IMG/VR virus record: IMGVR_UViG_3300043452_000009
Location: 1 to 52,427 of that record
Direction: 5' to 3' (one strand)
Length of the DNA: 52,427 bases
Source of the DNA: a virus
Below are positions 1 through 52,427 of the stretch, piece after piece (positions within the stretch are counted from its first letter, which is position 1; every line of letters starts with the position of its first letter). The position numbers and the translations under genes were made by a program. The notes under the pieces were generated by a model that did no database searches, was not told the origin of the DNA, and saw only the letters and a list, made by a program, of their open reading frames with translations.

Positions 1-1
1 T

Positions 2-301
2 AAGTTTAAATGTAATGTAAGGAGTTTAATTAGCAAGTCTTTCAAAAGAGGTGTTAATCAATTTAAAAAAACAGCAAGTACAGAATCAATACTTCAATGT
101 AATATAAAAGATTTTAAAGCACATATAGAAAAACAATTTACAGAAGGTATGTCTTTTGATAACCATGGTGATTGGCACTTAGACCATATAATACCATTAG
201 CATCAGCAAAAACAGAAGATGAAGTAATAAAACTAAATCACTATACAAACTTTCAGCCACTATGGGCGATAGATAATTTAAGAAAAGGTAGCAAGGTGTA
301 A
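2..301 (+). CDS. HNH endonuclease, 5'-truncated by window edge
   Basis: The frame is open from base 2 to the stop at 299-301, giving about 99 residues with no start in the window. The core is the HNH pattern WHLDHIIPLASA followed by HYTNFQPLWAIDNLRKGSK, the C-terminal signature of phage HNH endonucleases in which the DH histidine acts as general base and the later His/Asn bind the metal. The N-terminal part (SLISKSFKRGV and a DFKAHIEKQFTEGM stretch) also fits the family. Such genes are usually free-standing homing endonucleases in phage genomes. A -7 promoter motif follows right after the stop, so it ends a transcription unit. The fold is clear; mobility is inferred. Confidence 0.85.
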   Translation, partial: KFKCNVRSLISKSFKRGVNQFKKTASTESILQCNIKDFKAHIEKQFTEGMSFDNHGDWHLDHIIPLASAKTEDEVIKLNHYTNFQPLWAIDNLRKGSKV

Positions 302-318
302 AATTGGCAAAAAATGTG

Positions 319-326
319 TATATTTG
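319..326 (+). promoter_or_regulatory. Bacteroidota-type -7 promoter motif
   Basis: TATATTTG matches the TAnnTTTG -7 consensus of Bacteroidota sigma factors. It lies between the HNH stop and the next gene. The 15-base string AATGTGTATATTTGC around it recurs exactly at 567-581 ahead of the next gene, which supports a functional element. I do not see a convincing -33 TTG at the usual 17-23 base distance. Confidence 0.6.
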
Positions 327-360
327 CCATAAATATATTATGATAGATAGATACATAAAA

Positions 361-561
361 ATGAGGAGGACTAATAACTACGATGTAAACTGGTTTTATA
401 AGTACTTCGTAAGCAAGGGAGGTAAGCTAGACCCTACTACATTCCAGGCCATGTTCCAACTTGGGAACTTAGACGCTGCGCTTGAGCACATTGACCATGA
501 TTTTAAACTGAACAGACTGTACGATAAATCTGGTAGGCTGGTTGGTGTGTTTAAAAATTAA
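361..561 (+). CDS. Small hypothetical phage protein
   Basis: Codes for 66 residues (starting MRRTNNYDVNWFYKYFV) of unknown function. It looks soluble, with no signal or membrane segment. The start at 361 is chosen because it follows an A-rich ATACATAAAA leader; an in-frame ATG at 340 would add seven residues. The longer frame opening with TTG at 304 is unlikely because it would run through the -7 promoter motif at 319. It is followed by a second copy of the same promoter and a 43-residue gene, so these small genes seem to be individually promoted units upstream of groEL. Confidence 0.55.
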   Translation: MRRTNNYDVNWFYKYFVSKGGKLDPTTFQAMFQLGNLDAALEHIDHDFKLNRLYDKSGRLVGVFKN

Positions 562-572
562 AAATAAATGTG

Positions 573-580
573 TATATTTG
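573..580 (+). promoter_or_regulatory. Bacteroidota-type -7 promoter motif
   Basis: TATATTTG, second copy of the motif at 319, in an identical 15-base context. A transcript would begin near 587, giving a short A-rich leader before the ATG at 601. It probably drives the 43-residue gene, the 735 gene, groEL and groES as one unit ending at the terminator near 2890. Confidence 0.65.
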
Positions 581-600
581 CTGAATCAAAATCAAATTAA

Positions 601-732
601 ATGAACATAGACTTATCATTCGACCCTACGCAGTTTATACTTGGTATAAACTACTACTCAAAATCTTACGGATACCCGTACAGCGAGTTCAACATCTTCC
701 TAACGTTCTTCAGGCTAAGCTTTAAATTTTAA
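601..732 (+). CDS. 43-residue hypothetical protein
   Basis: A short complete gene, ATG to TAA, encoding 43 residues rich in aromatic amino acids (begins MNIDLSFDPTQFILGINYYS, ends LSFKF). The start sits about 20 bases after the -7 motif at 573, preceded by the A/T-rich AAATCAAATTAA leader typical of Bacteroidota. The stop is two bases from the start of the next gene, so the two are probably co-translated. No recognisable family. Confidence 0.5.
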   Translation: MNIDLSFDPTQFILGINYYSKSYGYPYSEFNIFLTFFRLSFKF

Positions 733-734
733 TT

Positions 735-983
735 ATGAACTACAGGGACGTTGTTTTGTTTATACTTGAGAAGTATAACACGGAGAATCCAGACAGCATG
801 ATCATGCTGCACACAAACATCACGGTTAACAGCTCGGACAGCTACACCTACTCGGTTAGCATGCGAAGCAAAAGAGCTAGCGTTGATGTTGACAACACAA
901 TGAAGACAAGAAGCAAGTCTGTTGCAGAGCAGGAAGCATTCAAATTAATACTAAATCAAATAATAGATTATGACAGATTTTAA
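735..983 (+). CDS. Hypothetical protein, possible dsRBD-like fold
   Basis: 82 residues, overlapping the start of groEL by 14 bases, so translation of the two is likely coupled. I do not recognise it with certainty. The order of elements (N-terminal helix YRDVVLFILEKYN, a beta-rich middle ITVNSSDSYTYSVSMRSKRASVDVD, then a helix after TRSKSVAEQEAFKLIL) resembles a double-stranded RNA-binding domain. The last part recalls the dsRBD SKK-xAEQ-xAA-xxAL motif, which contacts RNA. The length also suits a single dsRBD. This is a weak resemblance read by eye. Confidence 0.6.
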   Translation: MNYRDVVLFILEKYNTENPDSMIMLHTNITVNSSDSYTYSVSMRSKRASVDVDNTMKTRSKSVAEQEAFKLILNQIIDYDRF

Positions 984-2577
984 TTACAGCCCTAAGGAGC
1001 TGATCTTTGACCAAGAGGGAAGGGAGAAACTAATAAAAGGGATAAGCACAATCGCCAAGGCGGTTAAGAGTACGCTGGGACCAAGAGGAAACACTGTTCT
1101 TATTGAGTCTCGAAGCCATACACACGGCATCACGGTAACAAAAGATGGTGTAACGGTTGCAAGGAGTATTGACCTGCTTGACCCGGTTGAGAACCTAGCG
1201 GTTAGGATGATGAAGGAGGCGGCTGACAGAACAGCATCAATGGCTGGTGATGGTACAACCACAGCGATCGTGTTGACTGAGGCTATTGTTAAGAACGGGA
1301 TGGACATGCTTAAGGACACGCACAACGTGAGTGAGGTAATTAGGCACATGAACAAGATCACGGAGGACGTGATTAAGCTACTGGAGAAGAGGTCGAAGAA
1401 GGTAAGCGGCAAGACGCTGTCGGACGTGGCTACAATCTCAGCTAATAATGACAAGGAGATCGGGAAGATTATCGCTGACGTGTACAACAAGGTTGGGAAG
1501 AACGGGATTGTAACGGCTAACAACTCACAAACAGCTGAGACGTACTACGAGTTCACAAACGGGATCAAGATAGACAGAGGGTACACATCAAATTTATTCA
1601 TTAATGACTTCAAGAAGGACGAGTGCATTATGGAGGACGTGTATGTTCTAGTTAGCGACCAGGAGGTGAACAATATTTTGTCAATTGAGCGTATTTTACG
1701 ACCAATCATTAATGAAGGCAAGAAGTTATTGATAATTGCGCCATGCTCAGGGAACGTTGTGAACACGTTGGCGGCTAACGTCGTGCAGAACAAGGTGAAG
1801 ATGTGTAATATTTCTCCGCCTCAGTTTGGATACAAGCAGAAGGAGCTGATGGGAGATATTGCCTTGGCTGTTGGAGCGAAGTACTTCAGCGAGCAGACTG
1901 GTGATGACTTGAGTTTAATTGGAATGGAGCACTTGGGTAGAGCTGAGAGAATTATCATTGGAAGAGATAGCAGTGTTATAGTTAGATCTGAAGAGGTAAG
2001 CCCGGAGATGCAGGAGCGAATTGACCAGCTGTGGCAGGCACACGAGAACACCTCAAGAAAAGCAGACAAGGACTTCATTAAGGAGCGTATTGCCTCGCTA
2101 ACCGGTGGTGTTGGTGTTATTTACGTTGGTGGATCGTCTGACATTGAGCAGAAGGAGAAGTACGACAGGGTTGATGACGCTATTTGTGCGGTTAGATCTG
2201 CGATTGAGGAAGGGATTTTACCTGGAGGAGGGCTAGCGCTGTTCAATATATCTGACGAGTTGTCATTCCTAGCGGATGAGAACATTGAGGAGATGAGCAA
2301 GGAGCAGTTCGTGGCGTACCACATCATGGCTAAGTCGATGCAGGGGCCGTTATGTCAGATCATGATAAACGCAGGGCTGGACCCATGGGGTATAATGGAG
2401 GAGCACTTTGAGGGCAACTCATATGGGTATGACGTTAAGAACAATGTGTACGGTGACATGTACGCGATGGGCGTTATTGACCCGTTGAAGGTGACTAAGA
2501 ACGCGTTGAAGAACGCTGTATCTGTAGCATCAACGATACTAAGTACAAATGCAATAATAACAATAGCAAGAGCGTAA
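970..2577 (+). CDS. groEL: Phage-encoded GroEL-type chaperonin
   Basis: 535 residues with the group I chaperonin layout: equatorial domain with GPRGNTVLIE (37-46), KDGVTVARSI, and the nucleotide motif GDGTTT (93-98, with D94 in the place of the ATP/Mg aspartate); an apical domain around 195-375 (DRGYTSNLFIND, KLLIIAPCSGN); and a second equatorial half with VDDAICAVRSAIEEG (401-415, hydrolytic aspartate retained) and PGGGLAL. It should form ATP-driven folding rings in the host cytoplasm, most likely for phage structural proteins. It ends at TIARA and lacks the GGM-rich C-terminal tail found in bacterial GroEL. groES follows one base after its stop, the reverse of the usual bacterial groES-groEL order. 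It looks richer in C-ending codons than the fibre genes. GroEL homologues are known in jumbo phages such as EL, OBP and AR9. Confidence 0.96.
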   Translation: MTDFNYSPKELIFDQEGREKLIKGISTIAKAVKSTLGPRGNTVLIESRSHTHGITVTKDGVTVARSIDLLDPVENLAVRMMKEAADRTASMAGDGTTTAIVLTEAIVKNGMDMLKDTHNVSEVIRHMNKITEDVIKLLEKRSKKVSGKTLSDVATISANNDKEIGKIIADVYNKVGKNGIVTANNSQTAETYYEFTNGIKIDRGYTSNLFINDFKKDECIMEDVYVLVSDQEVNNILSIERILRPIINEGKKLLIIAPCSGNVVNTLAANVVQNKVKMCNISPPQFGYKQKELMGDIALAVGAKYFSEQTGDDLSLIGMEHLGRAERIIIGRDSSVIVRSEEVSPEMQERIDQLWQAHENTSRKADKDFIKERIASLTGGVGVIYVGGSSDIEQKEKYDRVDDAICAVRSAIEEGILPGGGLALFNISDELSFLADENIEEMSKEQFVAYHIMAKSMQGPLCQIMINAGLDPWGIMEEHFEGNSYGYDVKNNVYGDMYAMGVIDPLKVTKNALKNAVSVASTILSTNAIITIARA

Positions 2578-2578
2578 C

Positions 2579-2836
2579 ATGAAAGCAATAGGGAAAAATA
2601 TAATTATTAAGCCAATTGACGAACAGATCAAGACCGACTTTGGTCTTGTTCTTTCTGGCGAGGAGTCTGACAAGATCAGATACAAAAAAGCCACGGTTGT
2701 AAACCCTGGCTTAGATGTTTCATTTATACAAGAAGGAGACGAGATCTACTACGACAAGCGTGCTGGCTACACTATGATCCTAAATGGTGAGCAGCTTACG
2801 ATAATCGGAGAAAGAGACGTTGTCATCGTTTTATAG
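2579..2836 (+). CDS. groES: Phage-encoded GroES-type co-chaperonin
   Basis: 85 residues matching the Cpn10 family: MKAIGKNIIIKPIDEQ aligns with the first beta strands, TDFGLVLSGEESDK fills the mobile-loop position (FGLVL replacing the usual GGIVL that docks on GroEL), then KATVVNPG, EGDEIYYDKRAG and the C-terminal LTIIGERDVVIVL strand. It is slightly shorter than the usual 95-97 residues. It would cap the GroEL ring encoded immediately upstream. Its stop overlaps the 3' end of the convergent minus gene by 14 bases, and a strong terminator follows at 2856-2895. Confidence 0.93.
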   Translation: MKAIGKNIIIKPIDEQIKTDFGLVLSGEESDKIRYKKATVVNPGLDVSFIQEGDEIYYDKRAGYTMILNGEQLTIIGERDVVIVL

Positions 2837-3284
2837 CTTCGTTCATCTTCTTAACAATGCGTCTATATCGTTTGTCGGTATACGACGCATTTTTTGCGAA
2901 CATAGGATTGTTCTGATAGTTATCAGACAGGCGCTCCTCGCCATTAAGTTTCTTGTACACAGATCGAACAAGGCGCTTCCCTTTAAAAGATAGCTCGTAT
3001 AGATTAGACTCCATTCCTGTTCTCTTTCTCCATATTATAATCCACTCATCCTTAAGCATCCTATTAAACCTTTCGGTATCCCAGCTCATTGTCATGGCAA
3101 AATCAGTAAAGCAATCCCTGGTAAATAATCTCTCAGAAAAAAGAAATAGCATCATATCTAAGTCTGCTGATGATATATTGTGCTTGGTCTTAGCCCATTG
3201 ACGAACCACTCTAAAGTACTTCAAGTAGTCCTGACCAGGATCTCTTCTGTCGTACGCTCTTCTTATATTACTCTTGATTTTCAT
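2823..3284 (-). CDS. Putative winged-helix DNA-binding regulator
   Basis: 153 residues, basic, mostly helical. The stretch DLDMMLFLFSERLFTRDCFTDF, then WDTERFNRMLKDEWIIIWRKR and NLYELSFKGKRLVRSVYKKL, has the helix-helix-helix then wing order of MarR-like winged-helix proteins: a recognition helix around RFNRMLKDEW, a beta wing around WRKR-ESNLYELS, and an S-FKGKRLV step common after the wing. It is the only minus gene among the plus-strand left-arm genes. It is transcribed away from a perfect 18-bp palindrome (3298-3315), which could be its own operator. Function as a late-gene regulator is inference. Confidence 0.65.
   Translation of the reverse strand: MKIKSNIRRAYDRRDPGQDYLKYFRVVRQWAKTKHNISSADLDMMLFLFSERLFTRDCFTDFAMTMSWDTERFNRMLKDEWIIIWRKRTGMESNLYELSFKGKRLVRSVYKKLNGEERLSDNYQNNPMFAKNASYTDKRYRRIVKKMNEAIKR
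2856..2895 (+). terminator. Rho-independent terminator of groEL-groES
   Basis: A long hairpin: outer arms AATGCGTC (2856-2863) and GACGCATT (2884-2891), inner arms TATATCG (2864-2870) and CGGTATA (2876-2882) with one G-T pair, a single-base bulge at 2883 and a TTTGT loop, followed by further Ts. It sits 20 bases after the groES stop, inside the 3' coding region of the convergent minus-strand gene. Confidence 0.8.
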
Positions 3285-3297
3285 TTAATTTTAATTA

Positions 3298-3315
3298 TTA
3301 TCTTTGCAAAGATAA
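3298..3315. promoter_or_regulatory. Palindromic divergent promoter/operator
   Basis: TTATCTTTGCAAAGATAA is a perfect 18-bp palindrome. Each half contains TATCTTTG, a match to the Bacteroidota -7 element TAnnTTTG, so the two strands carry back-to-back -7 boxes. For the plus strand a TTG at 3274-3276 lies 22 bases upstream, within the 17-23 base spacing of the -33 element. It separates the minus regulator-like gene (start 3284) from the plus fibre gene (start 3330). The dyad could also be a dimer binding site. Confidence 0.7.
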
Positions 3316-3329
3316 ATAAAAAAGACGAG

Positions 3330-3659
3330 ATGACTAAAATTTCACTGTATCCAAATGATACTAACATAGAAGACGACGATATTTTATTGGGTACAGACAA
3401 GGAAACTCCTGGAGATGTAACTAAGAATTTTCCTATTGGAAGCTTAAAGGCTTACATAACAAATTCTTTGATATTTAAAAACCTTACCCCAATTCCTCTT
3501 TCAGCTTCTGCGTTAAATTTTTCTTATCCTAATGCGGTTATTGGAACGCAAGTAATTTGCTCGTCGCTTGAGGGATCTGTTTTAGTAAATAAAGTATACG
3601 TTTACACTTGCACAGACGCTCAGTCTTGGGCTTTAGACGTTAGAGATAAAGTAGTATAA
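3330..3659 (+). CDS. Small tail-fibre-like protein with mosaic domains
   Basis: 109 residues. The first ~50 residues (MTKISLYPNDTNIEDDDILLGTD, then DVTKNFPIGSLKAYI) resemble the N-terminus of the 8119 fibre (MTKISQYAVDT, then SDKWIGSD, TKNFTPDKLAKYF), the pattern of a virion-anchoring module. The C-terminal half (LSASALNFSYPNAVIGTQVIC, ending W-ALDVRDKVV) resembles the last ~55 residues of the 3774 collagen-like fibre (LTASALNTAYP, VGFKVYCKD, W-SMPITAVV). It therefore looks like a minimal adaptor or short fibre. The ATG at 3330 follows the palindromic promoter; a longer in-frame start at 3180 would run through that promoter and the minus gene. Confidence 0.65.
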   Translation: MTKISLYPNDTNIEDDDILLGTDKETPGDVTKNFPIGSLKAYITNSLIFKNLTPIPLSASALNFSYPNAVIGTQVICSSLEGSVLVNKVYVYTCTDAQSWALDVRDKVV

Positions 3660-3675
3660 AATTTAAAAAATAGAT

Positions 3676-3774
3676 ATGAAAGCTTGTAAAACAAAAATGA
3701 AAATGGCTGATAAGAAGCCAATGGCTAGTAAGTCAATCACTAAAAAAGTAATGATTAAAACAACTAAAAAATAA
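3676..3774 (+). CDS. Short lysine/methionine-rich protein
   Basis: 32 residues (begins MKACKTKMKMADKKPMASKS), strongly basic. It starts after an A/T-rich leader and its stop overlaps the next ATG in a TAATG junction at 3772-3776, which implies translational coupling to the collagen-like fibre. Small Lys-rich proteins of this sort are common between phage fibre genes; I know no function. Confidence 0.45.
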   Translation: MKACKTKMKMADKKPMASKSITKKVMIKTTKK

Positions 3775-5258
3775 TGGCAAACGTACCTTTAACCACGCGT
3801 TTCATCGGTATATCCGAGAGTGTGGATCTTACAGAAAAAAAATCAGCAGCATTAAACGCTGAGACTCAACCTTACACATTCCAGGATATTATAACCACTA
3901 TTGGACCAGGACCAGCAGGACCTCAAGGTGTTCAAGGACCAGCAGGACCAGTTGGACCAGTTGGACCAGCAGGGTTAGAATGGCAAGGAGCATGGGTATC
4001 TGGTACGTCATACGTTGAGGATGACGCGGTTGGATATGATGGGGCTTCATGGTTTTGTATTTTAGCTACAAGCGGAACAGACGCTCCAGATGTAGACGCA
4101 ACTCACTGGGCTTTATTAGCTTCTCAAGGGGCGCAAGGTATTCAAGGTGTTGCTGGACCAACAGGTGCTCAAGGACCTACAGGACCTGAAGGTATTCAAG
4201 GTATTCAAGGTGTTGCTGGACCTACAGGTGCAACAGGACCAGAAGGGCCTATCGGAGCTACAGGTGCACAAGGTATTCAAGGCATTCAAGGTGTTGCCGG
4301 ACCAACAGGTGCTCAAGGACCAGAAGGGCCTCAAGGAGCAGCTGGTGTTGTGCCTGCTAAAACAATAGGAGAAGTTATATTTGGATTTAGTGCAATAAAC
4401 ACATTGTCTTACGATATAAACAAGATACCTACAAACGGTAACTCAGATGGAGGATTTGCTTACTTACCAAGTACAACCGGCTTACCAATTGGTAAAGAGG
4501 TAACTGTAGCTTGTTTTTCAAGCGGTACTTTCAATGTAAGAACATTTGACAATGGTTATAAAATTATAAACAACAACATTAACCCAGGATCTGATTTAAG
4601 TGCTACTACTGTTAAGATATCTAACGGTGAGATTTTAAAGTTCACCCTTATTGACAGCGGCTTCTGGATTCTTGACTATGTTGTAACAAGCAAAGAAAAC
4701 AGAACATTATATAGTTTATCAGGAGGACCTACTGCTTTAGCCCCAAGAGTTATCAATGGAACTAGAGTAAACGCTATATCTACAGGATATTATGCGTTAC
4801 CTGCAAGTGGGGCTGTTGTTGCTAGTAATATAAACGAGGTTATTGTTTATGCTCAAAGTGCAACAGTTACAATTCAAGCAGCTACAGGAGGTAACATATC
4901 TTACACGTCAAACAATTCTTACGGTTCTGGATATGGCATGTTAGCTTATTCTACAGTTAGATTTACAAGATACTATGGAGAAAACTGGATTGCTGAGCCT
5001 ATTGTTGGAGCATTTCCTAATTTTAATGGTACCCCATTAAGTGCAGCAAGTGCCTACTCTATAAACGAAGCAACTACAAACAACACTACATCTGCATTAA
5101 CTGCATCTGCATTAAATACAGCTTACCCTACATCTGGTCCTATAAATTATCCTGTAGGATTTAAGGTTTACTGCAAAGACATTACAGGCGGTGGTTTAGT
5201 ATACGTTAAAGTAACAGGAAACACTTGGGTATCAATGCCTATTACTGCTGTAGTATAG
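3774..5258 (+). CDS. Collagen-like tail fibre with carbohydrate-binding insert
   Basis: 494 residues. Residues 1-43 form an N-terminal part (TTRFIGISESVDLTEKK). Two blocks of Gly-X-Y triplets follow, at about 44-66 and 119-192 (GPAGPQGVQGPAG, GIQGIQGVAGPTG), which would form a collagen-like triple helix. Between them at about 68-117 lies a module (WQGAWVSGTSYVEDDAVGYDG, SWFCILATSG, WALLAS) like the small carbohydrate-binding modules of chitinases (CBM5/12 type). The last ~300 residues are Gly/Ser/Asn/Tyr-rich, beta-type, and probably the receptor-binding tip. It is the first of a series of fibre genes, so a trimeric fibre is the natural reading. Confidence 0.8.
   Translation: MANVPLTTRFIGISESVDLTEKKSAALNAETQPYTFQDIITTIGPGPAGPQGVQGPAGPVGPVGPAGLEWQGAWVSGTSYVEDDAVGYDGASWFCILATSGTDAPDVDATHWALLASQGAQGIQGVAGPTGAQGPTGPEGIQGIQGVAGPTGATGPEGPIGATGAQGIQGIQGVAGPTGAQGPEGPQGAAGVVPAKTIGEVIFGFSAINTLSYDINKIPTNGNSDGGFAYLPSTTGLPIGKEVTVACFSSGTFNVRTFDNGYKIINNNINPGSDLSATTVKISNGEILKFTLIDSGFWILDYVVTSKENRTLYSLSGGPTALAPRVINGTRVNAISTGYYALPASGAVVASNINEVIVYAQSATVTIQAATGGNISYTSNNSYGSGYGMLAYSTVRFTRYYGENWIAEPIVGAFPNFNGTPLSAASAYSINEATTNNTTSALTASALNTAYPTSGPINYPVGFKVYCKDITGGGLVYVKVTGNTWVSMPITAVV
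3903..4347 (+). repeat. Gly-X-Y coding repeats in fibre gene
   Basis: Two blocks of 9-base periodic sequence (about 3903-3971 and 4128-4347) built from GGACCAGCA, GGTATTCAA and GGACCTACAGGTGC-like units that encode collagen triplets. The repeats GGTATTCAAGGTGTTGCTGG and close variants recur several times and are a likely substrate for recombination that changes fibre length. Confidence 0.85.
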
Positions 5259-5259
5259 T

Positions 5260-5532
5260 ATGCCAGGTAGAACCGCAAAATATTACGCGAACAATCCAGA
5301 CGCTAGAAAAAAGCGTCTGGATTACCAGCGTGAATACAACAAGCAAGACCGCGAAGTAAAAAAAAGGGTTGAGCTTAATAAGGTGAACAGACAGAGAGGT
5401 ACTTACGGAAACGGAGATGGCCTTGATGCTAGTCACACAAAAAGAGGTATAGTAATGAAGAAGGCTTCTATAAACAGAGGTTCTAAAACAGCTATGCCTG
5501 GAGACAGAAGAGCTAGAGGAGGTAAAAAATGA
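5260..5532 (+). CDS. Basic small phage protein (MPGRTAKYY family)
   Basis: 90 residues, very rich in Lys and Arg. It begins MPGRTAKYYANNPDARKKR and contains a DASHTKRG motif followed by an NRGSKTAMPGDRRARGGKK tail. Similar short proteins with an SHTK motif and an NRG/RG-rich tail occur beside structural genes in many marine phages. The charge suggests nucleic-acid contact, perhaps packaged with DNA, but no function is established. Its stop overlaps the next start. Confidence 0.6.
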   Translation: MPGRTAKYYANNPDARKKRLDYQREYNKQDREVKKRVELNKVNRQRGTYGNGDGLDASHTKRGIVMKKASINRGSKTAMPGDRRARGGKK

Positions 5533-5813
5533 GCGTAAAGAGCAAGATGAAATGTGGTGAGGTAAAACCATCAACGCGCCCTGGTAAAAAAATCATGAAG
5601 CTGTACTGCGATAACGGCAAGGAAAAGCTTGTTCATGCAGGAGCTAAGGGTTACGGTAACAACTACTCAGATGCAGCTCGTAAATCATTCAAGGCTCGTC
5701 ACAAGTGCTCTACAGCGTCACCAGGAACAGCTAGGCATTTAGCTTGCACAGAGCTTTGGTCAGCAGGAGGAAGAAAAACATCAAGTCCAACTAGTCGTAA
5801 AGGTAAATACTAA
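5529..5813 (+). CDS. Cysteine-containing small phage protein (DUF5872-like)
   Basis: 94 basic residues. Visible motifs are MKCGEVKPSTRPGKKIM, KEKLVHAGAKGYGNNYSDAARKSF, KARHKC and ARHLACTELWSAGG, with cysteines at the start, at KARHKC and at HLAC. The pattern of an R-x-FKARHxC box followed by a short Cys-Trp motif is shared with a conserved family of unknown function in cyanophages and other marine phages. It starts 4 bases inside the previous gene, so the cluster is co-translated. The family name is recalled from pattern, not searched. Confidence 0.6.
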   Translation: MSVKSKMKCGEVKPSTRPGKKIMKLYCDNGKEKLVHAGAKGYGNNYSDAARKSFKARHKCSTASPGTARHLACTELWSAGGRKTSSPTSRKGKY

Positions 5814-5917
5814 TGAAGAAAGTAATTAAAAAAGCCAAGGAGTACGAATCTAAGAAGTCTTTAGATGGAAAGATGAAGTTCTTAAAGGGTAATGTTGGAA
5901 AAATAAAAAAGAAGTAG
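5813..5917 (+). CDS. 34-residue lysine-rich protein
   Basis: 34 residues (begins MKKVIKKAKEYESKKSLDGK, ends KIKKK). The start overlaps the previous stop in TAATG, which supports expression. It is highly basic and probably helical. Function unknown. Confidence 0.45.
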   Translation: MKKVIKKAKEYESKKSLDGKMKFLKGNVGKIKKK

Positions 5918-5919
5918 CT

Positions 5920-6087
5920 ATGCTAGGAGACGATATAGAAAGAGTAACTAAAGCCACTGGTGTAAAAAAAGCGGTTGATTACTTAGCTAAAAAAACAGGT
6001 AAAGACTGCGGTTGCAGTAAAAGAAAGTCTGCGTTAAATAACCCAGGGCTATTAATAAATCAGATAATTTACAAAAAAAGAAATTAA
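5920..6087 (+). CDS. Small protein with GKDCGC motif
   Basis: 55 residues. It begins MLGDDIERVTKATGVKKAVD and has a central DCGCSKRKSALN motif. A helix followed by a D-CGC-xxRK-xxLN motif recurs in a family of short proteins near fibre and lysis genes of Bacteroidota phages. The two cysteines could bind a metal or form a disulfide. It lies 2 bases after the 34-residue gene and 3 bases before the next. Function unknown. Confidence 0.55.
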   Translation: MLGDDIERVTKATGVKKAVDYLAKKTGKDCGCSKRKSALNNPGLLINQIIYKKRN

Positions 6088-6090
6088 ACC

Positions 6091-6573
6091 ATGGCGTATC
6101 AAAAATTACAACAAGGAAGAGCGATAAATGTTATACCAAGCGATGACATAAATATCCCAAGCCCATCAGCAGTTGCTGCTGTAGGCGTTAATGAATCTGC
6201 TGATGATAAAATCATAGATTCAACAAAAGATTTCACTAAATCTGTAAAAGTAAACGACACAATTTATAATTTAACAACAAACGAAATTTCTTACGTAACT
6301 GAAATTGTAGCTGCTGACGAATTAAAGGTCGCTAACTCTTCTTTATTTACAATTGGTGATGAGTATAAAATTTTCAGTACGGTTGACGTAAGAACAGAGC
6401 CGTGCGTTTTATATGTTGGTACATCTGGAGCAGCAAAGACGTTAAAGGTTTTAACAGCCGACAAAGACATTGTTACTTTAGTAGCTCCAGCAGCAGGCTT
6501 TGTAATACCATTGCAGGTATTAAGAGTGTTCGATACTGGAACAGATGTTACGAATATAGTAGCTCTTTGGTAG
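6091..6573 (+). CDS. Putative virion structural (spike-like) protein
   Basis: 160 residues, beta-rich, without signal peptide. It begins MAYQKLQQGRAINVIPSDDINIPSP, has a middle KIIDSTKDFTKSVKVNDTIYN, then PCVLYVGTSGAAKTLKVLTADKD and the ending VIPLQVLRVFDTGTDVTNIVALW. This start-to-finish pattern (PSD near the start, LYVGTGG in the middle, a P-QVLxVxxTGT-xxxIxALW ending) matches a small structural protein family common in marine phages. The position among fibre genes supports a spike or capsid decoration role. The role is inferred. Confidence 0.6.
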   Translation: MAYQKLQQGRAINVIPSDDINIPSPSAVAAVGVNESADDKIIDSTKDFTKSVKVNDTIYNLTTNEISYVTEIVAADELKVANSSLFTIGDEYKIFSTVDVRTEPCVLYVGTSGAAKTLKVLTADKDIVTLVAPAAGFVIPLQVLRVFDTGTDVTNIVALW

Positions 6574-6580
6574 TATAATT

Positions 6581-7015
6581 ATGAAGTCGTATTTGAACTA
6601 TATAGCAACAGGGTTATTATTATTTTTTGCTCCTATACACGGGCTTCTTATTGCTGTGGCTTTCGGTATTATACTGGATACATTTACAGGGATATTTAAA
6701 AGCGTAAAAATAAACGGATGGAAGTCAATTAGATCTAGAAAGTTATCACATATAATATCGAAAATGTTGTTGTATCAAATAACAATAATACTTCTTTACG
6801 TTATTGATAAATTTTTACTTAACGAGTTCGTTACTCAGCACTTTACTATTCAATTTATGTTTACAAAACTTGTAGCTATTGTATTAATTTTCATAGAACT
6901 AGTTAGTATTAAGGAGAATATAGAAGAGGCTTTGAAAATAGATATATGGAGCATGCTTAAGAAGGCTTTAAATAGAGCTAAGGAGGTTAGATCTGATATA
7001 GAAGATATAAAATGA
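6581..7015 (+). CDS. Holin (phage_holin_4 type)
   Basis: 144 residues with several hydrophobic segments (about 6-27, 60-80 and 92-112) and a charged C-terminus. The loop ILDTFTGIFKS-NGWKSIRSRKLSH after the first hydrophobic pair is the D-xxTG-xxK ... SRK signature of the phage_holin_4 / toxin-secretion holin family. It would accumulate in the inner membrane and open it for lysis. The endolysin gene follows with a 4-base ATGA overlap and the spanin-like genes come next, so this is a complete lysis cassette. Confidence 0.8.
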   Translation: MKSYLNYIATGLLLFFAPIHGLLIAVAFGIILDTFTGIFKSVKINGWKSIRSRKLSHIISKMLLYQITIILLYVIDKFLLNEFVTQHFTIQFMFTKLVAIVLIFIELVSIKENIEEALKIDIWSMLKKALNRAKEVRSDIEDIK

Positions 7016-7476
7016 CAACAAGGCAGATAATATCTAAGTACGGGAAGCCAAATGTAACAGGAGAAGGATACTTAGTTACAATACTACTGCCTTATCCAAT
7101 GCGTTTAGCTTGGGATACAGAGACAGTTGTTACAAAAATGAGATGTCATAAGCTAGTTTCTGGTAGGTTCTTAGCTGTATTTAACGAAATACACAGGGAG
7201 TACGGTTACGAAAAAATAAAAGAGTTAGGCATAGATCTTTTTGGAGGGTGTTTTAACTTCAGAAAAATGAGAGGAGGAGACGATTGGTCGACTCATTCAT
7301 GGGGAATTTCATTAGATCTTGATCCGGCAAGAAACCAGTTAAAAGAGACAAGCAAAACCGCAAGATTTGCAAGGCCAGAGTATAAAAAAATGATTGACAT
7401 ATTTTATAAACACGGTTTTATATCTTTAGGTAGAGAAAAAGGATATGATTATATGCACTTTGAAATAAAAGAATAG
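7012..7476 (+). CDS. Endolysin, M15-family peptidase
   Basis: 154 residues. The motif STHSWGISLDLDP puts H95 and D102 in the HxxxxxxD zinc-binding arrangement of M15 (VanY/L-alanyl-D-glutamate) peptidases, and YMHFE at 147-151 provides the second zinc histidine. The enzyme would cut peptide cross-links of peptidoglycan. No signal peptide, so release depends on the holin encoded just upstream (4-base overlap). The length is normal for single-domain M15 endolysins. Confidence 0.88.
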   Translation: MTTRQIISKYGKPNVTGEGYLVTILLPYPMRLAWDTETVVTKMRCHKLVSGRFLAVFNEIHREYGYEKIKELGIDLFGGCFNFRKMRGGDDWSTHSWGISLDLDPARNQLKETSKTARFARPEYKKMIDIFYKHGFISLGREKGYDYMHFEIKE

Positions 7477-7478
7477 AC

Positions 7479-7823
7479 ATGCAAATTAACATATTAAACA
7501 CTAAGAAGTACTTGCCATACATAGCTATAGCGGTACTTTTTATTTTACTGATATCAAGAACAAGTTCTTTAGAAGTAAAAAACGAGAAGCTTTTAAACGA
7601 AGCTAAATCAAACGATTTAAAGGCTCAATACTACATTAGTAAATACAACGCTCTAAAAAGCAAGGATAGTGTCTTAGAGACGAAGTATGATAGCCTAGAT
7701 AGTATTAAATCAATCATTAAAATAAAATACAATGAAAAAATTAAGATTATTGACAAGTATACTGTTTCTGATATGCAGCGTTACTTCGATGAACGCACAA
7801 AAGAAGGTGGTAATACTAGATAG
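7479..7823 (+). CDS. Inner-membrane spanin-like protein (Rz-like)
   Basis: 114 residues: short cytoplasmic N-terminus, one membrane helix (about 13-27, YIAIAVLFILLIS), then a long charged, coiled-coil periplasmic part ending in DMQRYFDERTKEG. This is the i-spanin topology. It directly follows holin and endolysin, and its 3' end overlaps the start of the next gene by 92 bases in another frame, like classic Rz/Rz1 arrangements. Assignment is by topology and position. Confidence 0.65.
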   Translation: MQINILNTKKYLPYIAIAVLFILLISRTSSLEVKNEKLLNEAKSNDLKAQYYISKYNALKSKDSVLETKYDSLDSIKSIIKIKYNEKIKIIDKYTVSDMQRYFDERTKEGGNTR

Positions 7824-8118
7824 CTTACAGTCTAGCAAAATCATAACAGAATTAATTCAGAAGGACTTCTTAAAGCTTGAGGTTAAAACGCTTGTAAAAA
7901 TGGATAGCTTGTCAAGGCAAAGGATTGTAATTCTTAAAAAGTCTAATGAAGAACTATTAAGCGCTTATAACCAGAAAAACTTACAGGTAAACAATCTAAA
8001 TTCGATTATAGAAAATAACGTAAAAACAATAGCGAAGGAAAAGTCAAAAAATAAATTTTTAAAAGTTGTATCTTTGTTGTCTTTAGGAATAACGGGAATT
8101 TTACTAATAACAAGATAG
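7732..8118 (+). CDS. Exported protein, candidate spanin partner
   Basis: 128 residues. The N-terminus is a signal peptide (MKKLRLLTSILFLICSVTSM, then NAQ, typical of Bacteroidota). A long helical, Lys-rich section (about 27-105) follows, and a C-terminal hydrophobic helix (VVSLLSLGITGILLI). The cysteine in FLICS is not in a proper lipobox, so I would not call it a lipoprotein. It starts inside the i-spanin-like gene in a different frame and could work as outer-membrane or unimolecular spanin. Alternative: a tail-associated coiled-coil protein. Confidence 0.65.
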   Translation: MKKLRLLTSILFLICSVTSMNAQKKVVILDSLQSSKIITELIQKDFLKLEVKTLVKMDSLSRQRIVILKKSNEELLSAYNQKNLQVNNLNSIIENNVKTIAKEKSKNKFLKVVSLLSLGITGILLITR

Positions 8119-8925
8119 ATGACAAAAATAAGTCAATACGCTGTAGACACTGTCGTAACTGGTTCTGACAAATGGATAGGATCTGATTCTCAGTTCTACA
8201 ACGCTACAAAAAACTTTACGCCTGACAAACTTGCTAAGTACTTTAACGATAATCAGGTTATTGATACCGGGTTAAATGTAAGGTTTCAGTATGTTGTTCT
8301 TGATGTTGGTGAAGAAAGACCTTTTGGTTCTATTACTTTTGAACCTCAACAAGGAAATCAAGTTCCTTTTTCTAGTATAACTACATTTATACTAAGTAAT
8401 AAAAACACAGCAGGAGCACTTGTACCTAATTTCATAGAATTTTTTGAGCAGTCAAAGATTGTTATTTCTAAGACTAGGGATATAAACACATTCGGTTTTT
8501 ATAAGGTAATATCAGTAGATGAGTATATACCTGATACAGAATTTTTTGTAGTAACACTTGAGTTTATTCAGGGTAACGGAGGTTTAACAAAGTCTACTGA
8601 CTACGTGTTTTCATTTGTAGTTGACAGCATAACAGACGGGTCTGAAATAATAGGAGCTACAGTAACCACTGGAGATAAGTATATTATAGATTTAATAAAA
8701 GAAAACGAAGATGTTATACCTATTGAGTTTGCTCAGTCTTACAGGCACATACAATCAACAAACAGTAACGCATGGGTGATCACTCATAACTTAGGATTTA
8801 GACCTTCTGTAACAATAATAGACCTTGATGGAGATGTTGTTAATGGAGATATAGTGTATAATACAAGCAATCAATTAACATTAATATTTGCTCAACCCAT
8901 AAAAGGAGAAGCTTACTTAAACTAA
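8119..8925 (+). CDS. Tail fibre protein
   Basis: 268 residues. The N-terminal ~50 residues (MTKISQYAVDT, SDKWIGSDSQ, ATKNFTPDKLAKYF) match the N-terminal module of the 3330 protein and look like a virion attachment module. The C-terminus (WVITHNLGFRPSVTIIDLDGD, then ITLIFAQPIKGEAYLN-like ending) is the THNLG-xxPSV domain common at phage fibre tips. The middle is beta-rich. It begins one base after the spanin-partner stop. Confidence 0.75.
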   Translation: MTKISQYAVDTVVTGSDKWIGSDSQFYNATKNFTPDKLAKYFNDNQVIDTGLNVRFQYVVLDVGEERPFGSITFEPQQGNQVPFSSITTFILSNKNTAGALVPNFIEFFEQSKIVISKTRDINTFGFYKVISVDEYIPDTEFFVVTLEFIQGNGGLTKSTDYVFSFVVDSITDGSEIIGATVTTGDKYIIDLIKENEDVIPIEFAQSYRHIQSTNSNAWVITHNLGFRPSVTIIDLDGDVVNGDIVYNTSNQLTLIFAQPIKGEAYLN

Positions 8926-8931
8926 TATAAA

Positions 8932-9909
8932 ATGGCACAAAAGTTTTTAACAGACATTAATATGTCCAACGGGACAAGCATTATAAATCTTGTTGTAGAT
9001 CCAAGGAGTTCAGCTCCATCAACACCAACAGAAGGTCAGGTATACTATAACCTTGTTGATAATATACTTTATTACTACAACGGAACGTCTTGGGAAACAT
9101 TCGGAGACGTAACAGCTGTACTAACACCAAGCGGATCTGCATTATCAGGCGGCGCTTCAGGTGGTGCCGTAACGCTTCAGGTTGTTGTGGACAACTCTAC
9201 AATTGAGATCTCTACTAACTCTATAAGAATTAAAGACTTAGGGGTTACATTTGCTAAGCTAGCTACTGCCGCTTGGACCGACTCAATCACAGGTAACTCT
9301 TCAGTAAAATTAACAACAGAGAACGCTGTTAAGACTTACGTAGATGCTACTGTTGCAGGTTTAGGAAACCTTGAAGGAGGTTTTGCTGCCGGATCAGCTA
9401 CTGAGTTCCCTACAGCTGCTGGAGGTACTAAGAAAGGTGATTACTGGTACGTTACAAGTAACGGTACTGTAAACGGAGCTATATTAAAGGTTGGTGATGT
9501 TTTAATTGCTTCTATTAATAATCCAGACGTAAACACAACAACTGATTGGATAATACTTCAAACTAATGTTGATCAAGCTACAGAGACTGTTGCAGGTATT
9601 GCAGAGTTAGCTACTCAAGCAGAAACAAACGCAGGTACTAACGACACAACTATCGTTACGCCTTTAAAATTAAAAACATTCTTCGATACAGCTGTTGGGG
9701 GTTATGCTGCCAATGTCGGTAATGGGAGTTCGTTATCATTTGCTGTAACGCATAACTTAAATACGCTAGACGTTATTGTTCAAGTTGTAGAGACGTCTAC
9801 AGGAGACACAGTCTATACGGATGTTGCTAGAACAAGTGCGAACGTAGTTACCGTTACTTTTGCTGCGGCTCCAACAACAAATCAATATAGAATTATAATT
9901 AAAAAATAA
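8932..9909 (+). CDS. Tail fibre protein with Phage_fiber repeat
   Basis: 325 residues. It starts MAQKFLTDINMSNGTSIINL, then PTEGQVYYNLVDNILYYYNG, a pattern shared by many Bacteroidota phage fibres. A repeat ATETVAGIAELATQAETNAG followed by TIVTPLKLKTFF (about 222-252) is the Phage_fiber_2 type motif of T4- and lambda-like tail fibres. The C-terminus again carries a THNLNTLDVIVQVVE domain like that of the neighbouring 8119 fibre. It would form a trimeric receptor-binding fibre. Confidence 0.82.
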   Translation: MAQKFLTDINMSNGTSIINLVVDPRSSAPSTPTEGQVYYNLVDNILYYYNGTSWETFGDVTAVLTPSGSALSGGASGGAVTLQVVVDNSTIEISTNSIRIKDLGVTFAKLATAAWTDSITGNSSVKLTTENAVKTYVDATVAGLGNLEGGFAAGSATEFPTAAGGTKKGDYWYVTSNGTVNGAILKVGDVLIASINNPDVNTTTDWIILQTNVDQATETVAGIAELATQAETNAGTNDTTIVTPLKLKTFFDTAVGGYAANVGNGSSLSFAVTHNLNTLDVIVQVVETSTGDTVYTDVARTSANVVTVTFAAAPTTNQYRIIIKK

Positions 9910-9912
9910 TAT

Positions 9913-11550
9913 ATGTCTGTAAAGTTTTTAAGCGACATAGAAGTAAAAGCGGGCCTGAAGGATTCTTCAGGTGCTCTTGGTGCTTCTGGGCAAATACTAT
10001 CTTCAACTAGTGGCAATGTTAGCTGGGTGACGCCCACATTAAATACGGTTGCTAGAGACGTTCAGAATGAAGTTAAGGCAGGTGTAGCTATAAACAAAGG
10101 GCAGGCTGTATATGTAACAGGAGCTGACGGAACAAATATAATTGTAGGATTGGCATCTAACACATCTGAACCTACCTCATCAAAAACTTTAGGTTTACTT
10201 AATGCAACAGTCGCTATCAATGGTAAGGCTGACGTTGTACAGATAGGTAGATTATCTGGGCTTAATACAATTGGAGCTGTAGTAGGCGATCCAGTATGGT
10301 TAGGTACAAATGGTAATCTTATTTATGGATTAACCAACAAGCCTTATGCTCCAGCGCATTTAGTTTTCATTGGTGTAGTTACTAGAGTTAATGCTAGTAA
10401 TGGTGAGATATTTATAACAGTACAAAACGGATTTGAACTTAATGAAATCCACGATGTTGACTTAAAAACAACAGTGCCTATAAATGGAGATATATTAGGG
10501 TATAATGGTACATTATGGGTTAACAAAACAATTGCGGGTTGGTTAGGATTCACACCTGCTAATGCGAGTGGTACAACAAATTATGTTTCTAAATTTACTG
10601 GGGCAAACTCATTAGGAGACAGTCAAATATTTGATAATGGAACAAATGTAGGTATTGGAATCGCATTACCAGGCGCTAAACTTAATGTAAACGGTGTTGT
10701 GAAAATAGAAGGTAATAACTCGTTATATATGGGAGGTGGCAGCAGCGTCGTTCCAACTTGGGGAATAACTCCTAACGGTAATAACTTAGAAATTTCTGGT
10801 GTAGCTACGAACACAACTGGTAACGTTAATTTTTTAAACTTGGGTAATGTAGGAATTGGCACTACAACACCGGGTGTTAAATTTGTAAATTCAGGAGGAG
10901 GGTTTAGCTCCGGCCCAACTTTAGGATCAGGAGTAGTTGGTTCACAGGCTCTTTTATCTAATAATGGACTTTATGGCTTATATTCAGGTGTTTCCTCTAA
11001 TGGAGACGTTTGGCATCAAGTTCAAAGAAATGATGCTAATTCGGCTGTTTATAATTTAGCATTACAACCAAGTGGTGGTGGTGTTTATATAGGAACTAAT
11101 GCACCAATTTACGGAACAAGTGCAAAATTGCAAATTCTTTTTGACGGATTAAGTGCATTTGGTATAAATTTCAGATCAACAGCGGTTGCTTCTATTCCGA
11201 TTCATTTTACATCAAGTACCGGTATACAGACTGGATATATTTTTCAAGATGCCACAGGTGTGTTTTTAGTAAGCGTTTCAGATTATAGGTTAAAAGAAGA
11301 CTTAAAATCTTTTAATGGTTTGGATTTAATTTCTAAAATAAACGTTTATGACTATAAATGGAAAGATCAAGATAAACGGTCTTTTGGAGTTATGGCTCAC
11401 GAATTACAAAAAGTAGTGCCTCAAGCTGCGTTTGGCGAAAAAGATGGTGAAAGAATGCAGGGAGTTGATTATTCAACATTAGTACCAATACTAATACAAG
11501 CAGTACAAGAATTAAAAGCAGAAATAGAAACATTAAAAAATAAAATATGA
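9913..11550 (+). CDS. Tail fibre/spike with S74 autochaperone domain
   Basis: 545 residues. The N-terminus (MSVKFLSDIEVKAGLKDSSG) is like that of the preceding fibre and is followed by a beta-rich shaft with Gly/Asn-rich VGIG repeats (IGIALPGAKLNVNG, VGIGTTTPGVKF). The last ~90 residues are the peptidase S74 intramolecular chaperone: SDYRLKED with S456 and D457, then GVMAHELQKVVP, GVDYSTLVPIL and a final helix QAVQELKAEIETLKN. The chaperone trimerises the fibre and cuts itself off before S456. Overlaps the next gene by 4 bases. Confidence 0.9.
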   Translation: MSVKFLSDIEVKAGLKDSSGALGASGQILSSTSGNVSWVTPTLNTVARDVQNEVKAGVAINKGQAVYVTGADGTNIIVGLASNTSEPTSSKTLGLLNATVAINGKADVVQIGRLSGLNTIGAVVGDPVWLGTNGNLIYGLTNKPYAPAHLVFIGVVTRVNASNGEIFITVQNGFELNEIHDVDLKTTVPINGDILGYNGTLWVNKTIAGWLGFTPANASGTTNYVSKFTGANSLGDSQIFDNGTNVGIGIALPGAKLNVNGVVKIEGNNSLYMGGGSSVVPTWGITPNGNNLEISGVATNTTGNVNFLNLGNVGIGTTTPGVKFVNSGGGFSSGPTLGSGVVGSQALLSNNGLYGLYSGVSSNGDVWHQVQRNDANSAVYNLALQPSGGGVYIGTNAPIYGTSAKLQILFDGLSAFGINFRSTAVASIPIHFTSSTGIQTGYIFQDATGVFLVSVSDYRLKEDLKSFNGLDLISKINVYDYKWKDQDKRSFGVMAHELQKVVPQAAFGEKDGERMQGVDYSTLVPILIQAVQELKAEIETLKNKI

Positions 11551-11879
11551 CAATTTTTAAATGGGTATTTGGACCAATGGAATGTTACGTTGATAAAGAT
11601 GGACTAGCAGATGTAGTGTATACTGTAAATTGGAGATACAATGCTACGAGAGAAAATGAAGGTAAAGAATACTTTGCTGAAGTGTATGGTGCAACAGGAG
11701 TAGGTTTTCCTGACCGTGCAACATTTGTTCCTTATGATCAAATCACAGAGGAAATGACAATTGGCTGGATGGAAGCTGCTTTAGATGTTCCTGCAATGCA
11801 GAAAAATTTAGACGCTCAAATTGATTTAGAAGTAAATCCAGTTACAGTAATGCTACCTCCGCCTTTCAATAATAAATAA
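11547..11879 (+). CDS. Fibre-associated protein (DUF7936-like)
   Basis: 110 residues, acidic. It contains VVYTVNWRYNAT, FVPYDQITEEMTIGWMEAALD and a final QIDLEVNPVTVMLPPPF. The W-x-YxA start, the F-PYxQ-TEE-xxxGW-xxALD box and the Q-Ixx-NP ending are shared with a small protein family found after fibre genes in many marine phages. It overlaps the S74 fibre gene by 4 bases, so it may assist fibre assembly or attachment. Function not established. Confidence 0.6.
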   Translation: MTIFKWVFGPMECYVDKDGLADVVYTVNWRYNATRENEGKEYFAEVYGATGVGFPDRATFVPYDQITEEMTIGWMEAALDVPAMQKNLDAQIDLEVNPVTVMLPPPFNNK

Positions 11880-11886
11880 AAAATCG

Positions 11887-11894
11887 TATATTTG
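11887..11894 (+). promoter_or_regulatory. Bacteroidota-type -7 promoter motif
   Basis: TATATTTG followed by TAAAAAATTTAATAAA and the ATG at 11911. It lies just after the fibre block, so it likely restarts transcription for the head and packaging genes. No clear TTG at the -33 distance. Confidence 0.65.
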
Positions 11895-11910
11895 TAAAAA
11901 ATTTAATAAA

Positions 11911-12165
11911 ATGGAAAACAAAATTTCAGAATCGCAGTTACAGAAACTTCAAGAGTTTAATCAATTCATGATTAACGCATCATCAGTTTTAGGAGATCTT
12001 CAGCTTCAGTACGAATCTAAGAAGGCTCAAATAATTAACGACATCGGACAGAACCAACAAACATTTAACGAATTTAAAAAGGAGTTAGAGGATGAGTTTG
12101 GTAATGTTGAAATCAATCTTCAAACCGGAGAGATTACAGAACCGAAAACAGATGGTGGACATTAG
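11911..12165 (+). CDS. Small coiled-coil phage protein
   Basis: 84 residues, almost entirely helical (KISESQLQKLQEFNQFMIN, then an ELEDEFGNVEINLQTGEI ending). Short coiled-coil proteins with an E-x-YG-xV-xINLxTGE C-terminal box are common in marine phages, function unknown. It follows a -7 promoter with a short A-rich leader. The next gene starts 14 bases before its stop. Confidence 0.6.
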   Translation: MENKISESQLQKLQEFNQFMINASSVLGDLQLQYESKKAQIINDIGQNQQTFNEFKKELEDEFGNVEINLQTGEITEPKTDGGH

Positions 12166-12379
12166 AAAAATATCAGTAGGGGCTGACTATAAGAACAATG
12201 CAATGCATTACCTTATAGGTCAGCCTGTGCTTGACAAGACGTATAACATATGTCACATCAGGCTTGAGCAAGACGACTCTGTTAGTATATACATTGAGAA
12301 AAGCAATGAGCAATACTTATGGAAGAGCTTCAATTCAAACATGCCGATATCAATCGAGTACAACATAAACTTTGAATGA
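12152..12379 (+). CDS. Conserved hypothetical phage protein
   Basis: 75 residues from MVDIRKISVGADYKNNAMHY; contains GQPVLDKTYNICHIRLEQDD and ends NSNMPISIEYNINFE. I recall similar short proteins from Bacteroidota phages without known function. The ATG at 12152 is preferred over an ATG at 12092 because the shorter overlap (14 bases) with the previous gene is more usual and the added residues show no conserved pattern. It overlaps the next start by 4 bases. Confidence 0.55.
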   Translation: MVDIRKISVGADYKNNAMHYLIGQPVLDKTYNICHIRLEQDDSVSIYIEKSNEQYLWKSFNSNMPISIEYNINFE

Positions 12380-12939
12380 GATCACCATTTTCATTTATTG
12401 TAAAACCTTTAAAAGGAAGGCGATACGATAACATCAAATCCATAGGTGACATAAACTTCATAACAAGCACATCTCAAGAGGACCACATGGCTTCTAATAG
12501 ATTTGCTGAGGTTATTTCCACACCATTAGGATACGATGGAGAGATAAAACCAGGGTATATATTACTTGTTCATCATAACGTGTTCAAGTACTACTACGAC
12601 ATGAGGGGTAGGCAGCAAAGCAGCCACAACCACTTTAAGGACGATATGTTCTTTGTGGAGGACGATCAGTTCTTCATGTTCTTCAACGACAAAGACTGGA
12701 AGTGCTACTCGAAGTACTGCTTCATAGAGCCGGTAGAGCTGAAGGATTACTACTTAGCAAAACCAGGGACAGAGGAACCTTTGTTAGGCAAGATAAGATA
12801 TATAAACGACGAGTTGTTAGATTTAGGATTAAAGGTAGGGGATGAGGTTGCTTTTGAACCAGATAGCGAGTACCCTTTCTATATAAACGACGAGAAGATG
12901 TACAGGATGTTTACTAGCAACATTAAAATTAAGTTATGA
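12376..12939 (+). CDS. GroES-like double-barrel protein, candidate second co-chaperonin
   Basis: 187 residues. The C-terminal ~50 residues (LLGKIRYINDELLDLGLKVG, then DEVAFEPDSEYPFYINDEKMYRM, NIKIKL) read like the last strands of Cpn10: G-xV-kvGDeVxF ... xxIdgexxxxMxxxdIxxxL. The N-terminal half has the same order: FIVKPLKGRR, a long polar loop GDINFITSTSQEDHMASN in the mobile-loop position, then RFAEVISTPLG and IKPGYILLVHHNVF. It could be a tandem Cpn10 fold, like phage co-chaperonins that widen the folding cage for capsid proteins. It sits directly upstream of packaging genes and shows more C-ending codons (TTC, TAC, GAC) than its neighbours. The homology is read by eye. Confidence 0.65.
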   Translation: MRSPFSFIVKPLKGRRYDNIKSIGDINFITSTSQEDHMASNRFAEVISTPLGYDGEIKPGYILLVHHNVFKYYYDMRGRQQSSHNHFKDDMFFVEDDQFFMFFNDKDWKCYSKYCFIEPVELKDYYLAKPGTEEPLLGKIRYINDELLDLGLKVGDEVAFEPDSEYPFYINDEKMYRMFTSNIKIKL

Positions 12940-13676
12940 CGACAAATGAAGAAAATAACTGTATTGTTTATAGACATGTTAGGTTAGATAAAAACGAAGT
13001 GTTTTATATAGGAATTGCAAAACAAAAAAATAGACCTTATGAATCAGGCAAGAGAAGATCTGTTTTTTGGAATAAAATAGTTAAAAAAAGCGAATACGAA
13101 GTAGAAATAATATTTGATAATTTATCTTGGGAAAAAGCTAAAGAAAAGGAAAAGGAATTTATAAAATTATACGGAAGAAAAAATTTAAATAATGGCACTT
13201 TAGTTAATATGACAGATGGAGGTGATGGAAGCTTGAATCCTTGTTTGTCTACAAGGCTAAAGATAGCAGAAAATTCTAGAAAAAAAGTATGGACTAAAGA
13301 ATCAAGAGAAAAATTATCTAAATCTAAATCAGGAGTAAATCATCATATGTATGGTATTAAAGGAGATAAAAACCCTGCGTACGGTAAAAAACACTCTCAA
13401 GAATCTAAAGAAAAAATGTCTAAAGCTAGATTAGGTTTTGTAACAGATAGAGAAGTTGTAAATAGGATAGCAGATAAATTAAGAGGTAGAAAAAGAGATC
13501 CTCATATAGGAATAGCCGTAGCTGAATTTCATTCAAAAATAGTTTTAGATACTCAAAACGGAATATATTATAAAAACGCAAAAGAAGCAGCTGAGTTTTT
13601 AAATATAAAATATAGCACTTTAAAATGTTGGCTAAACGGAAGTAGAAAAAATACTAGTAATTTAATTTATGTATAA
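12936..13676 (+). CDS. GIY-YIG homing endonuclease
   Basis: 246 residues. The N-terminus IVYRHVRLDKNEVFYIGIAK is a GIY-YIG nuclease motif (Y and YIG), followed by a conserved Arg (NRPYESGKRR) and the glutamate region EFIKLYGRKNLNNGTLVNMTDGG. Repeats of the NUMOD3 DNA-binding type occur at about 120-190 (REKLSKSKSG, NPAYGKKHSQESKEKMSKAR). The C-terminus is a NUMOD1/IENR1-like module (YYKNAKEAAEFLNIKYST, LKCWLNGSRK). It overlaps its neighbours by 4 bases (ATGA) and by TAATG, yet is much more AT- and Lys-rich than the gene before it, as expected for a recently acquired mobile nuclease. It likely cuts phage genomes lacking the insertion. Confidence 0.88.
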   Translation: MTTNEENNCIVYRHVRLDKNEVFYIGIAKQKNRPYESGKRRSVFWNKIVKKSEYEVEIIFDNLSWEKAKEKEKEFIKLYGRKNLNNGTLVNMTDGGDGSLNPCLSTRLKIAENSRKKVWTKESREKLSKSKSGVNHHMYGIKGDKNPAYGKKHSQESKEKMSKARLGFVTDREVVNRIADKLRGRKRDPHIGIAVAEFHSKIVLDTQNGIYYKNAKEAAEFLNIKYSTLKCWLNGSRKNTSNLIYV

Positions 13677-13957
13677 TGGATAAATCTAAAGAATTAAAGT
13701 ATAAAATAATAGATGCTGGATATAAAGCCGTTGAAGAACTTATAAAAATAGCAGAAGATACAATAATAAGAGGAGAGGACAATGATCTTTCATCTGATAA
13801 ATTAAAAAATGCTGCCTCAACAAAAAGATTAGCAGTGGAAGATGCTTTCACAATACTGTCCAGAATAGAGCAGGAAAAAGAATTGTTAACTGGCGACCAC
13901 AAACCAAGTTCAAAGAATGAAGAAAAAGGCGGATTTGCAGAACGAAGATCAAAGTAA
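13676..13957 (+). CDS. terS: Putative small terminase subunit
   Basis: 93 residues, helical, with KYKIIDAGYKAVEELIKIAED and RLAVEDAFTILSRIEQEKELL. The last motif (DAF-xIL-xRI-xxE) is typical of small proteins encoded immediately before the large terminase in Bacteroidota podophages and T4-like phages. It overlaps the large terminase gene by 41 bases. It would recognise phage DNA and load the motor. The assignment rests on position, size and the DAF motif. Confidence 0.65.
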   Translation: MDKSKELKYKIIDAGYKAVEELIKIAEDTIIRGEDNDLSSDKLKNAASTKRLAVEDAFTILSRIEQEKELLTGDHKPSSKNEEKGGFAERRSK

Positions 13958-16181
13958 ATTATACTCCGTAGTAACAGACCATATAGACAAGAACGTTGTT
14001 AAAAATAGAAACAACAAAAAATCTTGGGTATATGGTTACGATGAGAAGTATAACATTGTTATAATATCAAAAGACGGGACGCTAGGGGAAGTGTATAACG
14101 TAAACGGTTTATGCATAGGACTTCCAGCTGTCCCTGATTTAGTTCATAAAAGAGATAAAAAGCAGGACCAACAATACTGGGAGCCTTTTGAATACCCAAA
14201 GGAATTACAAAGAATTAAGAGTATATTCCAGTGGCACACAATGCCTAAGGACTTTAAATCAAACTGGGTCGACTACATAGAGGCCGAGTTTGATAGAAGA
14301 GAGGCCGGATTCTGGTTTATGAACAATGGGGTTCCTACGTACATCACGGGGTCAAACTACATGTACCTTCAGTGGACAAAGATTGACGTAGGTTTACCAG
14401 ATTACCGTGAGGCTAATAGAATATTTTGGATATTCTGGGAGGCTTGCAAGGCAGATCCTAGATGTTTTGGTATGATATACCTAAAAATTAGACGTTCTGG
14501 GTTTTCTTTTATGGGATCCTCAGAGGGTGTAAATACAGGTTCGATTACAAAGAACGCAAGGATAGGTATTCTGTCAAAAACAGGTAGTGATGCCAAGACT
14601 ATGTTTACAGATAAGGTGGTTCCTATTTCAAGCAACTACCCCTTCTTCTTCAAGCCTATTCAGGACGGTATGGACAAACCTAAGACCGAGCTTGCTTATA
14701 GGATGCCTGCGTCTAAGATCACGAAGAAGAATATGTACGACGAGAATCAAGACGACATTGAAGGTCTTGATACCTCTATTGACTGGAAGAATACCGGTGA
14801 CAACTCGTACGATGGGGAGAAGCTGAAGCTTCTTATTCATGATGAGTCAGGTAAATGGACAAAGCCTGATAATATTCTAAATAACTGGCGTGTTACAAAA
14901 ACATGCTTGCGCTTAGGGTCTAAGATTATTGGTAAGTGCATGATGGGCTCAACGTCTAATGCATTAGAAAAAGGAGGAGGTAACTTTAAATCTCTTTACG
15001 AAGACTCTAGTGTTTCTACTAGAAACTCAAACGGACAAACAAGATCTGGGCTTTATAATTTATTTATACCTATGGAGTGGAACTTTGAGGGATATATAGA
15101 TAGATACGGCATGCCTGTTTTTGAAACTCCAGAAAAACCAATTTTAGGTATAGACGGAGCCATGATAAAGATAGGCGCTATAGACTTCTGGAATAATGAG
15201 GTTGACTCGTTAAAAAATCATCCAGACTCATTAAACGAGTTCTATAGACAGTTCCCAAGAACAGAGTCTCACGCGTTTAGGGATGAGAGTAAATCATCTT
15301 TATTCAACCTTACAAAGATTTACCAGCAGATAGACTACAATGACTCGTTAATAAAAGAAAGGGTACTTACTAAAGGTTCTTTCCACTGGATGGACGGTGT
15401 TAAGAACGGCAAAGTTGTTTGGACTCCAGACCCTAGAGGTAGGTTCTTGGTTAGTTGGATACCTCCTAAGCACCTGCAAAACAGGGTAGAAATTCGTAAC
15501 GGGGTTAAATTCCCTGGCAACGAACACCTAGGGGCTTTTGGATGTGACCCTTACGATATATCAGGAACGGTTGACGGAAGAGGGTCTAACGGATCTCTTC
15601 ACGGAATTACTAAGTTTCACATGGAGGAAGCTCCTACAAATCAATTCTTTTTGGAGTATATATCAAGGCCGCAAACAGCTGAGATATTCTTTGACGACGT
15701 TCTTATGGCTTGCATATTTTACGGAATGCCTGTTCTTGTTGAGAACAATAAGCAAAGGCTTCTTTACCACATAAAGAATAACGGATTCAGACAGTATTCA
15801 ATGAACAGACCGGATAAACACTATTCTAAGCTATCTAAGACAGAAAGAGAACTTGGAGGGATGCCTAACTCGTCTGAGGATATAAAACAAGCTCACGCGT
15901 CTTCTATTGAGACATACATAGAAAAACACGTTGGACTAGATCTTGAAGCTACGTATAGAGACCCTGATGAAATGGGTTCAATGTATTTTACTAGAACACT
16001 TGAGGATTGGGCTAAGTTTGATATAAACAATAGAACAAAGTTTGATGCCGCCATTAGCTCAGGTTTAGCGATTATGGCTACACAAAAACACTTGTATACT
16101 CCAGTTAAAAAAGAATCAAAAATAAGTATTAACTTTGCAAGATACAAAAACACAGGTTTTTATAGTGAATTAGAAAAGTAG
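13917..16181 (+). CDS. terL: Terminase large subunit
   Basis: 754 residues. The ATPase part has a deviant Walker A region, KIRRSGFSFMGSSEG (about 190-204), where RRSGFS replaces the usual GxxGxGKS loop, as in crAss-like terminases. Walker B is LKLLIHDE (about 303-310, catalytic E) and the coupling motif is GSTSN (344-348). The C-terminal RNase H-like nuclease shows GCDPYD (D544), FDDV (D592) and VLVENN (E608). It drives DNA translocation into the prohead and cuts concatemers. The portal gene starts one base after the stop, a normal packaging order. Confidence 0.92.
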   Translation: MKKKADLQNEDQSKLYSVVTDHIDKNVVKNRNNKKSWVYGYDEKYNIVIISKDGTLGEVYNVNGLCIGLPAVPDLVHKRDKKQDQQYWEPFEYPKELQRIKSIFQWHTMPKDFKSNWVDYIEAEFDRREAGFWFMNNGVPTYITGSNYMYLQWTKIDVGLPDYREANRIFWIFWEACKADPRCFGMIYLKIRRSGFSFMGSSEGVNTGSITKNARIGILSKTGSDAKTMFTDKVVPISSNYPFFFKPIQDGMDKPKTELAYRMPASKITKKNMYDENQDDIEGLDTSIDWKNTGDNSYDGEKLKLLIHDESGKWTKPDNILNNWRVTKTCLRLGSKIIGKCMMGSTSNALEKGGGNFKSLYEDSSVSTRNSNGQTRSGLYNLFIPMEWNFEGYIDRYGMPVFETPEKPILGIDGAMIKIGAIDFWNNEVDSLKNHPDSLNEFYRQFPRTESHAFRDESKSSLFNLTKIYQQIDYNDSLIKERVLTKGSFHWMDGVKNGKVVWTPDPRGRFLVSWIPPKHLQNRVEIRNGVKFPGNEHLGAFGCDPYDISGTVDGRGSNGSLHGITKFHMEEAPTNQFFLEYISRPQTAEIFFDDVLMACIFYGMPVLVENNKQRLLYHIKNNGFRQYSMNRPDKHYSKLSKTERELGGMPNSSEDIKQAHASSIETYIEKHVGLDLEATYRDPDEMGSMYFTRTLEDWAKFDINNRTKFDAAISSGLAIMATQKHLYTPVKKESKISINFARYKNTGFYSELEK

Positions 16182-18617
16182 ATGAAAGACGTACAAATAT
16201 CAATTAATCAAATAGGTTTTCCTAATCAGTTCGCAACAGACAAAGAAAAAGAGTCTTACGAATACGGATTAAAAATTGGCCAAAGCATTCAATACGAGTG
16301 GTTTAGAAAAGACGGACGTTCTTGTCGTTTCTATAATCAATGGTCAGATTACCATAGATTAAGACTATACGCAAGAGGAGAGCAATCTATTCAAAAGTAT
16401 AAAAACGAGCTATCAATAGATGGGGATCTTTCTCATCTTAATATAGACTGGACTCCTGTTCCTATTATACCTAAGTTTTTAGATATAGTTGTGAACGGTA
16501 TGAACGACAGGCTTTTTACTATTAAAGCTTTCGCTCAGGACGCAATGTCTACAGAGAACAGATCTAAATTCCAAGAGTCAGTACAAGCTGACATGGTGTC
16601 AAAAGAGTTGTTACTTCAAGTTAAGAACGACTTTGGTATTGATGCCTTCGAAACAAAACCAGATGATTTACCAGAGACATCAGAGGAGCTTTCGTTATTC
16701 ATGCAAATGAATTACAAGCCTGCCATTGAGATCGCTGAGGAAGAAGCTATAAATACTATCCTAGAGCAAAATAGATACTACGACATAAAAAAACAGGTAG
16801 ACTACGATATTGTTACTCTAGGTATAGGTATGGCTAAGCATCAATTCCTTCCAGGAGCTGGTGTTAAATTAGATTACGTGGATCCAGCTAATGTTGTTTA
16901 CTCTTACACTGAGGATCCTAAATTTAGAGACTGCTTCTACTGGGGAGAAATTAAAACAGTACCTATTACTGAGTTACCTAAAATAGACCCTACGCTTACA
17001 AACGCTGACTTAGAGGAAATATCTAAGTATAGTAAAGCTTGGTTTGATTACTACAACTCAGCTCAGATGTATGCCAATAGCTTGTTTTATCAAGACACAG
17101 CTACATTAATGTACTTCAACTACAAGTCTACAAAGAAGATTGTATACAAGAAAAAAATAAAAGAAGACGGAACAGAAACCTTAATAGAGAAAGACGACAC
17201 CTTCAATCCTACAGAGGATATGATGAAGGATAGAAACTTTGAGAAGGTTGAAAAAACTATTGACGTATGGTATGACGGTGTTATGGTTATGGGTACTAAT
17301 ATACTTTTAAAGTGGAAGCTTTCTAAGAATATGGTTAGACCTAAATCAGCTTCTCAGTATGCTATACCTAACTATATTGCTGTTGCTCCTAAATTATACA
17401 AAGGAAAGGTTGAATCTTTAGTAAGAAGAATGATTCCTTTTGCTGATTTAATTCAGATGACTCACTTAAAACTACAACAAGTAATTCAAAGGGTTGTTCC
17501 TGATGGGGTATTTATTGATGCAGATGGTATTAATGAGGTAGACTTAGGTACGGGAGCGGCTTACAATCCAGAGGACGCGTTAAGACTTTACTTTCAAACG
17601 GGTTCTGTTATCGGACGTAGTTATACTGGTGACGGTGAGTTTAATAATGCAAGGGTTCCTATTCAAGAATTAAACACAAACAGCGGTCAGGCTAAAATAA
17701 ATAGTTTAATCGGAGGTTACAATCATTACCTAAGCATGCTTAGAGATGTAACAGGATTAAACGAAGCTAGAGATGGTTCTATGCCAGATCCTAATAGCTT
17801 AGTAGGCCTTCAGAAGTTAGCGTCAGCTAATTCAAACACAGCTACAAGACACATACTAGAAGGAAGTTTACATATAACAAGATCTTTAGCAGAGGCTGTT
17901 TCTTACAGGGTAGCTGATATTCTTGAGTACTCAGATTTTAAGGATGAGTTTATTTTACAAATAGGTAAATATAATGTAGGTATACTTGATGAAATTAAGG
18001 ACCTATATATTTATGACTTTGGTATATTTATAGAGGTTACACCGGATGTTGAAGAGAAGGCGCAGTTGGAGGCTAATATTCAAATGGCATTGTCTAAGGG
18101 AGATATAAACCTTGAGGACGCTATCGATATTCGTGAGGTAAGAAACCTTAAGCTTGCTAATCAAATCTTAAAACTTAAGAGAAAGAAGAAGCAAGAGAAC
18201 GACCAGAAGAACCAAATGATGCAAGCTCAACAGCAGTCAGAGATAAACATGCAGTCTCAACAGATGGCAGCTCAGACAGCTATGCAGAAGATTCAAGCGG
18301 AGACTCAGTCTAAGATACAAATCAAGCAAGCTGAAATAGCTTTCGAGATAGAGAAGCTTAAAAACGAAGCCGAGCTTAAGACTCAATTAATGGACAAGGA
18401 GTTCCAATTAAATATGCAGTTAAGAGGAATAGACACTGAGCTTCAGATGTCTAAGGAGGACAAGAAGGAAGCGGCTAAGGATAAAAGAATAAGCATACAA
18501 AATACGCAGCAGTCTAAATTGATAGAGCAAAGAAAGAATAACCTACCTCCAGTTAATTTTGAGAGCAATGAGGATTCGCTTGATGCATTTGATTTAGCTG
18601 AGTTTGAGCCTAGATAA
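16182..18617 (+). CDS. Portal protein
   Basis: 811 residues, close to the size of crAss-like portals. Recognisable parts are WSDYHRLRLYARGEQSIQKYKN at the start, a PIIPKFLDIVVNGM helix, DYVDPANVVYSYTEDPKFRD, and IQELNTNSGQAKINSLIGGYN with LRDVTGLNEARDGS before the C-terminal crown. Residues ~650-790 are a long Gln/Lys/Glu-rich coiled coil (MMQAQQQSEINMQSQQMAAQ). It would form the dodecameric DNA channel at the unique vertex. It lies between the terminase and scaffold/capsid genes. Confidence 0.9.
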   Translation: MKDVQISINQIGFPNQFATDKEKESYEYGLKIGQSIQYEWFRKDGRSCRFYNQWSDYHRLRLYARGEQSIQKYKNELSIDGDLSHLNIDWTPVPIIPKFLDIVVNGMNDRLFTIKAFAQDAMSTENRSKFQESVQADMVSKELLLQVKNDFGIDAFETKPDDLPETSEELSLFMQMNYKPAIEIAEEEAINTILEQNRYYDIKKQVDYDIVTLGIGMAKHQFLPGAGVKLDYVDPANVVYSYTEDPKFRDCFYWGEIKTVPITELPKIDPTLTNADLEEISKYSKAWFDYYNSAQMYANSLFYQDTATLMYFNYKSTKKIVYKKKIKEDGTETLIEKDDTFNPTEDMMKDRNFEKVEKTIDVWYDGVMVMGTNILLKWKLSKNMVRPKSASQYAIPNYIAVAPKLYKGKVESLVRRMIPFADLIQMTHLKLQQVIQRVVPDGVFIDADGINEVDLGTGAAYNPEDALRLYFQTGSVIGRSYTGDGEFNNARVPIQELNTNSGQAKINSLIGGYNHYLSMLRDVTGLNEARDGSMPDPNSLVGLQKLASANSNTATRHILEGSLHITRSLAEAVSYRVADILEYSDFKDEFILQIGKYNVGILDEIKDLYIYDFGIFIEVTPDVEEKAQLEANIQMALSKGDINLEDAIDIREVRNLKLANQILKLKRKKKQENDQKNQMMQAQQQSEINMQSQQMAAQTAMQKIQAETQSKIQIKQAEIAFEIEKLKNEAELKTQLMDKEFQLNMQLRGIDTELQMSKEDKKEAAKDKRISIQNTQQSKLIEQRKNNLPPVNFESNEDSLDAFDLAEFEPR

Positions 18618-18645
18618 CGCTTAAAAACCGTATAAATTTTATTAA

Positions 18646-18653
18646 TAACTTTG
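18646..18653 (+). promoter_or_regulatory. Bacteroidota-type -7 promoter motif
   Basis: TAACTTTG followed by CAAAAATTAAATCAA and the ATG at 18669. It matches TAnnTTTG and separates terminase/portal from scaffold/capsid, which would allow extra capsid transcript. The motif's TTTG creates an apparent TTG start at 18651 that I reject. Confidence 0.7.
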
Positions 18654-18668
18654 CAAAAATTAAATCAA

Positions 18669-19769
18669 ATGGAAAATTTTATTGTAAAAGACCTTGGTGT
18701 AGCTGAACAAAAATCAGTTCAAGAGGTTGAAAATGAATTGCTACAGAAGCACGAAGAAAAAATGAACCAACAAACGGTTCGTGATAATGAAGATGAGACC
18801 AAGGACGATACTCCTGTTAATGAAGCTCAATCATTAGAATTAAAAGACGAAGACGTTCTTTCATATATTAAGAATAGGTACAATAAAGACGTAAACTCAT
18901 TAGAGGATTTGTTCGAACAAAGAACAACTAGTGAAGATTTACCAGAGGATGTTTCAGCATTCTTGAAGTATAAAAAAGAAACTGGAAGAGGAATCGATGA
19001 CTTTATTAAGTTAAATAAAGGATACGATGAATCAGATCCAGAATCAATATTAGCAGAGTACTACGCTCAAACCGAAGAAGACTTAGACGAGGATGATATC
19101 AAGTATATGATTGAGGATAAGTTTGGTTATGACGAAGATCTTGATGACGAAAGAGATATCAAGAAGAAGGAAATGGCTAAGAAAAAAGAGCTTGCTAAAG
19201 CTAAGAAGCATTTAGATTCTTTAAAGGAACAATACAGAACACCTCTTGAGTCAAGGGGAGGTTTAGTTTCTGATGAAGAAAAAGAAAGCTACGAGGCTTA
19301 CAAGAAATACGTCCAAGAGGCACAGACTTCTCAGCAGGAAAGTCAAAGAAAATCTCAGTATTTTCAACAGAAAACGGAGGAAGTTTTCGGCAATGAGTTC
19401 AAAGGTTTTGAGTTCAACGTTGGCGATAAATCGATTACGTTCTCGCCTGGAGATGCGAATGAATTAAAATCAGCCCAGTCAAACCTTGACAACTTTGTTT
19501 TAAAGTTTATCGGTGAGGATGGTTTGATTAAAGACGCTGCTGGATGGCATAGATCTCTTTCTGCTGCTATGAACCCAGAGAAGATGGCTAAATTTTTCTA
19601 TGAACAAGGAAAGTCAGATGCTCTAAAAGGTTCAGACATGAAGATGAAGAACATTGATATGCAGACGAGAAATTCTCCTCAGTCATATACGAACAATGAT
19701 TTTCAAATTAAAGCAGTAAGCTCAGAGAGTTCTTCAGGACTTAAAATTAGAAGTTTAAAAAACAATTAG
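18669..19769 (+). CDS. Putative capsid scaffolding protein
   Basis: 366 residues, strongly charged (Glu, Asp, Lys), predicted mostly helical, with a coiled coil at about 160-240 (DIKKKEMAKKKELAKAKKHL) and a C-terminal FYEQGKSDALKGSDMKMKNI region. It is encoded directly between portal and major capsid genes, the usual place for the scaffold that guides shell assembly and is then removed. No protease motif is visible. ATG 18669 is chosen because the longer frame begins with the TTG of the promoter. Confidence 0.75.
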   Translation: MENFIVKDLGVAEQKSVQEVENELLQKHEEKMNQQTVRDNEDETKDDTPVNEAQSLELKDEDVLSYIKNRYNKDVNSLEDLFEQRTTSEDLPEDVSAFLKYKKETGRGIDDFIKLNKGYDESDPESILAEYYAQTEEDLDEDDIKYMIEDKFGYDEDLDDERDIKKKEMAKKKELAKAKKHLDSLKEQYRTPLESRGGLVSDEEKESYEAYKKYVQEAQTSQQESQRKSQYFQQKTEEVFGNEFKGFEFNVGDKSITFSPGDANELKSAQSNLDNFVLKFIGEDGLIKDAAGWHRSLSAAMNPEKMAKFFYEQGKSDALKGSDMKMKNIDMQTRNSPQSYTNNDFQIKAVSSESSSGLKIRSLKNN

Positions 19770-19788
19770 AAACTAAAAACAATTCAAA

Positions 19789-21216
19789 ATGGCTGGTAGC
19801 TTACAATCGGTTCCAGGGTTTAACCTGCAACCAAGTACAGAGAAAAAAACTCTTGCATCAAATTACATTACAAATTTCGATTTCTTAAATCAGTACTTAC
19901 CTGATACATATGAAAAAGAATTTGAAAGATATGGTAACAGAACAATCGCTTCTTTCTTAAGAGCAGTTGGAGCTGAAATGCCATCTAACTCTGACCTTAT
20001 CAAATGGGCAGAACAAGGACGTTTACATACTAAATACATCAACTGTACAACTACAGCTGCTTTAGGTGATGACACGGCTACGTTTACAGTTAACGATACT
20101 TTAGTACCGGGAGCTACTACTGCAAGTAGTGGACAAATCGCATTCAGAATCGGTCAAACCGTATTTGTTTCTGATAACGCTTCTACAGTTTCTAACAAAG
20201 CAATTATTACTGCTGTAAATTACGCTGCTGCTACTTTTACAGTTGCTTTCTACGAAGCAGGTGGTATTGGTGTTGCAGGTGCTGGTAAAGTATTCACATC
20301 TTTCGTTTACGGTTCTGAGTTCAAAAAAGGAACTGAAGGAATGGTAGAATCAGTTGAGCCATCAGACTTCATCTTCGAGAACTCTCCAATTATCATCAAA
20401 GATAAATACGCAGTTTCAGGTTCTGAAATGGCACAAATTGGATGGGTTGAAGTTACAACTGAAAATGGAGCAACAGGTTACTTATGGTACATCAAAGCTG
20501 AGCACGAAACTCGTTTACGTTTCGAAGACTACTTAGAAATGTCTATGATTGAAGCTGTTCCAGCTGAGGCTAACTCAGGAGCTGCTGCTACATCAGGTTA
20601 CGTTGGTAACAAAGGATCTGAAGGTTTATTCTATGTTGTAGGACAAAGAGGTAACGTTTATGCTGGTGGTAACCCAACTACTTTAGCTGATTTCGATTCA
20701 ATTATCCAAAGATTAGACAAGCAAGGTGCTATTCAAGAGAATGCATTATTTGTTAACCGTCAATTCTCATTCGACATGGACGATATGTTAGCTGCTCAAA
20801 ACTCTTACGGAGCTGGTGGTACTTCATACGGTTTATTCGACAATGATAAAGATATGGCGTTAAACTTAGGATTTACAGGATTCAGAAGAGGTTACGACTT
20901 CTACAAAACTGACTGGAAATACTTAAACGATGCTACTACTCGTGGTGGTGTTGTAGGTGGTGCTGTAAATGGAGTTTTAGTTCCTGCTGGTTCTACAACT
21001 GTTTACGACCAAGTATTAGGTAAAAACGCTAAGAGACCATTCTTACACGTAAGATACCGTGCTTCTGAAACTGAAGACAGACGTTACAAAACGTGGATCA
21101 CTGGATCTGCTGGAGGAGCTTCTACTTCAAGCTTAGATGCAATGGAAGTTCATTTCTTATCAGAAAGAGCTTTATGTACTTTAGGTGCTAACAACTTCGT
21201 GTTGTTCGAAAACTAG
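19789..21216 (+). CDS. Major capsid protein
   Basis: 475 residues, a normal size for HK97-fold capsid proteins of this phage group. It has an N-terminal part (MAGSLQSVPGFNLQPSTEKK, then NQYLPDTYEKEFERYGNRT), an inserted beta domain with TATFTVNDTLVPG, the central FEDYLEMSMIEAV, NALFVNRQFSFDMDDML, and a C-terminal LDAMEVHFLSERALCTLGAN. Position after the scaffold, an A-rich leader, and very regular codon use (GGT, GCT, TTC, GAC) suggest high expression. A terminator follows 14 bases after the stop, isolating its transcript. Confidence 0.88.
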   Translation: MAGSLQSVPGFNLQPSTEKKTLASNYITNFDFLNQYLPDTYEKEFERYGNRTIASFLRAVGAEMPSNSDLIKWAEQGRLHTKYINCTTTAALGDDTATFTVNDTLVPGATTASSGQIAFRIGQTVFVSDNASTVSNKAIITAVNYAAATFTVAFYEAGGIGVAGAGKVFTSFVYGSEFKKGTEGMVESVEPSDFIFENSPIIIKDKYAVSGSEMAQIGWVEVTTENGATGYLWYIKAEHETRLRFEDYLEMSMIEAVPAEANSGAAATSGYVGNKGSEGLFYVVGQRGNVYAGGNPTTLADFDSIIQRLDKQGAIQENALFVNRQFSFDMDDMLAAQNSYGAGGTSYGLFDNDKDMALNLGFTGFRRGYDFYKTDWKYLNDATTRGGVVGGAVNGVLVPAGSTTVYDQVLGKNAKRPFLHVRYRASETEDRRYKTWITGSAGGASTSSLDAMEVHFLSERALCTLGANNFVLFEN

Positions 21217-21229
21217 GATTAAATAAAAT

Positions 21230-21265
21230 ACTTAGGGTGGCAAGTCGTCACCCTAAGTTATTTTT
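21230..21265 (+). terminator. Terminator after major capsid gene
   Basis: ACTTAGGGTG (21230-21239) pairs with CACCCTAAGT (21249-21258) in a 10-bp stem with further G-T/C-G pairing inside, followed by TATTTTTT. A typical Rho-independent terminator, 14 bases after the capsid stop and before the 21293 gene. Confidence 0.85.
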
Positions 21266-21292
21266 TAAGTTAAATAAATTAAATCACATTAA

Positions 21293-22039
21293 ATGAAAAA
21301 CTCAGTAAAAGTTTCAGAAGACAGAATCTATGTCTTAAAAAGAAAGTTCAAACCCTTGAGCTACATGCTACCATCTAAAAATACAAACAGATCAAACCTA
21401 TTTTATTTTGATGAAGCAAAACAAACAAACAGAGCGTTAAGATACGCTAAAAATCAAAAAAGTCCTTTTGAAGACATGCAAGATGGTAATCTAATTTTAG
21501 AGCCTATTGTATTTGTTGATGGAGCATTAAGTGTTCCAAGAAACAATCCTGTATTACAAGAGTTCTTAAGTTACCATCCCGGGAACGGAACAATATTTGA
21601 AGAAGTAAACACAGAAAGAGATGCTTCTACTGAAATTGAAAAATTAAACTATGAGTTAGACGCTCAATTATCAGCAAGAGATTTAACGGTTGAAAAATTA
21701 GAGACTGTTGCTCGTGTTTTATTAGGTTCTAAAATTGACACTATGTCTACAGCAGAGCTTAAGAGAGATGTTTTAATTTACGCTAAAAGAAGTCCTCAGG
21801 AGTTCTTAGAGGTATTAAACGATCCGATGTTAGAGTTGCAAAATACTGCTGCTAAATTTTTAGATCAAAACTTATTAACGCTTAGAAATAACAATAGAGA
21901 TATCTATTATAACTTAGCTCAGAATAAGAAAAAACTATTGACAGTTCCTTTCGGTGAGGATCCATTATTTATTTTAACATCATTCCTACAGTCAGACGAA
22001 GGAATCGAGGTTTTAAGATTACTGGAGAACAAGCTGTAA
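21293..22039 (+). CDS. Post-capsid conserved structural protein
   Basis: 248 residues. Visible parts are MLPSKNTNRSNLFYFDEAK, INRALRYAKNQKSPFED-like sequence (NRALRYAKNQKSPFEDMQDG), LEPIVFVDGALSVPRNNPVL and FLSYHPGNGTIFEEVN, then a helical C-terminus. This is the pattern of a conserved protein that follows the capsid gene in Bacteroidota podophages; its size and place suit a head-completion or capsid-associated protein. It is enclosed by two terminators, so it forms its own transcript unless readthrough occurs. No enzymatic motif. Confidence 0.65.
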   Translation: MKNSVKVSEDRIYVLKRKFKPLSYMLPSKNTNRSNLFYFDEAKQTNRALRYAKNQKSPFEDMQDGNLILEPIVFVDGALSVPRNNPVLQEFLSYHPGNGTIFEEVNTERDASTEIEKLNYELDAQLSARDLTVEKLETVARVLLGSKIDTMSTAELKRDVLIYAKRSPQEFLEVLNDPMLELQNTAAKFLDQNLLTLRNNNRDIYYNLAQNKKKLLTVPFGEDPLFILTSFLQSDEGIEVLRLLENKL

Positions 22040-22060
22040 GATTTTATACATTACTACAAG

Positions 22061-22090
22061 AAGCACTCTATTTTAGGGTGCTTTTTTTTT
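22061..22090 (+). terminator. Terminator after 21293 gene
   Basis: AAGCACTC (22061-22068) pairs with GGGTGCTT (22076-22083) with one T-G pair and a TATTTTA loop, followed by seven Ts. The next promoter's -7 box starts only 3 bases after the T-run. Confidence 0.85.
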
Positions 22091-22092
22091 AG

Positions 22093-22100
22093 TATCTTTG
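22093..22100 (+). promoter_or_regulatory. Bacteroidota-type -7 promoter motif
   Basis: TATCTTTG within TTTTTAGTATCTTTGTAAAA, a 20-base string repeated exactly at 29413-29432 ahead of another gene. It sits directly behind a terminator and 15 bases before the ATG at 22116, giving a leader of about 8 bases. The spacing of any -33 element is unclear because the terminator hairpin occupies that place. Confidence 0.8.
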
Positions 22101-22115
22101 TAAAAACTTTTTAAT

Positions 22116-22811
22116 ATGATTAATTCAGTAAGAGCTACTGTAATGTCGGCTGCTAACAAAAATAATTTTGGTTACATTACGCCAGAGGATTTTAACTTAT
22201 TCGCTAAGCAGGCACAGCTTTCTATTTTTGAAGACTACTTTTACCAGTATAATTTATGGATAATTAAGCAAAACGCTAGACAATCAGGATCTGGACTTGC
22301 TGACATTGTAAAAAATATTGAAAGTGTTATAGAAGGATTATCTGTAATAGGAGGATTGGTTAATGTTCCAACTACATCGAATTTTACAATTCCAACAGAA
22401 TGTTATTTTATAAACAGCTTAAGATATAACAATAAAGAGATTGACAAGGTTACTGCTGATAAGATTCTATATCTTAATTCATCAAACCTTACAGCTCCTA
22501 GTTTATTATATCCTGCCTATGTTTTAAACGATAGCTTAGCTACAGTATACCCAACAACTATAAGTTCTGGTGTCTCTTTACAGTACATAAGATACCCTAA
22601 AGACCCTAAATGGACTTACACAAATATTGTTGGAGGAGAACCATTATTTGATCAATCAGCTTCTGACTACCAAGATTTTGAGCTTCCATTAACTGACGAG
22701 CCGTTATTAGTAGATAAAATATTACAGTTCGCAGGATTATCTATAAGAGAGGCCGATGTTAACTCTTTCGGTAACTCTGAAGAAACTAAAAACCAACAAG
22801 TACAAGGATAA
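22116..22811 (+). CDS. Head-tail adaptor/ring protein
   Basis: 231 residues. The start MINSVRATVMSAANKNNFGYITPEDFNLFAKQAQLSIF resembles the first ring protein encoded after the capsid in crAss-like and Cellulophaga podophages (INSVRxTVxxxxNKxNxGYIxPxxFNxxAKxAQ). A beta-rich central part (PTECYFINSLRYNNKEID) and LQYIRYPKDPKW follow. It would bind below the portal and connect the tail. It comes after a strong promoter and 3 bases before the second ring gene. Confidence 0.8.
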   Translation: MINSVRATVMSAANKNNFGYITPEDFNLFAKQAQLSIFEDYFYQYNLWIIKQNARQSGSGLADIVKNIESVIEGLSVIGGLVNVPTTSNFTIPTECYFINSLRYNNKEIDKVTADKILYLNSSNLTAPSLLYPAYVLNDSLATVYPTTISSGVSLQYIRYPKDPKWTYTNIVGGEPLFDQSASDYQDFELPLTDEPLLVDKILQFAGLSIREADVNSFGNSEETKNQQVQG

Positions 22812-22814
22812 TAT

Positions 22815-23732
22815 ATGGCATATTTAAACGGATATCAGTACTACGAAAATTCTGGCGTAGCACCTCAAAATCAAAACTGGGGTAGTTACCAGTACACTTT
22901 GTTAGGAGACATAGTCAATAACTTTATTTTGATGTATGTTGGTAATGACAAACTTATAAATAACGTAAGCAAATACAACGTTTTATTTCACGCAAAAAGA
23001 GGTATTCAAGAAATTAACTACGACGCAATGAAGGAAATTAAAGTCCTTGAAATGAGCGTCTGTGATGACTTGAAATTTATTTTACCTCCAGACTATGTGA
23101 ACTATGCTAGAATTTCTGTTTACAGCAATGGTGTGCTAAGACCTCTATCTGAGAATATACAGGTGATGTCTAGTAACAGTTATCTTCAGGACAACAACTG
23201 TAATGTTTTATTTGATCAGAACGGAGACATCCTTGAAGGAACTTCTCTGCTTGATTACGATAGGCTTACAAAGCAAAACAAAACAATCTACCTAGGTGGA
23301 GGTCCTTTCTACGGTAAGTATGGATGGAATATTGACGGTAACTGGGTTTTTGATTACAAGGTTGGAGCTAGGTTTGGACTGAATACAGAGACTGCAAACG
23401 CTAACCCTACATATAACATAGACAAGGCTAACGGTGTTATAAATTTTAGCTCAGACATGGCTAATGAAATTTGTATTTTAGAATACATATCAGACGGTAT
23501 GGAAGGAGGGGATGACTCTAAAGTGAGTGTGAACAAGCTTTTTGAAGAATACATATATGCGTACATTAAGTATGCGCTTTTAAATAATAAGACAGGAATA
23601 AACGAGTATGTTGTAAACAGAGCTAAGAAAGACAAAACAGCCCTTTTAAGAAACGCTAAGATAAGAATAAGCAACATGCATCCAGGAAGATTATTAATGA
23701 ACCTAAGAGGTCAAAACAAGTGGTTAAAATAG
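22815..23732 (+). CDS. Second head-tail adaptor/tail ring protein
   Basis: 305 residues. Features are LLGDIVNNFILMYVGNDKLI, NVLFHAKRGIQEINYDAMKEI, KFILPPDYVNYARISVYSNG and NGVINFSSDMANEICILEYIS, then a helical C-terminus with RNAKIRISNMHPGRLLMNLRG. The FHAKRGIQEINYDxxKEIKxxE pattern is that of the tail-tubular A-like ring protein of Bacteroidota podophages. It abuts the muzzle gene with no gap (stop 23732, start 23733). Confidence 0.8.
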   Translation: MAYLNGYQYYENSGVAPQNQNWGSYQYTLLGDIVNNFILMYVGNDKLINNVSKYNVLFHAKRGIQEINYDAMKEIKVLEMSVCDDLKFILPPDYVNYARISVYSNGVLRPLSENIQVMSSNSYLQDNNCNVLFDQNGDILEGTSLLDYDRLTKQNKTIYLGGGPFYGKYGWNIDGNWVFDYKVGARFGLNTETANANPTYNIDKANGVINFSSDMANEICILEYISDGMEGGDDSKVSVNKLFEEYIYAYIKYALLNNKTGINEYVVNRAKKDKTALLRNAKIRISNMHPGRLLMNLRGQNKWLK

Positions 23733-26700
23733 ATGGCAAATATAGGTATAAATGAAACCGTAACTTTTATCTCTGGTAAAATGAACAAGTCCTTTGACGA
23801 GAGACTTTTACCAGATGGTGAATACATCGACGCTTTAAATATAAGAATAGGATCAACAGAGCTAAGTAGCATAGGAGCTATTGAGAATGCTTTAGGTAAC
23901 ACCAAGTTAACTTTTATCCCTGGACTTACAAGTAATGCAGAATGCATAGGAGCTCTTGAAGACGGTGCCAACGAGACTGTATATTGGTTTATTGCCGATC
24001 CAACTGCTCTTGATATGATTGTATCGTATAACGTTGGAACACAAACACTTAAGTACCATGTTAAGTCTGTTAATGTTTTAAATTTTGATAAAAAATATAG
24101 AATAAACGGAGTTAATTTAATTGACGATTTGTTATTCTGGACGGACAACTTAAATCCTCCTAGAAAAATAAACGTAAAAAGATCATACCCTTTACCAAAT
24201 CCTACTGATCAAATAACAGAGGATGATATAAATGTTATAGTAGCTCCTCCGACTGGGGCTCCTAATATTCAATTGTTTAATGTAGCTGGAGAGGAGAACT
24301 ACATAATAGATAAGTTTTTGTCTTTTTCTTACAGGTACAAGTATTTAGACGGAGAGTACAGTGCTTTATCTAAATTTACAGACATAGCATTCGAACCAGG
24401 TTCGTTTAATATTGACTACTCTACGTACACAAACTCAGGTATGGAAAACCTGTTTAATACAATAAAGGTTTCTTTCGATACTGGAAATGAAAACGTTATA
24501 GGTATCGACTTGTGCTTTAAATACTCTACATCTAACATTGTAAATGTTATAGAGAAGTATAGTAAAAAAGAACAAGGATGGGCTGACAATACTTCTGAAG
24601 AGGTTTTATTTAACAACAAAAAAATATACACCGTTTTACCAGAGAGTGAACTACTAAGACTGTACGATAACGTACCTATAATATCTAAAGCCCAAACAAC
24701 AATGGGTAATAGAGTATTCTACGGAAACTATGTTGACGGTTACGATGTTGACGTAGATTTAGATTACGATGTAAAAGGAATTAGTGAACCTATAAGTGTT
24801 GATAGATTTAATCTAACAGAAACAAATGGATATTCTTATAGTATAGATTCTTCAAACATACTTTCTATAGATAACTCTAAAATAAACATAGACCTGTCTA
24901 ACGCTGAATTAAAAGAAGGTTACACGTTAACCATAGATTTTAATTTAATACACAATCGTTTTAGCGGAAGCTCTTTATACCCTCCTGGAGCTCCTATAAA
25001 TATATTTCAAGAGATATTTTATTACACGTTCCCTAGGGATTATACAAGTGTTTTTGATTTAGGTACTGATCAAGATTTTATAGACGCTCTATATACGCAT
25101 CAACCTATAGCTTTAGCTAATGAAGGATTATCGTTTACTGATTTATTTAATAGATCTTTAATTACAAAACAAATATCATCTGGCGTTCCAGCATGGACTA
25201 AAACAGGTAGTGGTATTAACAACGATAACGGAGGTTTTGAAATAACCGTAAATACAGGTTCTAATATACTAGGTATTCAAGTACCGGCAATGGAGTTTTT
25301 TGTTGAGTCTCCTACAGGTGTAATGAATTACGCTTACGAGTACTTTGAAAACGTTTCAACCGAGGCGTATATAACAAACCCTGGAAGCAAAAAGAGCTTA
25401 CATAGTAATAGAGATTATGAGTTAGCTATCGTTTATATGGATGACTACAGCAGAAGAAGCACTGCTTTAACTGTTACAAATAATACCGTATTTTTTCCAG
25501 CCTCTACATCAGACACTAGGAACTACTTACAGGTGTCTGTAAATAACACAGCTCCATCTTGGGCTAAAAGATACGAGTTTGTATTAAAGCCTTCTAAGAC
25601 AGGTTACGAAACTATTTTTTGCAACATATTTTTTATAGACGAAGATGGTTATACATGGTTTAAATTAGAAGGAGACAATAGAAGTAAGGTAAGAAATGAT
25701 CAAAGGCTTATAGTAAAAAAAGATTCATCTGGTGTTTTAAACAGCTTGGTAATAACTAAGGTTTTAGATATAGAAGCTAAGTCTAGCGGATTTATAAGCG
25801 GAGGAGCTTTAGAGCCGGCTGGAACTTATATGAAATTAAAGGCTTCTAATTTCCAAGCCACTTATCTTGAAAACTCTTACGTATCAAGAGAGATTGTTAG
25901 TTGCGGAGAGGACTATCCTTCGGCTCAAATACCATTTCATCAGAATAATCCACAATACGATAATACATTACCAATAACACCAGGTAACCAGCCTTACATG
26001 CCTATACCTGTTCCAGCTGGGTCTTTAATCACTATAAGAATTAGATTTAATAGAAACAGCTCAGGTAATAGTTGTGGATCAAGAACCTATGACTACGATA
26101 AGAATTTTGTTTCTAATCAGGATTATAATAGTTTTTATGATTTTATACAAGGACAACAAATAAACCTTACTAACGGTGTTAGTTCTGGTGATGACGATAT
26201 AGTTAATCTAAATGTTCAATCATCTGTAATAGCTAACTATGAACCTTTACTTCCTTTTTCATGTTCTACCTCTGGATTTATTAGCCCAACACCTAGTATT
26301 AATAAATATCAATTTGCAGAAGGTTATGTTGGTAATAACCCAGCTAATCCTAAAGATGGGCGTTTATATTTTGGATTAAGAGGAGGTACTCCTTATTGTA
26401 GTGGAAAATCATCTATGTTAAATGGTTACATAGTAATACAGCAAGCAAATTCTTCTTTTATTTTTGAAACAGAACCAGCTGAAGCTGATGGAGAAATATT
26501 TTACGAAAACGATCAAGTTTTTGATATTGTAAACGGGTTCCATCAAGGTAACGTAACAAATCAAACATCTGGCCTTAATTCAGCTGTATCTAATCTAGAC
26601 TTCTTTAACTGCTTCTCATTTGGAAACGGATGCGAAAGTTATAAGATTGGAGATTCATTGGTCGGCGCTCCTTTTTACATAGGTAGTAGGGTTACGGCTG

Positions 26701-28658
26701 TTTCTCAAGAGGACTACAGATCAGCACGCAGGTACGCTTCAGTAACATACAGCGGAATATATAACCAGGACACAAACATAAATAAATTAAACGAATATAA
26801 TTTAGCTTTAGCAAACTACAAAGATTTAGAAAAAGTATTTGGAAGTATAGAGATATTATATGGAAGAAAAACTGACCTTCTTGTTCTTCAGGAGGATAAG
26901 ATTTCTTACGTGTTGCAAGGAAAAAACTTACTGTCTGACGCGGCAGGAGGAGGAGCAATAGCTTCTATACCTGAAGTTCTAGGTACTCAAATATCAAGAA
27001 TTGAAGAAAACGGAATAAGCAATAACCCTGATAGTTTTTCTGTTTATGGACCAGAGATTTTCTTTACAGACGTAAAGAGATCGGCTGTTTTAAACTTAAG
27101 AGGAGGTTCTTATAATTCTGATCAACTTGTTGCTATATCTGACTTAGGTATGAAGCATTGGTTTAGAGATGAATTTAAAAACTCGTTAAACAACTTAAAA
27201 ATTGGAGGCTACGATCCTTACATGAGTGAGTATGTTTTATCTATTAAGGACGATTTACTTCCAGTGCCTATTGATGAGGTTCCTTGCGGTACCTTATTAG
27301 AGAAGTATAGCAGTAGCGAAGAAAGCACTTACTATATAAACTTAGGCAATACAATAGGTCAGGTTACATTTAACATAAGCGTAACGGAAGGAGATTTAGA
27401 TGTTTTAGTTGAATATAACGGTATTGTTATTTTTGACAGAAATATAGACATAAATACAGATATTGTGTTTAACAAGGAAGCGTTTGAACCAGAGTTAGTC
27501 ACCGTAAGTATTGCGCCTAACAACGCTACTTTTACAATGTCTACTCCATGCCCAGAGCTAGAGCCGCTGACCGTGGTTAAGGTTGTGATTAATTCACCGG
27601 CATCTCAAGGGTTGACAACTCATACAAAATACAGATGGTCTCTAGGAGCTGATTTAAGCCCTTATGATATTGAATTTATAACATTAAACTCTTCAGGTGT
27701 TTCTCTTTATGAATTAGTAGATGGATTCACTTCGGCAGGAACAATACCTGCTATAGGTAGTGATATAGAACTAGTGTCTAGTAAACAATCTGGAGATACT
27801 TATAACTTTAGTCCTTCAAATTCATTTAAGTATTTAGTGTCTAATAACCTTTACGATGTGCCTACTTTAATACCTTTGTTAAACAACGTAACGCCTGTAA
27901 CAAACCCTACAACTGGTACATACCAAGCTGTTGTAAACAATTTTGCTTACACCGGATCTTATTTGTACTTAGTTTGGGATTTAAGGATATCAAATAGAAT
28001 CAGTCTTTGCTACAGTGATGTAGACGAATACGACGTTTGTTGCGATTGTTCAGGCGCAAGTGATTACTATATTAATTCTAATTCTTTTTCAGGAGCTACA
28101 GCTGTTTTTACTGATTCTAACTTAACAATACTTGCCACTGATGGTTGGTATCAATTAGGCGGTACATATAGACAGCAATTATCAGGAGTTCTATTAGACC
28201 CTGTATCATGCCCAAGTTGTGAGGCATGTACTACTTGGTCTGGAGGTACTTTTAAAGGTGCTGGAGATTTTGATGCTACGTTTAGTTATTTAGATTGTGA
28301 TAATGCAATACAAAATATTGTGGTCCCAATACCTGCTAATGCAACACCTGGTATACCAATGGCGTACGAAGTAAATCTAGGGGACGGGGTATGTGTTATA
28401 CCAGGTAGTATAGAATTAATTACACCTTCTGTAATTCCGTCTTTAACAATTGAGTATGGCGCTGAATGCTCTGTACCTCCTGTTGATTGCTTAGAGTTTA
28501 CTGCTAGTGCAGATGGATTCCCAGGGACGGTATATTATACAGACTGCGCTGGAGATCGTCAAGAAATTTTTGTAGACACAACACTTACATTCTGTGCTGT
28601 ATTTGGAACAGTAACATCTGGAGGCCCAATAATAAGTATAAACGGAGATTGTATATAA
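23733..28658 (+). CDS. Tail stabilisation / muzzle protein
   Basis: 1641 residues. The N-terminus (FISGKMNKSFDERLLPDGEY, IDALNIRIGSTE, GAIENALGN, LIDDLLFWTDNLNPPRKINV) is the classic start of the stabilisation or muzzle proteins of crAss-like podophages, with beta-propeller-type repeats related to the T7 tail tubular protein B. Later parts are large beta domains. A conserved block around 1060-1170 (SIEILYGRKTDLLVLQEDKI, GPEIFFTDVKRSAVLNLRGG) is near the usual end of the conserved region. The C-terminal ~350 residues are extra and Cys-rich (CCDCSG, CPSCEACTTWSGG), which may be stabilised by metal or disulfides and bind receptors. It forms the tail nozzle. Confidence 0.82.
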   Translation: MANIGINETVTFISGKMNKSFDERLLPDGEYIDALNIRIGSTELSSIGAIENALGNTKLTFIPGLTSNAECIGALEDGANETVYWFIADPTALDMIVSYNVGTQTLKYHVKSVNVLNFDKKYRINGVNLIDDLLFWTDNLNPPRKINVKRSYPLPNPTDQITEDDINVIVAPPTGAPNIQLFNVAGEENYIIDKFLSFSYRYKYLDGEYSALSKFTDIAFEPGSFNIDYSTYTNSGMENLFNTIKVSFDTGNENVIGIDLCFKYSTSNIVNVIEKYSKKEQGWADNTSEEVLFNNKKIYTVLPESELLRLYDNVPIISKAQTTMGNRVFYGNYVDGYDVDVDLDYDVKGISEPISVDRFNLTETNGYSYSIDSSNILSIDNSKINIDLSNAELKEGYTLTIDFNLIHNRFSGSSLYPPGAPINIFQEIFYYTFPRDYTSVFDLGTDQDFIDALYTHQPIALANEGLSFTDLFNRSLITKQISSGVPAWTKTGSGINNDNGGFEITVNTGSNILGIQVPAMEFFVESPTGVMNYAYEYFENVSTEAYITNPGSKKSLHSNRDYELAIVYMDDYSRRSTALTVTNNTVFFPASTSDTRNYLQVSVNNTAPSWAKRYEFVLKPSKTGYETIFCNIFFIDEDGYTWFKLEGDNRSKVRNDQRLIVKKDSSGVLNSLVITKVLDIEAKSSGFISGGALEPAGTYMKLKASNFQATYLENSYVSREIVSCGEDYPSAQIPFHQNNPQYDNTLPITPGNQPYMPIPVPAGSLITIRIRFNRNSSGNSCGSRTYDYDKNFVSNQDYNSFYDFIQGQQINLTNGVSSGDDDIVNLNVQSSVIANYEPLLPFSCSTSGFISPTPSINKYQFAEGYVGNNPANPKDGRLYFGLRGGTPYCSGKSSMLNGYIVIQQANSSFIFETEPAEADGEIFYENDQVFDIVNGFHQGNVTNQTSGLNSAVSNLDFFNCFSFGNGCESYKIGDSLVGAPFYIGSRVTAVSQEDYRSARRYASVTYSGIYNQDTNINKLNEYNLALANYKDLEKVFGSIEILYGRKTDLLVLQEDKISYVLQGKNLLSDAAGGGAIASIPEVLGTQISRIEENGISNNPDSFSVYGPEIFFTDVKRSAVLNLRGGSYNSDQLVAISDLGMKHWFRDEFKNSLNNLKIGGYDPYMSEYVLSIKDDLLPVPIDEVPCGTLLEKYSSSEESTYYINLGNTIGQVTFNISVTEGDLDVLVEYNGIVIFDRNIDINTDIVFNKEAFEPELVTVSIAPNNATFTMSTPCPELEPLTVVKVVINSPASQGLTTHTKYRWSLGADLSPYDIEFITLNSSGVSLYELVDGFTSAGTIPAIGSDIELVSSKQSGDTYNFSPSNSFKYLVSNNLYDVPTLIPLLNNVTPVTNPTTGTYQAVVNNFAYTGSYLYLVWDLRISNRISLCYSDVDEYDVCCDCSGASDYYINSNSFSGATAVFTDSNLTILATDGWYQLGGTYRQQLSGVLLDPVSCPSCEACTTWSGGTFKGAGDFDATFSYLDCDNAIQNIVVPIPANATPGIPMAYEVNLGDGVCVIPGSIELITPSVIPSLTIEYGAECSVPPVDCLEFTASADGFPGTVYYTDCAGDRQEIFVDTTLTFCAVFGTVTSGGPIISINGDCI

Positions 28659-28659
28659 C

Positions 28660-29412
28660 ATGGCAAAAACACTAACATACAGTAATTTTTCACAAGGATG
28701 GACATCCTTTTACTCATTCATCCCTGAGAAAATTTTAGGGATGAATAGCTACCTTTATACGTTTAAAGGAGGTAACCTGTACCAGCACAATACAAGCGCT
28801 AATAGAAATGTTTTTTACGACAATCCTATACCGTACCCTTCTACTATTACGTCTGCATTTAACGATAATACTCTTGATGTAAAGAACTACAAGACGCTTT
28901 GTCTTAACAGTAATTCACCATGGTCAGCTGTTGTGAATACAAACATTACTAGTGGTATTATTGATGAGTCATGGTTTGACAATAAGGAAGGGCTTTTTTA
29001 TTCTTTCATAAGAAGAAATAATAATGACTTAACCATAAACATGAGGTCCGCTCAAGGTTTAGGGTCAGTAACAACAGTAAACTCAACATTACCTGCCGCT
29101 GTTACTCTTGCGTTTAGTTTCTCTTTTGGAAGCATTGTAAGTGTTGGAGATTTAATGTACAAAAACAATGCCGGTAACCCACTTCTTTTAGGTAAGATAA
29201 CTTCGATATCTGGTAATGTAATTACAATAAACACAACAATACCTAATGGTTCAATACCTAGTAATGGTGACTTCTTATTATTTATAAAGAACTCAATTGC
29301 TGAGTCTTACCCACAATTAGGGTACTACATGCAATTTAAATTAACGGTACAAACAACATCTAGAGTAGAGTTATTCTCGGTTCAGTCAGACCTGTTTAAA
29401 AGTTATCCGTAA
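28660..29412 (+). CDS. Tail protein, muzzle C-terminal-like domain
   Basis: 250 residues, one base after the muzzle stop. It begins LTYSNFSQGWTSFYSFIPEK, then SYLYTFKGGNLYQHNTSANR and DVKNYKTLCLNSNSPW, a set of motifs (GWTSFYSF, F-xGGxLYxHN) that in many related phages form the end of the stabilisation protein itself. Here they are in a separate gene. The second half is a small beta domain (VSVGDLMYKNNAGNPLLLGK). It probably completes the tail nozzle or hub. Confidence 0.7.
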   Translation: MAKTLTYSNFSQGWTSFYSFIPEKILGMNSYLYTFKGGNLYQHNTSANRNVFYDNPIPYPSTITSAFNDNTLDVKNYKTLCLNSNSPWSAVVNTNITSGIIDESWFDNKEGLFYSFIRRNNNDLTINMRSAQGLGSVTTVNSTLPAAVTLAFSFSFGSIVSVGDLMYKNNAGNPLLLGKITSISGNVITINTTIPNGSIPSNGDFLLFIKNSIAESYPQLGYYMQFKLTVQTTSRVELFSVQSDLFKSYP

Positions 29413-29419
29413 TTTTTAG

Positions 29420-29427
29420 TATCTTTG
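29420..29427 (+). promoter_or_regulatory. Bacteroidota-type -7 promoter motif, possibly leaderless
   Basis: TATCTTTG in the same 20-base context as at 22093. Only four bases (TAAA) separate it from the ATG at 29432, so transcription starting 5-7 bases downstream of the box would begin at or next to the start codon. This implies a leaderless or almost leaderless mRNA. Confidence 0.7.
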
Positions 29428-29431
29428 TAAA

Positions 29432-29827
29432 ATGAAAACTTACAAAGTATTAAAGAAGGAAGATTTCTTTGAAACCATGAAATCATGGTGGATAGATTGG
29501 GGGTTCCCGGTTTTAAATATGGACGCTCTACCTGAAAGTATTATTGTTGTTTATCATGAAGGTCAAGAAGTTTGCGCAATACCTTTGTATCTTTCTGATT
29601 CAAATGTATGCTGGGTAGGATTTATTACAAGCAACAAGAACGCTTCTAAGGAAGCTAGAAAAGGATCCTTAACTTTTGGTTTAGATTCAATATCTGACTT
29701 CTTGCAATACACAGGGTATAGGAATTTATTCACAGTAACTAGTAATAGCTTTATAGATAAGTCGTTGATGGAGTCTAATTTTTTGGTTACAAATAAAAAC
29801 ATTAAGGAATACTTAAAAAATATATAA
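29432..29827 (+). CDS. GNAT-fold acetyltransferase-like protein
   Basis: 131 residues. The pattern WWIDWGFPVLNMDALPESII, VVYHEGQEVCAIPLYLSDSN, VCWVGFITSNKNASKEARKG and a final SLMESNFLVTNKN is that of a small GNAT-like family encoded next to internal virion genes of many phages; the R-KGSL region sits where GNATs bind the CoA pyrophosphate. The classic Q/RxxGxG/A motif is not clear, so activity is uncertain. It follows its own promoter and precedes three virion genes. Confidence 0.6.
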   Translation: MKTYKVLKKEDFFETMKSWWIDWGFPVLNMDALPESIIVVYHEGQEVCAIPLYLSDSNVCWVGFITSNKNASKEARKGSLTFGLDSISDFLQYTGYRNLFTVTSNSFIDKSLMESNFLVTNKNIKEYLKNI

Positions 29828-29828
29828 T

Positions 29829-30578
29829 ATGGGAGCAGCAGCATCAGGAGCAGCATCAGGAGCAGCATCAGGAACGGCAGTTATGCCGGGTTGGGGTACA
29901 GCCGTTGGAGGTTTAGCAGGAGGAACAATGGGACTTATAGAAGCTAGTAAACAAGCAGCAGCCGAAAGAGGAGCTCAAAGAGCAGCAGAAGAAGCCGCGG
30001 CAAAAGCAGAGCGTCTTCAAGAAACAAATTTCTTAGGAGCTGTTCAGGTCCCTGTACAAGCATATGAGCAAGGATTAAGAACAACTACAGCAAACCAAAT
30101 GCAAGCATTAACAGCTTTAGCGGAAGCTGGTTCAAGAGAACTAGCTGGAGGTGTAGGTAGAATAAACGAAGTAGGTAACAGCCAAGCAAACGATGTTACA
30201 AATCAATTGGGTGATAGGCTTTATAATTTAGACGTAGCTCAAGCCAATGAAAAAGGACAGACAAATGACGCGCTGTCTAAAATAAGTCTAGATAGAGCTA
30301 AGGGTGCTCAGTTAGCAGCTATGGCCGCTCAGTTAGCCAAAACACAAGCCTTAGACTCTTCTGTTCAAGGATTTGGTTCAGCTCTAGTTGCTGGAGAAAA
30401 CATGCTGACTCCAGTACATAAAGAAGGAGAAGACGCTGTTTCATCTCAAATACCTAAAATGCCAGGGGTTATGATTCCAAACGCACAGGCTCCTCAAATA
30501 GAAAACACTCAACTACAAGGACTTGCTAGTCCAGAGGTACTAAAAATGTTAGAGATTTTTATGAAAAACTATAGATAA
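29829..30578 (+). CDS. Ala-rich internal virion protein candidate
   Basis: 249 residues. The N-terminus is almost pure Gly/Ala/Ser (MGAAASGAASGAASGTAVMP), followed by GWGTAVGGLAGGTMGLIEAS, a hydrophobic Gly-zipper-like segment, then a long coiled coil (QAAAERGAQRAAEEAAAKAE) and Gln-rich helices. Such Ala/Gly-rich helical proteins, encoded right after tail genes in podophages, are usually ejected internal proteins that help form a channel through the cell envelope. The next gene starts at its stop. Role inferred. Confidence 0.6.
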   Translation: MGAAASGAASGAASGTAVMPGWGTAVGGLAGGTMGLIEASKQAAAERGAQRAAEEAAAKAERLQETNFLGAVQVPVQAYEQGLRTTTANQMQALTALAEAGSRELAGGVGRINEVGNSQANDVTNQLGDRLYNLDVAQANEKGQTNDALSKISLDRAKGAQLAAMAAQLAKTQALDSSVQGFGSALVAGENMLTPVHKEGEDAVSSQIPKMPGVMIPNAQAPQIENTQLQGLASPEVLKMLEIFMKNYR

Positions 30579-32095
30579 TGGCAGAGTACTACGGATTTAA
30601 AGATGCTAGTGAAGTAAAGGCTAATCCAGTTGTGGATTGGGGAACTATCGCTATGAAGGTAGGTCAGGATCTTGATAAAAACAAAGAAAACAGACAAAGA
30701 CTTAGAGCAGAAGACCAGAAGATTACTTCTGAGAATTTAGATACTTTAAGTAAAGCTGATTTAGGAGCAGACCAAACTATTAACAAGCAACTTACTGATG
30801 CTGTTTATGAAAATAAAAAGCTTCAAGGCGAGTGGTTTAATCAGTTAAAAAACGGTAAGATGACTAGACAAGATTATGCGTCTAGATCTCAAGCCTTAAA
30901 AAACAACTGGGGTATCCTTAATAATGTTGTTAAAAATAGAGCAGCGAATGACAAAGTTCTTATGGATGCGATACAAAGCAATACAGAAGACGCATTAACT
31001 AGCACTATTGCTAAAAAACTAGGAACTCTTTCAAATTTACAAAATAAAAAACTATATACAGATCCTACAACAGGTGTCATGGTTGTAGCTGATTACGATG
31101 AAAACGGTAAGATTATAGAGTCATCAATGATGGACATAAACTCTATAAACAATGCTCAGGTAGACGCTGCACCAAGGGTTAATGTTGTGGAAGGAGTGAA
31201 GCCAATTGCTGCTACTGCCGCTAAATTAATTACTGATAACGGTATTAGATCTTTAGAAGACGCTATGAGATCACCAGCCTATCCTCAAATGAGAAAAGCT
31301 GCTCAGGACTCTGTTCTTTCTAGCAATAGAAGAATCGCTGATGTATTGGTAAATTCCAGCGGAATGGGGTATTTCATAACAGACGATCCTAGTGAAGCAG
31401 AGAAAAACCCTTTAGCTATATTAGCGACTAGTACCGGAGGTAATTTTGACGTGGTATTAGACCCTGTTAAAGACGCTAAAAAAATAGAGGCAGCAAATAA
31501 CGTTGTTGGGAAAGCGCTTGATCTTCAAATGCCTTTTATAGAAAAGGTTACATTACCTACTCCTAGACAACCTAGAGCAGCGGCTGCTCCAAAAGAAGAC
31601 AAAGATCCACCACCAACAATATCTCAAGTAAACCCTATTAGAGTAGGTAACAAACAAGGAGCTGTAGCTATTATTAACGACCCAGTTGGTATAAAAACAA
31701 ACTCAGGATTTGTAGAGAAGGTTGTAAACGCTGGTATTGATGAAGATGGAAGACATTTTGTTAAGGTTGTTAGATATAATTCTAAAGAAAACCTAGGAGC
31801 AGAAGGAGGTTCTACTAGTTTTTCAGCTAGCCAAACAACCCCTAAAACTTATGTTTACTACGGTGAACAAATAACGCCTCGTTTAAAAGGAGACGAAAAG
31901 AACATAAGAGAATACAGTCCTACTAATTATGCAAACTTTAGAAGTAGAGCTGGATTTGGTTCTGATGAAGAATTAAGAGTTTTTCTTGAAGAACAAAGAG
32001 GGGTAAGATTACCTACGTATAAAGCACCTGCTAAAGCACCTGCTGGTAAACAAGTTCAAGGAAAAACAGGCAAAAAGATATTTATACCAAAATAA
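30578..32095 (+). CDS. Putative internal virion protein
   Basis: 505 residues. The first ~160 are helical (WGTIAMKVGQDLDKNKENRQ, DYASRSQALKNNWGILNNVV), the middle has PRVNVVEGVKPIAATAAKLI, and the end is beta-rich and Lys/Pro-rich (AKAPAGKQVQGKTGKKIFIP). I do not recognise a family. It sits between the Ala-rich gene and the giant virion proteins and shares their style, so a cargo protein is likely. Confidence 0.5.
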   Translation: MAEYYGFKDASEVKANPVVDWGTIAMKVGQDLDKNKENRQRLRAEDQKITSENLDTLSKADLGADQTINKQLTDAVYENKKLQGEWFNQLKNGKMTRQDYASRSQALKNNWGILNNVVKNRAANDKVLMDAIQSNTEDALTSTIAKKLGTLSNLQNKKLYTDPTTGVMVVADYDENGKIIESSMMDINSINNAQVDAAPRVNVVEGVKPIAATAAKLITDNGIRSLEDAMRSPAYPQMRKAAQDSVLSSNRRIADVLVNSSGMGYFITDDPSEAEKNPLAILATSTGGNFDVVLDPVKDAKKIEAANNVVGKALDLQMPFIEKVTLPTPRQPRAAAAPKEDKDPPPTISQVNPIRVGNKQGAVAIINDPVGIKTNSGFVEKVVNAGIDEDGRHFVKVVRYNSKENLGAEGGSTSFSASQTTPKTYVYYGEQITPRLKGDEKNIREYSPTNYANFRSRAGFGSDEELRVFLEEQRGVRLPTYKAPAKAPAGKQVQGKTGKKIFIPK

Positions 32096-32107
32096 TAAAA
32101 TTTAATA

Positions 32108-34903
32108 ATGGAAGAGGAATACATCTTAAACGGTAAAGTATACAAAGCGTCTGACCTTAATTCTTACGCTAAAAAAAGCGGTTTGTCTTTGAGTGAGTAT
32201 ATTAAAGAATCTGGAGCTAAAGTAAGTCAAGCTGCTGAAAAAAACTATTCACTTGGAGGTAAGAATTACGACAGAAAAACACTTGAAACATACGCTAAAA
32301 AAAGCGGTTTATCTTTTGACGAGTACATAAAAGAATCCGGTGCAAAAAATATTGCAGTAAAAAAAAAAGAGTCTACAGATGGTACTCAAGCAAGTCAAGC
32401 TTTGGGTTCGAAACCTGTTCAGCAACCTGTAAAATCTTTATCGGGTACAGAAAAACAGGGACAAGCTCAGCCTTCGGCTTCTTCAAGTGGAGGTAAGATG
32501 GAAACATTTACTGGGTTCTCTAATGAGGACCTAGCTAAAATGAATCAATCTCCAGAGGAGAAATCTAATGTTGAATTTGCTAAGAATTATACTCAGGCTG
32601 TTAAAAAAGGAAGACTAACAAAAGGGAATCCAAATGCTATAAAAACAGAAAGTCCTTTTGAAGAAGCTTACAAGCAGACTGAGGAAGAAATAAAAGCAAA
32701 TCCTTTTTTAACACAACAGCCTCAAATAGGATTAGACGGTAAAGAGATTGTTGAAAAAAAGAGCGTAATTGAAACAATAGGACTGCCTTCTAAGGAAGAT
32801 ATTGCTAAAAAAGATTTAGAGATAAAACAAAAAATAGACCAAGAATATAAAAATCTTGATCTAGATAATCCTACACCGTATTTATCTGCATCAACTTATA
32901 ATAGATTAGAAACAGAAGGGCTTCCAAAAGATACTTTTGTAGATGATTTATTTAGTGATGAAAAACTACAATCAGCAGGTATAAATCCAGCTGATTTTGA
33001 CGGATACCTAAATCAATCTGGTTTTAAAGAACAATTCAAAGAAAGAAAACAGAGAGGTGATTTTGATCCTGAATCTAGAGGTTTAATGAAAGTATCTGAC
33101 GCTAGATTAGCTGAGGAATTGTATAAGAAAAAAATACTATCAAATTACATATCTACTATAAACGAAAGAGAGGTTTTAAAAAGTAAGTTACAATCTGTAA
33201 AAGGTAGTTATGACGGTAAAAAAATACCTGTAAATAAAAACGCTAAAGTATTTGATAATAATTTAATAGCGGCTTACTCTGAAGAAAACCTTCCTATTTT
33301 AACACAAAAATTAAAAGAAAAAGATCAGGTTAATAAAGAAAAATACCAAGAATTAACAAATGATAATTCTGGTTTAAACTCTTTATGGATAGGGACTAAA
33401 AACGCGCTAACCGGAGGTTTTAATTCCTTCTTAGACGCTGTAAATAAATCAGGTACAACTATTTACGATGCTATAGGAGCTGACGAAACAGCTGAAGAGC
33501 TAAGATATCTTAATGAAGAAAGGCAATTAGAAAGACCCTCTGAAAGACAAGTTTCTTTTGCTAGTGGTAAAGTCGTGGGGTTGAAAGGTAAAAAATACTT
33601 AGTAGACGAAAAAGGAACTGTATACGACAAGGATAATGAAATAGTTGTGAACGATCTTTTAGATCAAGGTTCGTTAGATAAAATACTAAAAGAATCCAAA
33701 AACTCAAAAGAAGAAGATTGGTTTTTTAGCCCTCAAGGAACCGCAGTTCAGACAGGTTCTGTTTTAGGAGATATGGTTTGGCAAGTTGCGTGGCAAGCTA
33801 CTGTAGGTAAGCTTACAAAAGGCATACCTATGAAAAACATTCCGATACCAAAAGCTACGGCTGATGCTATTATAGCTCAGTCATCTCTTGGTTATTCTCA
33901 GGCATATCAAACAACTCTTAAGGAAGCTAAAGACGCTGGGTTAACAGACAAGGAAGCAGAGCAAATAGCTGGAGATGCAGCTCAGAGAACTGCAATATGG
34001 TATGGAATAACTGCACCTATATCACCTCAAACTAAAGCTGTAGAATCTTTATTTGGAGCAGCTGAAAAAGATCTTATAAAGAAAGCAGTAAACGCATATA
34101 AAATAAACGGTAAGCAAGGGTTTATATCTACATTAAATAACGGATTTAAGCAAATACCTAAAAAAGCCGTAGGATTTGTTGAAGAAGGAGGAAAAGAAAC
34201 TATTCAAGAAAACATACAACAAGGAGGTGATATTTTATGGATTAACGCTCAAAAAAACATAGACGCAGGTAAGGAAATATCTGACGAGACAATGTCTTAC
34301 GATGATTTCATGAATACTTCTATATTGTCATTCTTGTCAGGAGGCGCTGCTGCTAATTTAAACATGCCTTCTTTTTCTGGAAATAAAAAAACACAAGTAA
34401 AAAGTTTATACCAATTATCTCAAAACATGGACGTGTTAGACACTAACTTGAATGAGATGGTAAATAATAAAGTAATTACTAAAGAAGATGCTGATAGAGT
34501 AAAGAAGGACGCTATAGCTGTTTCTAGAAACGTTACAAGGATACCAAAAGATACAAATCCTGACATTCAGCTTGATGTAATGAGAAATCTTAGCGATGTT
34601 CAAGACTTGGAAGACAGTAAAAAAACATTAGACAAATCATTTCATTCTCAGATTGATGCCCAAATACAAGAAAAAAGAAACGAGGTAGAGAATATTTACA
34701 ACGAGTCTTTAAAAACAAATAAAAAAGAAGAGGTAGAAAATATTCAAGAAAATTCATTACCTTTGTTTGAGCAATTACAAGCTACCGAAACAACAAAACA
34801 AAAGAATAGATTACTTAAAAACAACCCAACGGTAGCGTTTGTTAGTCAAAATTTAGACACAATAATAGACTCTGTAGAAGGAGCACAACGAGTTGAATGT
34901 TAA
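32108..34903 (+). CDS. Large internal virion protein with N-terminal repeats
   Basis: 931 residues. Residues ~1-85 hold two copies of a 40-residue motif, Y-L-GKVYKASDLNSYAKKSGLS then EYIKESGAK, and Y-L-GKNYDRKTLETYAKKSGLS then EYIKESGAK. This FxxYAKKSGLSxxEYIKExG element is common at the N-terminus of phage internal proteins and may target them into the capsid. A long polar linker follows, then a helical block (LWIGTKNALTGGFNSFLDAVN) and, at about 545-760, a conserved membrane-active-looking section with GDMVWQVAWQATVGKLTKG. Its end overlaps the ferritin gene's alternative start. Probably ejected with DNA. Confidence 0.65.
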   Translation: MEEEYILNGKVYKASDLNSYAKKSGLSLSEYIKESGAKVSQAAEKNYSLGGKNYDRKTLETYAKKSGLSFDEYIKESGAKNIAVKKKESTDGTQASQALGSKPVQQPVKSLSGTEKQGQAQPSASSSGGKMETFTGFSNEDLAKMNQSPEEKSNVEFAKNYTQAVKKGRLTKGNPNAIKTESPFEEAYKQTEEEIKANPFLTQQPQIGLDGKEIVEKKSVIETIGLPSKEDIAKKDLEIKQKIDQEYKNLDLDNPTPYLSASTYNRLETEGLPKDTFVDDLFSDEKLQSAGINPADFDGYLNQSGFKEQFKERKQRGDFDPESRGLMKVSDARLAEELYKKKILSNYISTINEREVLKSKLQSVKGSYDGKKIPVNKNAKVFDNNLIAAYSEENLPILTQKLKEKDQVNKEKYQELTNDNSGLNSLWIGTKNALTGGFNSFLDAVNKSGTTIYDAIGADETAEELRYLNEERQLERPSERQVSFASGKVVGLKGKKYLVDEKGTVYDKDNEIVVNDLLDQGSLDKILKESKNSKEEDWFFSPQGTAVQTGSVLGDMVWQVAWQATVGKLTKGIPMKNIPIPKATADAIIAQSSLGYSQAYQTTLKEAKDAGLTDKEAEQIAGDAAQRTAIWYGITAPISPQTKAVESLFGAAEKDLIKKAVNAYKINGKQGFISTLNNGFKQIPKKAVGFVEEGGKETIQENIQQGGDILWINAQKNIDAGKEISDETMSYDDFMNTSILSFLSGGAAANLNMPSFSGNKKTQVKSLYQLSQNMDVLDTNLNEMVNNKVITKEDADRVKKDAIAVSRNVTRIPKDTNPDIQLDVMRNLSDVQDLEDSKKTLDKSFHSQIDAQIQEKRNEVENIYNESLKTNKKEEVENIQENSLPLFEQLQATETTKQKNRLLKNNPTVAFVSQNLDTIIDSVEGAQRVEC

Positions 34904-34913
34904 AAATAAAATT

Positions 34914-35411
34914 ATGTTAAAACCAGAGATTTTAGACAAGGAAGTAGTAGATATATTAACGTCAAGACTTCAGAATGAGTATAACCATCACTACTTTTAC
35001 CAAGCTGCAAGCAACTGGTGTAGAGGTATTGGGTTTAATAAGGCTGCTGATTACTTTTTAGCTGAAAGCAATGAAGAGCTTGAGCACGCAAGAGGTATTG
35101 AGAAGTATCTTATTGACTGGAATGTCACCCCTTCTCTTCCTACAATTAAAACACCTGTATTAGAATTTAAAAATTTAGCTGAAACGGTTGAGGTTTCTTA
35201 TAAGAATGAGTACGAATTGTACGAATTGTATGAGGAATCATCTGTTGATATTTTAAAGATGGGTGAGATGTGTACATTTGACTTCTTGCAAGCATACAGA
35301 AAAAATCAGAACGATGCGGTTGCTGCCTATAGCGATATGCTTAATATCCTTGAAGGGACTAACGCAGACAGCAAGTTTGAGATGTTATTAATAGAAAAGA
35401 AATTATTCTAA
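34914..35411 (+). CDS. Ferritin
   Basis: 165 residues, a clear non-haem ferritin similar to E. coli FtnA. From M1 the ferroxidase ligands read E22 (LQNEYNHH), E55 and H58 (NEELEHAR), E98 (YKNEYELY) and Q131 (KNQNDAV), matching FtnA E17, E50, H53, E94 and Q127. The third-site residue FtnA E130 is replaced by A134 and E126 by N130, so sites A and B are kept but site C is weakened. It should oxidise Fe(II) and store iron in a 24-mer shell. The start MLKPEIL matches FtnA's MLKPEM, so 34914 is preferred over an ATG at 34893. It lies between two giant virion-protein genes, three bases before the next. Confidence 0.92.
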   Translation: MLKPEILDKEVVDILTSRLQNEYNHHYFYQAASNWCRGIGFNKAADYFLAESNEELEHARGIEKYLIDWNVTPSLPTIKTPVLEFKNLAETVEVSYKNEYELYELYEESSVDILKMGEMCTFDFLQAYRKNQNDAVAAYSDMLNILEGTNADSKFEMLLIEKKLF

Positions 35412-35413
35412 TA

Positions 35414-38400
35414 ATGGCTGGTCCTTGTGTTTTATATAATGGTAAGAAATATACCACAGAAGAGTTCGCTGCGTTTATACACGATGGCGAACTTTCTAAT
35501 TTAATATCAAATAATAAATTAGATCCTAAAAAATTAACAGGTGAAGTTCCTGACGTTTTTAATGTTCCGGTTGCAGAGGCTAAAAAGATGAGTGTGATAA
35601 CTCCTGAGAAGTCATCAAACTTTGCTAACCTTACTCAGGACGATGAAGGGAACGCTGTGTTCTTTCACGTTGGTGATGCTGGCTACGAAACAATCAAGCC
35701 GTCAAGCGGTCAAAGCACTAGAACATCTAAGGGTGAGGCTGCTGCTATTGGCAAGGTTGGAGGTGTTGCTATGTACTACACCAGCCCTAATGATTCAGAG
35801 ACGATGGTCACCGGTCCTGGGAAATACGCTGTTAAAGTCCCTATTAGTAAGGTATACGATTTTAATACTGATGAGAATAATTACTTAGAGGAAGCTCAAA
35901 AAAGACACGAAGAAGAAAACCCTGGCAAAGCTATGGACGCTAACTCTGAATTAGCTTATATTACAAAGATAGCCGGAGAGAATGGCTACGACATGGTCGT
36001 TGCTGATTGGGGAGGAAAAACTCGCGCTCAAACAACTAAGGAATTAACGCCAACGGATACTCAAATTTCTAAGGGAGAACAGGTTACAAAAACTTTTGAC
36101 GAGAAGTACGTTCCTAATACTGAAAAAGGATTCGTGTCTATAGTTCCTGAATCTAAGGATTCTAAGTTTCAAAAGATATACGACAAGATATACAAGTACA
36201 GAAATTCTCAGCAAAATTATGATGCGTTGTATAAATTAAGCACGTCTAGTTTAAGCAGAGAAGGAATTACTAAATTGGTAAATGAGTCTGATTTACCTCA
36301 GGAATTGAAAGACGAGTATAACAAGGTAGATAAACAAAGACAAGGCAAGAGAAGATCTTATATTAAAACTAAAGAGGTTAGTGTTGAAGGAGCTCCAGAA
36401 GGAAGCTACCTAAACATAGGGATGAAGATTGGTGAGGACGGAGAGATGCTTACTATCGAAGAAATCAAGGAAGCCTTGCCAGATGATGTTGAAATTTCAG
36501 AGGAGATTGTTAAGGATGTTGAGAGTATTTTTGATGGAGAAATAAGTATAGAGCCTACGAATATTTTAAAAATATCTAGACCACTTACAGATGAAGAGAT
36601 GCAAAACCTTCTTGTTGCAACTGAGCAAATGGGTATATCTCAAATGGTTGATGGTAAAGGAATTGTGCACGGAACAGAGCTATGGGATAAGTTTGACCCT
36701 AAGTTCTTCCATATGCCAGATAACAGAGTGCTTTCTGATGTTGTGTCTAAAGAAAAAACAATAGAGCAGGAGGTTGAGGAGATATCAAACTTATTCTCTA
36801 CCGATATAAACAAGGCTGTTGAGAACGCTAAGGCTGCGTTGGCTAATATACTTCCTAATGTGAAGTTTGTTATTCATGATGATTATGATTCGTATACAAA
36901 GGCTGTAGGTGACGAGGACGTAGAGTCTGGAGGAACTTATATGTCAAGCACAAATACAATACATATAAACAAGCGAGCTGCTACAAAAACAACAGTAGCT
37001 CACGAGGTATTTCATGCCGTACTTATAAATATGGTTGGTACCGATGTTAAGGCGGCTGACATAACAAAGCGAATGATTAATGCGCTTAGTAAGCAGCTTG
37101 ATAATAACCCTGATTTAAAGGAGTATTTAGAGAATTTTGTTGCTTCTTACGACGAGAATATTAAGAATGAAGAGAAGGCAGCTGAACTATTTGGTTATCT
37201 AGCAGCTAACTACGATACATTACCTAAGCAATCACAGAGTCTTATTAAGAGATGGATGGATGCCTTGGCTAAGATGTTTGGCTTTAAACCATTCACAGAT
37301 AACGAGGTTGTAGACTTCTTTAACACGTTGTCAGAAAAGGTAGCTACTGGACAGGAGGTTACTGATTTAGATGTTAAAGCTATAAGCACAGGAACTCCTT
37401 CTGCTATAGGAAGTCCTGTCAGTATAAATAGAAACTCAAAAGGTGCTGCTTTAAAATTTACTGAAACTCCAGCTAACTTATCTTTTGTAACAAACAAAGA
37501 CAAGATAGATATTAATAGTCTTATAAATGAGATTATTGATAAAAAACAAAAAATTTGGTTCTGGATGGCAGACCAATTAGGTAGAGGTAATTATTATGAT
37601 TCAGTAATAGATGGAGAACATTATTTAGATGCTGGTCCTAGTTTTGCTTTAGATCCACAAAACAAAAACAAAGGGGTTTTATGGGCTAGTGGATTAGCTG
37701 AAAAAACATTGAATGATCAAATAGAAAAAGCTGATTATATATTTTTCATAAGCGGATCTCCTGAGAAAGCTAAGTTATTTAATAAGAGAGTATTAGATTT
37801 GACTGCCGCTAGGATAAATAGTAACTCAAGTTTTGATGAGTTTAAAAAAGCAATTAATAATTTCCCTAAAGAGACAAATGATTTAATAACTATAAAAGAA
37901 GCTTTGAATAGTGTTAATTCTTTTGAGGAGTTGTCTAACAGCACAAAAAGAAAACCTTTTTTAATAGCTATAGATAAGTTAAGCAAATCAAAAACAAGCC
38001 CAGAAGGATCTTTAAACAGTTTGCTAAAATCATTTAATGCCTTTGTTGACTACAACGAATTAAGAGATGGTTTTTATAAGGAAAATAATTTTTCTCAAAA
38101 CGACATTATGCTTGTTGGTAAACCAACTGGTCTTGGAGGAAAAGCTATTCACTCTACTTACGAGTCCGCTATTTTAGGAGAAGTGATAGGTGTTCCTGAT
38201 AAAAAAATTGATTCTTGGGAAATAATGCCTAAAGAATTAAAAGACAAATACAAGAAAGTAATTGAAGGTAGAGAGTCAAAAACAAAGCCATTACAAGCAA
38301 AAATAATAGCGGCAGAAATTGGTATTGTAAGAGAATTAGATTCTTCTGCAAAAAAACAAACTAGTGTTATTGCTAATAAAATAAAGACAGCAAAATCTAA

Positions 38401-41209
38401 CGGATTCTCTGATGCTGCTATTTCACAGTACCTACAAAATAACGGGTACACAGCTGAGCAGGCCTCTAAAGGATTGCTTGATTACAATAAAAAAGAAATA
38501 CAGAAAGCGCAGAAAGAAGACGGTATATTTGTAAAAGATACCAACACTAAAATAAAAAATTTCTTAGGAAGCGTTAGAAGAAGATTAACTTCAGCTAGAG
38601 GATTTATGCCTAAGTCTACATTTTTAGCTATTGAAGACAAAGCTTCAAAAATAGAAGTCCAAGCAAAGTTAGTATCTAATACATCGAAAAGATTTGATAA
38701 ATTACTTTCTAAATATCAAGGAGATAAGGAAGCTTTATTGGTTGAATTTGATTCGTATATAAGAGGGGATAAATCAGTGATTTTGCCTTCAGAATTTAAA
38801 GCCGTTGGTGATATAATGAGAAACCAGATAGACGGTTTATCCCAAATGCTTGTAGATCTTGGAGCCTTGCCAGCTGAGTCAGCCGAAAATATTAGACAAA
38901 ACATAGGGTCTTATATGACTAGAGCTTATGAAGTTTTTGATAATAAAAACTGGGCTACAAAAGTTAAACAAGAGCAAGTAGATAAAGCTAAAGACTTCTT
39001 TAGAAATGAATTTTCTAAAATAGCTGAAGATAAGGCCCAAAAAGAAGGCCTTACTAAGGAGGACGTTCTTAATAAAATAGTCGACGAACAAATAAGTAAA
39101 ATACTTGATAAGGATATTGAGAATGGTTTTGTAAGCTCTGGAAAGGAAGGCTCTAAGGATTTATCTATACTAAAACAAAAGATGGATATACCATTAGAGA
39201 TAAGAGCTTTAATGGGAGAGTATACAGACCCTGTACAAAACTATGCCAACACTGTTTACAAGATGGCTAACCTTGTTTATAATACCAAGTTTTTAAATGA
39301 CCTTAAAAAGAATGGTATGGGAACTATATTTTTTGAGGAGAATGATACAAATAGACCTAAAGATTTTAACACAAAAATTGCTGCTGACTCAACAAAAACA
39401 TTTGATCCTCTTGGAGGTTTATTTACAACTAAAGAAATAGCTGATGAGTTTAATAATGCATCTCCTTTAAATTCTTTATCTAAGGCCGCTAACGCTTTCA
39501 AACTTTATGAGTACTACATGAAGGCACTTAGATCTGTAAAATGGTTAAAGACTATTGGTTCTGTTGCTACTCACGGTAAGAATGTTTTTGGTAACCTTGA
39601 CTTTATGTTGTCTAATGGATACATTAACTTTAACGAATACAGAAAATCGTTTAACGTTATAATGAACGACCTTAGAAATAAAGGAAATAAAGATCTACAA
39701 GAAAAATTACTTGAATATACTGATGCTGGTATAATAAATCAAAACGTTGGATTAAATGAAATTAAGTCAATGTTTAAGGATGGTGATTTTGATAAGACAT
39801 TTGAAAGAAGAATGAATAAGCCAGGTGAGAGTAAAATCTCTAGGCTTGGTAGGTATTTAAAATCTAAAACAATAGGTGTCAAGGAAGGTCTTGAAAACGC
39901 TTACCAGGCTGAAGATGATTTCTTTAAAATTGTAGCTTATGAAACAGAGAAAAGAAAATACTCAGAAGCTTTTTATGGTAAGAAATACGAAAACCTTACA
40001 GACACGGAGAAGAAAGATGTTGTTGATTATGTTAAGGAAATAGTTAAAAACATACTTCCTAATTACTCAAGGATTCCTAACTCAGCTAAAATGCTTAAGG
40101 TAATACCTGTAGCTGGTACGTTTATATCGTTCTCTTTAGAGTCACTTAGAACATCATACAACACTGTAGCTCTTGCATTTACTGAGATGAAATCAGATAA
40201 TCCTAAAATAAAAGCAATAGGAGCTAAAAGATTCGTAGCTTTAACCGCTATTCAAAGTTTAAAATATGGACTGATGTACATGTTGTCTTCTAGCTTTTTA
40301 GGAGATGATGAAGAAGACGAAGATAATAAAAACAAGAATGCTAAAAGATTTGTGGCTCCATGGTCTAAAAACTCTAATATAGTTATAACAGACATGGGAG
40401 AAGGTAAGTTTTCTTTTGTTGATTTTAGCGCTTCTGATCCTAGAGCTCAAGTGCCAAAAGCTTTGAATGCGTTTAGCTCTGGAGAAAATTTTATTGACGG
40501 ACTTGTAGAGTCTGTAAAAGAATTTACATCTCCTTATTTAAGCCAAGATATTTTATTTTCTTTAGTTAACGAAATTAAAGACAATAAAGATTCTTTTGGA
40601 AGGGAAATATACAATGAGTACGACAAGCCAGTGGATAAGGTTAATAAAATAATGGCTAGGGTTTGGAAGACTTTTGAACCAGGGACTTTGACTAGTATAA
40701 GAAAAATATCTGAATCAGAAAACAAAATAAATGATGCTGTTGGACAAATAACTGGATATAAGGTTATAGATGTTGACACTCAAAAGCAGTATTATTTTAA
40801 TTCTAAGAAGAACTTCGAAGAAACATTAAAGGCTAAGCAGATATACAACAAGGCATTTAGAAAGTTTGAAAAGAAGGAGATTACAAAAGAAGAGTTAAAA
40901 GAAGCTTACGATAGATCTAATGAAAGTATCAGAGGTATATTAGAAGAGAATAAAAAAGATTTTGATTCTGCTGTATACTTTGGAGCTGATCCTTTAGTTC
41001 TTTCTCAGTCCGCCGATGATGCTGGTTACAGTAAGAACGCTGTATATCAAATTGAATCTGGAGAGTTTCAAGATATCGAAGATAAAACTCCTTTAACTCA
41101 AGAAGAGGCTATGAAGAAAATAGAAGAGTTAAGAGAGAATATAAAGTCTAGAGGAATAAAAAATCTAGACGAGATAAGAAGAAAAGCAAGAGAAAAAGGA
41201 GGCAATTAG
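35414..41209 (+). CDS. Giant internal virion protein with zincin domain
   Basis: 1931 residues, the largest gene. The N-terminus (VLYNGKKYTTEEFAAFI) resembles the element repeated in the 32108 protein. Residues ~65-230 contain FFHVGDAGYETIKPSSG and YAVKVPISKVYDFNTD, perhaps an ADP-ribosyltransferase-like fold. A zincin motif VAHEVFHAV (H530, E531, H534) with a downstream AAELFGY glutamate marks a metalloprotease at ~470-600. A conserved module at ~690-970 (IWFWMADQLGRGNYY, DAGPSFALDP, IFFISGSPEKAKLFN) is typical of phage polyvalent proteins. The last ~500 residues are the helical large-polyvalent-protein type with VKWLKTIGSVATHGKN, DFSASDPRAQVPKAL. Most likely injected with the genome. The stop overlaps the convergent gene. 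Confidence 0.8.
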   Translation: MAGPCVLYNGKKYTTEEFAAFIHDGELSNLISNNKLDPKKLTGEVPDVFNVPVAEAKKMSVITPEKSSNFANLTQDDEGNAVFFHVGDAGYETIKPSSGQSTRTSKGEAAAIGKVGGVAMYYTSPNDSETMVTGPGKYAVKVPISKVYDFNTDENNYLEEAQKRHEEENPGKAMDANSELAYITKIAGENGYDMVVADWGGKTRAQTTKELTPTDTQISKGEQVTKTFDEKYVPNTEKGFVSIVPESKDSKFQKIYDKIYKYRNSQQNYDALYKLSTSSLSREGITKLVNESDLPQELKDEYNKVDKQRQGKRRSYIKTKEVSVEGAPEGSYLNIGMKIGEDGEMLTIEEIKEALPDDVEISEEIVKDVESIFDGEISIEPTNILKISRPLTDEEMQNLLVATEQMGISQMVDGKGIVHGTELWDKFDPKFFHMPDNRVLSDVVSKEKTIEQEVEEISNLFSTDINKAVENAKAALANILPNVKFVIHDDYDSYTKAVGDEDVESGGTYMSSTNTIHINKRAATKTTVAHEVFHAVLINMVGTDVKAADITKRMINALSKQLDNNPDLKEYLENFVASYDENIKNEEKAAELFGYLAANYDTLPKQSQSLIKRWMDALAKMFGFKPFTDNEVVDFFNTLSEKVATGQEVTDLDVKAISTGTPSAIGSPVSINRNSKGAALKFTETPANLSFVTNKDKIDINSLINEIIDKKQKIWFWMADQLGRGNYYDSVIDGEHYLDAGPSFALDPQNKNKGVLWASGLAEKTLNDQIEKADYIFFISGSPEKAKLFNKRVLDLTAARINSNSSFDEFKKAINNFPKETNDLITIKEALNSVNSFEELSNSTKRKPFLIAIDKLSKSKTSPEGSLNSLLKSFNAFVDYNELRDGFYKENNFSQNDIMLVGKPTGLGGKAIHSTYESAILGEVIGVPDKKIDSWEIMPKELKDKYKKVIEGRESKTKPLQAKIIAAEIGIVRELDSSAKKQTSVIANKIKTAKSNGFSDAAISQYLQNNGYTAEQASKGLLDYNKKEIQKAQKEDGIFVKDTNTKIKNFLGSVRRRLTSARGFMPKSTFLAIEDKASKIEVQAKLVSNTSKRFDKLLSKYQGDKEALLVEFDSYIRGDKSVILPSEFKAVGDIMRNQIDGLSQMLVDLGALPAESAENIRQNIGSYMTRAYEVFDNKNWATKVKQEQVDKAKDFFRNEFSKIAEDKAQKEGLTKEDVLNKIVDEQISKILDKDIENGFVSSGKEGSKDLSILKQKMDIPLEIRALMGEYTDPVQNYANTVYKMANLVYNTKFLNDLKKNGMGTIFFEENDTNRPKDFNTKIAADSTKTFDPLGGLFTTKEIADEFNNASPLNSLSKAANAFKLYEYYMKALRSVKWLKTIGSVATHGKNVFGNLDFMLSNGYINFNEYRKSFNVIMNDLRNKGNKDLQEKLLEYTDAGIINQNVGLNEIKSMFKDGDFDKTFERRMNKPGESKISRLGRYLKSKTIGVKEGLENAYQAEDDFFKIVAYETEKRKYSEAFYGKKYENLTDTEKKDVVDYVKEIVKNILPNYSRIPNSAKMLKVIPVAGTFISFSLESLRTSYNTVALAFTEMKSDNPKIKAIGAKRFVALTAIQSLKYGLMYMLSSSFLGDDEEDEDNKNKNAKRFVAPWSKNSNIVITDMGEGKFSFVDFSASDPRAQVPKALNAFSSGENFIDGLVESVKEFTSPYLSQDILFSLVNEIKDNKDSFGREIYNEYDKPVDKVNKIMARVWKTFEPGTLTSIRKISESENKINDAVGQITGYKVIDVDTQKQYYFNSKKNFEETLKAKQIYNKAFRKFEKKEITKEELKEAYDRSNESIRGILEENKKDFDSAVYFGADPLVLSQSADDAGYSKNAVYQIESGEFQDIEDKTPLTQEEAMKKIEELRENIKSRGIKNLDEIRRKAREKGGN

Positions 41210-41217
41210 CCTCCTTT
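41195..41217. terminator. Bidirectional terminator at convergent genes
   Basis: AAAGGAGGC (41195-41203), loop AATTA, GCCTCCTTT (41209-41217): a perfect 9-bp stem with an A-run before and TTTGTTTT after, so it works in both directions. It covers the last codons of both the plus 1931-residue gene (stop 41207-41209) and the minus 53-residue gene (stop 41206-41208), which end tail-to-tail. Confidence 0.88.
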
Positions 41218-41367
41218 GTTTTCTCTATAAAACTTCAACACCTCATCATCCGGATCGTTGAAGTCAACCTCAAAAAGATTACCATTAATAGTAGCCCAAC
41301 CTAATAAAGGTTGGGTATCATCGGTCTCTGGAAGAGCGTCTAACACCTTAAGAAGATCTTCATGCAT
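41206..41367 (-). CDS. 53-residue acidic hypothetical protein
   Basis: Begins MHEDLLKVLDALPETDDTQP, contains GWATINGNLFEVDFNDPDDE and ends FYRENKGG. Function unknown. The start at 41367 overlaps the previous stop (TATGCATGA), a better fit than an ATG at 41388 that would overlap more deeply. Last gene of the leftward block; it ends at the bidirectional terminator. Confidence 0.5.
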   Translation of the reverse strand: MHEDLLKVLDALPETDDTQPLLGWATINGNLFEVDFNDPDDEVLKFYRENKGG

Positions 41368-41560
41368 AATCAACCTCTTCAAATTCAACCTCGTATCCTA
41401 AATATTCTAGTACATCTTTAAGTATTGTATCAATGTCATGATAATCACCACTTGTTACATACTCACCGTTTATATGCACGCTATTACCATCGGTATAACA
41501 GCATCCATCTCCACATTTGTGGTTCCAATCTTCTGATTTAATTTTCAGTTTCTTTTTCAT
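41360..41560 (-). CDS. Small Cys-rich hypothetical protein (CGDGCC)
   Basis: 66 residues. It begins MKKKLKIKSEDWNHKCGDGC, with C-GDGCCY and NSVHINGEYV motifs and an acidic C-terminus VLEYLGYEVEFEEVDYA. The W-x-H-xCGDGCC cluster (one His, three Cys) could bind zinc. It starts inside the dNMP kinase-like stop (ATGA overlap), so it is co-translated. I recall similar short proteins in flavobacterial phages, no function. Confidence 0.55.
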   Translation of the reverse strand: MKKKLKIKSEDWNHKCGDGCCYTDGNSVHINGEYVTSGDYHDIDTILKDVLEYLGYEVEFEEVDYA

Positions 41561-42294
41561 ATTATTCTTTCGTCAATTAAAATTTCTCTTACTACCTTTA
41601 CAAGATCCTCAATGCTTCCGTGATTTATTATTGCGTAATCGAATTTGTGATTATCCAAAGCAGTCTCGCTTTCGTGAACTTCAATCATTGATTGTAAAGA
41701 ATGAGTATCTGGTCTGTGCACATAAATAGTAATACCTCCTCTTTTCTTAACAGCATCAAATTCATTTGGGAATCTCATGTCTGTTATGCACCACTTAGGA
41801 TATTCGACAAGAGTATCATTACCTAACTCATCCCATTCTTTTACAAAAGGCTTATAATCAGAAAACAAAGCGTTTACCCATACATTTGTGTGTAACCCGT
41901 TTCGCATTGCTTCTGTACCTAGTTTTTGAAGTAAAGTCCTGTAAGTCATTGACTTACTTGTCTTGTACCTGCCAGATTGCTCTAAGCTATTCCACTCGAT
42001 AGGCATTTCTAGTTTCTTAAAATCTTGGTCCTCAAACTTATACGCTGGCACACCAGTAAGTACTTGAGCGACCAACTTTAACTTAGCGGCAAACTTTTCT
42101 ACGCTCCATGTGGTATCGTAAACATACCCCATCTCCTTACATTTAGAGAAGCTGCCCTTTCTAATTGCCTCTGGACTGGTAAGGTACTTGATAATTTCAC
42201 CAACCGTGTCTTTCCCTGAGCCCATATGTCCCGACACGCCGATTAACTTTGGAGGCCCTACGATTTCTGCGTCTACAACGTTTATATCTAGCAT
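41557..42294 (-). CDS. Deoxynucleoside monophosphate kinase-like protein
   Basis: 245 residues. A P-loop GHMGSGKDT (22-30) is followed by WSVEKFAAKLKLVAQVLTG, MTYRTLLQKLGTEAMRNGLH, WCITDMRFPNEFDAVKKRGG, HRPDTHSL and VHESETALDN. This motif series (GxxGSGKDT, LLQxxGTExxR, DxRFPNE, HxSE) is that of the phage dNMP kinase family exemplified by T4 gene 1. It would phosphorylate dNMPs released from host DNA or made by phage enzymes, for dNTP supply. It overlaps the coiled-coil gene upstream by 7 bases and the Cys-rich gene downstream by 4 bases. Confidence 0.85.
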   Translation of the reverse strand: MLDINVVDAEIVGPPKLIGVSGHMGSGKDTVGEIIKYLTSPEAIRKGSFSKCKEMGYVYDTTWSVEKFAAKLKLVAQVLTGVPAYKFEDQDFKKLEMPIEWNSLEQSGRYKTSKSMTYRTLLQKLGTEAMRNGLHTNVWVNALFSDYKPFVKEWDELGNDTLVEYPKWCITDMRFPNEFDAVKKRGGITIYVHRPDTHSLQSMIEVHESETALDNHKFDYAIINHGSIEDLVKVVREILIDERII

Positions 42295-42434
42295 AATTTT
42301 CTAAGTTTTTTTTCTAATAATCTCTTTTCATCAACAAGGGACTCATCATTTGAGCCCCTCTTTAGTAACCATCTAAGTCTGTTTTCAACTTCTTCAAGTT
42401 CTTCCTTCATTTCTATAATTTCTGTATTCGTCAT
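42288..42434 (-). CDS. 48-residue coiled-coil protein
   Basis: Begins MTNTEIIEMKEELEEVENRL, then RWLLKRGSNDESLVDEKRLL and ends LRKLC. Two helices joined by a short loop, probably forming a helical hairpin. It starts 7 bases after the phosphoesterase stop and overlaps the kinase start by 7 bases. An A-rich stretch precedes its start. Function unknown. Confidence 0.55.
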   Translation of the reverse strand: MTNTEIIEMKEELEEVENRLRWLLKRGSNDESLVDEKRLLEKKLRKLC

Positions 42435-42440
42435 TTTTTT

Positions 42441-43664
42441 TTAAAATATAAAGTCGTGTAATGTTTTTCTGTCTTCGTAGTAGTTGTAGAAACAAAAACC
42501 ACTGATTCCCTTCTGAAAGTTCACCTGAACCCATGCTGAACTAGGACTAAATGCAGGATAATTGCAGTAACTAAAGCTCTGTGATGTTGAGTAGTTCATT
42601 ATGTACTGGTGAGAATCACCTTTGCTGAACTCAATTTTAACCCCAGGCTGTAACAAGTAGTGCTCCTTTATGTAGTTGTCTATCTTGTTTTCCTGTATCT
42701 TATCTAAAATTGGCTTGAACCCGAACTTCAAGCTCTTTGAGTCCTTACCATGGGTAAGAATAAAAATGTGATTACTTATCCTGTAGTGATCGATAAACTT
42801 CCTTTGGTTGATAACCTCTACATTGTCAAACATAACCTCCGAGAGAGCCTTAAATGCAGAATTAACGATATATCCAAAGCTTCCAGCGTGGTTATCCTCG
42901 CATACGTTGTGGCATATAATCTTTTCGTAGTAAGGAACTAACTTCTGTAGCATAGCAACCTTAAAAGAAACGCCCTCGTCAAATGCCTTCTGGTTGTCCA
43001 TGTTCTGAGGAAGCTTATGCCCTCCTCTTGTAGTGTAACCATCATAACCATCCATGAAATCCCCTAGCTCATCAATTACAAGTGTAGATGACTTTCTGTT
43101 TGCTATAACGTGGTCCAAAAGAATTTTTAGCCTGTGCTCTAATTCACACTCATCCCACCTGCCTCCATACAAACTATGGTGCTCAATGTTCATTCCAACG
43201 TGAGTATCTGTGTAAACAAGCCTATCAAACAATCCTTCTTTAGCAATGTAAGGCGACGGCTCGTAGTCAAACTTTTCAATCTTGGATAAAAACGAAGTGA
43301 AGTCTAAGTTCTTTACATTTGGCTCAATAACATTTGAAGCAATGTTGTAGTAAGGTGTTCCTGTGTGCGTAACAAGCTTGAAAGTTCTAGCCTGCTCGAA
43401 TGGTATACCGTAGTAGTCGCAGTACTCCTCGATGTCCATTATCCTACCATCTGGCTTTAAAGCAGATAGCACACTAACAGCCTCGTACTGATTGGTAACC
43501 GTATGCGTAAATCCTTTCTTTAAAAGGTTTGACACGTTTCTTCTTATTGAATCAGTGTACTCAATGTTAAATTCTAAGCACATCTTCCTTGTAGCTTCTG
43601 ATATTTTATCGCCCTTGCTAACAAGTTCTGTTACTCTTTCAATTTGATTTTCAGTGTATTTCAT
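42441..43664 (-). CDS. Calcineurin-like phosphoesterase with N-terminal HTH
   Basis: 407 residues. Residues ~1-60 form a helix-turn-helix-like part (QIERVTELVSKGDKISEATR). The catalytic domain has the full metallophosphatase set: D153 and H155 (YTDTHVG), GDFMDG (201-206), N258-H259 (CEDNHAG), H305 (LTHGKD) and H352 (GDSHQY), which bind two metals. Such proteins in phage replication blocks may act as Mre11/SbcD-like nucleases or as phosphodiesterases. The linked DNA-binding helices suggest DNA as a substrate. It overlaps the 52-residue gene upstream by 4 bases. Confidence 0.8.
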   Translation of the reverse strand: MKYTENQIERVTELVSKGDKISEATRKMCLEFNIEYTDSIRRNVSNLLKKGFTHTVTNQYEAVSVLSALKPDGRIMDIEEYCDYYGIPFEQARTFKLVTHTGTPYYNIASNVIEPNVKNLDFTSFLSKIEKFDYEPSPYIAKEGLFDRLVYTDTHVGMNIEHHSLYGGRWDECELEHRLKILLDHVIANRKSSTLVIDELGDFMDGYDGYTTRGGHKLPQNMDNQKAFDEGVSFKVAMLQKLVPYYEKIICHNVCEDNHAGSFGYIVNSAFKALSEVMFDNVEVINQRKFIDHYRISNHIFILTHGKDSKSLKFGFKPILDKIQENKIDNYIKEHYLLQPGVKIEFSKGDSHQYIMNYSTSQSFSYCNYPAFSPSSAWVQVNFQKGISGFCFYNYYEDRKTLHDFIF

Positions 43665-43819
43665 TCTTGCTTTATTGTTTGTAGCACATCCTTAAGTTTA
43701 TGCTGTAGTTTAACAATAGATTCCGTTACGGCATCGTGTTCCGTATCCATCAATCCTTCGTAGATTTCATCTGTTAGATCGTTGATCTCTTTCATTGTTG
43801 TATTAACGTAGTTGCTCAT
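43661..43819 (-). CDS. 52-residue hypothetical helical protein
   Basis: Begins MSNYVNTTMKEINDLTDEIY, has HDAVTESIVKLQHKLKDVLQ near the end and stops in an ATGA overlap with the phosphoesterase start. It follows a -7 promoter motif with the leader TTATTATAAAATCAAATAAA. Helical, function unknown. Confidence 0.6.
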   Translation of the reverse strand: MSNYVNTTMKEINDLTDEIYEGLMDTEHDAVTESIVKLQHKLKDVLQTIKQE

Positions 43820-43839
43820 TTTATTTGATTTTATAATAA

Positions 43840-43847
43840 CAAATGTA
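43840..43847 (-). promoter_or_regulatory. Bacteroidota-type -7 promoter motif (leftward)
   Basis: On the minus strand this reads TACATTTG, matching TAnnTTTG, 20 bases before the ATG at 43819 and inside the 57-base gap after the DnaA-like gene. It probably starts a transcript for the phosphoesterase, kinase and small genes down to the terminator at 41206. No good -33 TTG at the right spacing. Confidence 0.6.
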
Positions 43848-43876
43848 TAAAATAAATAACTACGGTCTAAATAAAA

Positions 43877-44392
43877 TTATAAACAACTTATCAACGCGTC
43901 TAGTCTTAGGTATGCTTTCTTTATTTTATCCTCCGGTATTTCCATTACAAGGCTATGTAGATTCTCTCTTTTCCCTCTTAGGTTTTTGACTATAACCATT
44001 GTAAGCTCTTGATTAGAAAGCTCAAGCATTTCTATCCGTCTTCTCAAAGCCATAACATCTTCATAAACAGAGTCTTGATTCTCATCGTTAGATATAATTT
44101 CCTTGACGCTATTGTAGCACGTTACCATGCTATTACTAAAAGCACTCCATGCATCATAATTATTTAACGCATATAGAACCGTTGCGTGGTTGTATCCTAT
44201 GGATCTAGCAATTCTTGTTAGGGATAAGTGATGAATGTCTCTAAGTATTTTATAGTAAACAGCTCTCATTTCTACTACGTCTCTTTCTCTTGATCTCTCT
44301 GAGATATCAATACCTGACTCTATTGTTATCAGGTTTTTAATCCTTTCTAATTTATCATCTATTGTCATCCTCTGTAAATTTCTGTTAAACAT
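43877..44392 (-). CDS. DnaA domain IV-like DNA-binding protein
   Basis: 171 residues. Residues ~30-80 match the DNA-binding domain IV of DnaA: SERSRERDVVEMRAVYYKIL, then LSLTRIARSIGYNHATVLYAL, compared with the DnaA signature (S-R-xRxVVxxRxIAxYLxR ... LSLxxIGxxFGxRDHTTVLxA). The His-x-Thr-Val core is kept. The AAA+ ATPase domain of DnaA is absent; the rest is helical (VMALRRRIEMLELSNQELTM). It may bind DnaA-box-like sites to initiate or modulate replication, or act as a repressor. Overlaps the VRR-NUC gene by 28 bases. Confidence 0.8.
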   Translation of the reverse strand: MFNRNLQRMTIDDKLERIKNLITIESGIDISERSRERDVVEMRAVYYKILRDIHHLSLTRIARSIGYNHATVLYALNNYDAWSAFSNSMVTCYNSVKEIISNDENQDSVYEDVMALRRRIEMLELSNQELTMVIVKNLRGKRENLHSLVMEIPEDKIKKAYLRLDALISCL

Positions 44393-44604
44393 CCATGTTC
44401 TTCTAGTTCCTTTAATCTGAATTTTTGCAGCTCACTAACCACTCCTATTGGGGTTTTAACCTCTGAGAATAGTACTCCTGAGTTTGGAGGTATAGCTATT
44501 AAATCTGGTATACCGTTCTTATTTGTTTTCACAAGCTTTATAACGTAGTACCCTTCAGCTTCTAGCTGCTTAATTCTTTTTGATTGTATTTGTTGCTCTT
44601 TCAT
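44365..44604 (-). CDS. VRR-NUC domain nuclease
   Basis: 79 residues, a minimal stand-alone VRR-NUC (PD-(D/E)XK superfamily). Motifs: RIKQLEAEGYYVIKL at the start, GIPDLIAIPP (D of PD), VLFSEVKTP (E-x-K) and SELQKFRLKELEEHG (conserved Q). The group cuts structured DNA and often pairs with SF2 helicases; here a helicase gene lies just upstream. It overlaps both neighbours. Confidence 0.88.
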   Translation of the reverse strand: MKEQQIQSKRIKQLEAEGYYVIKLVKTNKNGIPDLIAIPPNSGVLFSEVKTPIGVVSELQKFRLKELEEHGCLTEIYRG

Positions 44605-44959
44605 ATACGCCTAGTCTTTTTAGTTTATTAATAACTGACAATCTTTTTTTAGTAGCGTCTTCCATCATGATGCCAAACATTCTAAGCATCATTGACTGGT
44701 CTATTGTTTTAACCATTGACCATTGGTCGTTTTTAGAGGATCCGTTAGGTGATGTAGACGAAGCGAAGAAGAAGCCGCTAAGTAACGAAATGTTATCAGG
44801 CTCTTGTTTGACATCGGATTCTGCTCCAAATAAAGTAAAGTCAACGTTTATCTTAAGGTTATTTTCTATAGCCATACTGGCGTATATTTCAAGGTCCTCA
44901 ATGTCTGCGTCTATCTCGTCAAGCTCGTATATTAAATCTTTTATTTTATTTAGTGCCAT
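44570..44959 (-). CDS. Hypothetical helical protein
   Basis: 129 residues. N-terminal helix rich in acidic residues (IYELDEIDADIEDLEIYA), a polar middle with SGFFFASSTSPNGSSKNDQW, and a C-terminal helix MEDATKKRLSVINKLKRLGV. No recognised family. It is sandwiched between SF2 helicase and VRR-NUC genes with overlaps of 14 and 35 bases, so it may be a helper or single-strand-associated subunit of that pair. Confidence 0.55.
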   Translation of the reverse strand: MALNKIKDLIYELDEIDADIEDLEIYASMAIENNLKINVDFTLFGAESDVKQEPDNISLLSGFFFASSTSPNGSSKNDQWSMVKTIDQSMMLRMFGIMMEDATKKRLSVINKLKRLGVYERATNTIKKN

Positions 44960-46181
44960 AATCTTTTTTAAAGTGTGTTAGTGTATAATTTTTCTTGTTT
45001 ACTACTGACTTATATATGCTGTCCTCTATTCCGTTCCTTGAGAAGATCCAGTATACCTTATTCTCTGGACGATCCATTGTGGTCATTCTGTCTCTAGCTT
45101 GCCAGTATGATGTGGCGGAGAAGTCTATATTATAAAACACTAAGAACTCAGCGTTTCTCAAACTAATACCTTCCCTTCCTGATACAATCTGAAGGGCAAT
45201 GTTTTTGCTTGTTGAGTCAAACTCATCTACATTATTTGTCAGGTTTTCTCCACCAAAAACTTGAAGCAATGCATTGTACTCCTCTATGAACTTATAGAAT
45301 ATTCCAATCTTGTTACCTTCGAATTTTTTCTTTATAAACTCAGCCTTAGCTGTATCTATTATCATTGACTTACCGGATTCAAATTTAACAGTTCCGCTGT
45401 ACATCTGGTGAAGCTTTTGCATGAGTTTTACAGAAGTGTCTGCTAATATAACCTCTTGCTTGCCTTCTATAACAAGATCCTTCTTTAATTGATGGCATAG
45501 GTCGTATGTTTTATCCGACATTGTTACGTGAAGTATTTCTTCGTGTATCTTAGATTTAAAACCAGATTCGACCTGAGTATAATTTATTTTATACTTGTCT
45601 ATATGCTGCTTTATTAAATCCATGTTTGCGTTTGAGTAGTCATTGATGGTGCCGTAACCTAAATGCTTTTGTGTTACCTTAACAAAGTCTGCGGCCCACT
45701 TATAAAAAGTGGTGTAAGATCTAAACGGGCTTCTTGAGCTAACCCAAAACTGATGGTATATCTGAGAGTAAGACTCAGGCGTTGGTGTTCCAGAAAGGAA
45801 TATCATAGGCAGGTGCTCAAACATTTTTCTAAATGTCTTGGTAGCTAGCCCTGGCTTAGGAAAGGATCCAAACCTGTGATGCTCGTCATGTATAACTAAG
45901 TCGTACTTACCGTTTAACTTATGCATTGACTCGTCATTCATTACGGTTATATCAAAATATTTATCGTAACCAAAGTTTATATAGTCAGACTCTATTGAAG
46001 ATATAGCTTTCTTCTTGGTTAGAAACAAAACATTCTCAGCTCCATAAAGCTTTGCTATCTCCATAGATGTTGCTGTCTTACCTGTTCTTACTTGCATAGC
46101 TAAGTAAACGATACCTAAATTCTTTAGTATATCGTTACCTTCTTTTGCTATGTCGTCCTGATAATCTCTAAGTTTGTGCAT
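44946..46181 (-). CDS. SF2-type DNA helicase
   Basis: 411 residues. Motif Q-like KLRDYQDDIAKEG, Walker A MQVRTGKTAT (about 29-38), motif II VIHDEHHRFG (DEHH), motif III SGTPTPES, then a second RecA domain with IVSGREGISLRNAEFLVFYN (motif V) and QARDRMTTMDRP (motif VI). The order and length fit the small SNF2-like phage helicases used in replication or repair. It is translated with the helper protein and VRR-NUC as an operon; helicase plus nuclease suggests branched DNA processing. Confidence 0.9.
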   Translation of the reverse strand: MHKLRDYQDDIAKEGNDILKNLGIVYLAMQVRTGKTATSMEIAKLYGAENVLFLTKKKAISSIESDYINFGYDKYFDITVMNDESMHKLNGKYDLVIHDEHHRFGSFPKPGLATKTFRKMFEHLPMIFLSGTPTPESYSQIYHQFWVSSRSPFRSYTTFYKWAADFVKVTQKHLGYGTINDYSNANMDLIKQHIDKYKINYTQVESGFKSKIHEEILHVTMSDKTYDLCHQLKKDLVIEGKQEVILADTSVKLMQKLHQMYSGTVKFESGKSMIIDTAKAEFIKKKFEGNKIGIFYKFIEEYNALLQVFGGENLTNNVDEFDSTSKNIALQIVSGREGISLRNAEFLVFYNIDFSATSYWQARDRMTTMDRPENKVYWIFSRNGIEDSIYKSVVNKKNYTLTHFKKDYGTK

Positions 46182-46368
46182 CTTTTTTGTTTTGATTATA
46201 CTCTATAAAAAACCCTATAGCAACAATTATATTCATTCCAAATGAAGCTATTATCTCGTGTATGTCTTGGTATACATTAACAGTTAAATGTACGTGACCG
46301 ACCATCCAGAATGGTATAGATAAGTTATTAGCTATCCATTTTATTGCAAATATAATAAAATGTTTCAC
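46168..46368 (-). CDS. Small membrane protein
   Basis: 66 residues with two hydrophobic segments (FIIFAIKWIANNLSIPFWMV and IIASFGMNIIVAIGFFI) and a basic tail. A GTG start at 46368 is used, sharing a base with the stop of the previous gene (TAGTG), which supports coupling. It overlaps the helicase start by 14 bases. Might be a superinfection or membrane-modifying protein; unproven. Confidence 0.55.
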   Translation of the reverse strand: MKHFIIFAIKWIANNLSIPFWMVGHVHLTVNVYQDIHEIIASFGMNIIVAIGFFIEYNQNKKDAQT

Positions 46369-46535
46369 TAATCTAGAAATATTTTTAAAGTTTCTCCATC
46401 ATCTTGTATGGATATTGCAACATTTTTAAAGTGACCCATTTTCTTATACAAAGTCAACAGCCTACCAATTGGATGTTCGTTACTTGCATGGTTAATCACT
46501 TCTATTCTATTTATTTTTTCTTCATCTATTTCCAT
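46368..46535 (-). CDS. 55-residue hypothetical protein
   Basis: Begins MEIDEEKINRIEVINHASNE, then HPIGRLLTLYKKMGHFKNVA and ends DGETLKIFLD. Mixed alpha/beta. Starts just after the repeated leader AAAAACAAATAAGATATG. Function unknown. Confidence 0.55.
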   Translation of the reverse strand: MEIDEEKINRIEVINHASNEHPIGRLLTLYKKMGHFKNVAISIQDDGETLKIFLD

Positions 46536-46538
46536 ATC

Positions 46539-46646
46539 TTATTTGTTTTTAAATTTATCAATTAAACTAAAAATCCCAATTACAATCCCTATAACAATAA
46601 TAGTAATTATTCCTATAATATCTTTTAAATTTACAAATACTTCCAT
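46539..46646 (-). CDS. 35-residue single-span membrane protein
   Basis: Begins MEVFVNLKDIIGIITIIVIG and ends FSLIDKFKNK. One long hydrophobic helix and a basic tail. Its final Lys-Asn-Lys-stop codons are part of the repeated leader sequence for the next gene. Plausible tiny phage membrane protein; only the ORF and its place in the tandem array support it. Confidence 0.45.
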   Translation of the reverse strand: MEVFVNLKDIIGIITIIVIGIVIGIFSLIDKFKNK

Positions 46647-46653
46647 ATTTTTA

Positions 46654-46740
46654 TTAGCCGTTATTTTTTTTAAAATCTGCATTATAATCTTCAAATCTAT
46701 TTATTAAAAAATTTAATACAATTACCAATAGTTGTTTCAT
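46654..46740 (-). CDS. 28-residue mini-protein
   Basis: Begins MKQLLVIVLNFLINRFEDYN and ends DFKKNNG. Short amphipathic or hydrophobic helix. It starts directly after AAAAACAAATAAAATATG, a repeat shared with neighbouring starts. Low certainty because of its size. Confidence 0.35.
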   Translation of the reverse strand: MKQLLVIVLNFLINRFEDYNADFKKNNG

Positions 46741-46743
46741 ATT

Positions 46744-46821
46744 TTATTTGTTTTTAATTTCTAAATAATAATTGTTAAATAAATTTATAGTTATACTCCA
46801 TATAAATTTTATACCTGGCAT
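46744..46821 (-). CDS. 25-residue mini-protein
   Basis: Begins MPGIKFIWSITINLFNNYYL and ends EIKNK, again with the Lys-Asn-Lys-stop ending encoded by the repeated leader. It starts after a one-base-shorter copy of the leader repeat. Low certainty because of its size. Confidence 0.35.
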   Translation of the reverse strand: MPGIKFIWSITINLFNNYYLEIKNK

Positions 46822-46833
46822 ATTTTATTGTTT

Positions 46834-47055
46834 TTAATAATGATATTTTATTGTTTTTTGTTTTTTATATTTTTCTAAACGTTCTTTGGCATCTTGTAAG
46901 TTGCAAAAAGAGCATCTTTCTTCTTGTATATTTGGATGATACCATAAATAAATAATGTTCCTATCAATACCTTCCCAACCAATACCTGTTCTACGCTGAG
47001 GTATAAACCTACCGTTTACTTCTTTTACTCTGTATTTTTTAAAAATGTTCATCAT
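46834..47055 (-). CDS. Small basic hypothetical protein
   Basis: 73 residues. Begins MMNIFKKYRVKEVNGRFIPQ, contains WEGIDRNIIYLWYHPN, EERCSFCNLQDAKERLEKYK and a basic tail. A C-xxC pair may bind metal. Size and RFIPQ-xxxGWxGI pattern recall small phage proteins of unknown function. It starts after a copy of the repeated leader. Confidence 0.55.
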   Translation of the reverse strand: MMNIFKKYRVKEVNGRFIPQRRTGIGWEGIDRNIIYLWYHPNIQEERCSFCNLQDAKERLEKYKKQKTIKYHY

Positions 47056-47058
47056 ATC

Positions 47059-47334
47059 TTATTTGTTAAATTGTTCAAACCATTCTTGGGGTGTTGGAAA
47101 CTCTCCCTTATGTAGTGCTAAAGGAGACTGACTAATAATGGCTAATCTTGCGCCCTGTTCATAAGCAAACTTCATATCTTCCTCACTATACATTCTTTCT
47201 TGTTGCCATTTAGCACCTGCTGTAAAATCTAATTTTATTTGTTGAGTATATTCAACTCTATGACTTCTTCCTGATATTATAATATTTATTCTATAATTTT
47301 GAGCAGCTTCCTCAAGTGTTTCTTTTGTTTTCAT
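47059..47334 (-). CDS. Conserved hypothetical protein (GAKWQQERMYSEED family)
   Basis: 91 residues. Begins MKTKETLEEAAQNYRINIII, with KLDFTAGAKWQQERMYSEED, MKFAYEQGARLAI and ending PTPQEWFEQFNK. The F-xGAKWQQERMYSEEE...EWFEQFK pattern is a very common small protein of Bacteroidota phages and prophages, without known function. The start overlaps the previous stop (ATGA). Confidence 0.65.
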   Translation of the reverse strand: MKTKETLEEAAQNYRINIIISGRSHRVEYTQQIKLDFTAGAKWQQERMYSEEDMKFAYEQGARLAIISQSPLALHKGEFPTPQEWFEQFNK

Positions 47335-47414
47335 ATCTTTTCTTCTTTTATATATCCTTCTAAAATAAATTTACCATAAGCCCACTTATAGTATGGTGTA
47401 CCTTTATCTTTCAT
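47331..47414 (-). CDS. 27-residue mini-protein
   Basis: Begins MKDKGTPYYKWAYGKFILEG and ends YIKEEKI. The start shares a base with the previous stop (TAATG) and the stop overlaps the next start (ATGA); this perfect fit between neighbours is the main evidence that it is translated. Function unknown. Confidence 0.45.
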   Translation of the reverse strand: MKDKGTPYYKWAYGKFILEGYIKEEKI

Positions 47415-47851
47415 TATAATTTAGATTTTACAATTGTTTTTAAGTATGAAAATATATCTCCTCTTTTGTCTAAAGCTCCAAGTACAAGACTAACATCTTG
47501 TAATGATAGGCAGGGTTTGTTTTTTACAATGAAATATTCAGCCTCTTCTTTAGTATTAAAAAAATTAAGATGATTGCTGTCGCTGGTAAAATTAGGCCAT
47601 ATACTATAAACAAACCATTCTTCAAAAAGAGTATTATTGGTTTGATAATTTCTTGTAGAAACAATATATCTAACATCATCATTGATCTCTTCCCAATACT
47701 CAGGTTGGTTTTCTACGTGATACTTTAATATTCCTAAATACTGTTCTTCTTTATAGAAATAACAGAAACTTGATCTTTCTTCTCTCTCTTCACATACTGT
47801 TCCTAACTCAGGACTTCCTGGGTACTCTTTAATTAATTTGTATTTTTTCAT
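47414..47851 (-). CDS. Conserved hypothetical phage protein (PGSPELGT)
   Basis: 145 residues. The N-terminus KYKLIKEYPGSPELGTVCEE and VENQPEYWEEI form a small beta module frequent in Bacteroidota phage proteins, followed by FNTKEEAEYFIVKNKPCLSL and a helical tail. No catalytic motif. Likely an early accessory protein; function unknown. Confidence 0.6.
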   Translation of the reverse strand: MKKYKLIKEYPGSPELGTVCEEREERSSFCYFYKEEQYLGILKYHVENQPEYWEEINDDVRYIVSTRNYQTNNTLFEEWFVYSIWPNFTSDSNHLNFFNTKEEAEYFIVKNKPCLSLQDVSLVLGALDKRGDIFSYLKTIVKSKL

Positions 47852-47852
47852 A

Positions 47853-48197
47853 TTACTTAAGTATAAAGTTTAATGTTTTAATTTGTTTCTTGATAGGTGT
47901 TAGTCCAATCTCTTTATTGAATAACGCTCTTCTCTTGTTTACATCTACTTTTTTGTCGCAGATGTTAGCGCTCCAGTATACATACTGTTCTTCCTTGGCT
48001 TCTATAAACTTCTGAAGCCTTTCTTTTTCTTGAATTAGAAACTCCTCTCTAGGATTCGTCTCTATATACATCATCATTTCTCTAAGGAATTTATTCTGCT
48101 TTGATATAGATGTCTTCTTTTTTTTAGTAAGAGAATCTAACAACAAAGACTTATTATTGTTCTCTATCTCTGATTTTATTTCTATTAATGATTTCAT
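47853..48197 (-). CDS. Coiled-coil hypothetical protein
   Basis: 114 residues, helical, Lys/Glu-rich: SLIEIKSEIENNNKSLLLDS, REMMMYIETNPREEFLIQEK and KKQIKTLNFILK. No recognised family. It lies two bases before the next gene and seven bases after the previous, in a tight leftward operon downstream of the primase-helicase. Confidence 0.5.
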   Translation of the reverse strand: MKSLIEIKSEIENNNKSLLLDSLTKKKKTSISKQNKFLREMMMYIETNPREEFLIQEKERLQKFIEAKEEQYVYWSANICDKKVDVNKRRALFNKEIGLTPIKKQIKTLNFILK

Positions 48198-48203
48198 AGT
48201 GTT

Positions 48204-48473
48204 TTATTTTTGTTCATATCTATTCCTTATGTATGTGTAAACCTCCCATATTTTACTCTCTGCTTCCTCCTGCTTCTTATACATTACGGAGCCTAGATTT
48301 TCTTCTGAAGTAAACGTCTCTCCAGTTTCCTTGTTGTAGTAGTAATCCTTACCACAGGATGATATGCCACCCTTACGGATGGCTATCCTGTATCTCGCGC
48401 CAATGAACCTGATGTAAACCTGCCAGTCATTGTCCACGCACCACTTAAAACTAGAACAATTGCTCTGGTTCAT
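48204..48473 (-). CDS. Hypothetical protein coupled to primase-helicase
   Basis: 89 residues. Begins MNQSNCSSFKWCVDNDWQVY, then IRFIGARYRIAIRKGGISSC, YYYNKETGETFTSEE and a charged helix EEAESKIWEVYTYIRNRYEQ. It starts inside the last codons of the primase-helicase (23-base overlap), suggesting coupled synthesis. Function unknown. Confidence 0.55.
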   Translation of the reverse strand: MNQSNCSSFKWCVDNDWQVYIRFIGARYRIAIRKGGISSCGKDYYYNKETGETFTSEENLGSVMYKKQEEAESKIWEVYTYIRNRYEQK

Positions 48474-50862
48474 CCTTCTTAGCTTTTTCTGTTACAAACT
48501 TGATCCATCTGCCGTTTGAATCCCTACCTTCTACCGGAGGTATATCACTTATGAAGTTACCATAAGAAGCCAACCATTTGTAGAAAACATTCCTAGATAT
48601 CGTCATCTTAGCCTTAGGACCAAAGTCAGGGTTGTCGTTAACAAAATCCTGATACAAGTCACTCTTGAATAAGATCTTGTCCTTCTTAAGCTTGTCACTT
48701 GCTTGACTGCCCTCGATAAGACCGCACCACTCAATGAACTCATGACACGTCTCAGCAGATAGCTTACGAACCTTAAGGTTAACGAACGTGCTCTTGATAA
48801 GACCTGTGTTCATGTACGCTTTTAAGTTGTTGATCATGTAGTTGTCAAACCTGCACCACTCATCAAAGTCCCAGTCACTGAATAGCAACCTACCGAACTC
48901 AACAAGCGGAGTAAACTCCTTGGTGTAGAACTGTTTGAACTCCAGCTCCCACTTACGTCTCTCGAATGAGTTACCCTTACCCTTGATGGCGTAGTTGGTT
49001 GTAATAACTACCTTAGGTGACCTAGCGAATGTAAGCTTGATAGCGTCCTTGTTCTTCTTCTCTATCGTAAGACCCTCAGTAACAATACTGAACAGCCTCT
49101 CGAAGTCGAAGTGCTTTCTAACGTCATCAAAGCAAAGCACCTGCGTGTCGATTGATACGGTCTGGTATGCGAATGACTTCTCGAAGTTGAAAGACTTGCC
49201 GTCAATCATAGCGAACTTCTTCATCTTAGATATACCGTTGACAAACAAGCCCTTACCAGTTCCTCCCTCAGGGTTATCCGTAATGACCTCATCATTTAAG
49301 ATAACGGCCGGGCAGTACGAAAGGTTCTTGTAGCCATGCATTAGGTAACCGATCGTGCTCTCCATTGACTTAACCCTTTGCTCGTCATCACCAGCGATGT
49401 TTGAAACGAATGTCTTGTAGTCACACTCATTAGAATCGCAGATGTCAAAGTCCCTGTCAATAATCTGATCCTTCCAGATGTAGCCTCCTAGATCCATGTA
49501 ATCAATCATGATGATGTCATTCATGGTAACCTTAACCGCGCAGTTCCTGTAGTACAGGTACGCTGTGTCCTTGGCATCCTCTATGAAGTAAACATCAACA
49601 GAAGCCAATAGAGAAAGGAAGTCATCCTTGAAGAACCTTGTCTTGTCAGCGAAGTAGTTGTACACAGACATGTCGTCTATGTTCTCTAGGTAGTCAAGCA
49701 CGAAGTCCTTGATCTCGGTCTCAGATGCATTCTCAATCAGGTTGTTAGTAACCCTTACAAGTATGAAGTCCTTACTACCTTCTGGCACAAACTTATAGAA
49801 CCCATTGTCCTCAAGGAACTCCTTGAACAGGTAGTGTATAATTGTTACAGCCCCCTTGTCGCTCTTCCACCAAAACTTCTTGCTCGACTCCTGCTCATCA
49901 ATACTCTCAATGACACTTGTAATAACACTCTCGTGTATATCCGAGTCAGTAAATTCTGCAATAACATCCTTCTTATGCGCACCTCTTTTAATTTTTTGTT
50001 TAATTTGACTTACCTTTTCTTCATCCTCGTAGTACTTGGTCCCGAACTTATTCGTGTGAGAGTACGCAGAGTCAATCGTCTGCTTAATCTCAGACAACGG
50101 GAAGTCACTAGAGGCAAACTGCGACATCACATACTCAGCTAACGACTTGTTAACACCGTAATCATTAAATGCAGCGGCTAGTATGTACGTGTTGTTGTTA
50201 CGCTCACCATCCACAAGGCCGTACCTCTTAACCCACCACTTCATTAGGATCTCAACAATCTTATTATCGTTAGTTATTGGTATGGTTTGCTTGGATGAGA
50301 ACTTATCAACCTCCTTGTACTCAGGCTCCTCCGTCTTCTCCCATACTTTAGCCTTGTCGTTGATGTATATGTCTGGGTCGTACGACTCGTAGCATACACG
50401 CGACAGGTTCTTCGATGTCTTGTCGAAGTAAGGCGACTTGAAGTGCTTCTCAAGTGAGTTGAAGTAGCTGACGTGGTTATCTGGATCGTTTGGTATTCTA
50501 ACAATTACCTTAAGTCCATCGTCTGATGGTGAGATAAACGCGGAGAATACAAACTTGTCCTTCTTAAGCTCATCCTTGTAGTCGTTAAGCTTTTTCTTAT
50601 CCTCGAAGTTATCGAAGTCTAAGCAAATCAAACCGCTGTGCTCAAGCAGTGAGTTGTCCGCTCTCTTGTTAAACCTTCCAGAGAAACATATAGACGGAAG
50701 CTCTTGCTTAAGCGTGTTACGCTTGGTCTTGTCCTTCTGAGCTCTGATGCTCTTAACAAGATCCTTTGACGCGCCCTCTCTAATCCTAGCGAGCACCACG
50801 TTCACATCCCTATAGAAGGGCGTGGACGTTTCCTTAATGTTTCTAAAAACCGTTACTGTCAT
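48451..50862 (-). CDS. Primase-helicase with VirE-like N-terminus
   Basis: 803 residues. N-terminal ~1-130 is a VirE_N/BT4734-like domain (LPSICFSGRF, GLICLDFDNF, AFISPSDDGLKVIVRIP), common in Bacteroidota mobile elements. A helical primase-C-terminal-like part (about 200-290) follows, then a D5/SF3-type ATPase: Walker A NPEGGTGKGL (530-539), Walker B VLCFDDV (575-581), sensor VVITTN (618-623) and NSFERRKWELEF (631-642). Its acidic pair LDFDNF resembles AEP primases. It would unwind DNA and prime replication. Gene composition is visibly richer in C-ending codons than flanking small genes, like groEL. Confidence 0.88.
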   Translation of the reverse strand: MTVTVFRNIKETSTPFYRDVNVVLARIREGASKDLVKSIRAQKDKTKRNTLKQELPSICFSGRFNKRADNSLLEHSGLICLDFDNFEDKKKLNDYKDELKKDKFVFSAFISPSDDGLKVIVRIPNDPDNHVSYFNSLEKHFKSPYFDKTSKNLSRVCYESYDPDIYINDKAKVWEKTEEPEYKEVDKFSSKQTIPITNDNKIVEILMKWWVKRYGLVDGERNNNTYILAAAFNDYGVNKSLAEYVMSQFASSDFPLSEIKQTIDSAYSHTNKFGTKYYEDEEKVSQIKQKIKRGAHKKDVIAEFTDSDIHESVITSVIESIDEQESSKKFWWKSDKGAVTIIHYLFKEFLEDNGFYKFVPEGSKDFILVRVTNNLIENASETEIKDFVLDYLENIDDMSVYNYFADKTRFFKDDFLSLLASVDVYFIEDAKDTAYLYYRNCAVKVTMNDIIMIDYMDLGGYIWKDQIIDRDFDICDSNECDYKTFVSNIAGDDEQRVKSMESTIGYLMHGYKNLSYCPAVILNDEVITDNPEGGTGKGLFVNGISKMKKFAMIDGKSFNFEKSFAYQTVSIDTQVLCFDDVRKHFDFERLFSIVTEGLTIEKKNKDAIKLTFARSPKVVITTNYAIKGKGNSFERRKWELEFKQFYTKEFTPLVEFGRLLFSDWDFDEWCRFDNYMINNLKAYMNTGLIKSTFVNLKVRKLSAETCHEFIEWCGLIEGSQASDKLKKDKILFKSDLYQDFVNDNPDFGPKAKMTISRNVFYKWLASYGNFISDIPPVEGRDSNGRWIKFVTEKAKKDEPEQLF

Positions 50863-50864
50863 AT

Positions 50865-51125
50865 CTATTCAGTTATTTGTTCGTAATTGTGTCTGATAAG
50901 CGTGTTTATCTTATTATTCATGTTGTTTAAATAAGAACCTGAACTTACTTGCTTGCTGTCAAAGATCGTCTCGTACAGAGGCTCTAATGACTTCGCAAAC
51001 TCCTTAGCTCTTTCTCTAATACCTACAGCTGTATCTGTATTAACAGCCATTTCATCTAGCATGTCTATCATGCAGTGCGTTAAAACAGCTAGCGTGTGCG
51101 ATTGGATTCGTTGCTTTCTATTCAT
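50865..51125 (-). CDS. Small helical hypothetical protein
   Basis: 86 residues. Begins MNRKQRIQSHTLAVLTHCMI, contains MAVNTDTAVGIRERAKEFAK and ends HNYEQITE. Predicted helical. It ends two bases before the primase-helicase start. Unknown; a replication accessory role is possible from its place. Confidence 0.5.
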   Translation of the reverse strand: MNRKQRIQSHTLAVLTHCMIDMLDEMAVNTDTAVGIRERAKEFAKSLEPLYETIFDSKQVSSGSYLNNMNNKINTLIRHNYEQITE

Positions 51126-51131
51126 AATTAT

Positions 51132-51341
51132 TTAATTAAATTCTTCGTCTGTTATATCTTCTCTCTCGTGTAGTATTTGAAGCAATCTATCTGCTGTTAA
51201 AATATACCCAGCTAAAGCTTCATCTGTACCAAACTTACCGCAGTCTCTATAAAAATCAATATGTATAACGGTGTCGTTTCCAAATGTTTTTACCTCAAAT
51301 GTTGTCGTCTGTTCTTCCCGTGGTTTGTATAATAAACTCAT
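51132..51341 (-). CDS. Small hypothetical protein
   Basis: 69 residues. Begins MSLLYKPREEQTTTFEVKTF, contains TVIHIDFYRDCGKFGTDEAL and ends EREDITDEEFN. Mixed alpha/beta. The start lies inside the previous gene (47-base overlap in another frame). Function unknown. Confidence 0.5.
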   Translation of the reverse strand: MSLLYKPREEQTTTFEVKTFGNDTVIHIDFYRDCGKFGTDEALAGYILTADRLLQILHEREDITDEEFN

Positions 51342-51552
51342 AACCTTTTTCTTTTTTAAATGTTTCTAATGATTGCTTAACCGTAATATCTCCATACGAT
51401 AGTGAATGAAAACAACTACTTTTTATAAACCACTCTGCAAATTCAACAGCGTAATCATCTGCTATTTTTTCAGAAATATTAATATCAACTTCTGTTTTTT
51501 CATCAGAAAGATGCCCTGTTAAAGCTTGTCTAAACTTTTCTTTTAGTGTCAT
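51295..51552 (-). CDS. Small accessory protein, MTLKE paralogue 1
   Basis: 85 residues. Begins MTLKEKFRQALTGHLSDEKT, has KIADDYAVEFAEWFIKSS and a final LETFKKEKGYEFIIQTTG. It is clearly related to the next gene upstream (MTLKE start, IADDYAxEFxxW and FKKEKG motifs). Short MTLKE/MTPKE proteins like this are common in flavobacterial phages. Function unknown. Confidence 0.6.
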   Translation of the reverse strand: MTLKEKFRQALTGHLSDEKTEVDINISEKIADDYAVEFAEWFIKSSCFHSLSYGDITVKQSLETFKKEKGYEFIIQTTGRTDDNI

Positions 51553-51731
51553 AATCCTTTTTCTTTTTTAAATTCTTTTAATTGTTTATTTAAAACTTCT
51601 TTGTTAATATTAAATAGCCAATTAGAAAACTCAATAGCGTAATCATCTGCTATTATTTCAAGTTGTGCTTCTCTTATTTGTAATCTTGGATTAGTATCTA
51701 ACCATTTTTTAAACTCTTCTTTTAGTGTCAT
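51549..51731 (-). CDS. Small accessory protein, MTLKE paralogue 2
   Basis: 60 residues. Begins MTLKEEFKKWLDTNPRLQIR, has IIADDYAIEFSNWLF and ends LKEFKKEKGL. Shares start, middle and end motifs with paralogue 1 but lacks its middle insertion and the extra C-terminal tail. Overlaps both neighbours by 4 bases (ATGA). Confidence 0.6.
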   Translation of the reverse strand: MTLKEEFKKWLDTNPRLQIREAQLEIIADDYAIEFSNWLFNINKEVLNKQLKEFKKEKGL

Positions 51732-51955
51732 AACTTTTGCATTTCCTGTTTAACTTCATACCAATATTTTAAATTAGGATTTAATTCACCATTTGCATCC
51801 GCTAAATAGGTATCTATATATTCCCATTGATTAATAACTAAATCAACTGCTATTAATGCACATTGTTTAGCTTCTTCAATACTAAATTCTTCAATATAAG
51901 TTTGCATTAAATCATACTTATGTACTAACTCTATCGCTTTTTCTTTTGGTTCCAT
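51728..51955 (-). CDS. Small accessory protein, MEPKE paralogue
   Basis: 75 residues. Begins MEPKEKAIELVHKYDLMQTY, then EEAKQCALIAVDLVINQWEY and ends YWYEVKQEMQKL. The K-QxALIAVDxxI ... YWxxVKQEIEKL pattern marks a larger family that also includes the next two genes. It starts just downstream of the inverted repeat at 51975-52003. Function unknown. Confidence 0.62.
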   Translation of the reverse strand: MEPKEKAIELVHKYDLMQTYIEEFSIEEAKQCALIAVDLVINQWEYIDTYLADANGELNPNLKYWYEVKQEMQKL

Positions 51956-51974
51956 AGTTTTATGTGTTTTAATT

Positions 51975-52003
51975 TGTCACAAATACGTACTAAATTTGTG
52001 ACA
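51975..52003. promoter_or_regulatory. Inverted repeat, possible operator
   Basis: TGTCACAAAT (51975-51984) and ATTTGTGACA (51994-52003) are perfect 10-bp inverted arms around a 9-base spacer. They fill the only sizeable gap (51956-52005) in the leftward small-gene block. No T-run follows on either strand, so an operator for a dimeric repressor or activator seems more likely than a terminator. Confidence 0.6.
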
Positions 52004-52005
52004 CT

Positions 52006-52260
52006 TTATAATTTATTTATTTCGTTTTTAACTTCTTGGTAGTAATGTACCGCTATTGATTCTGATAAATATAAGTCAGGAGTCATTTCTGTTTTCTTAT
52101 GCACCTGATGAAATGTTTGCTTTAATGCTTCGTGGATTCTATCACAAATTAATCTTGACTGCACTTTAGCTAGTTTTTCTGCGCTAACAGTACTATCACC
52201 TTTATGAACAAACTCAAGGCATTCTCTATATAAATCTAATGCTAATTCTTTTGGTGTCAT
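52006..52260 (-). CDS. Small accessory protein, MTPKE paralogue
   Basis: 84 residues. Begins MTPKELALDLYRECLEFVHK, has RLICDRIHEALKQTFHQVHK and ends HYYQEVKNEINKL. Shares the MxPKE start and YYxEVKxEIxKL ending with its neighbours. It is the last gene before the inverted repeat. Function unknown. Confidence 0.6.
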   Translation of the reverse strand: MTPKELALDLYRECLEFVHKGDSTVSAEKLAKVQSRLICDRIHEALKQTFHQVHKKTEMTPDLYLSESIAVHYYQEVKNEINKL

Positions 52261-52427
52261 AGCTTTTCTATTTCTTGTTTAACCTGTAGCCAATAATCAT
52301 TTTGAGAATATGTATTGAAAAAATTATTATCATTATTAAGTATCTCATCAACTGCTATTAATGATTGATTTTTCGCTAAGTCTTTTGCTGCTTCTGTTGA
52401 ATAAATGTCGTCTATTAATTCATAATA
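52257..52427 (-). CDS. Small accessory protein, partial at window edge
   Basis: 56 residues visible, open to the right edge, so the N-terminus is missing. It contains EAAKDLAKNQSLIAVDEILN and ends YWLQVKQEIEKL, the same pattern as the 51728 and 52006 proteins. Its stop overlaps the next start (ATGA). Confidence 0.6.
   Translation of the reverse strand, partial: YYELIDDIYSTEAAKDLAKNQSLIAVDEILNNDNNFFNTYSQNDYWLQVKQEIEKL

Follow-up and report, generated by a model that had tools for sequence, protein, structure and literature searches.

Why should a phage carry a ferritin gene in the midst of the genes for its giant, probably internal virion proteins, and what would such a ferritin do? The question arises from a linear virus record of 52.4 kb (52,427 nt), analysed here over its whole length and referred to as the window. 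The TerL protein of the window is 72% identical to that of MW202828.1 (podovirus, Manatee Spring) and 45% identical to those of the Flavobacterium elemo phages. PHROG family matches were obtained for TerL, the portal and a putative capsid protein, and a 250-aa tail protein matched the crassvirus muzzle C-terminal domain. Judged by these matches, the virus is a crAss-like/Pachyviridae-related podovirus of Bacteroidota.

The main genes between 13.7 and 41.2 kb of the window all lie on one strand, and around the ferritin gene their order, given by protein length in aa, is 1641 (tail protein), 250, 131, 249, 505, 931, ferritin and 1931. The annotated features of the window are as follows.

970-2577: phage-encoded GroEL, 535 aa (NCBIfam E 1e-152)
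3774-5258: tail-fibre gene (collagen-like and fibre segment matches)
23733..28658, plus strand: tail/muzzle-type protein, 1641 aa, homologue of phi18:3 gp114 (virion, MS/MS), 1e-129
28660..29412, plus strand: tail protein, 250 aa, homologue of phi18:3 gp115 (virion, MS/MS), 6e-40; PF25729 crAss_MUZ_C
29829..30578, plus strand: probable inner virion protein, 249 aa, Gly/Ala-rich; phrog_13764 virion structural protein, 5.5e-5
30578..32095, plus strand: probable cargo protein, 505 aa, at the same place as phi18:3 gp121 (virion, MS/MS)
32108..34903, plus strand: putative virion cargo protein, 931 aa, with weak similarity to the N-terminal portions of relatives' giant cargo ORFs
34914..35411, plus strand: non-heme ferritin, intact ORF, 165 aa
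35414..41209, plus strand: cargo protein, 1931 aa, several domains, homologue of phi18:3 gp123 (virion, MS/MS), 2e-50; phrog_22602

Cellulophaga phage phi18:3 has a similar gene order (gp114, gp115, gp116, gp120, gp121, gp122, gp123), and the structural annotation of its gp114, 115, 120, 121 and 123 comes from MS/MS proteomics of virions. The 505-aa protein resembles gp121 only weakly in sequence, and its assignment rests on position and synteny; homologues of the 249-aa protein are found at the same place in relatives, and phrog_22602 is a family of virion structural protein. A preliminary description of the locus had put the ferritin gene between two giant ORFs in a late virion-cargo context. 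The flanking ORFs, at 931 and 1931 aa, bear out the first point, and the second is supported by the homology of the downstream one to a phi18:3 virion protein found by MS/MS. The ferritin gene also adjoins the second giant ORF, as described, at a gap of 2 bases (TAA-TA-ATG) instead of the three reported. The upstream gap is 10 bases, leaving no room for a non-coding promoter 5' of the gene. Homology thus gives good support to the placement of the ferritin in a late, co-directional virion-cargo operon, and the gene is presumably expressed late.

The 165-aa protein matched the Pfam Ferritin model PF00210 with an E-value of 9.5e-18 and 64.9 bits (curated cut-off 24.5), and its sequence matches to solved bacterial ferritins went down to 8.5e-14. 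An AlphaFold2 monomer model, built with viral relatives only, had a mean pLDDT of 89.3 and a pTM of 0.84. The predicted helices (residues 9-39, 42-68, 88-115, 119-147 and 154-164) make up a four-helix bundle and a C-terminal helix E, and the model superposed on the E. coli FtnA, Vibrio, Campylobacter and human H ferritins with TM ~0.9 and Z ~23, over 158-164 residues at 1.2-1.7 Å.

When 12 sequences were aligned, among them E. coli FtnA and eight further bacterial ferritins, the columns without variation were E22, Y29, E54, E55, H58, Y65, E99 and Q132 (numbering of the window ferritin). The diiron ligands E22, E55, H58, E99 and Q132, together with Y29, are all among them, so the intra-subunit diiron ferroxidase centre of the window ferritin is complete. 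The preliminary description had listed E22, E55, H58, E98 and Q131 as being in register with FtnA; the alignment upheld the first three and moved the last two by one residue, to E99 and Q132. Its claim that the third-site glutamates are replaced was right at three of four positions, where FtnA E126, E129 and E130 become N131, D134 and A135, but not at FtnA E49, which is retained as E54, so that the full third-site set of FtnA (E49/E126/E129/E130) is absent from the window ferritin. In a second alignment, the other viral ferritins kept an EQxEEE-type motif, from which the window ferritin differs.

The FtnA equivalog model NF007638 gave the window ferritin 53 bits, below its cut-off of 178, and the bacterioferritin model TIGR00754 gave no match. 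Identity as a bacterioferritin was rejected because the helix-D diiron Glu/His of Bfr (E127/H130) are absent, Q132 and A135 standing at those places. Identity as a Dps protein (no helix E, dimer-interface site, 12-mer) was also rejected, since helix E is predicted and the intra-subunit site is complete. The protein shares with E. coli FtnA the five-helix fold (1.4 Å rmsd, 158-159 residues) and has E17/E50/H53/E94 and Q127 of FtnA in register, but it is only ~25% identical and departs from FtnA at the three third-site positions. With human/animal H-chain ferritin it has in common the fold (Z 23, 164 residues), a diiron site that lacks a complete third site, and Q and A at the positions of Q141 and A144, although identity is ~20% and the window's is a phage gene. 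We infer that the 165-aa protein is a classical cage-forming, H-type non-heme ferritin, which would assemble as a 24-mer and have ferroxidase activity.

The preliminary description had called for a survey of the gene's position in related phages, and such a survey found the position conserved within the genus but not outside it. Two further viral contigs carry the ferritin gene at 95-98% identity, and the gene was present at the same site in all contigs that cross the site (3/3), with neighbours mostly 58-91% identical. In MW202828.1, the elemo phages and three further relatives (L025, L026, L028), one ORF of ~3100-3860 aa replaces the 931/ferritin/1931 segment. A search of the two whole records MW202828.1 and elemoA up to E = 10 found no ferritin domain, inside the giant ORF or elsewhere. 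With the gene present in all contigs of the genus that cross the site, and usually a single giant ORF there in the more distant relatives, the ferritin is the mark of an event at the level of the genus, sited where a giant cargo gene is split in two.

The ferritin gene is functional and under strong purifying selection, as seen from dN/dS values of 0.024, 0.052 and 0.103 in three pairwise comparisons, in which dS was unsaturated (0.26-0.47). In both pairs that include the window, the ferritin had the lowest dN/dS of five genes; in the third pair the 250-aa tail gene, at 0.081, lay slightly below it. Two stretches were invariant in the three genomes, 34859-34975 (117 nt, ferritin start) and 35403-35487 (85 nt, end junction). 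Both include third codon positions, although in the rest of these genes synonymous sites diverge by ~22-50%. The invariant stretches could reflect a promoter, a constraint on translation start or a recombination join; a conserved RNA structure at the ferritin start (34859-34975) gave no signal (z +1.3). Because the 117 nt run across the start, the 3' end of the 931-aa gene may contain a promoter, in which case the ferritin could be expressed at a different time from the genes around it.

As to where the gene came from, the comparison with host Bacteroidota ferritins that had been proposed returned only distant sequences, the closest in 395 Bacteroidota genomes being ~18-30% identical; the cellular ferritins aligned for the ligand comparison were only 21-25% identical, and a pattern scan across 84,980 genomes turned up nothing closely related. 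A recent host origin was rejected on these results. In the tree, the window clade paired with the ferritin of another phage contig, L069, with support of 96/95 but long branches on both sides; a single clade of all true phage ferritins had an AU p of 0.26, a value that neither excludes nor establishes it. The L069 ferritin, 34% identical to that of the window over the best segment, lies on a 104.7-kb crAss-like contig with a crAss-type TerL (1.6e-102). It is on the strand of TerL and upstream of it, in a late-strand block, among nuclease and glycosyltransferase genes.

12772-13275 and 6090-8321: ferritin and interrupted TerL match of the ferritin contig L069 / L092 (G401)

The TerL match of this contig crosses several stop codons, possibly because of an intron or another interruption. 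A further family of phage ferritins was found in viral genomes or contigs of 22-198 kb (L079-L089, L095), where the gene stands alone on the strand opposite to the surrounding genes; in those examined (L079-L084, L086) its direction is opposite to that of a nucleotidyltransferase-like gene and further conserved genes next to it. Databases hold phage ferritins as well (BFVD A0A6J5MFB8 and A0A8D9C9X5; Thermus phage phiLo), and several other phage ferritins matched phrog_16594. Prophage-edge contigs (L070-L078) and unannotated 'phage' records with ferritin matches were treated as probable host sequence.

Phage ferritins as such are therefore already known, from databases and from the literature (PMC6802176). 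The window ferritin, phage-encoded like these (PMC6802176, BFVD, phiLo, L069, L079-L095), differs from them in that those aligned keep the third-site glutamates and in that the neighbourhoods differ (L069, L079-L095). What is new is that it has a constant position within the virion-cargo operon of a crAss/pachyvirus-like phage genus and a reduced third site; the literature, searched for ferritin in viral contigs and in crAss-like phages, gave nothing specific to this case. The Dps and Mn-catalase genes of Gratiaviridae and Flandersviridae (PMC8008677) are likewise ferritin-superfamily anti-Fenton genes in Bacteroidota phages, but Dps, a 12-mer without helix E, belongs to a different family. 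Phage ferritin had previously been noted only as one among many auxiliary genes, and its fixation in a cargo operon offers a precise, testable case of iron and Fenton control within a lytic programme.

Computation establishes the fold, the intact diiron ligands, the operon position and the purifying selection on the gene. The role that we consider somewhat better than an even bet (about 0.55) is that of a ferroxidase and iron buffer that is made late, works in the cytoplasm and keeps Fenton damage down while virions are produced. The ferritin would be transcribed along with the late virion-cargo genes and would act in the host cytoplasm while virions are assembled. Its intra-subunit diiron site would oxidise Fe2+ with O2 or H2O2 and the iron would be kept as a ferric mineral, lowering the free iron that comes from dismantled host proteins, so that Fenton damage to replicating or packaged DNA and to the host machinery would be limited until lysis. 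Having lost all but one of the four third-site carboxylates of FtnA, the window ferritin would be expected to turn over more like eukaryotic H ferritin, with 2 Fe per O2 instead of the 3-4 of FtnA. Both the cytoplasmic location and the protective role are what the proposal adds. Ferritins of freshwater phages have been interpreted as a defence against ROS (PMC6802176), as have the Dps and Mn-catalase of gut Bacteroidetes phages (PMC8008677); among the subset of ORFs searched in the window, no other ROS gene was recognised.

The same biochemistry would also serve if the ferritin banked iron for iron-dependent phage or host enzymes and protection from ROS were not its main role, and the ferritins of NCLDV have been read as controlling how much iron is available while virions are made (PMC7136201). 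Sequence hardly distinguishes storage from protection, yet a late-operon position comes at a poor time for nucleotide synthesis and the genes examined included no recognised iron-dependent phage enzyme, which makes iron supply rather unlikely as the main role. Re-use of the fold for another diiron or structural role, such as Dps-like DNA binding or a part of the capsid or tail, would fit the altered third site, the carboxylates of which are conserved in the other aligned ferritins; we regard it as very improbable, because the ferroxidase centre is complete, helix E is retained and 159-164 residues of the model align structurally with storage ferritins. Hardly credible is a recently captured host gene that hitchhikes in the operon without a selected function. 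Such a gene would be missing from relatives outside the genus, as is the ferritin, but the dN/dS of 0.02-0.10 largely refutes it, the low identity to cellular ferritins (21-25% in the alignment, at best ~30% in the 395 Bacteroidota genomes) argues that the capture was not recent, and the nearest relative in the tree belongs to another crAss-like phage.

The operon position also raises the question of whether the ferritin is itself packaged as virion cargo, where it would protect the genome from Fenton chemistry inside the capsid or carry iron, the latter being a protein form of the Ferrojan-Horse idea. The gene does lie between two cargo-type genes, and the homologue of the downstream one is proven in virions; operon position, however, predicts co-expression only, and gp122, whose small gene takes the corresponding position in phi18:3, carries no MS/MS note. 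A ferritin 24-mer is ~120 Å across. The cargo zones of crAss001 are large, with a capacity of ~5.5 MDa, but its tail passages are constricted to < 50 Å, and cargo is thought to unfold (PMC10172136). With the cage so much wider than the tail barrel, and by analogy with crAss001, it seems physically implausible that an assembled cage could leave through a crAss-type tail; one filled with iron would at most travel inside the capsid and would not pass through the tail. A packaged role for the ferritin is accordingly unlikely, and it is slightly less probable still that the ferritin is packaged with the flanking giant cargo proteins and carried by particles, with or without iron. If it were, particles would use it to protect their own genome or to alter the iron status of the host infected next, and the window ferritin is a natural target for asking if phage particles carry protein-bound iron.

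The cargo ORFs were also searched for a virion RNA polymerase; the only DxDxD match, DVDVD in the 1641-aa tail protein, was taken as chance. Near residue 540 the 1931-aa protein has a zinc peptidase-like segment of the HExxH type, and its C-terminal half is conserved. Residues 685-977 of this protein (37466-38344) are replaced in L003, with 51-56% nucleotide identity against ~77-93% in the flanks, and this domain is a swappable module. Conserved blocks of the giant protein (35414-41209) are permuted in order among relatives (L024, L005); in L024 and elemo the peptidase-like block comes first and the N-terminal one after it. Relatives of the window's GroEL, 59-65% identical, were found on contigs in metagenome-assembled genomes, which are perhaps phage contigs.
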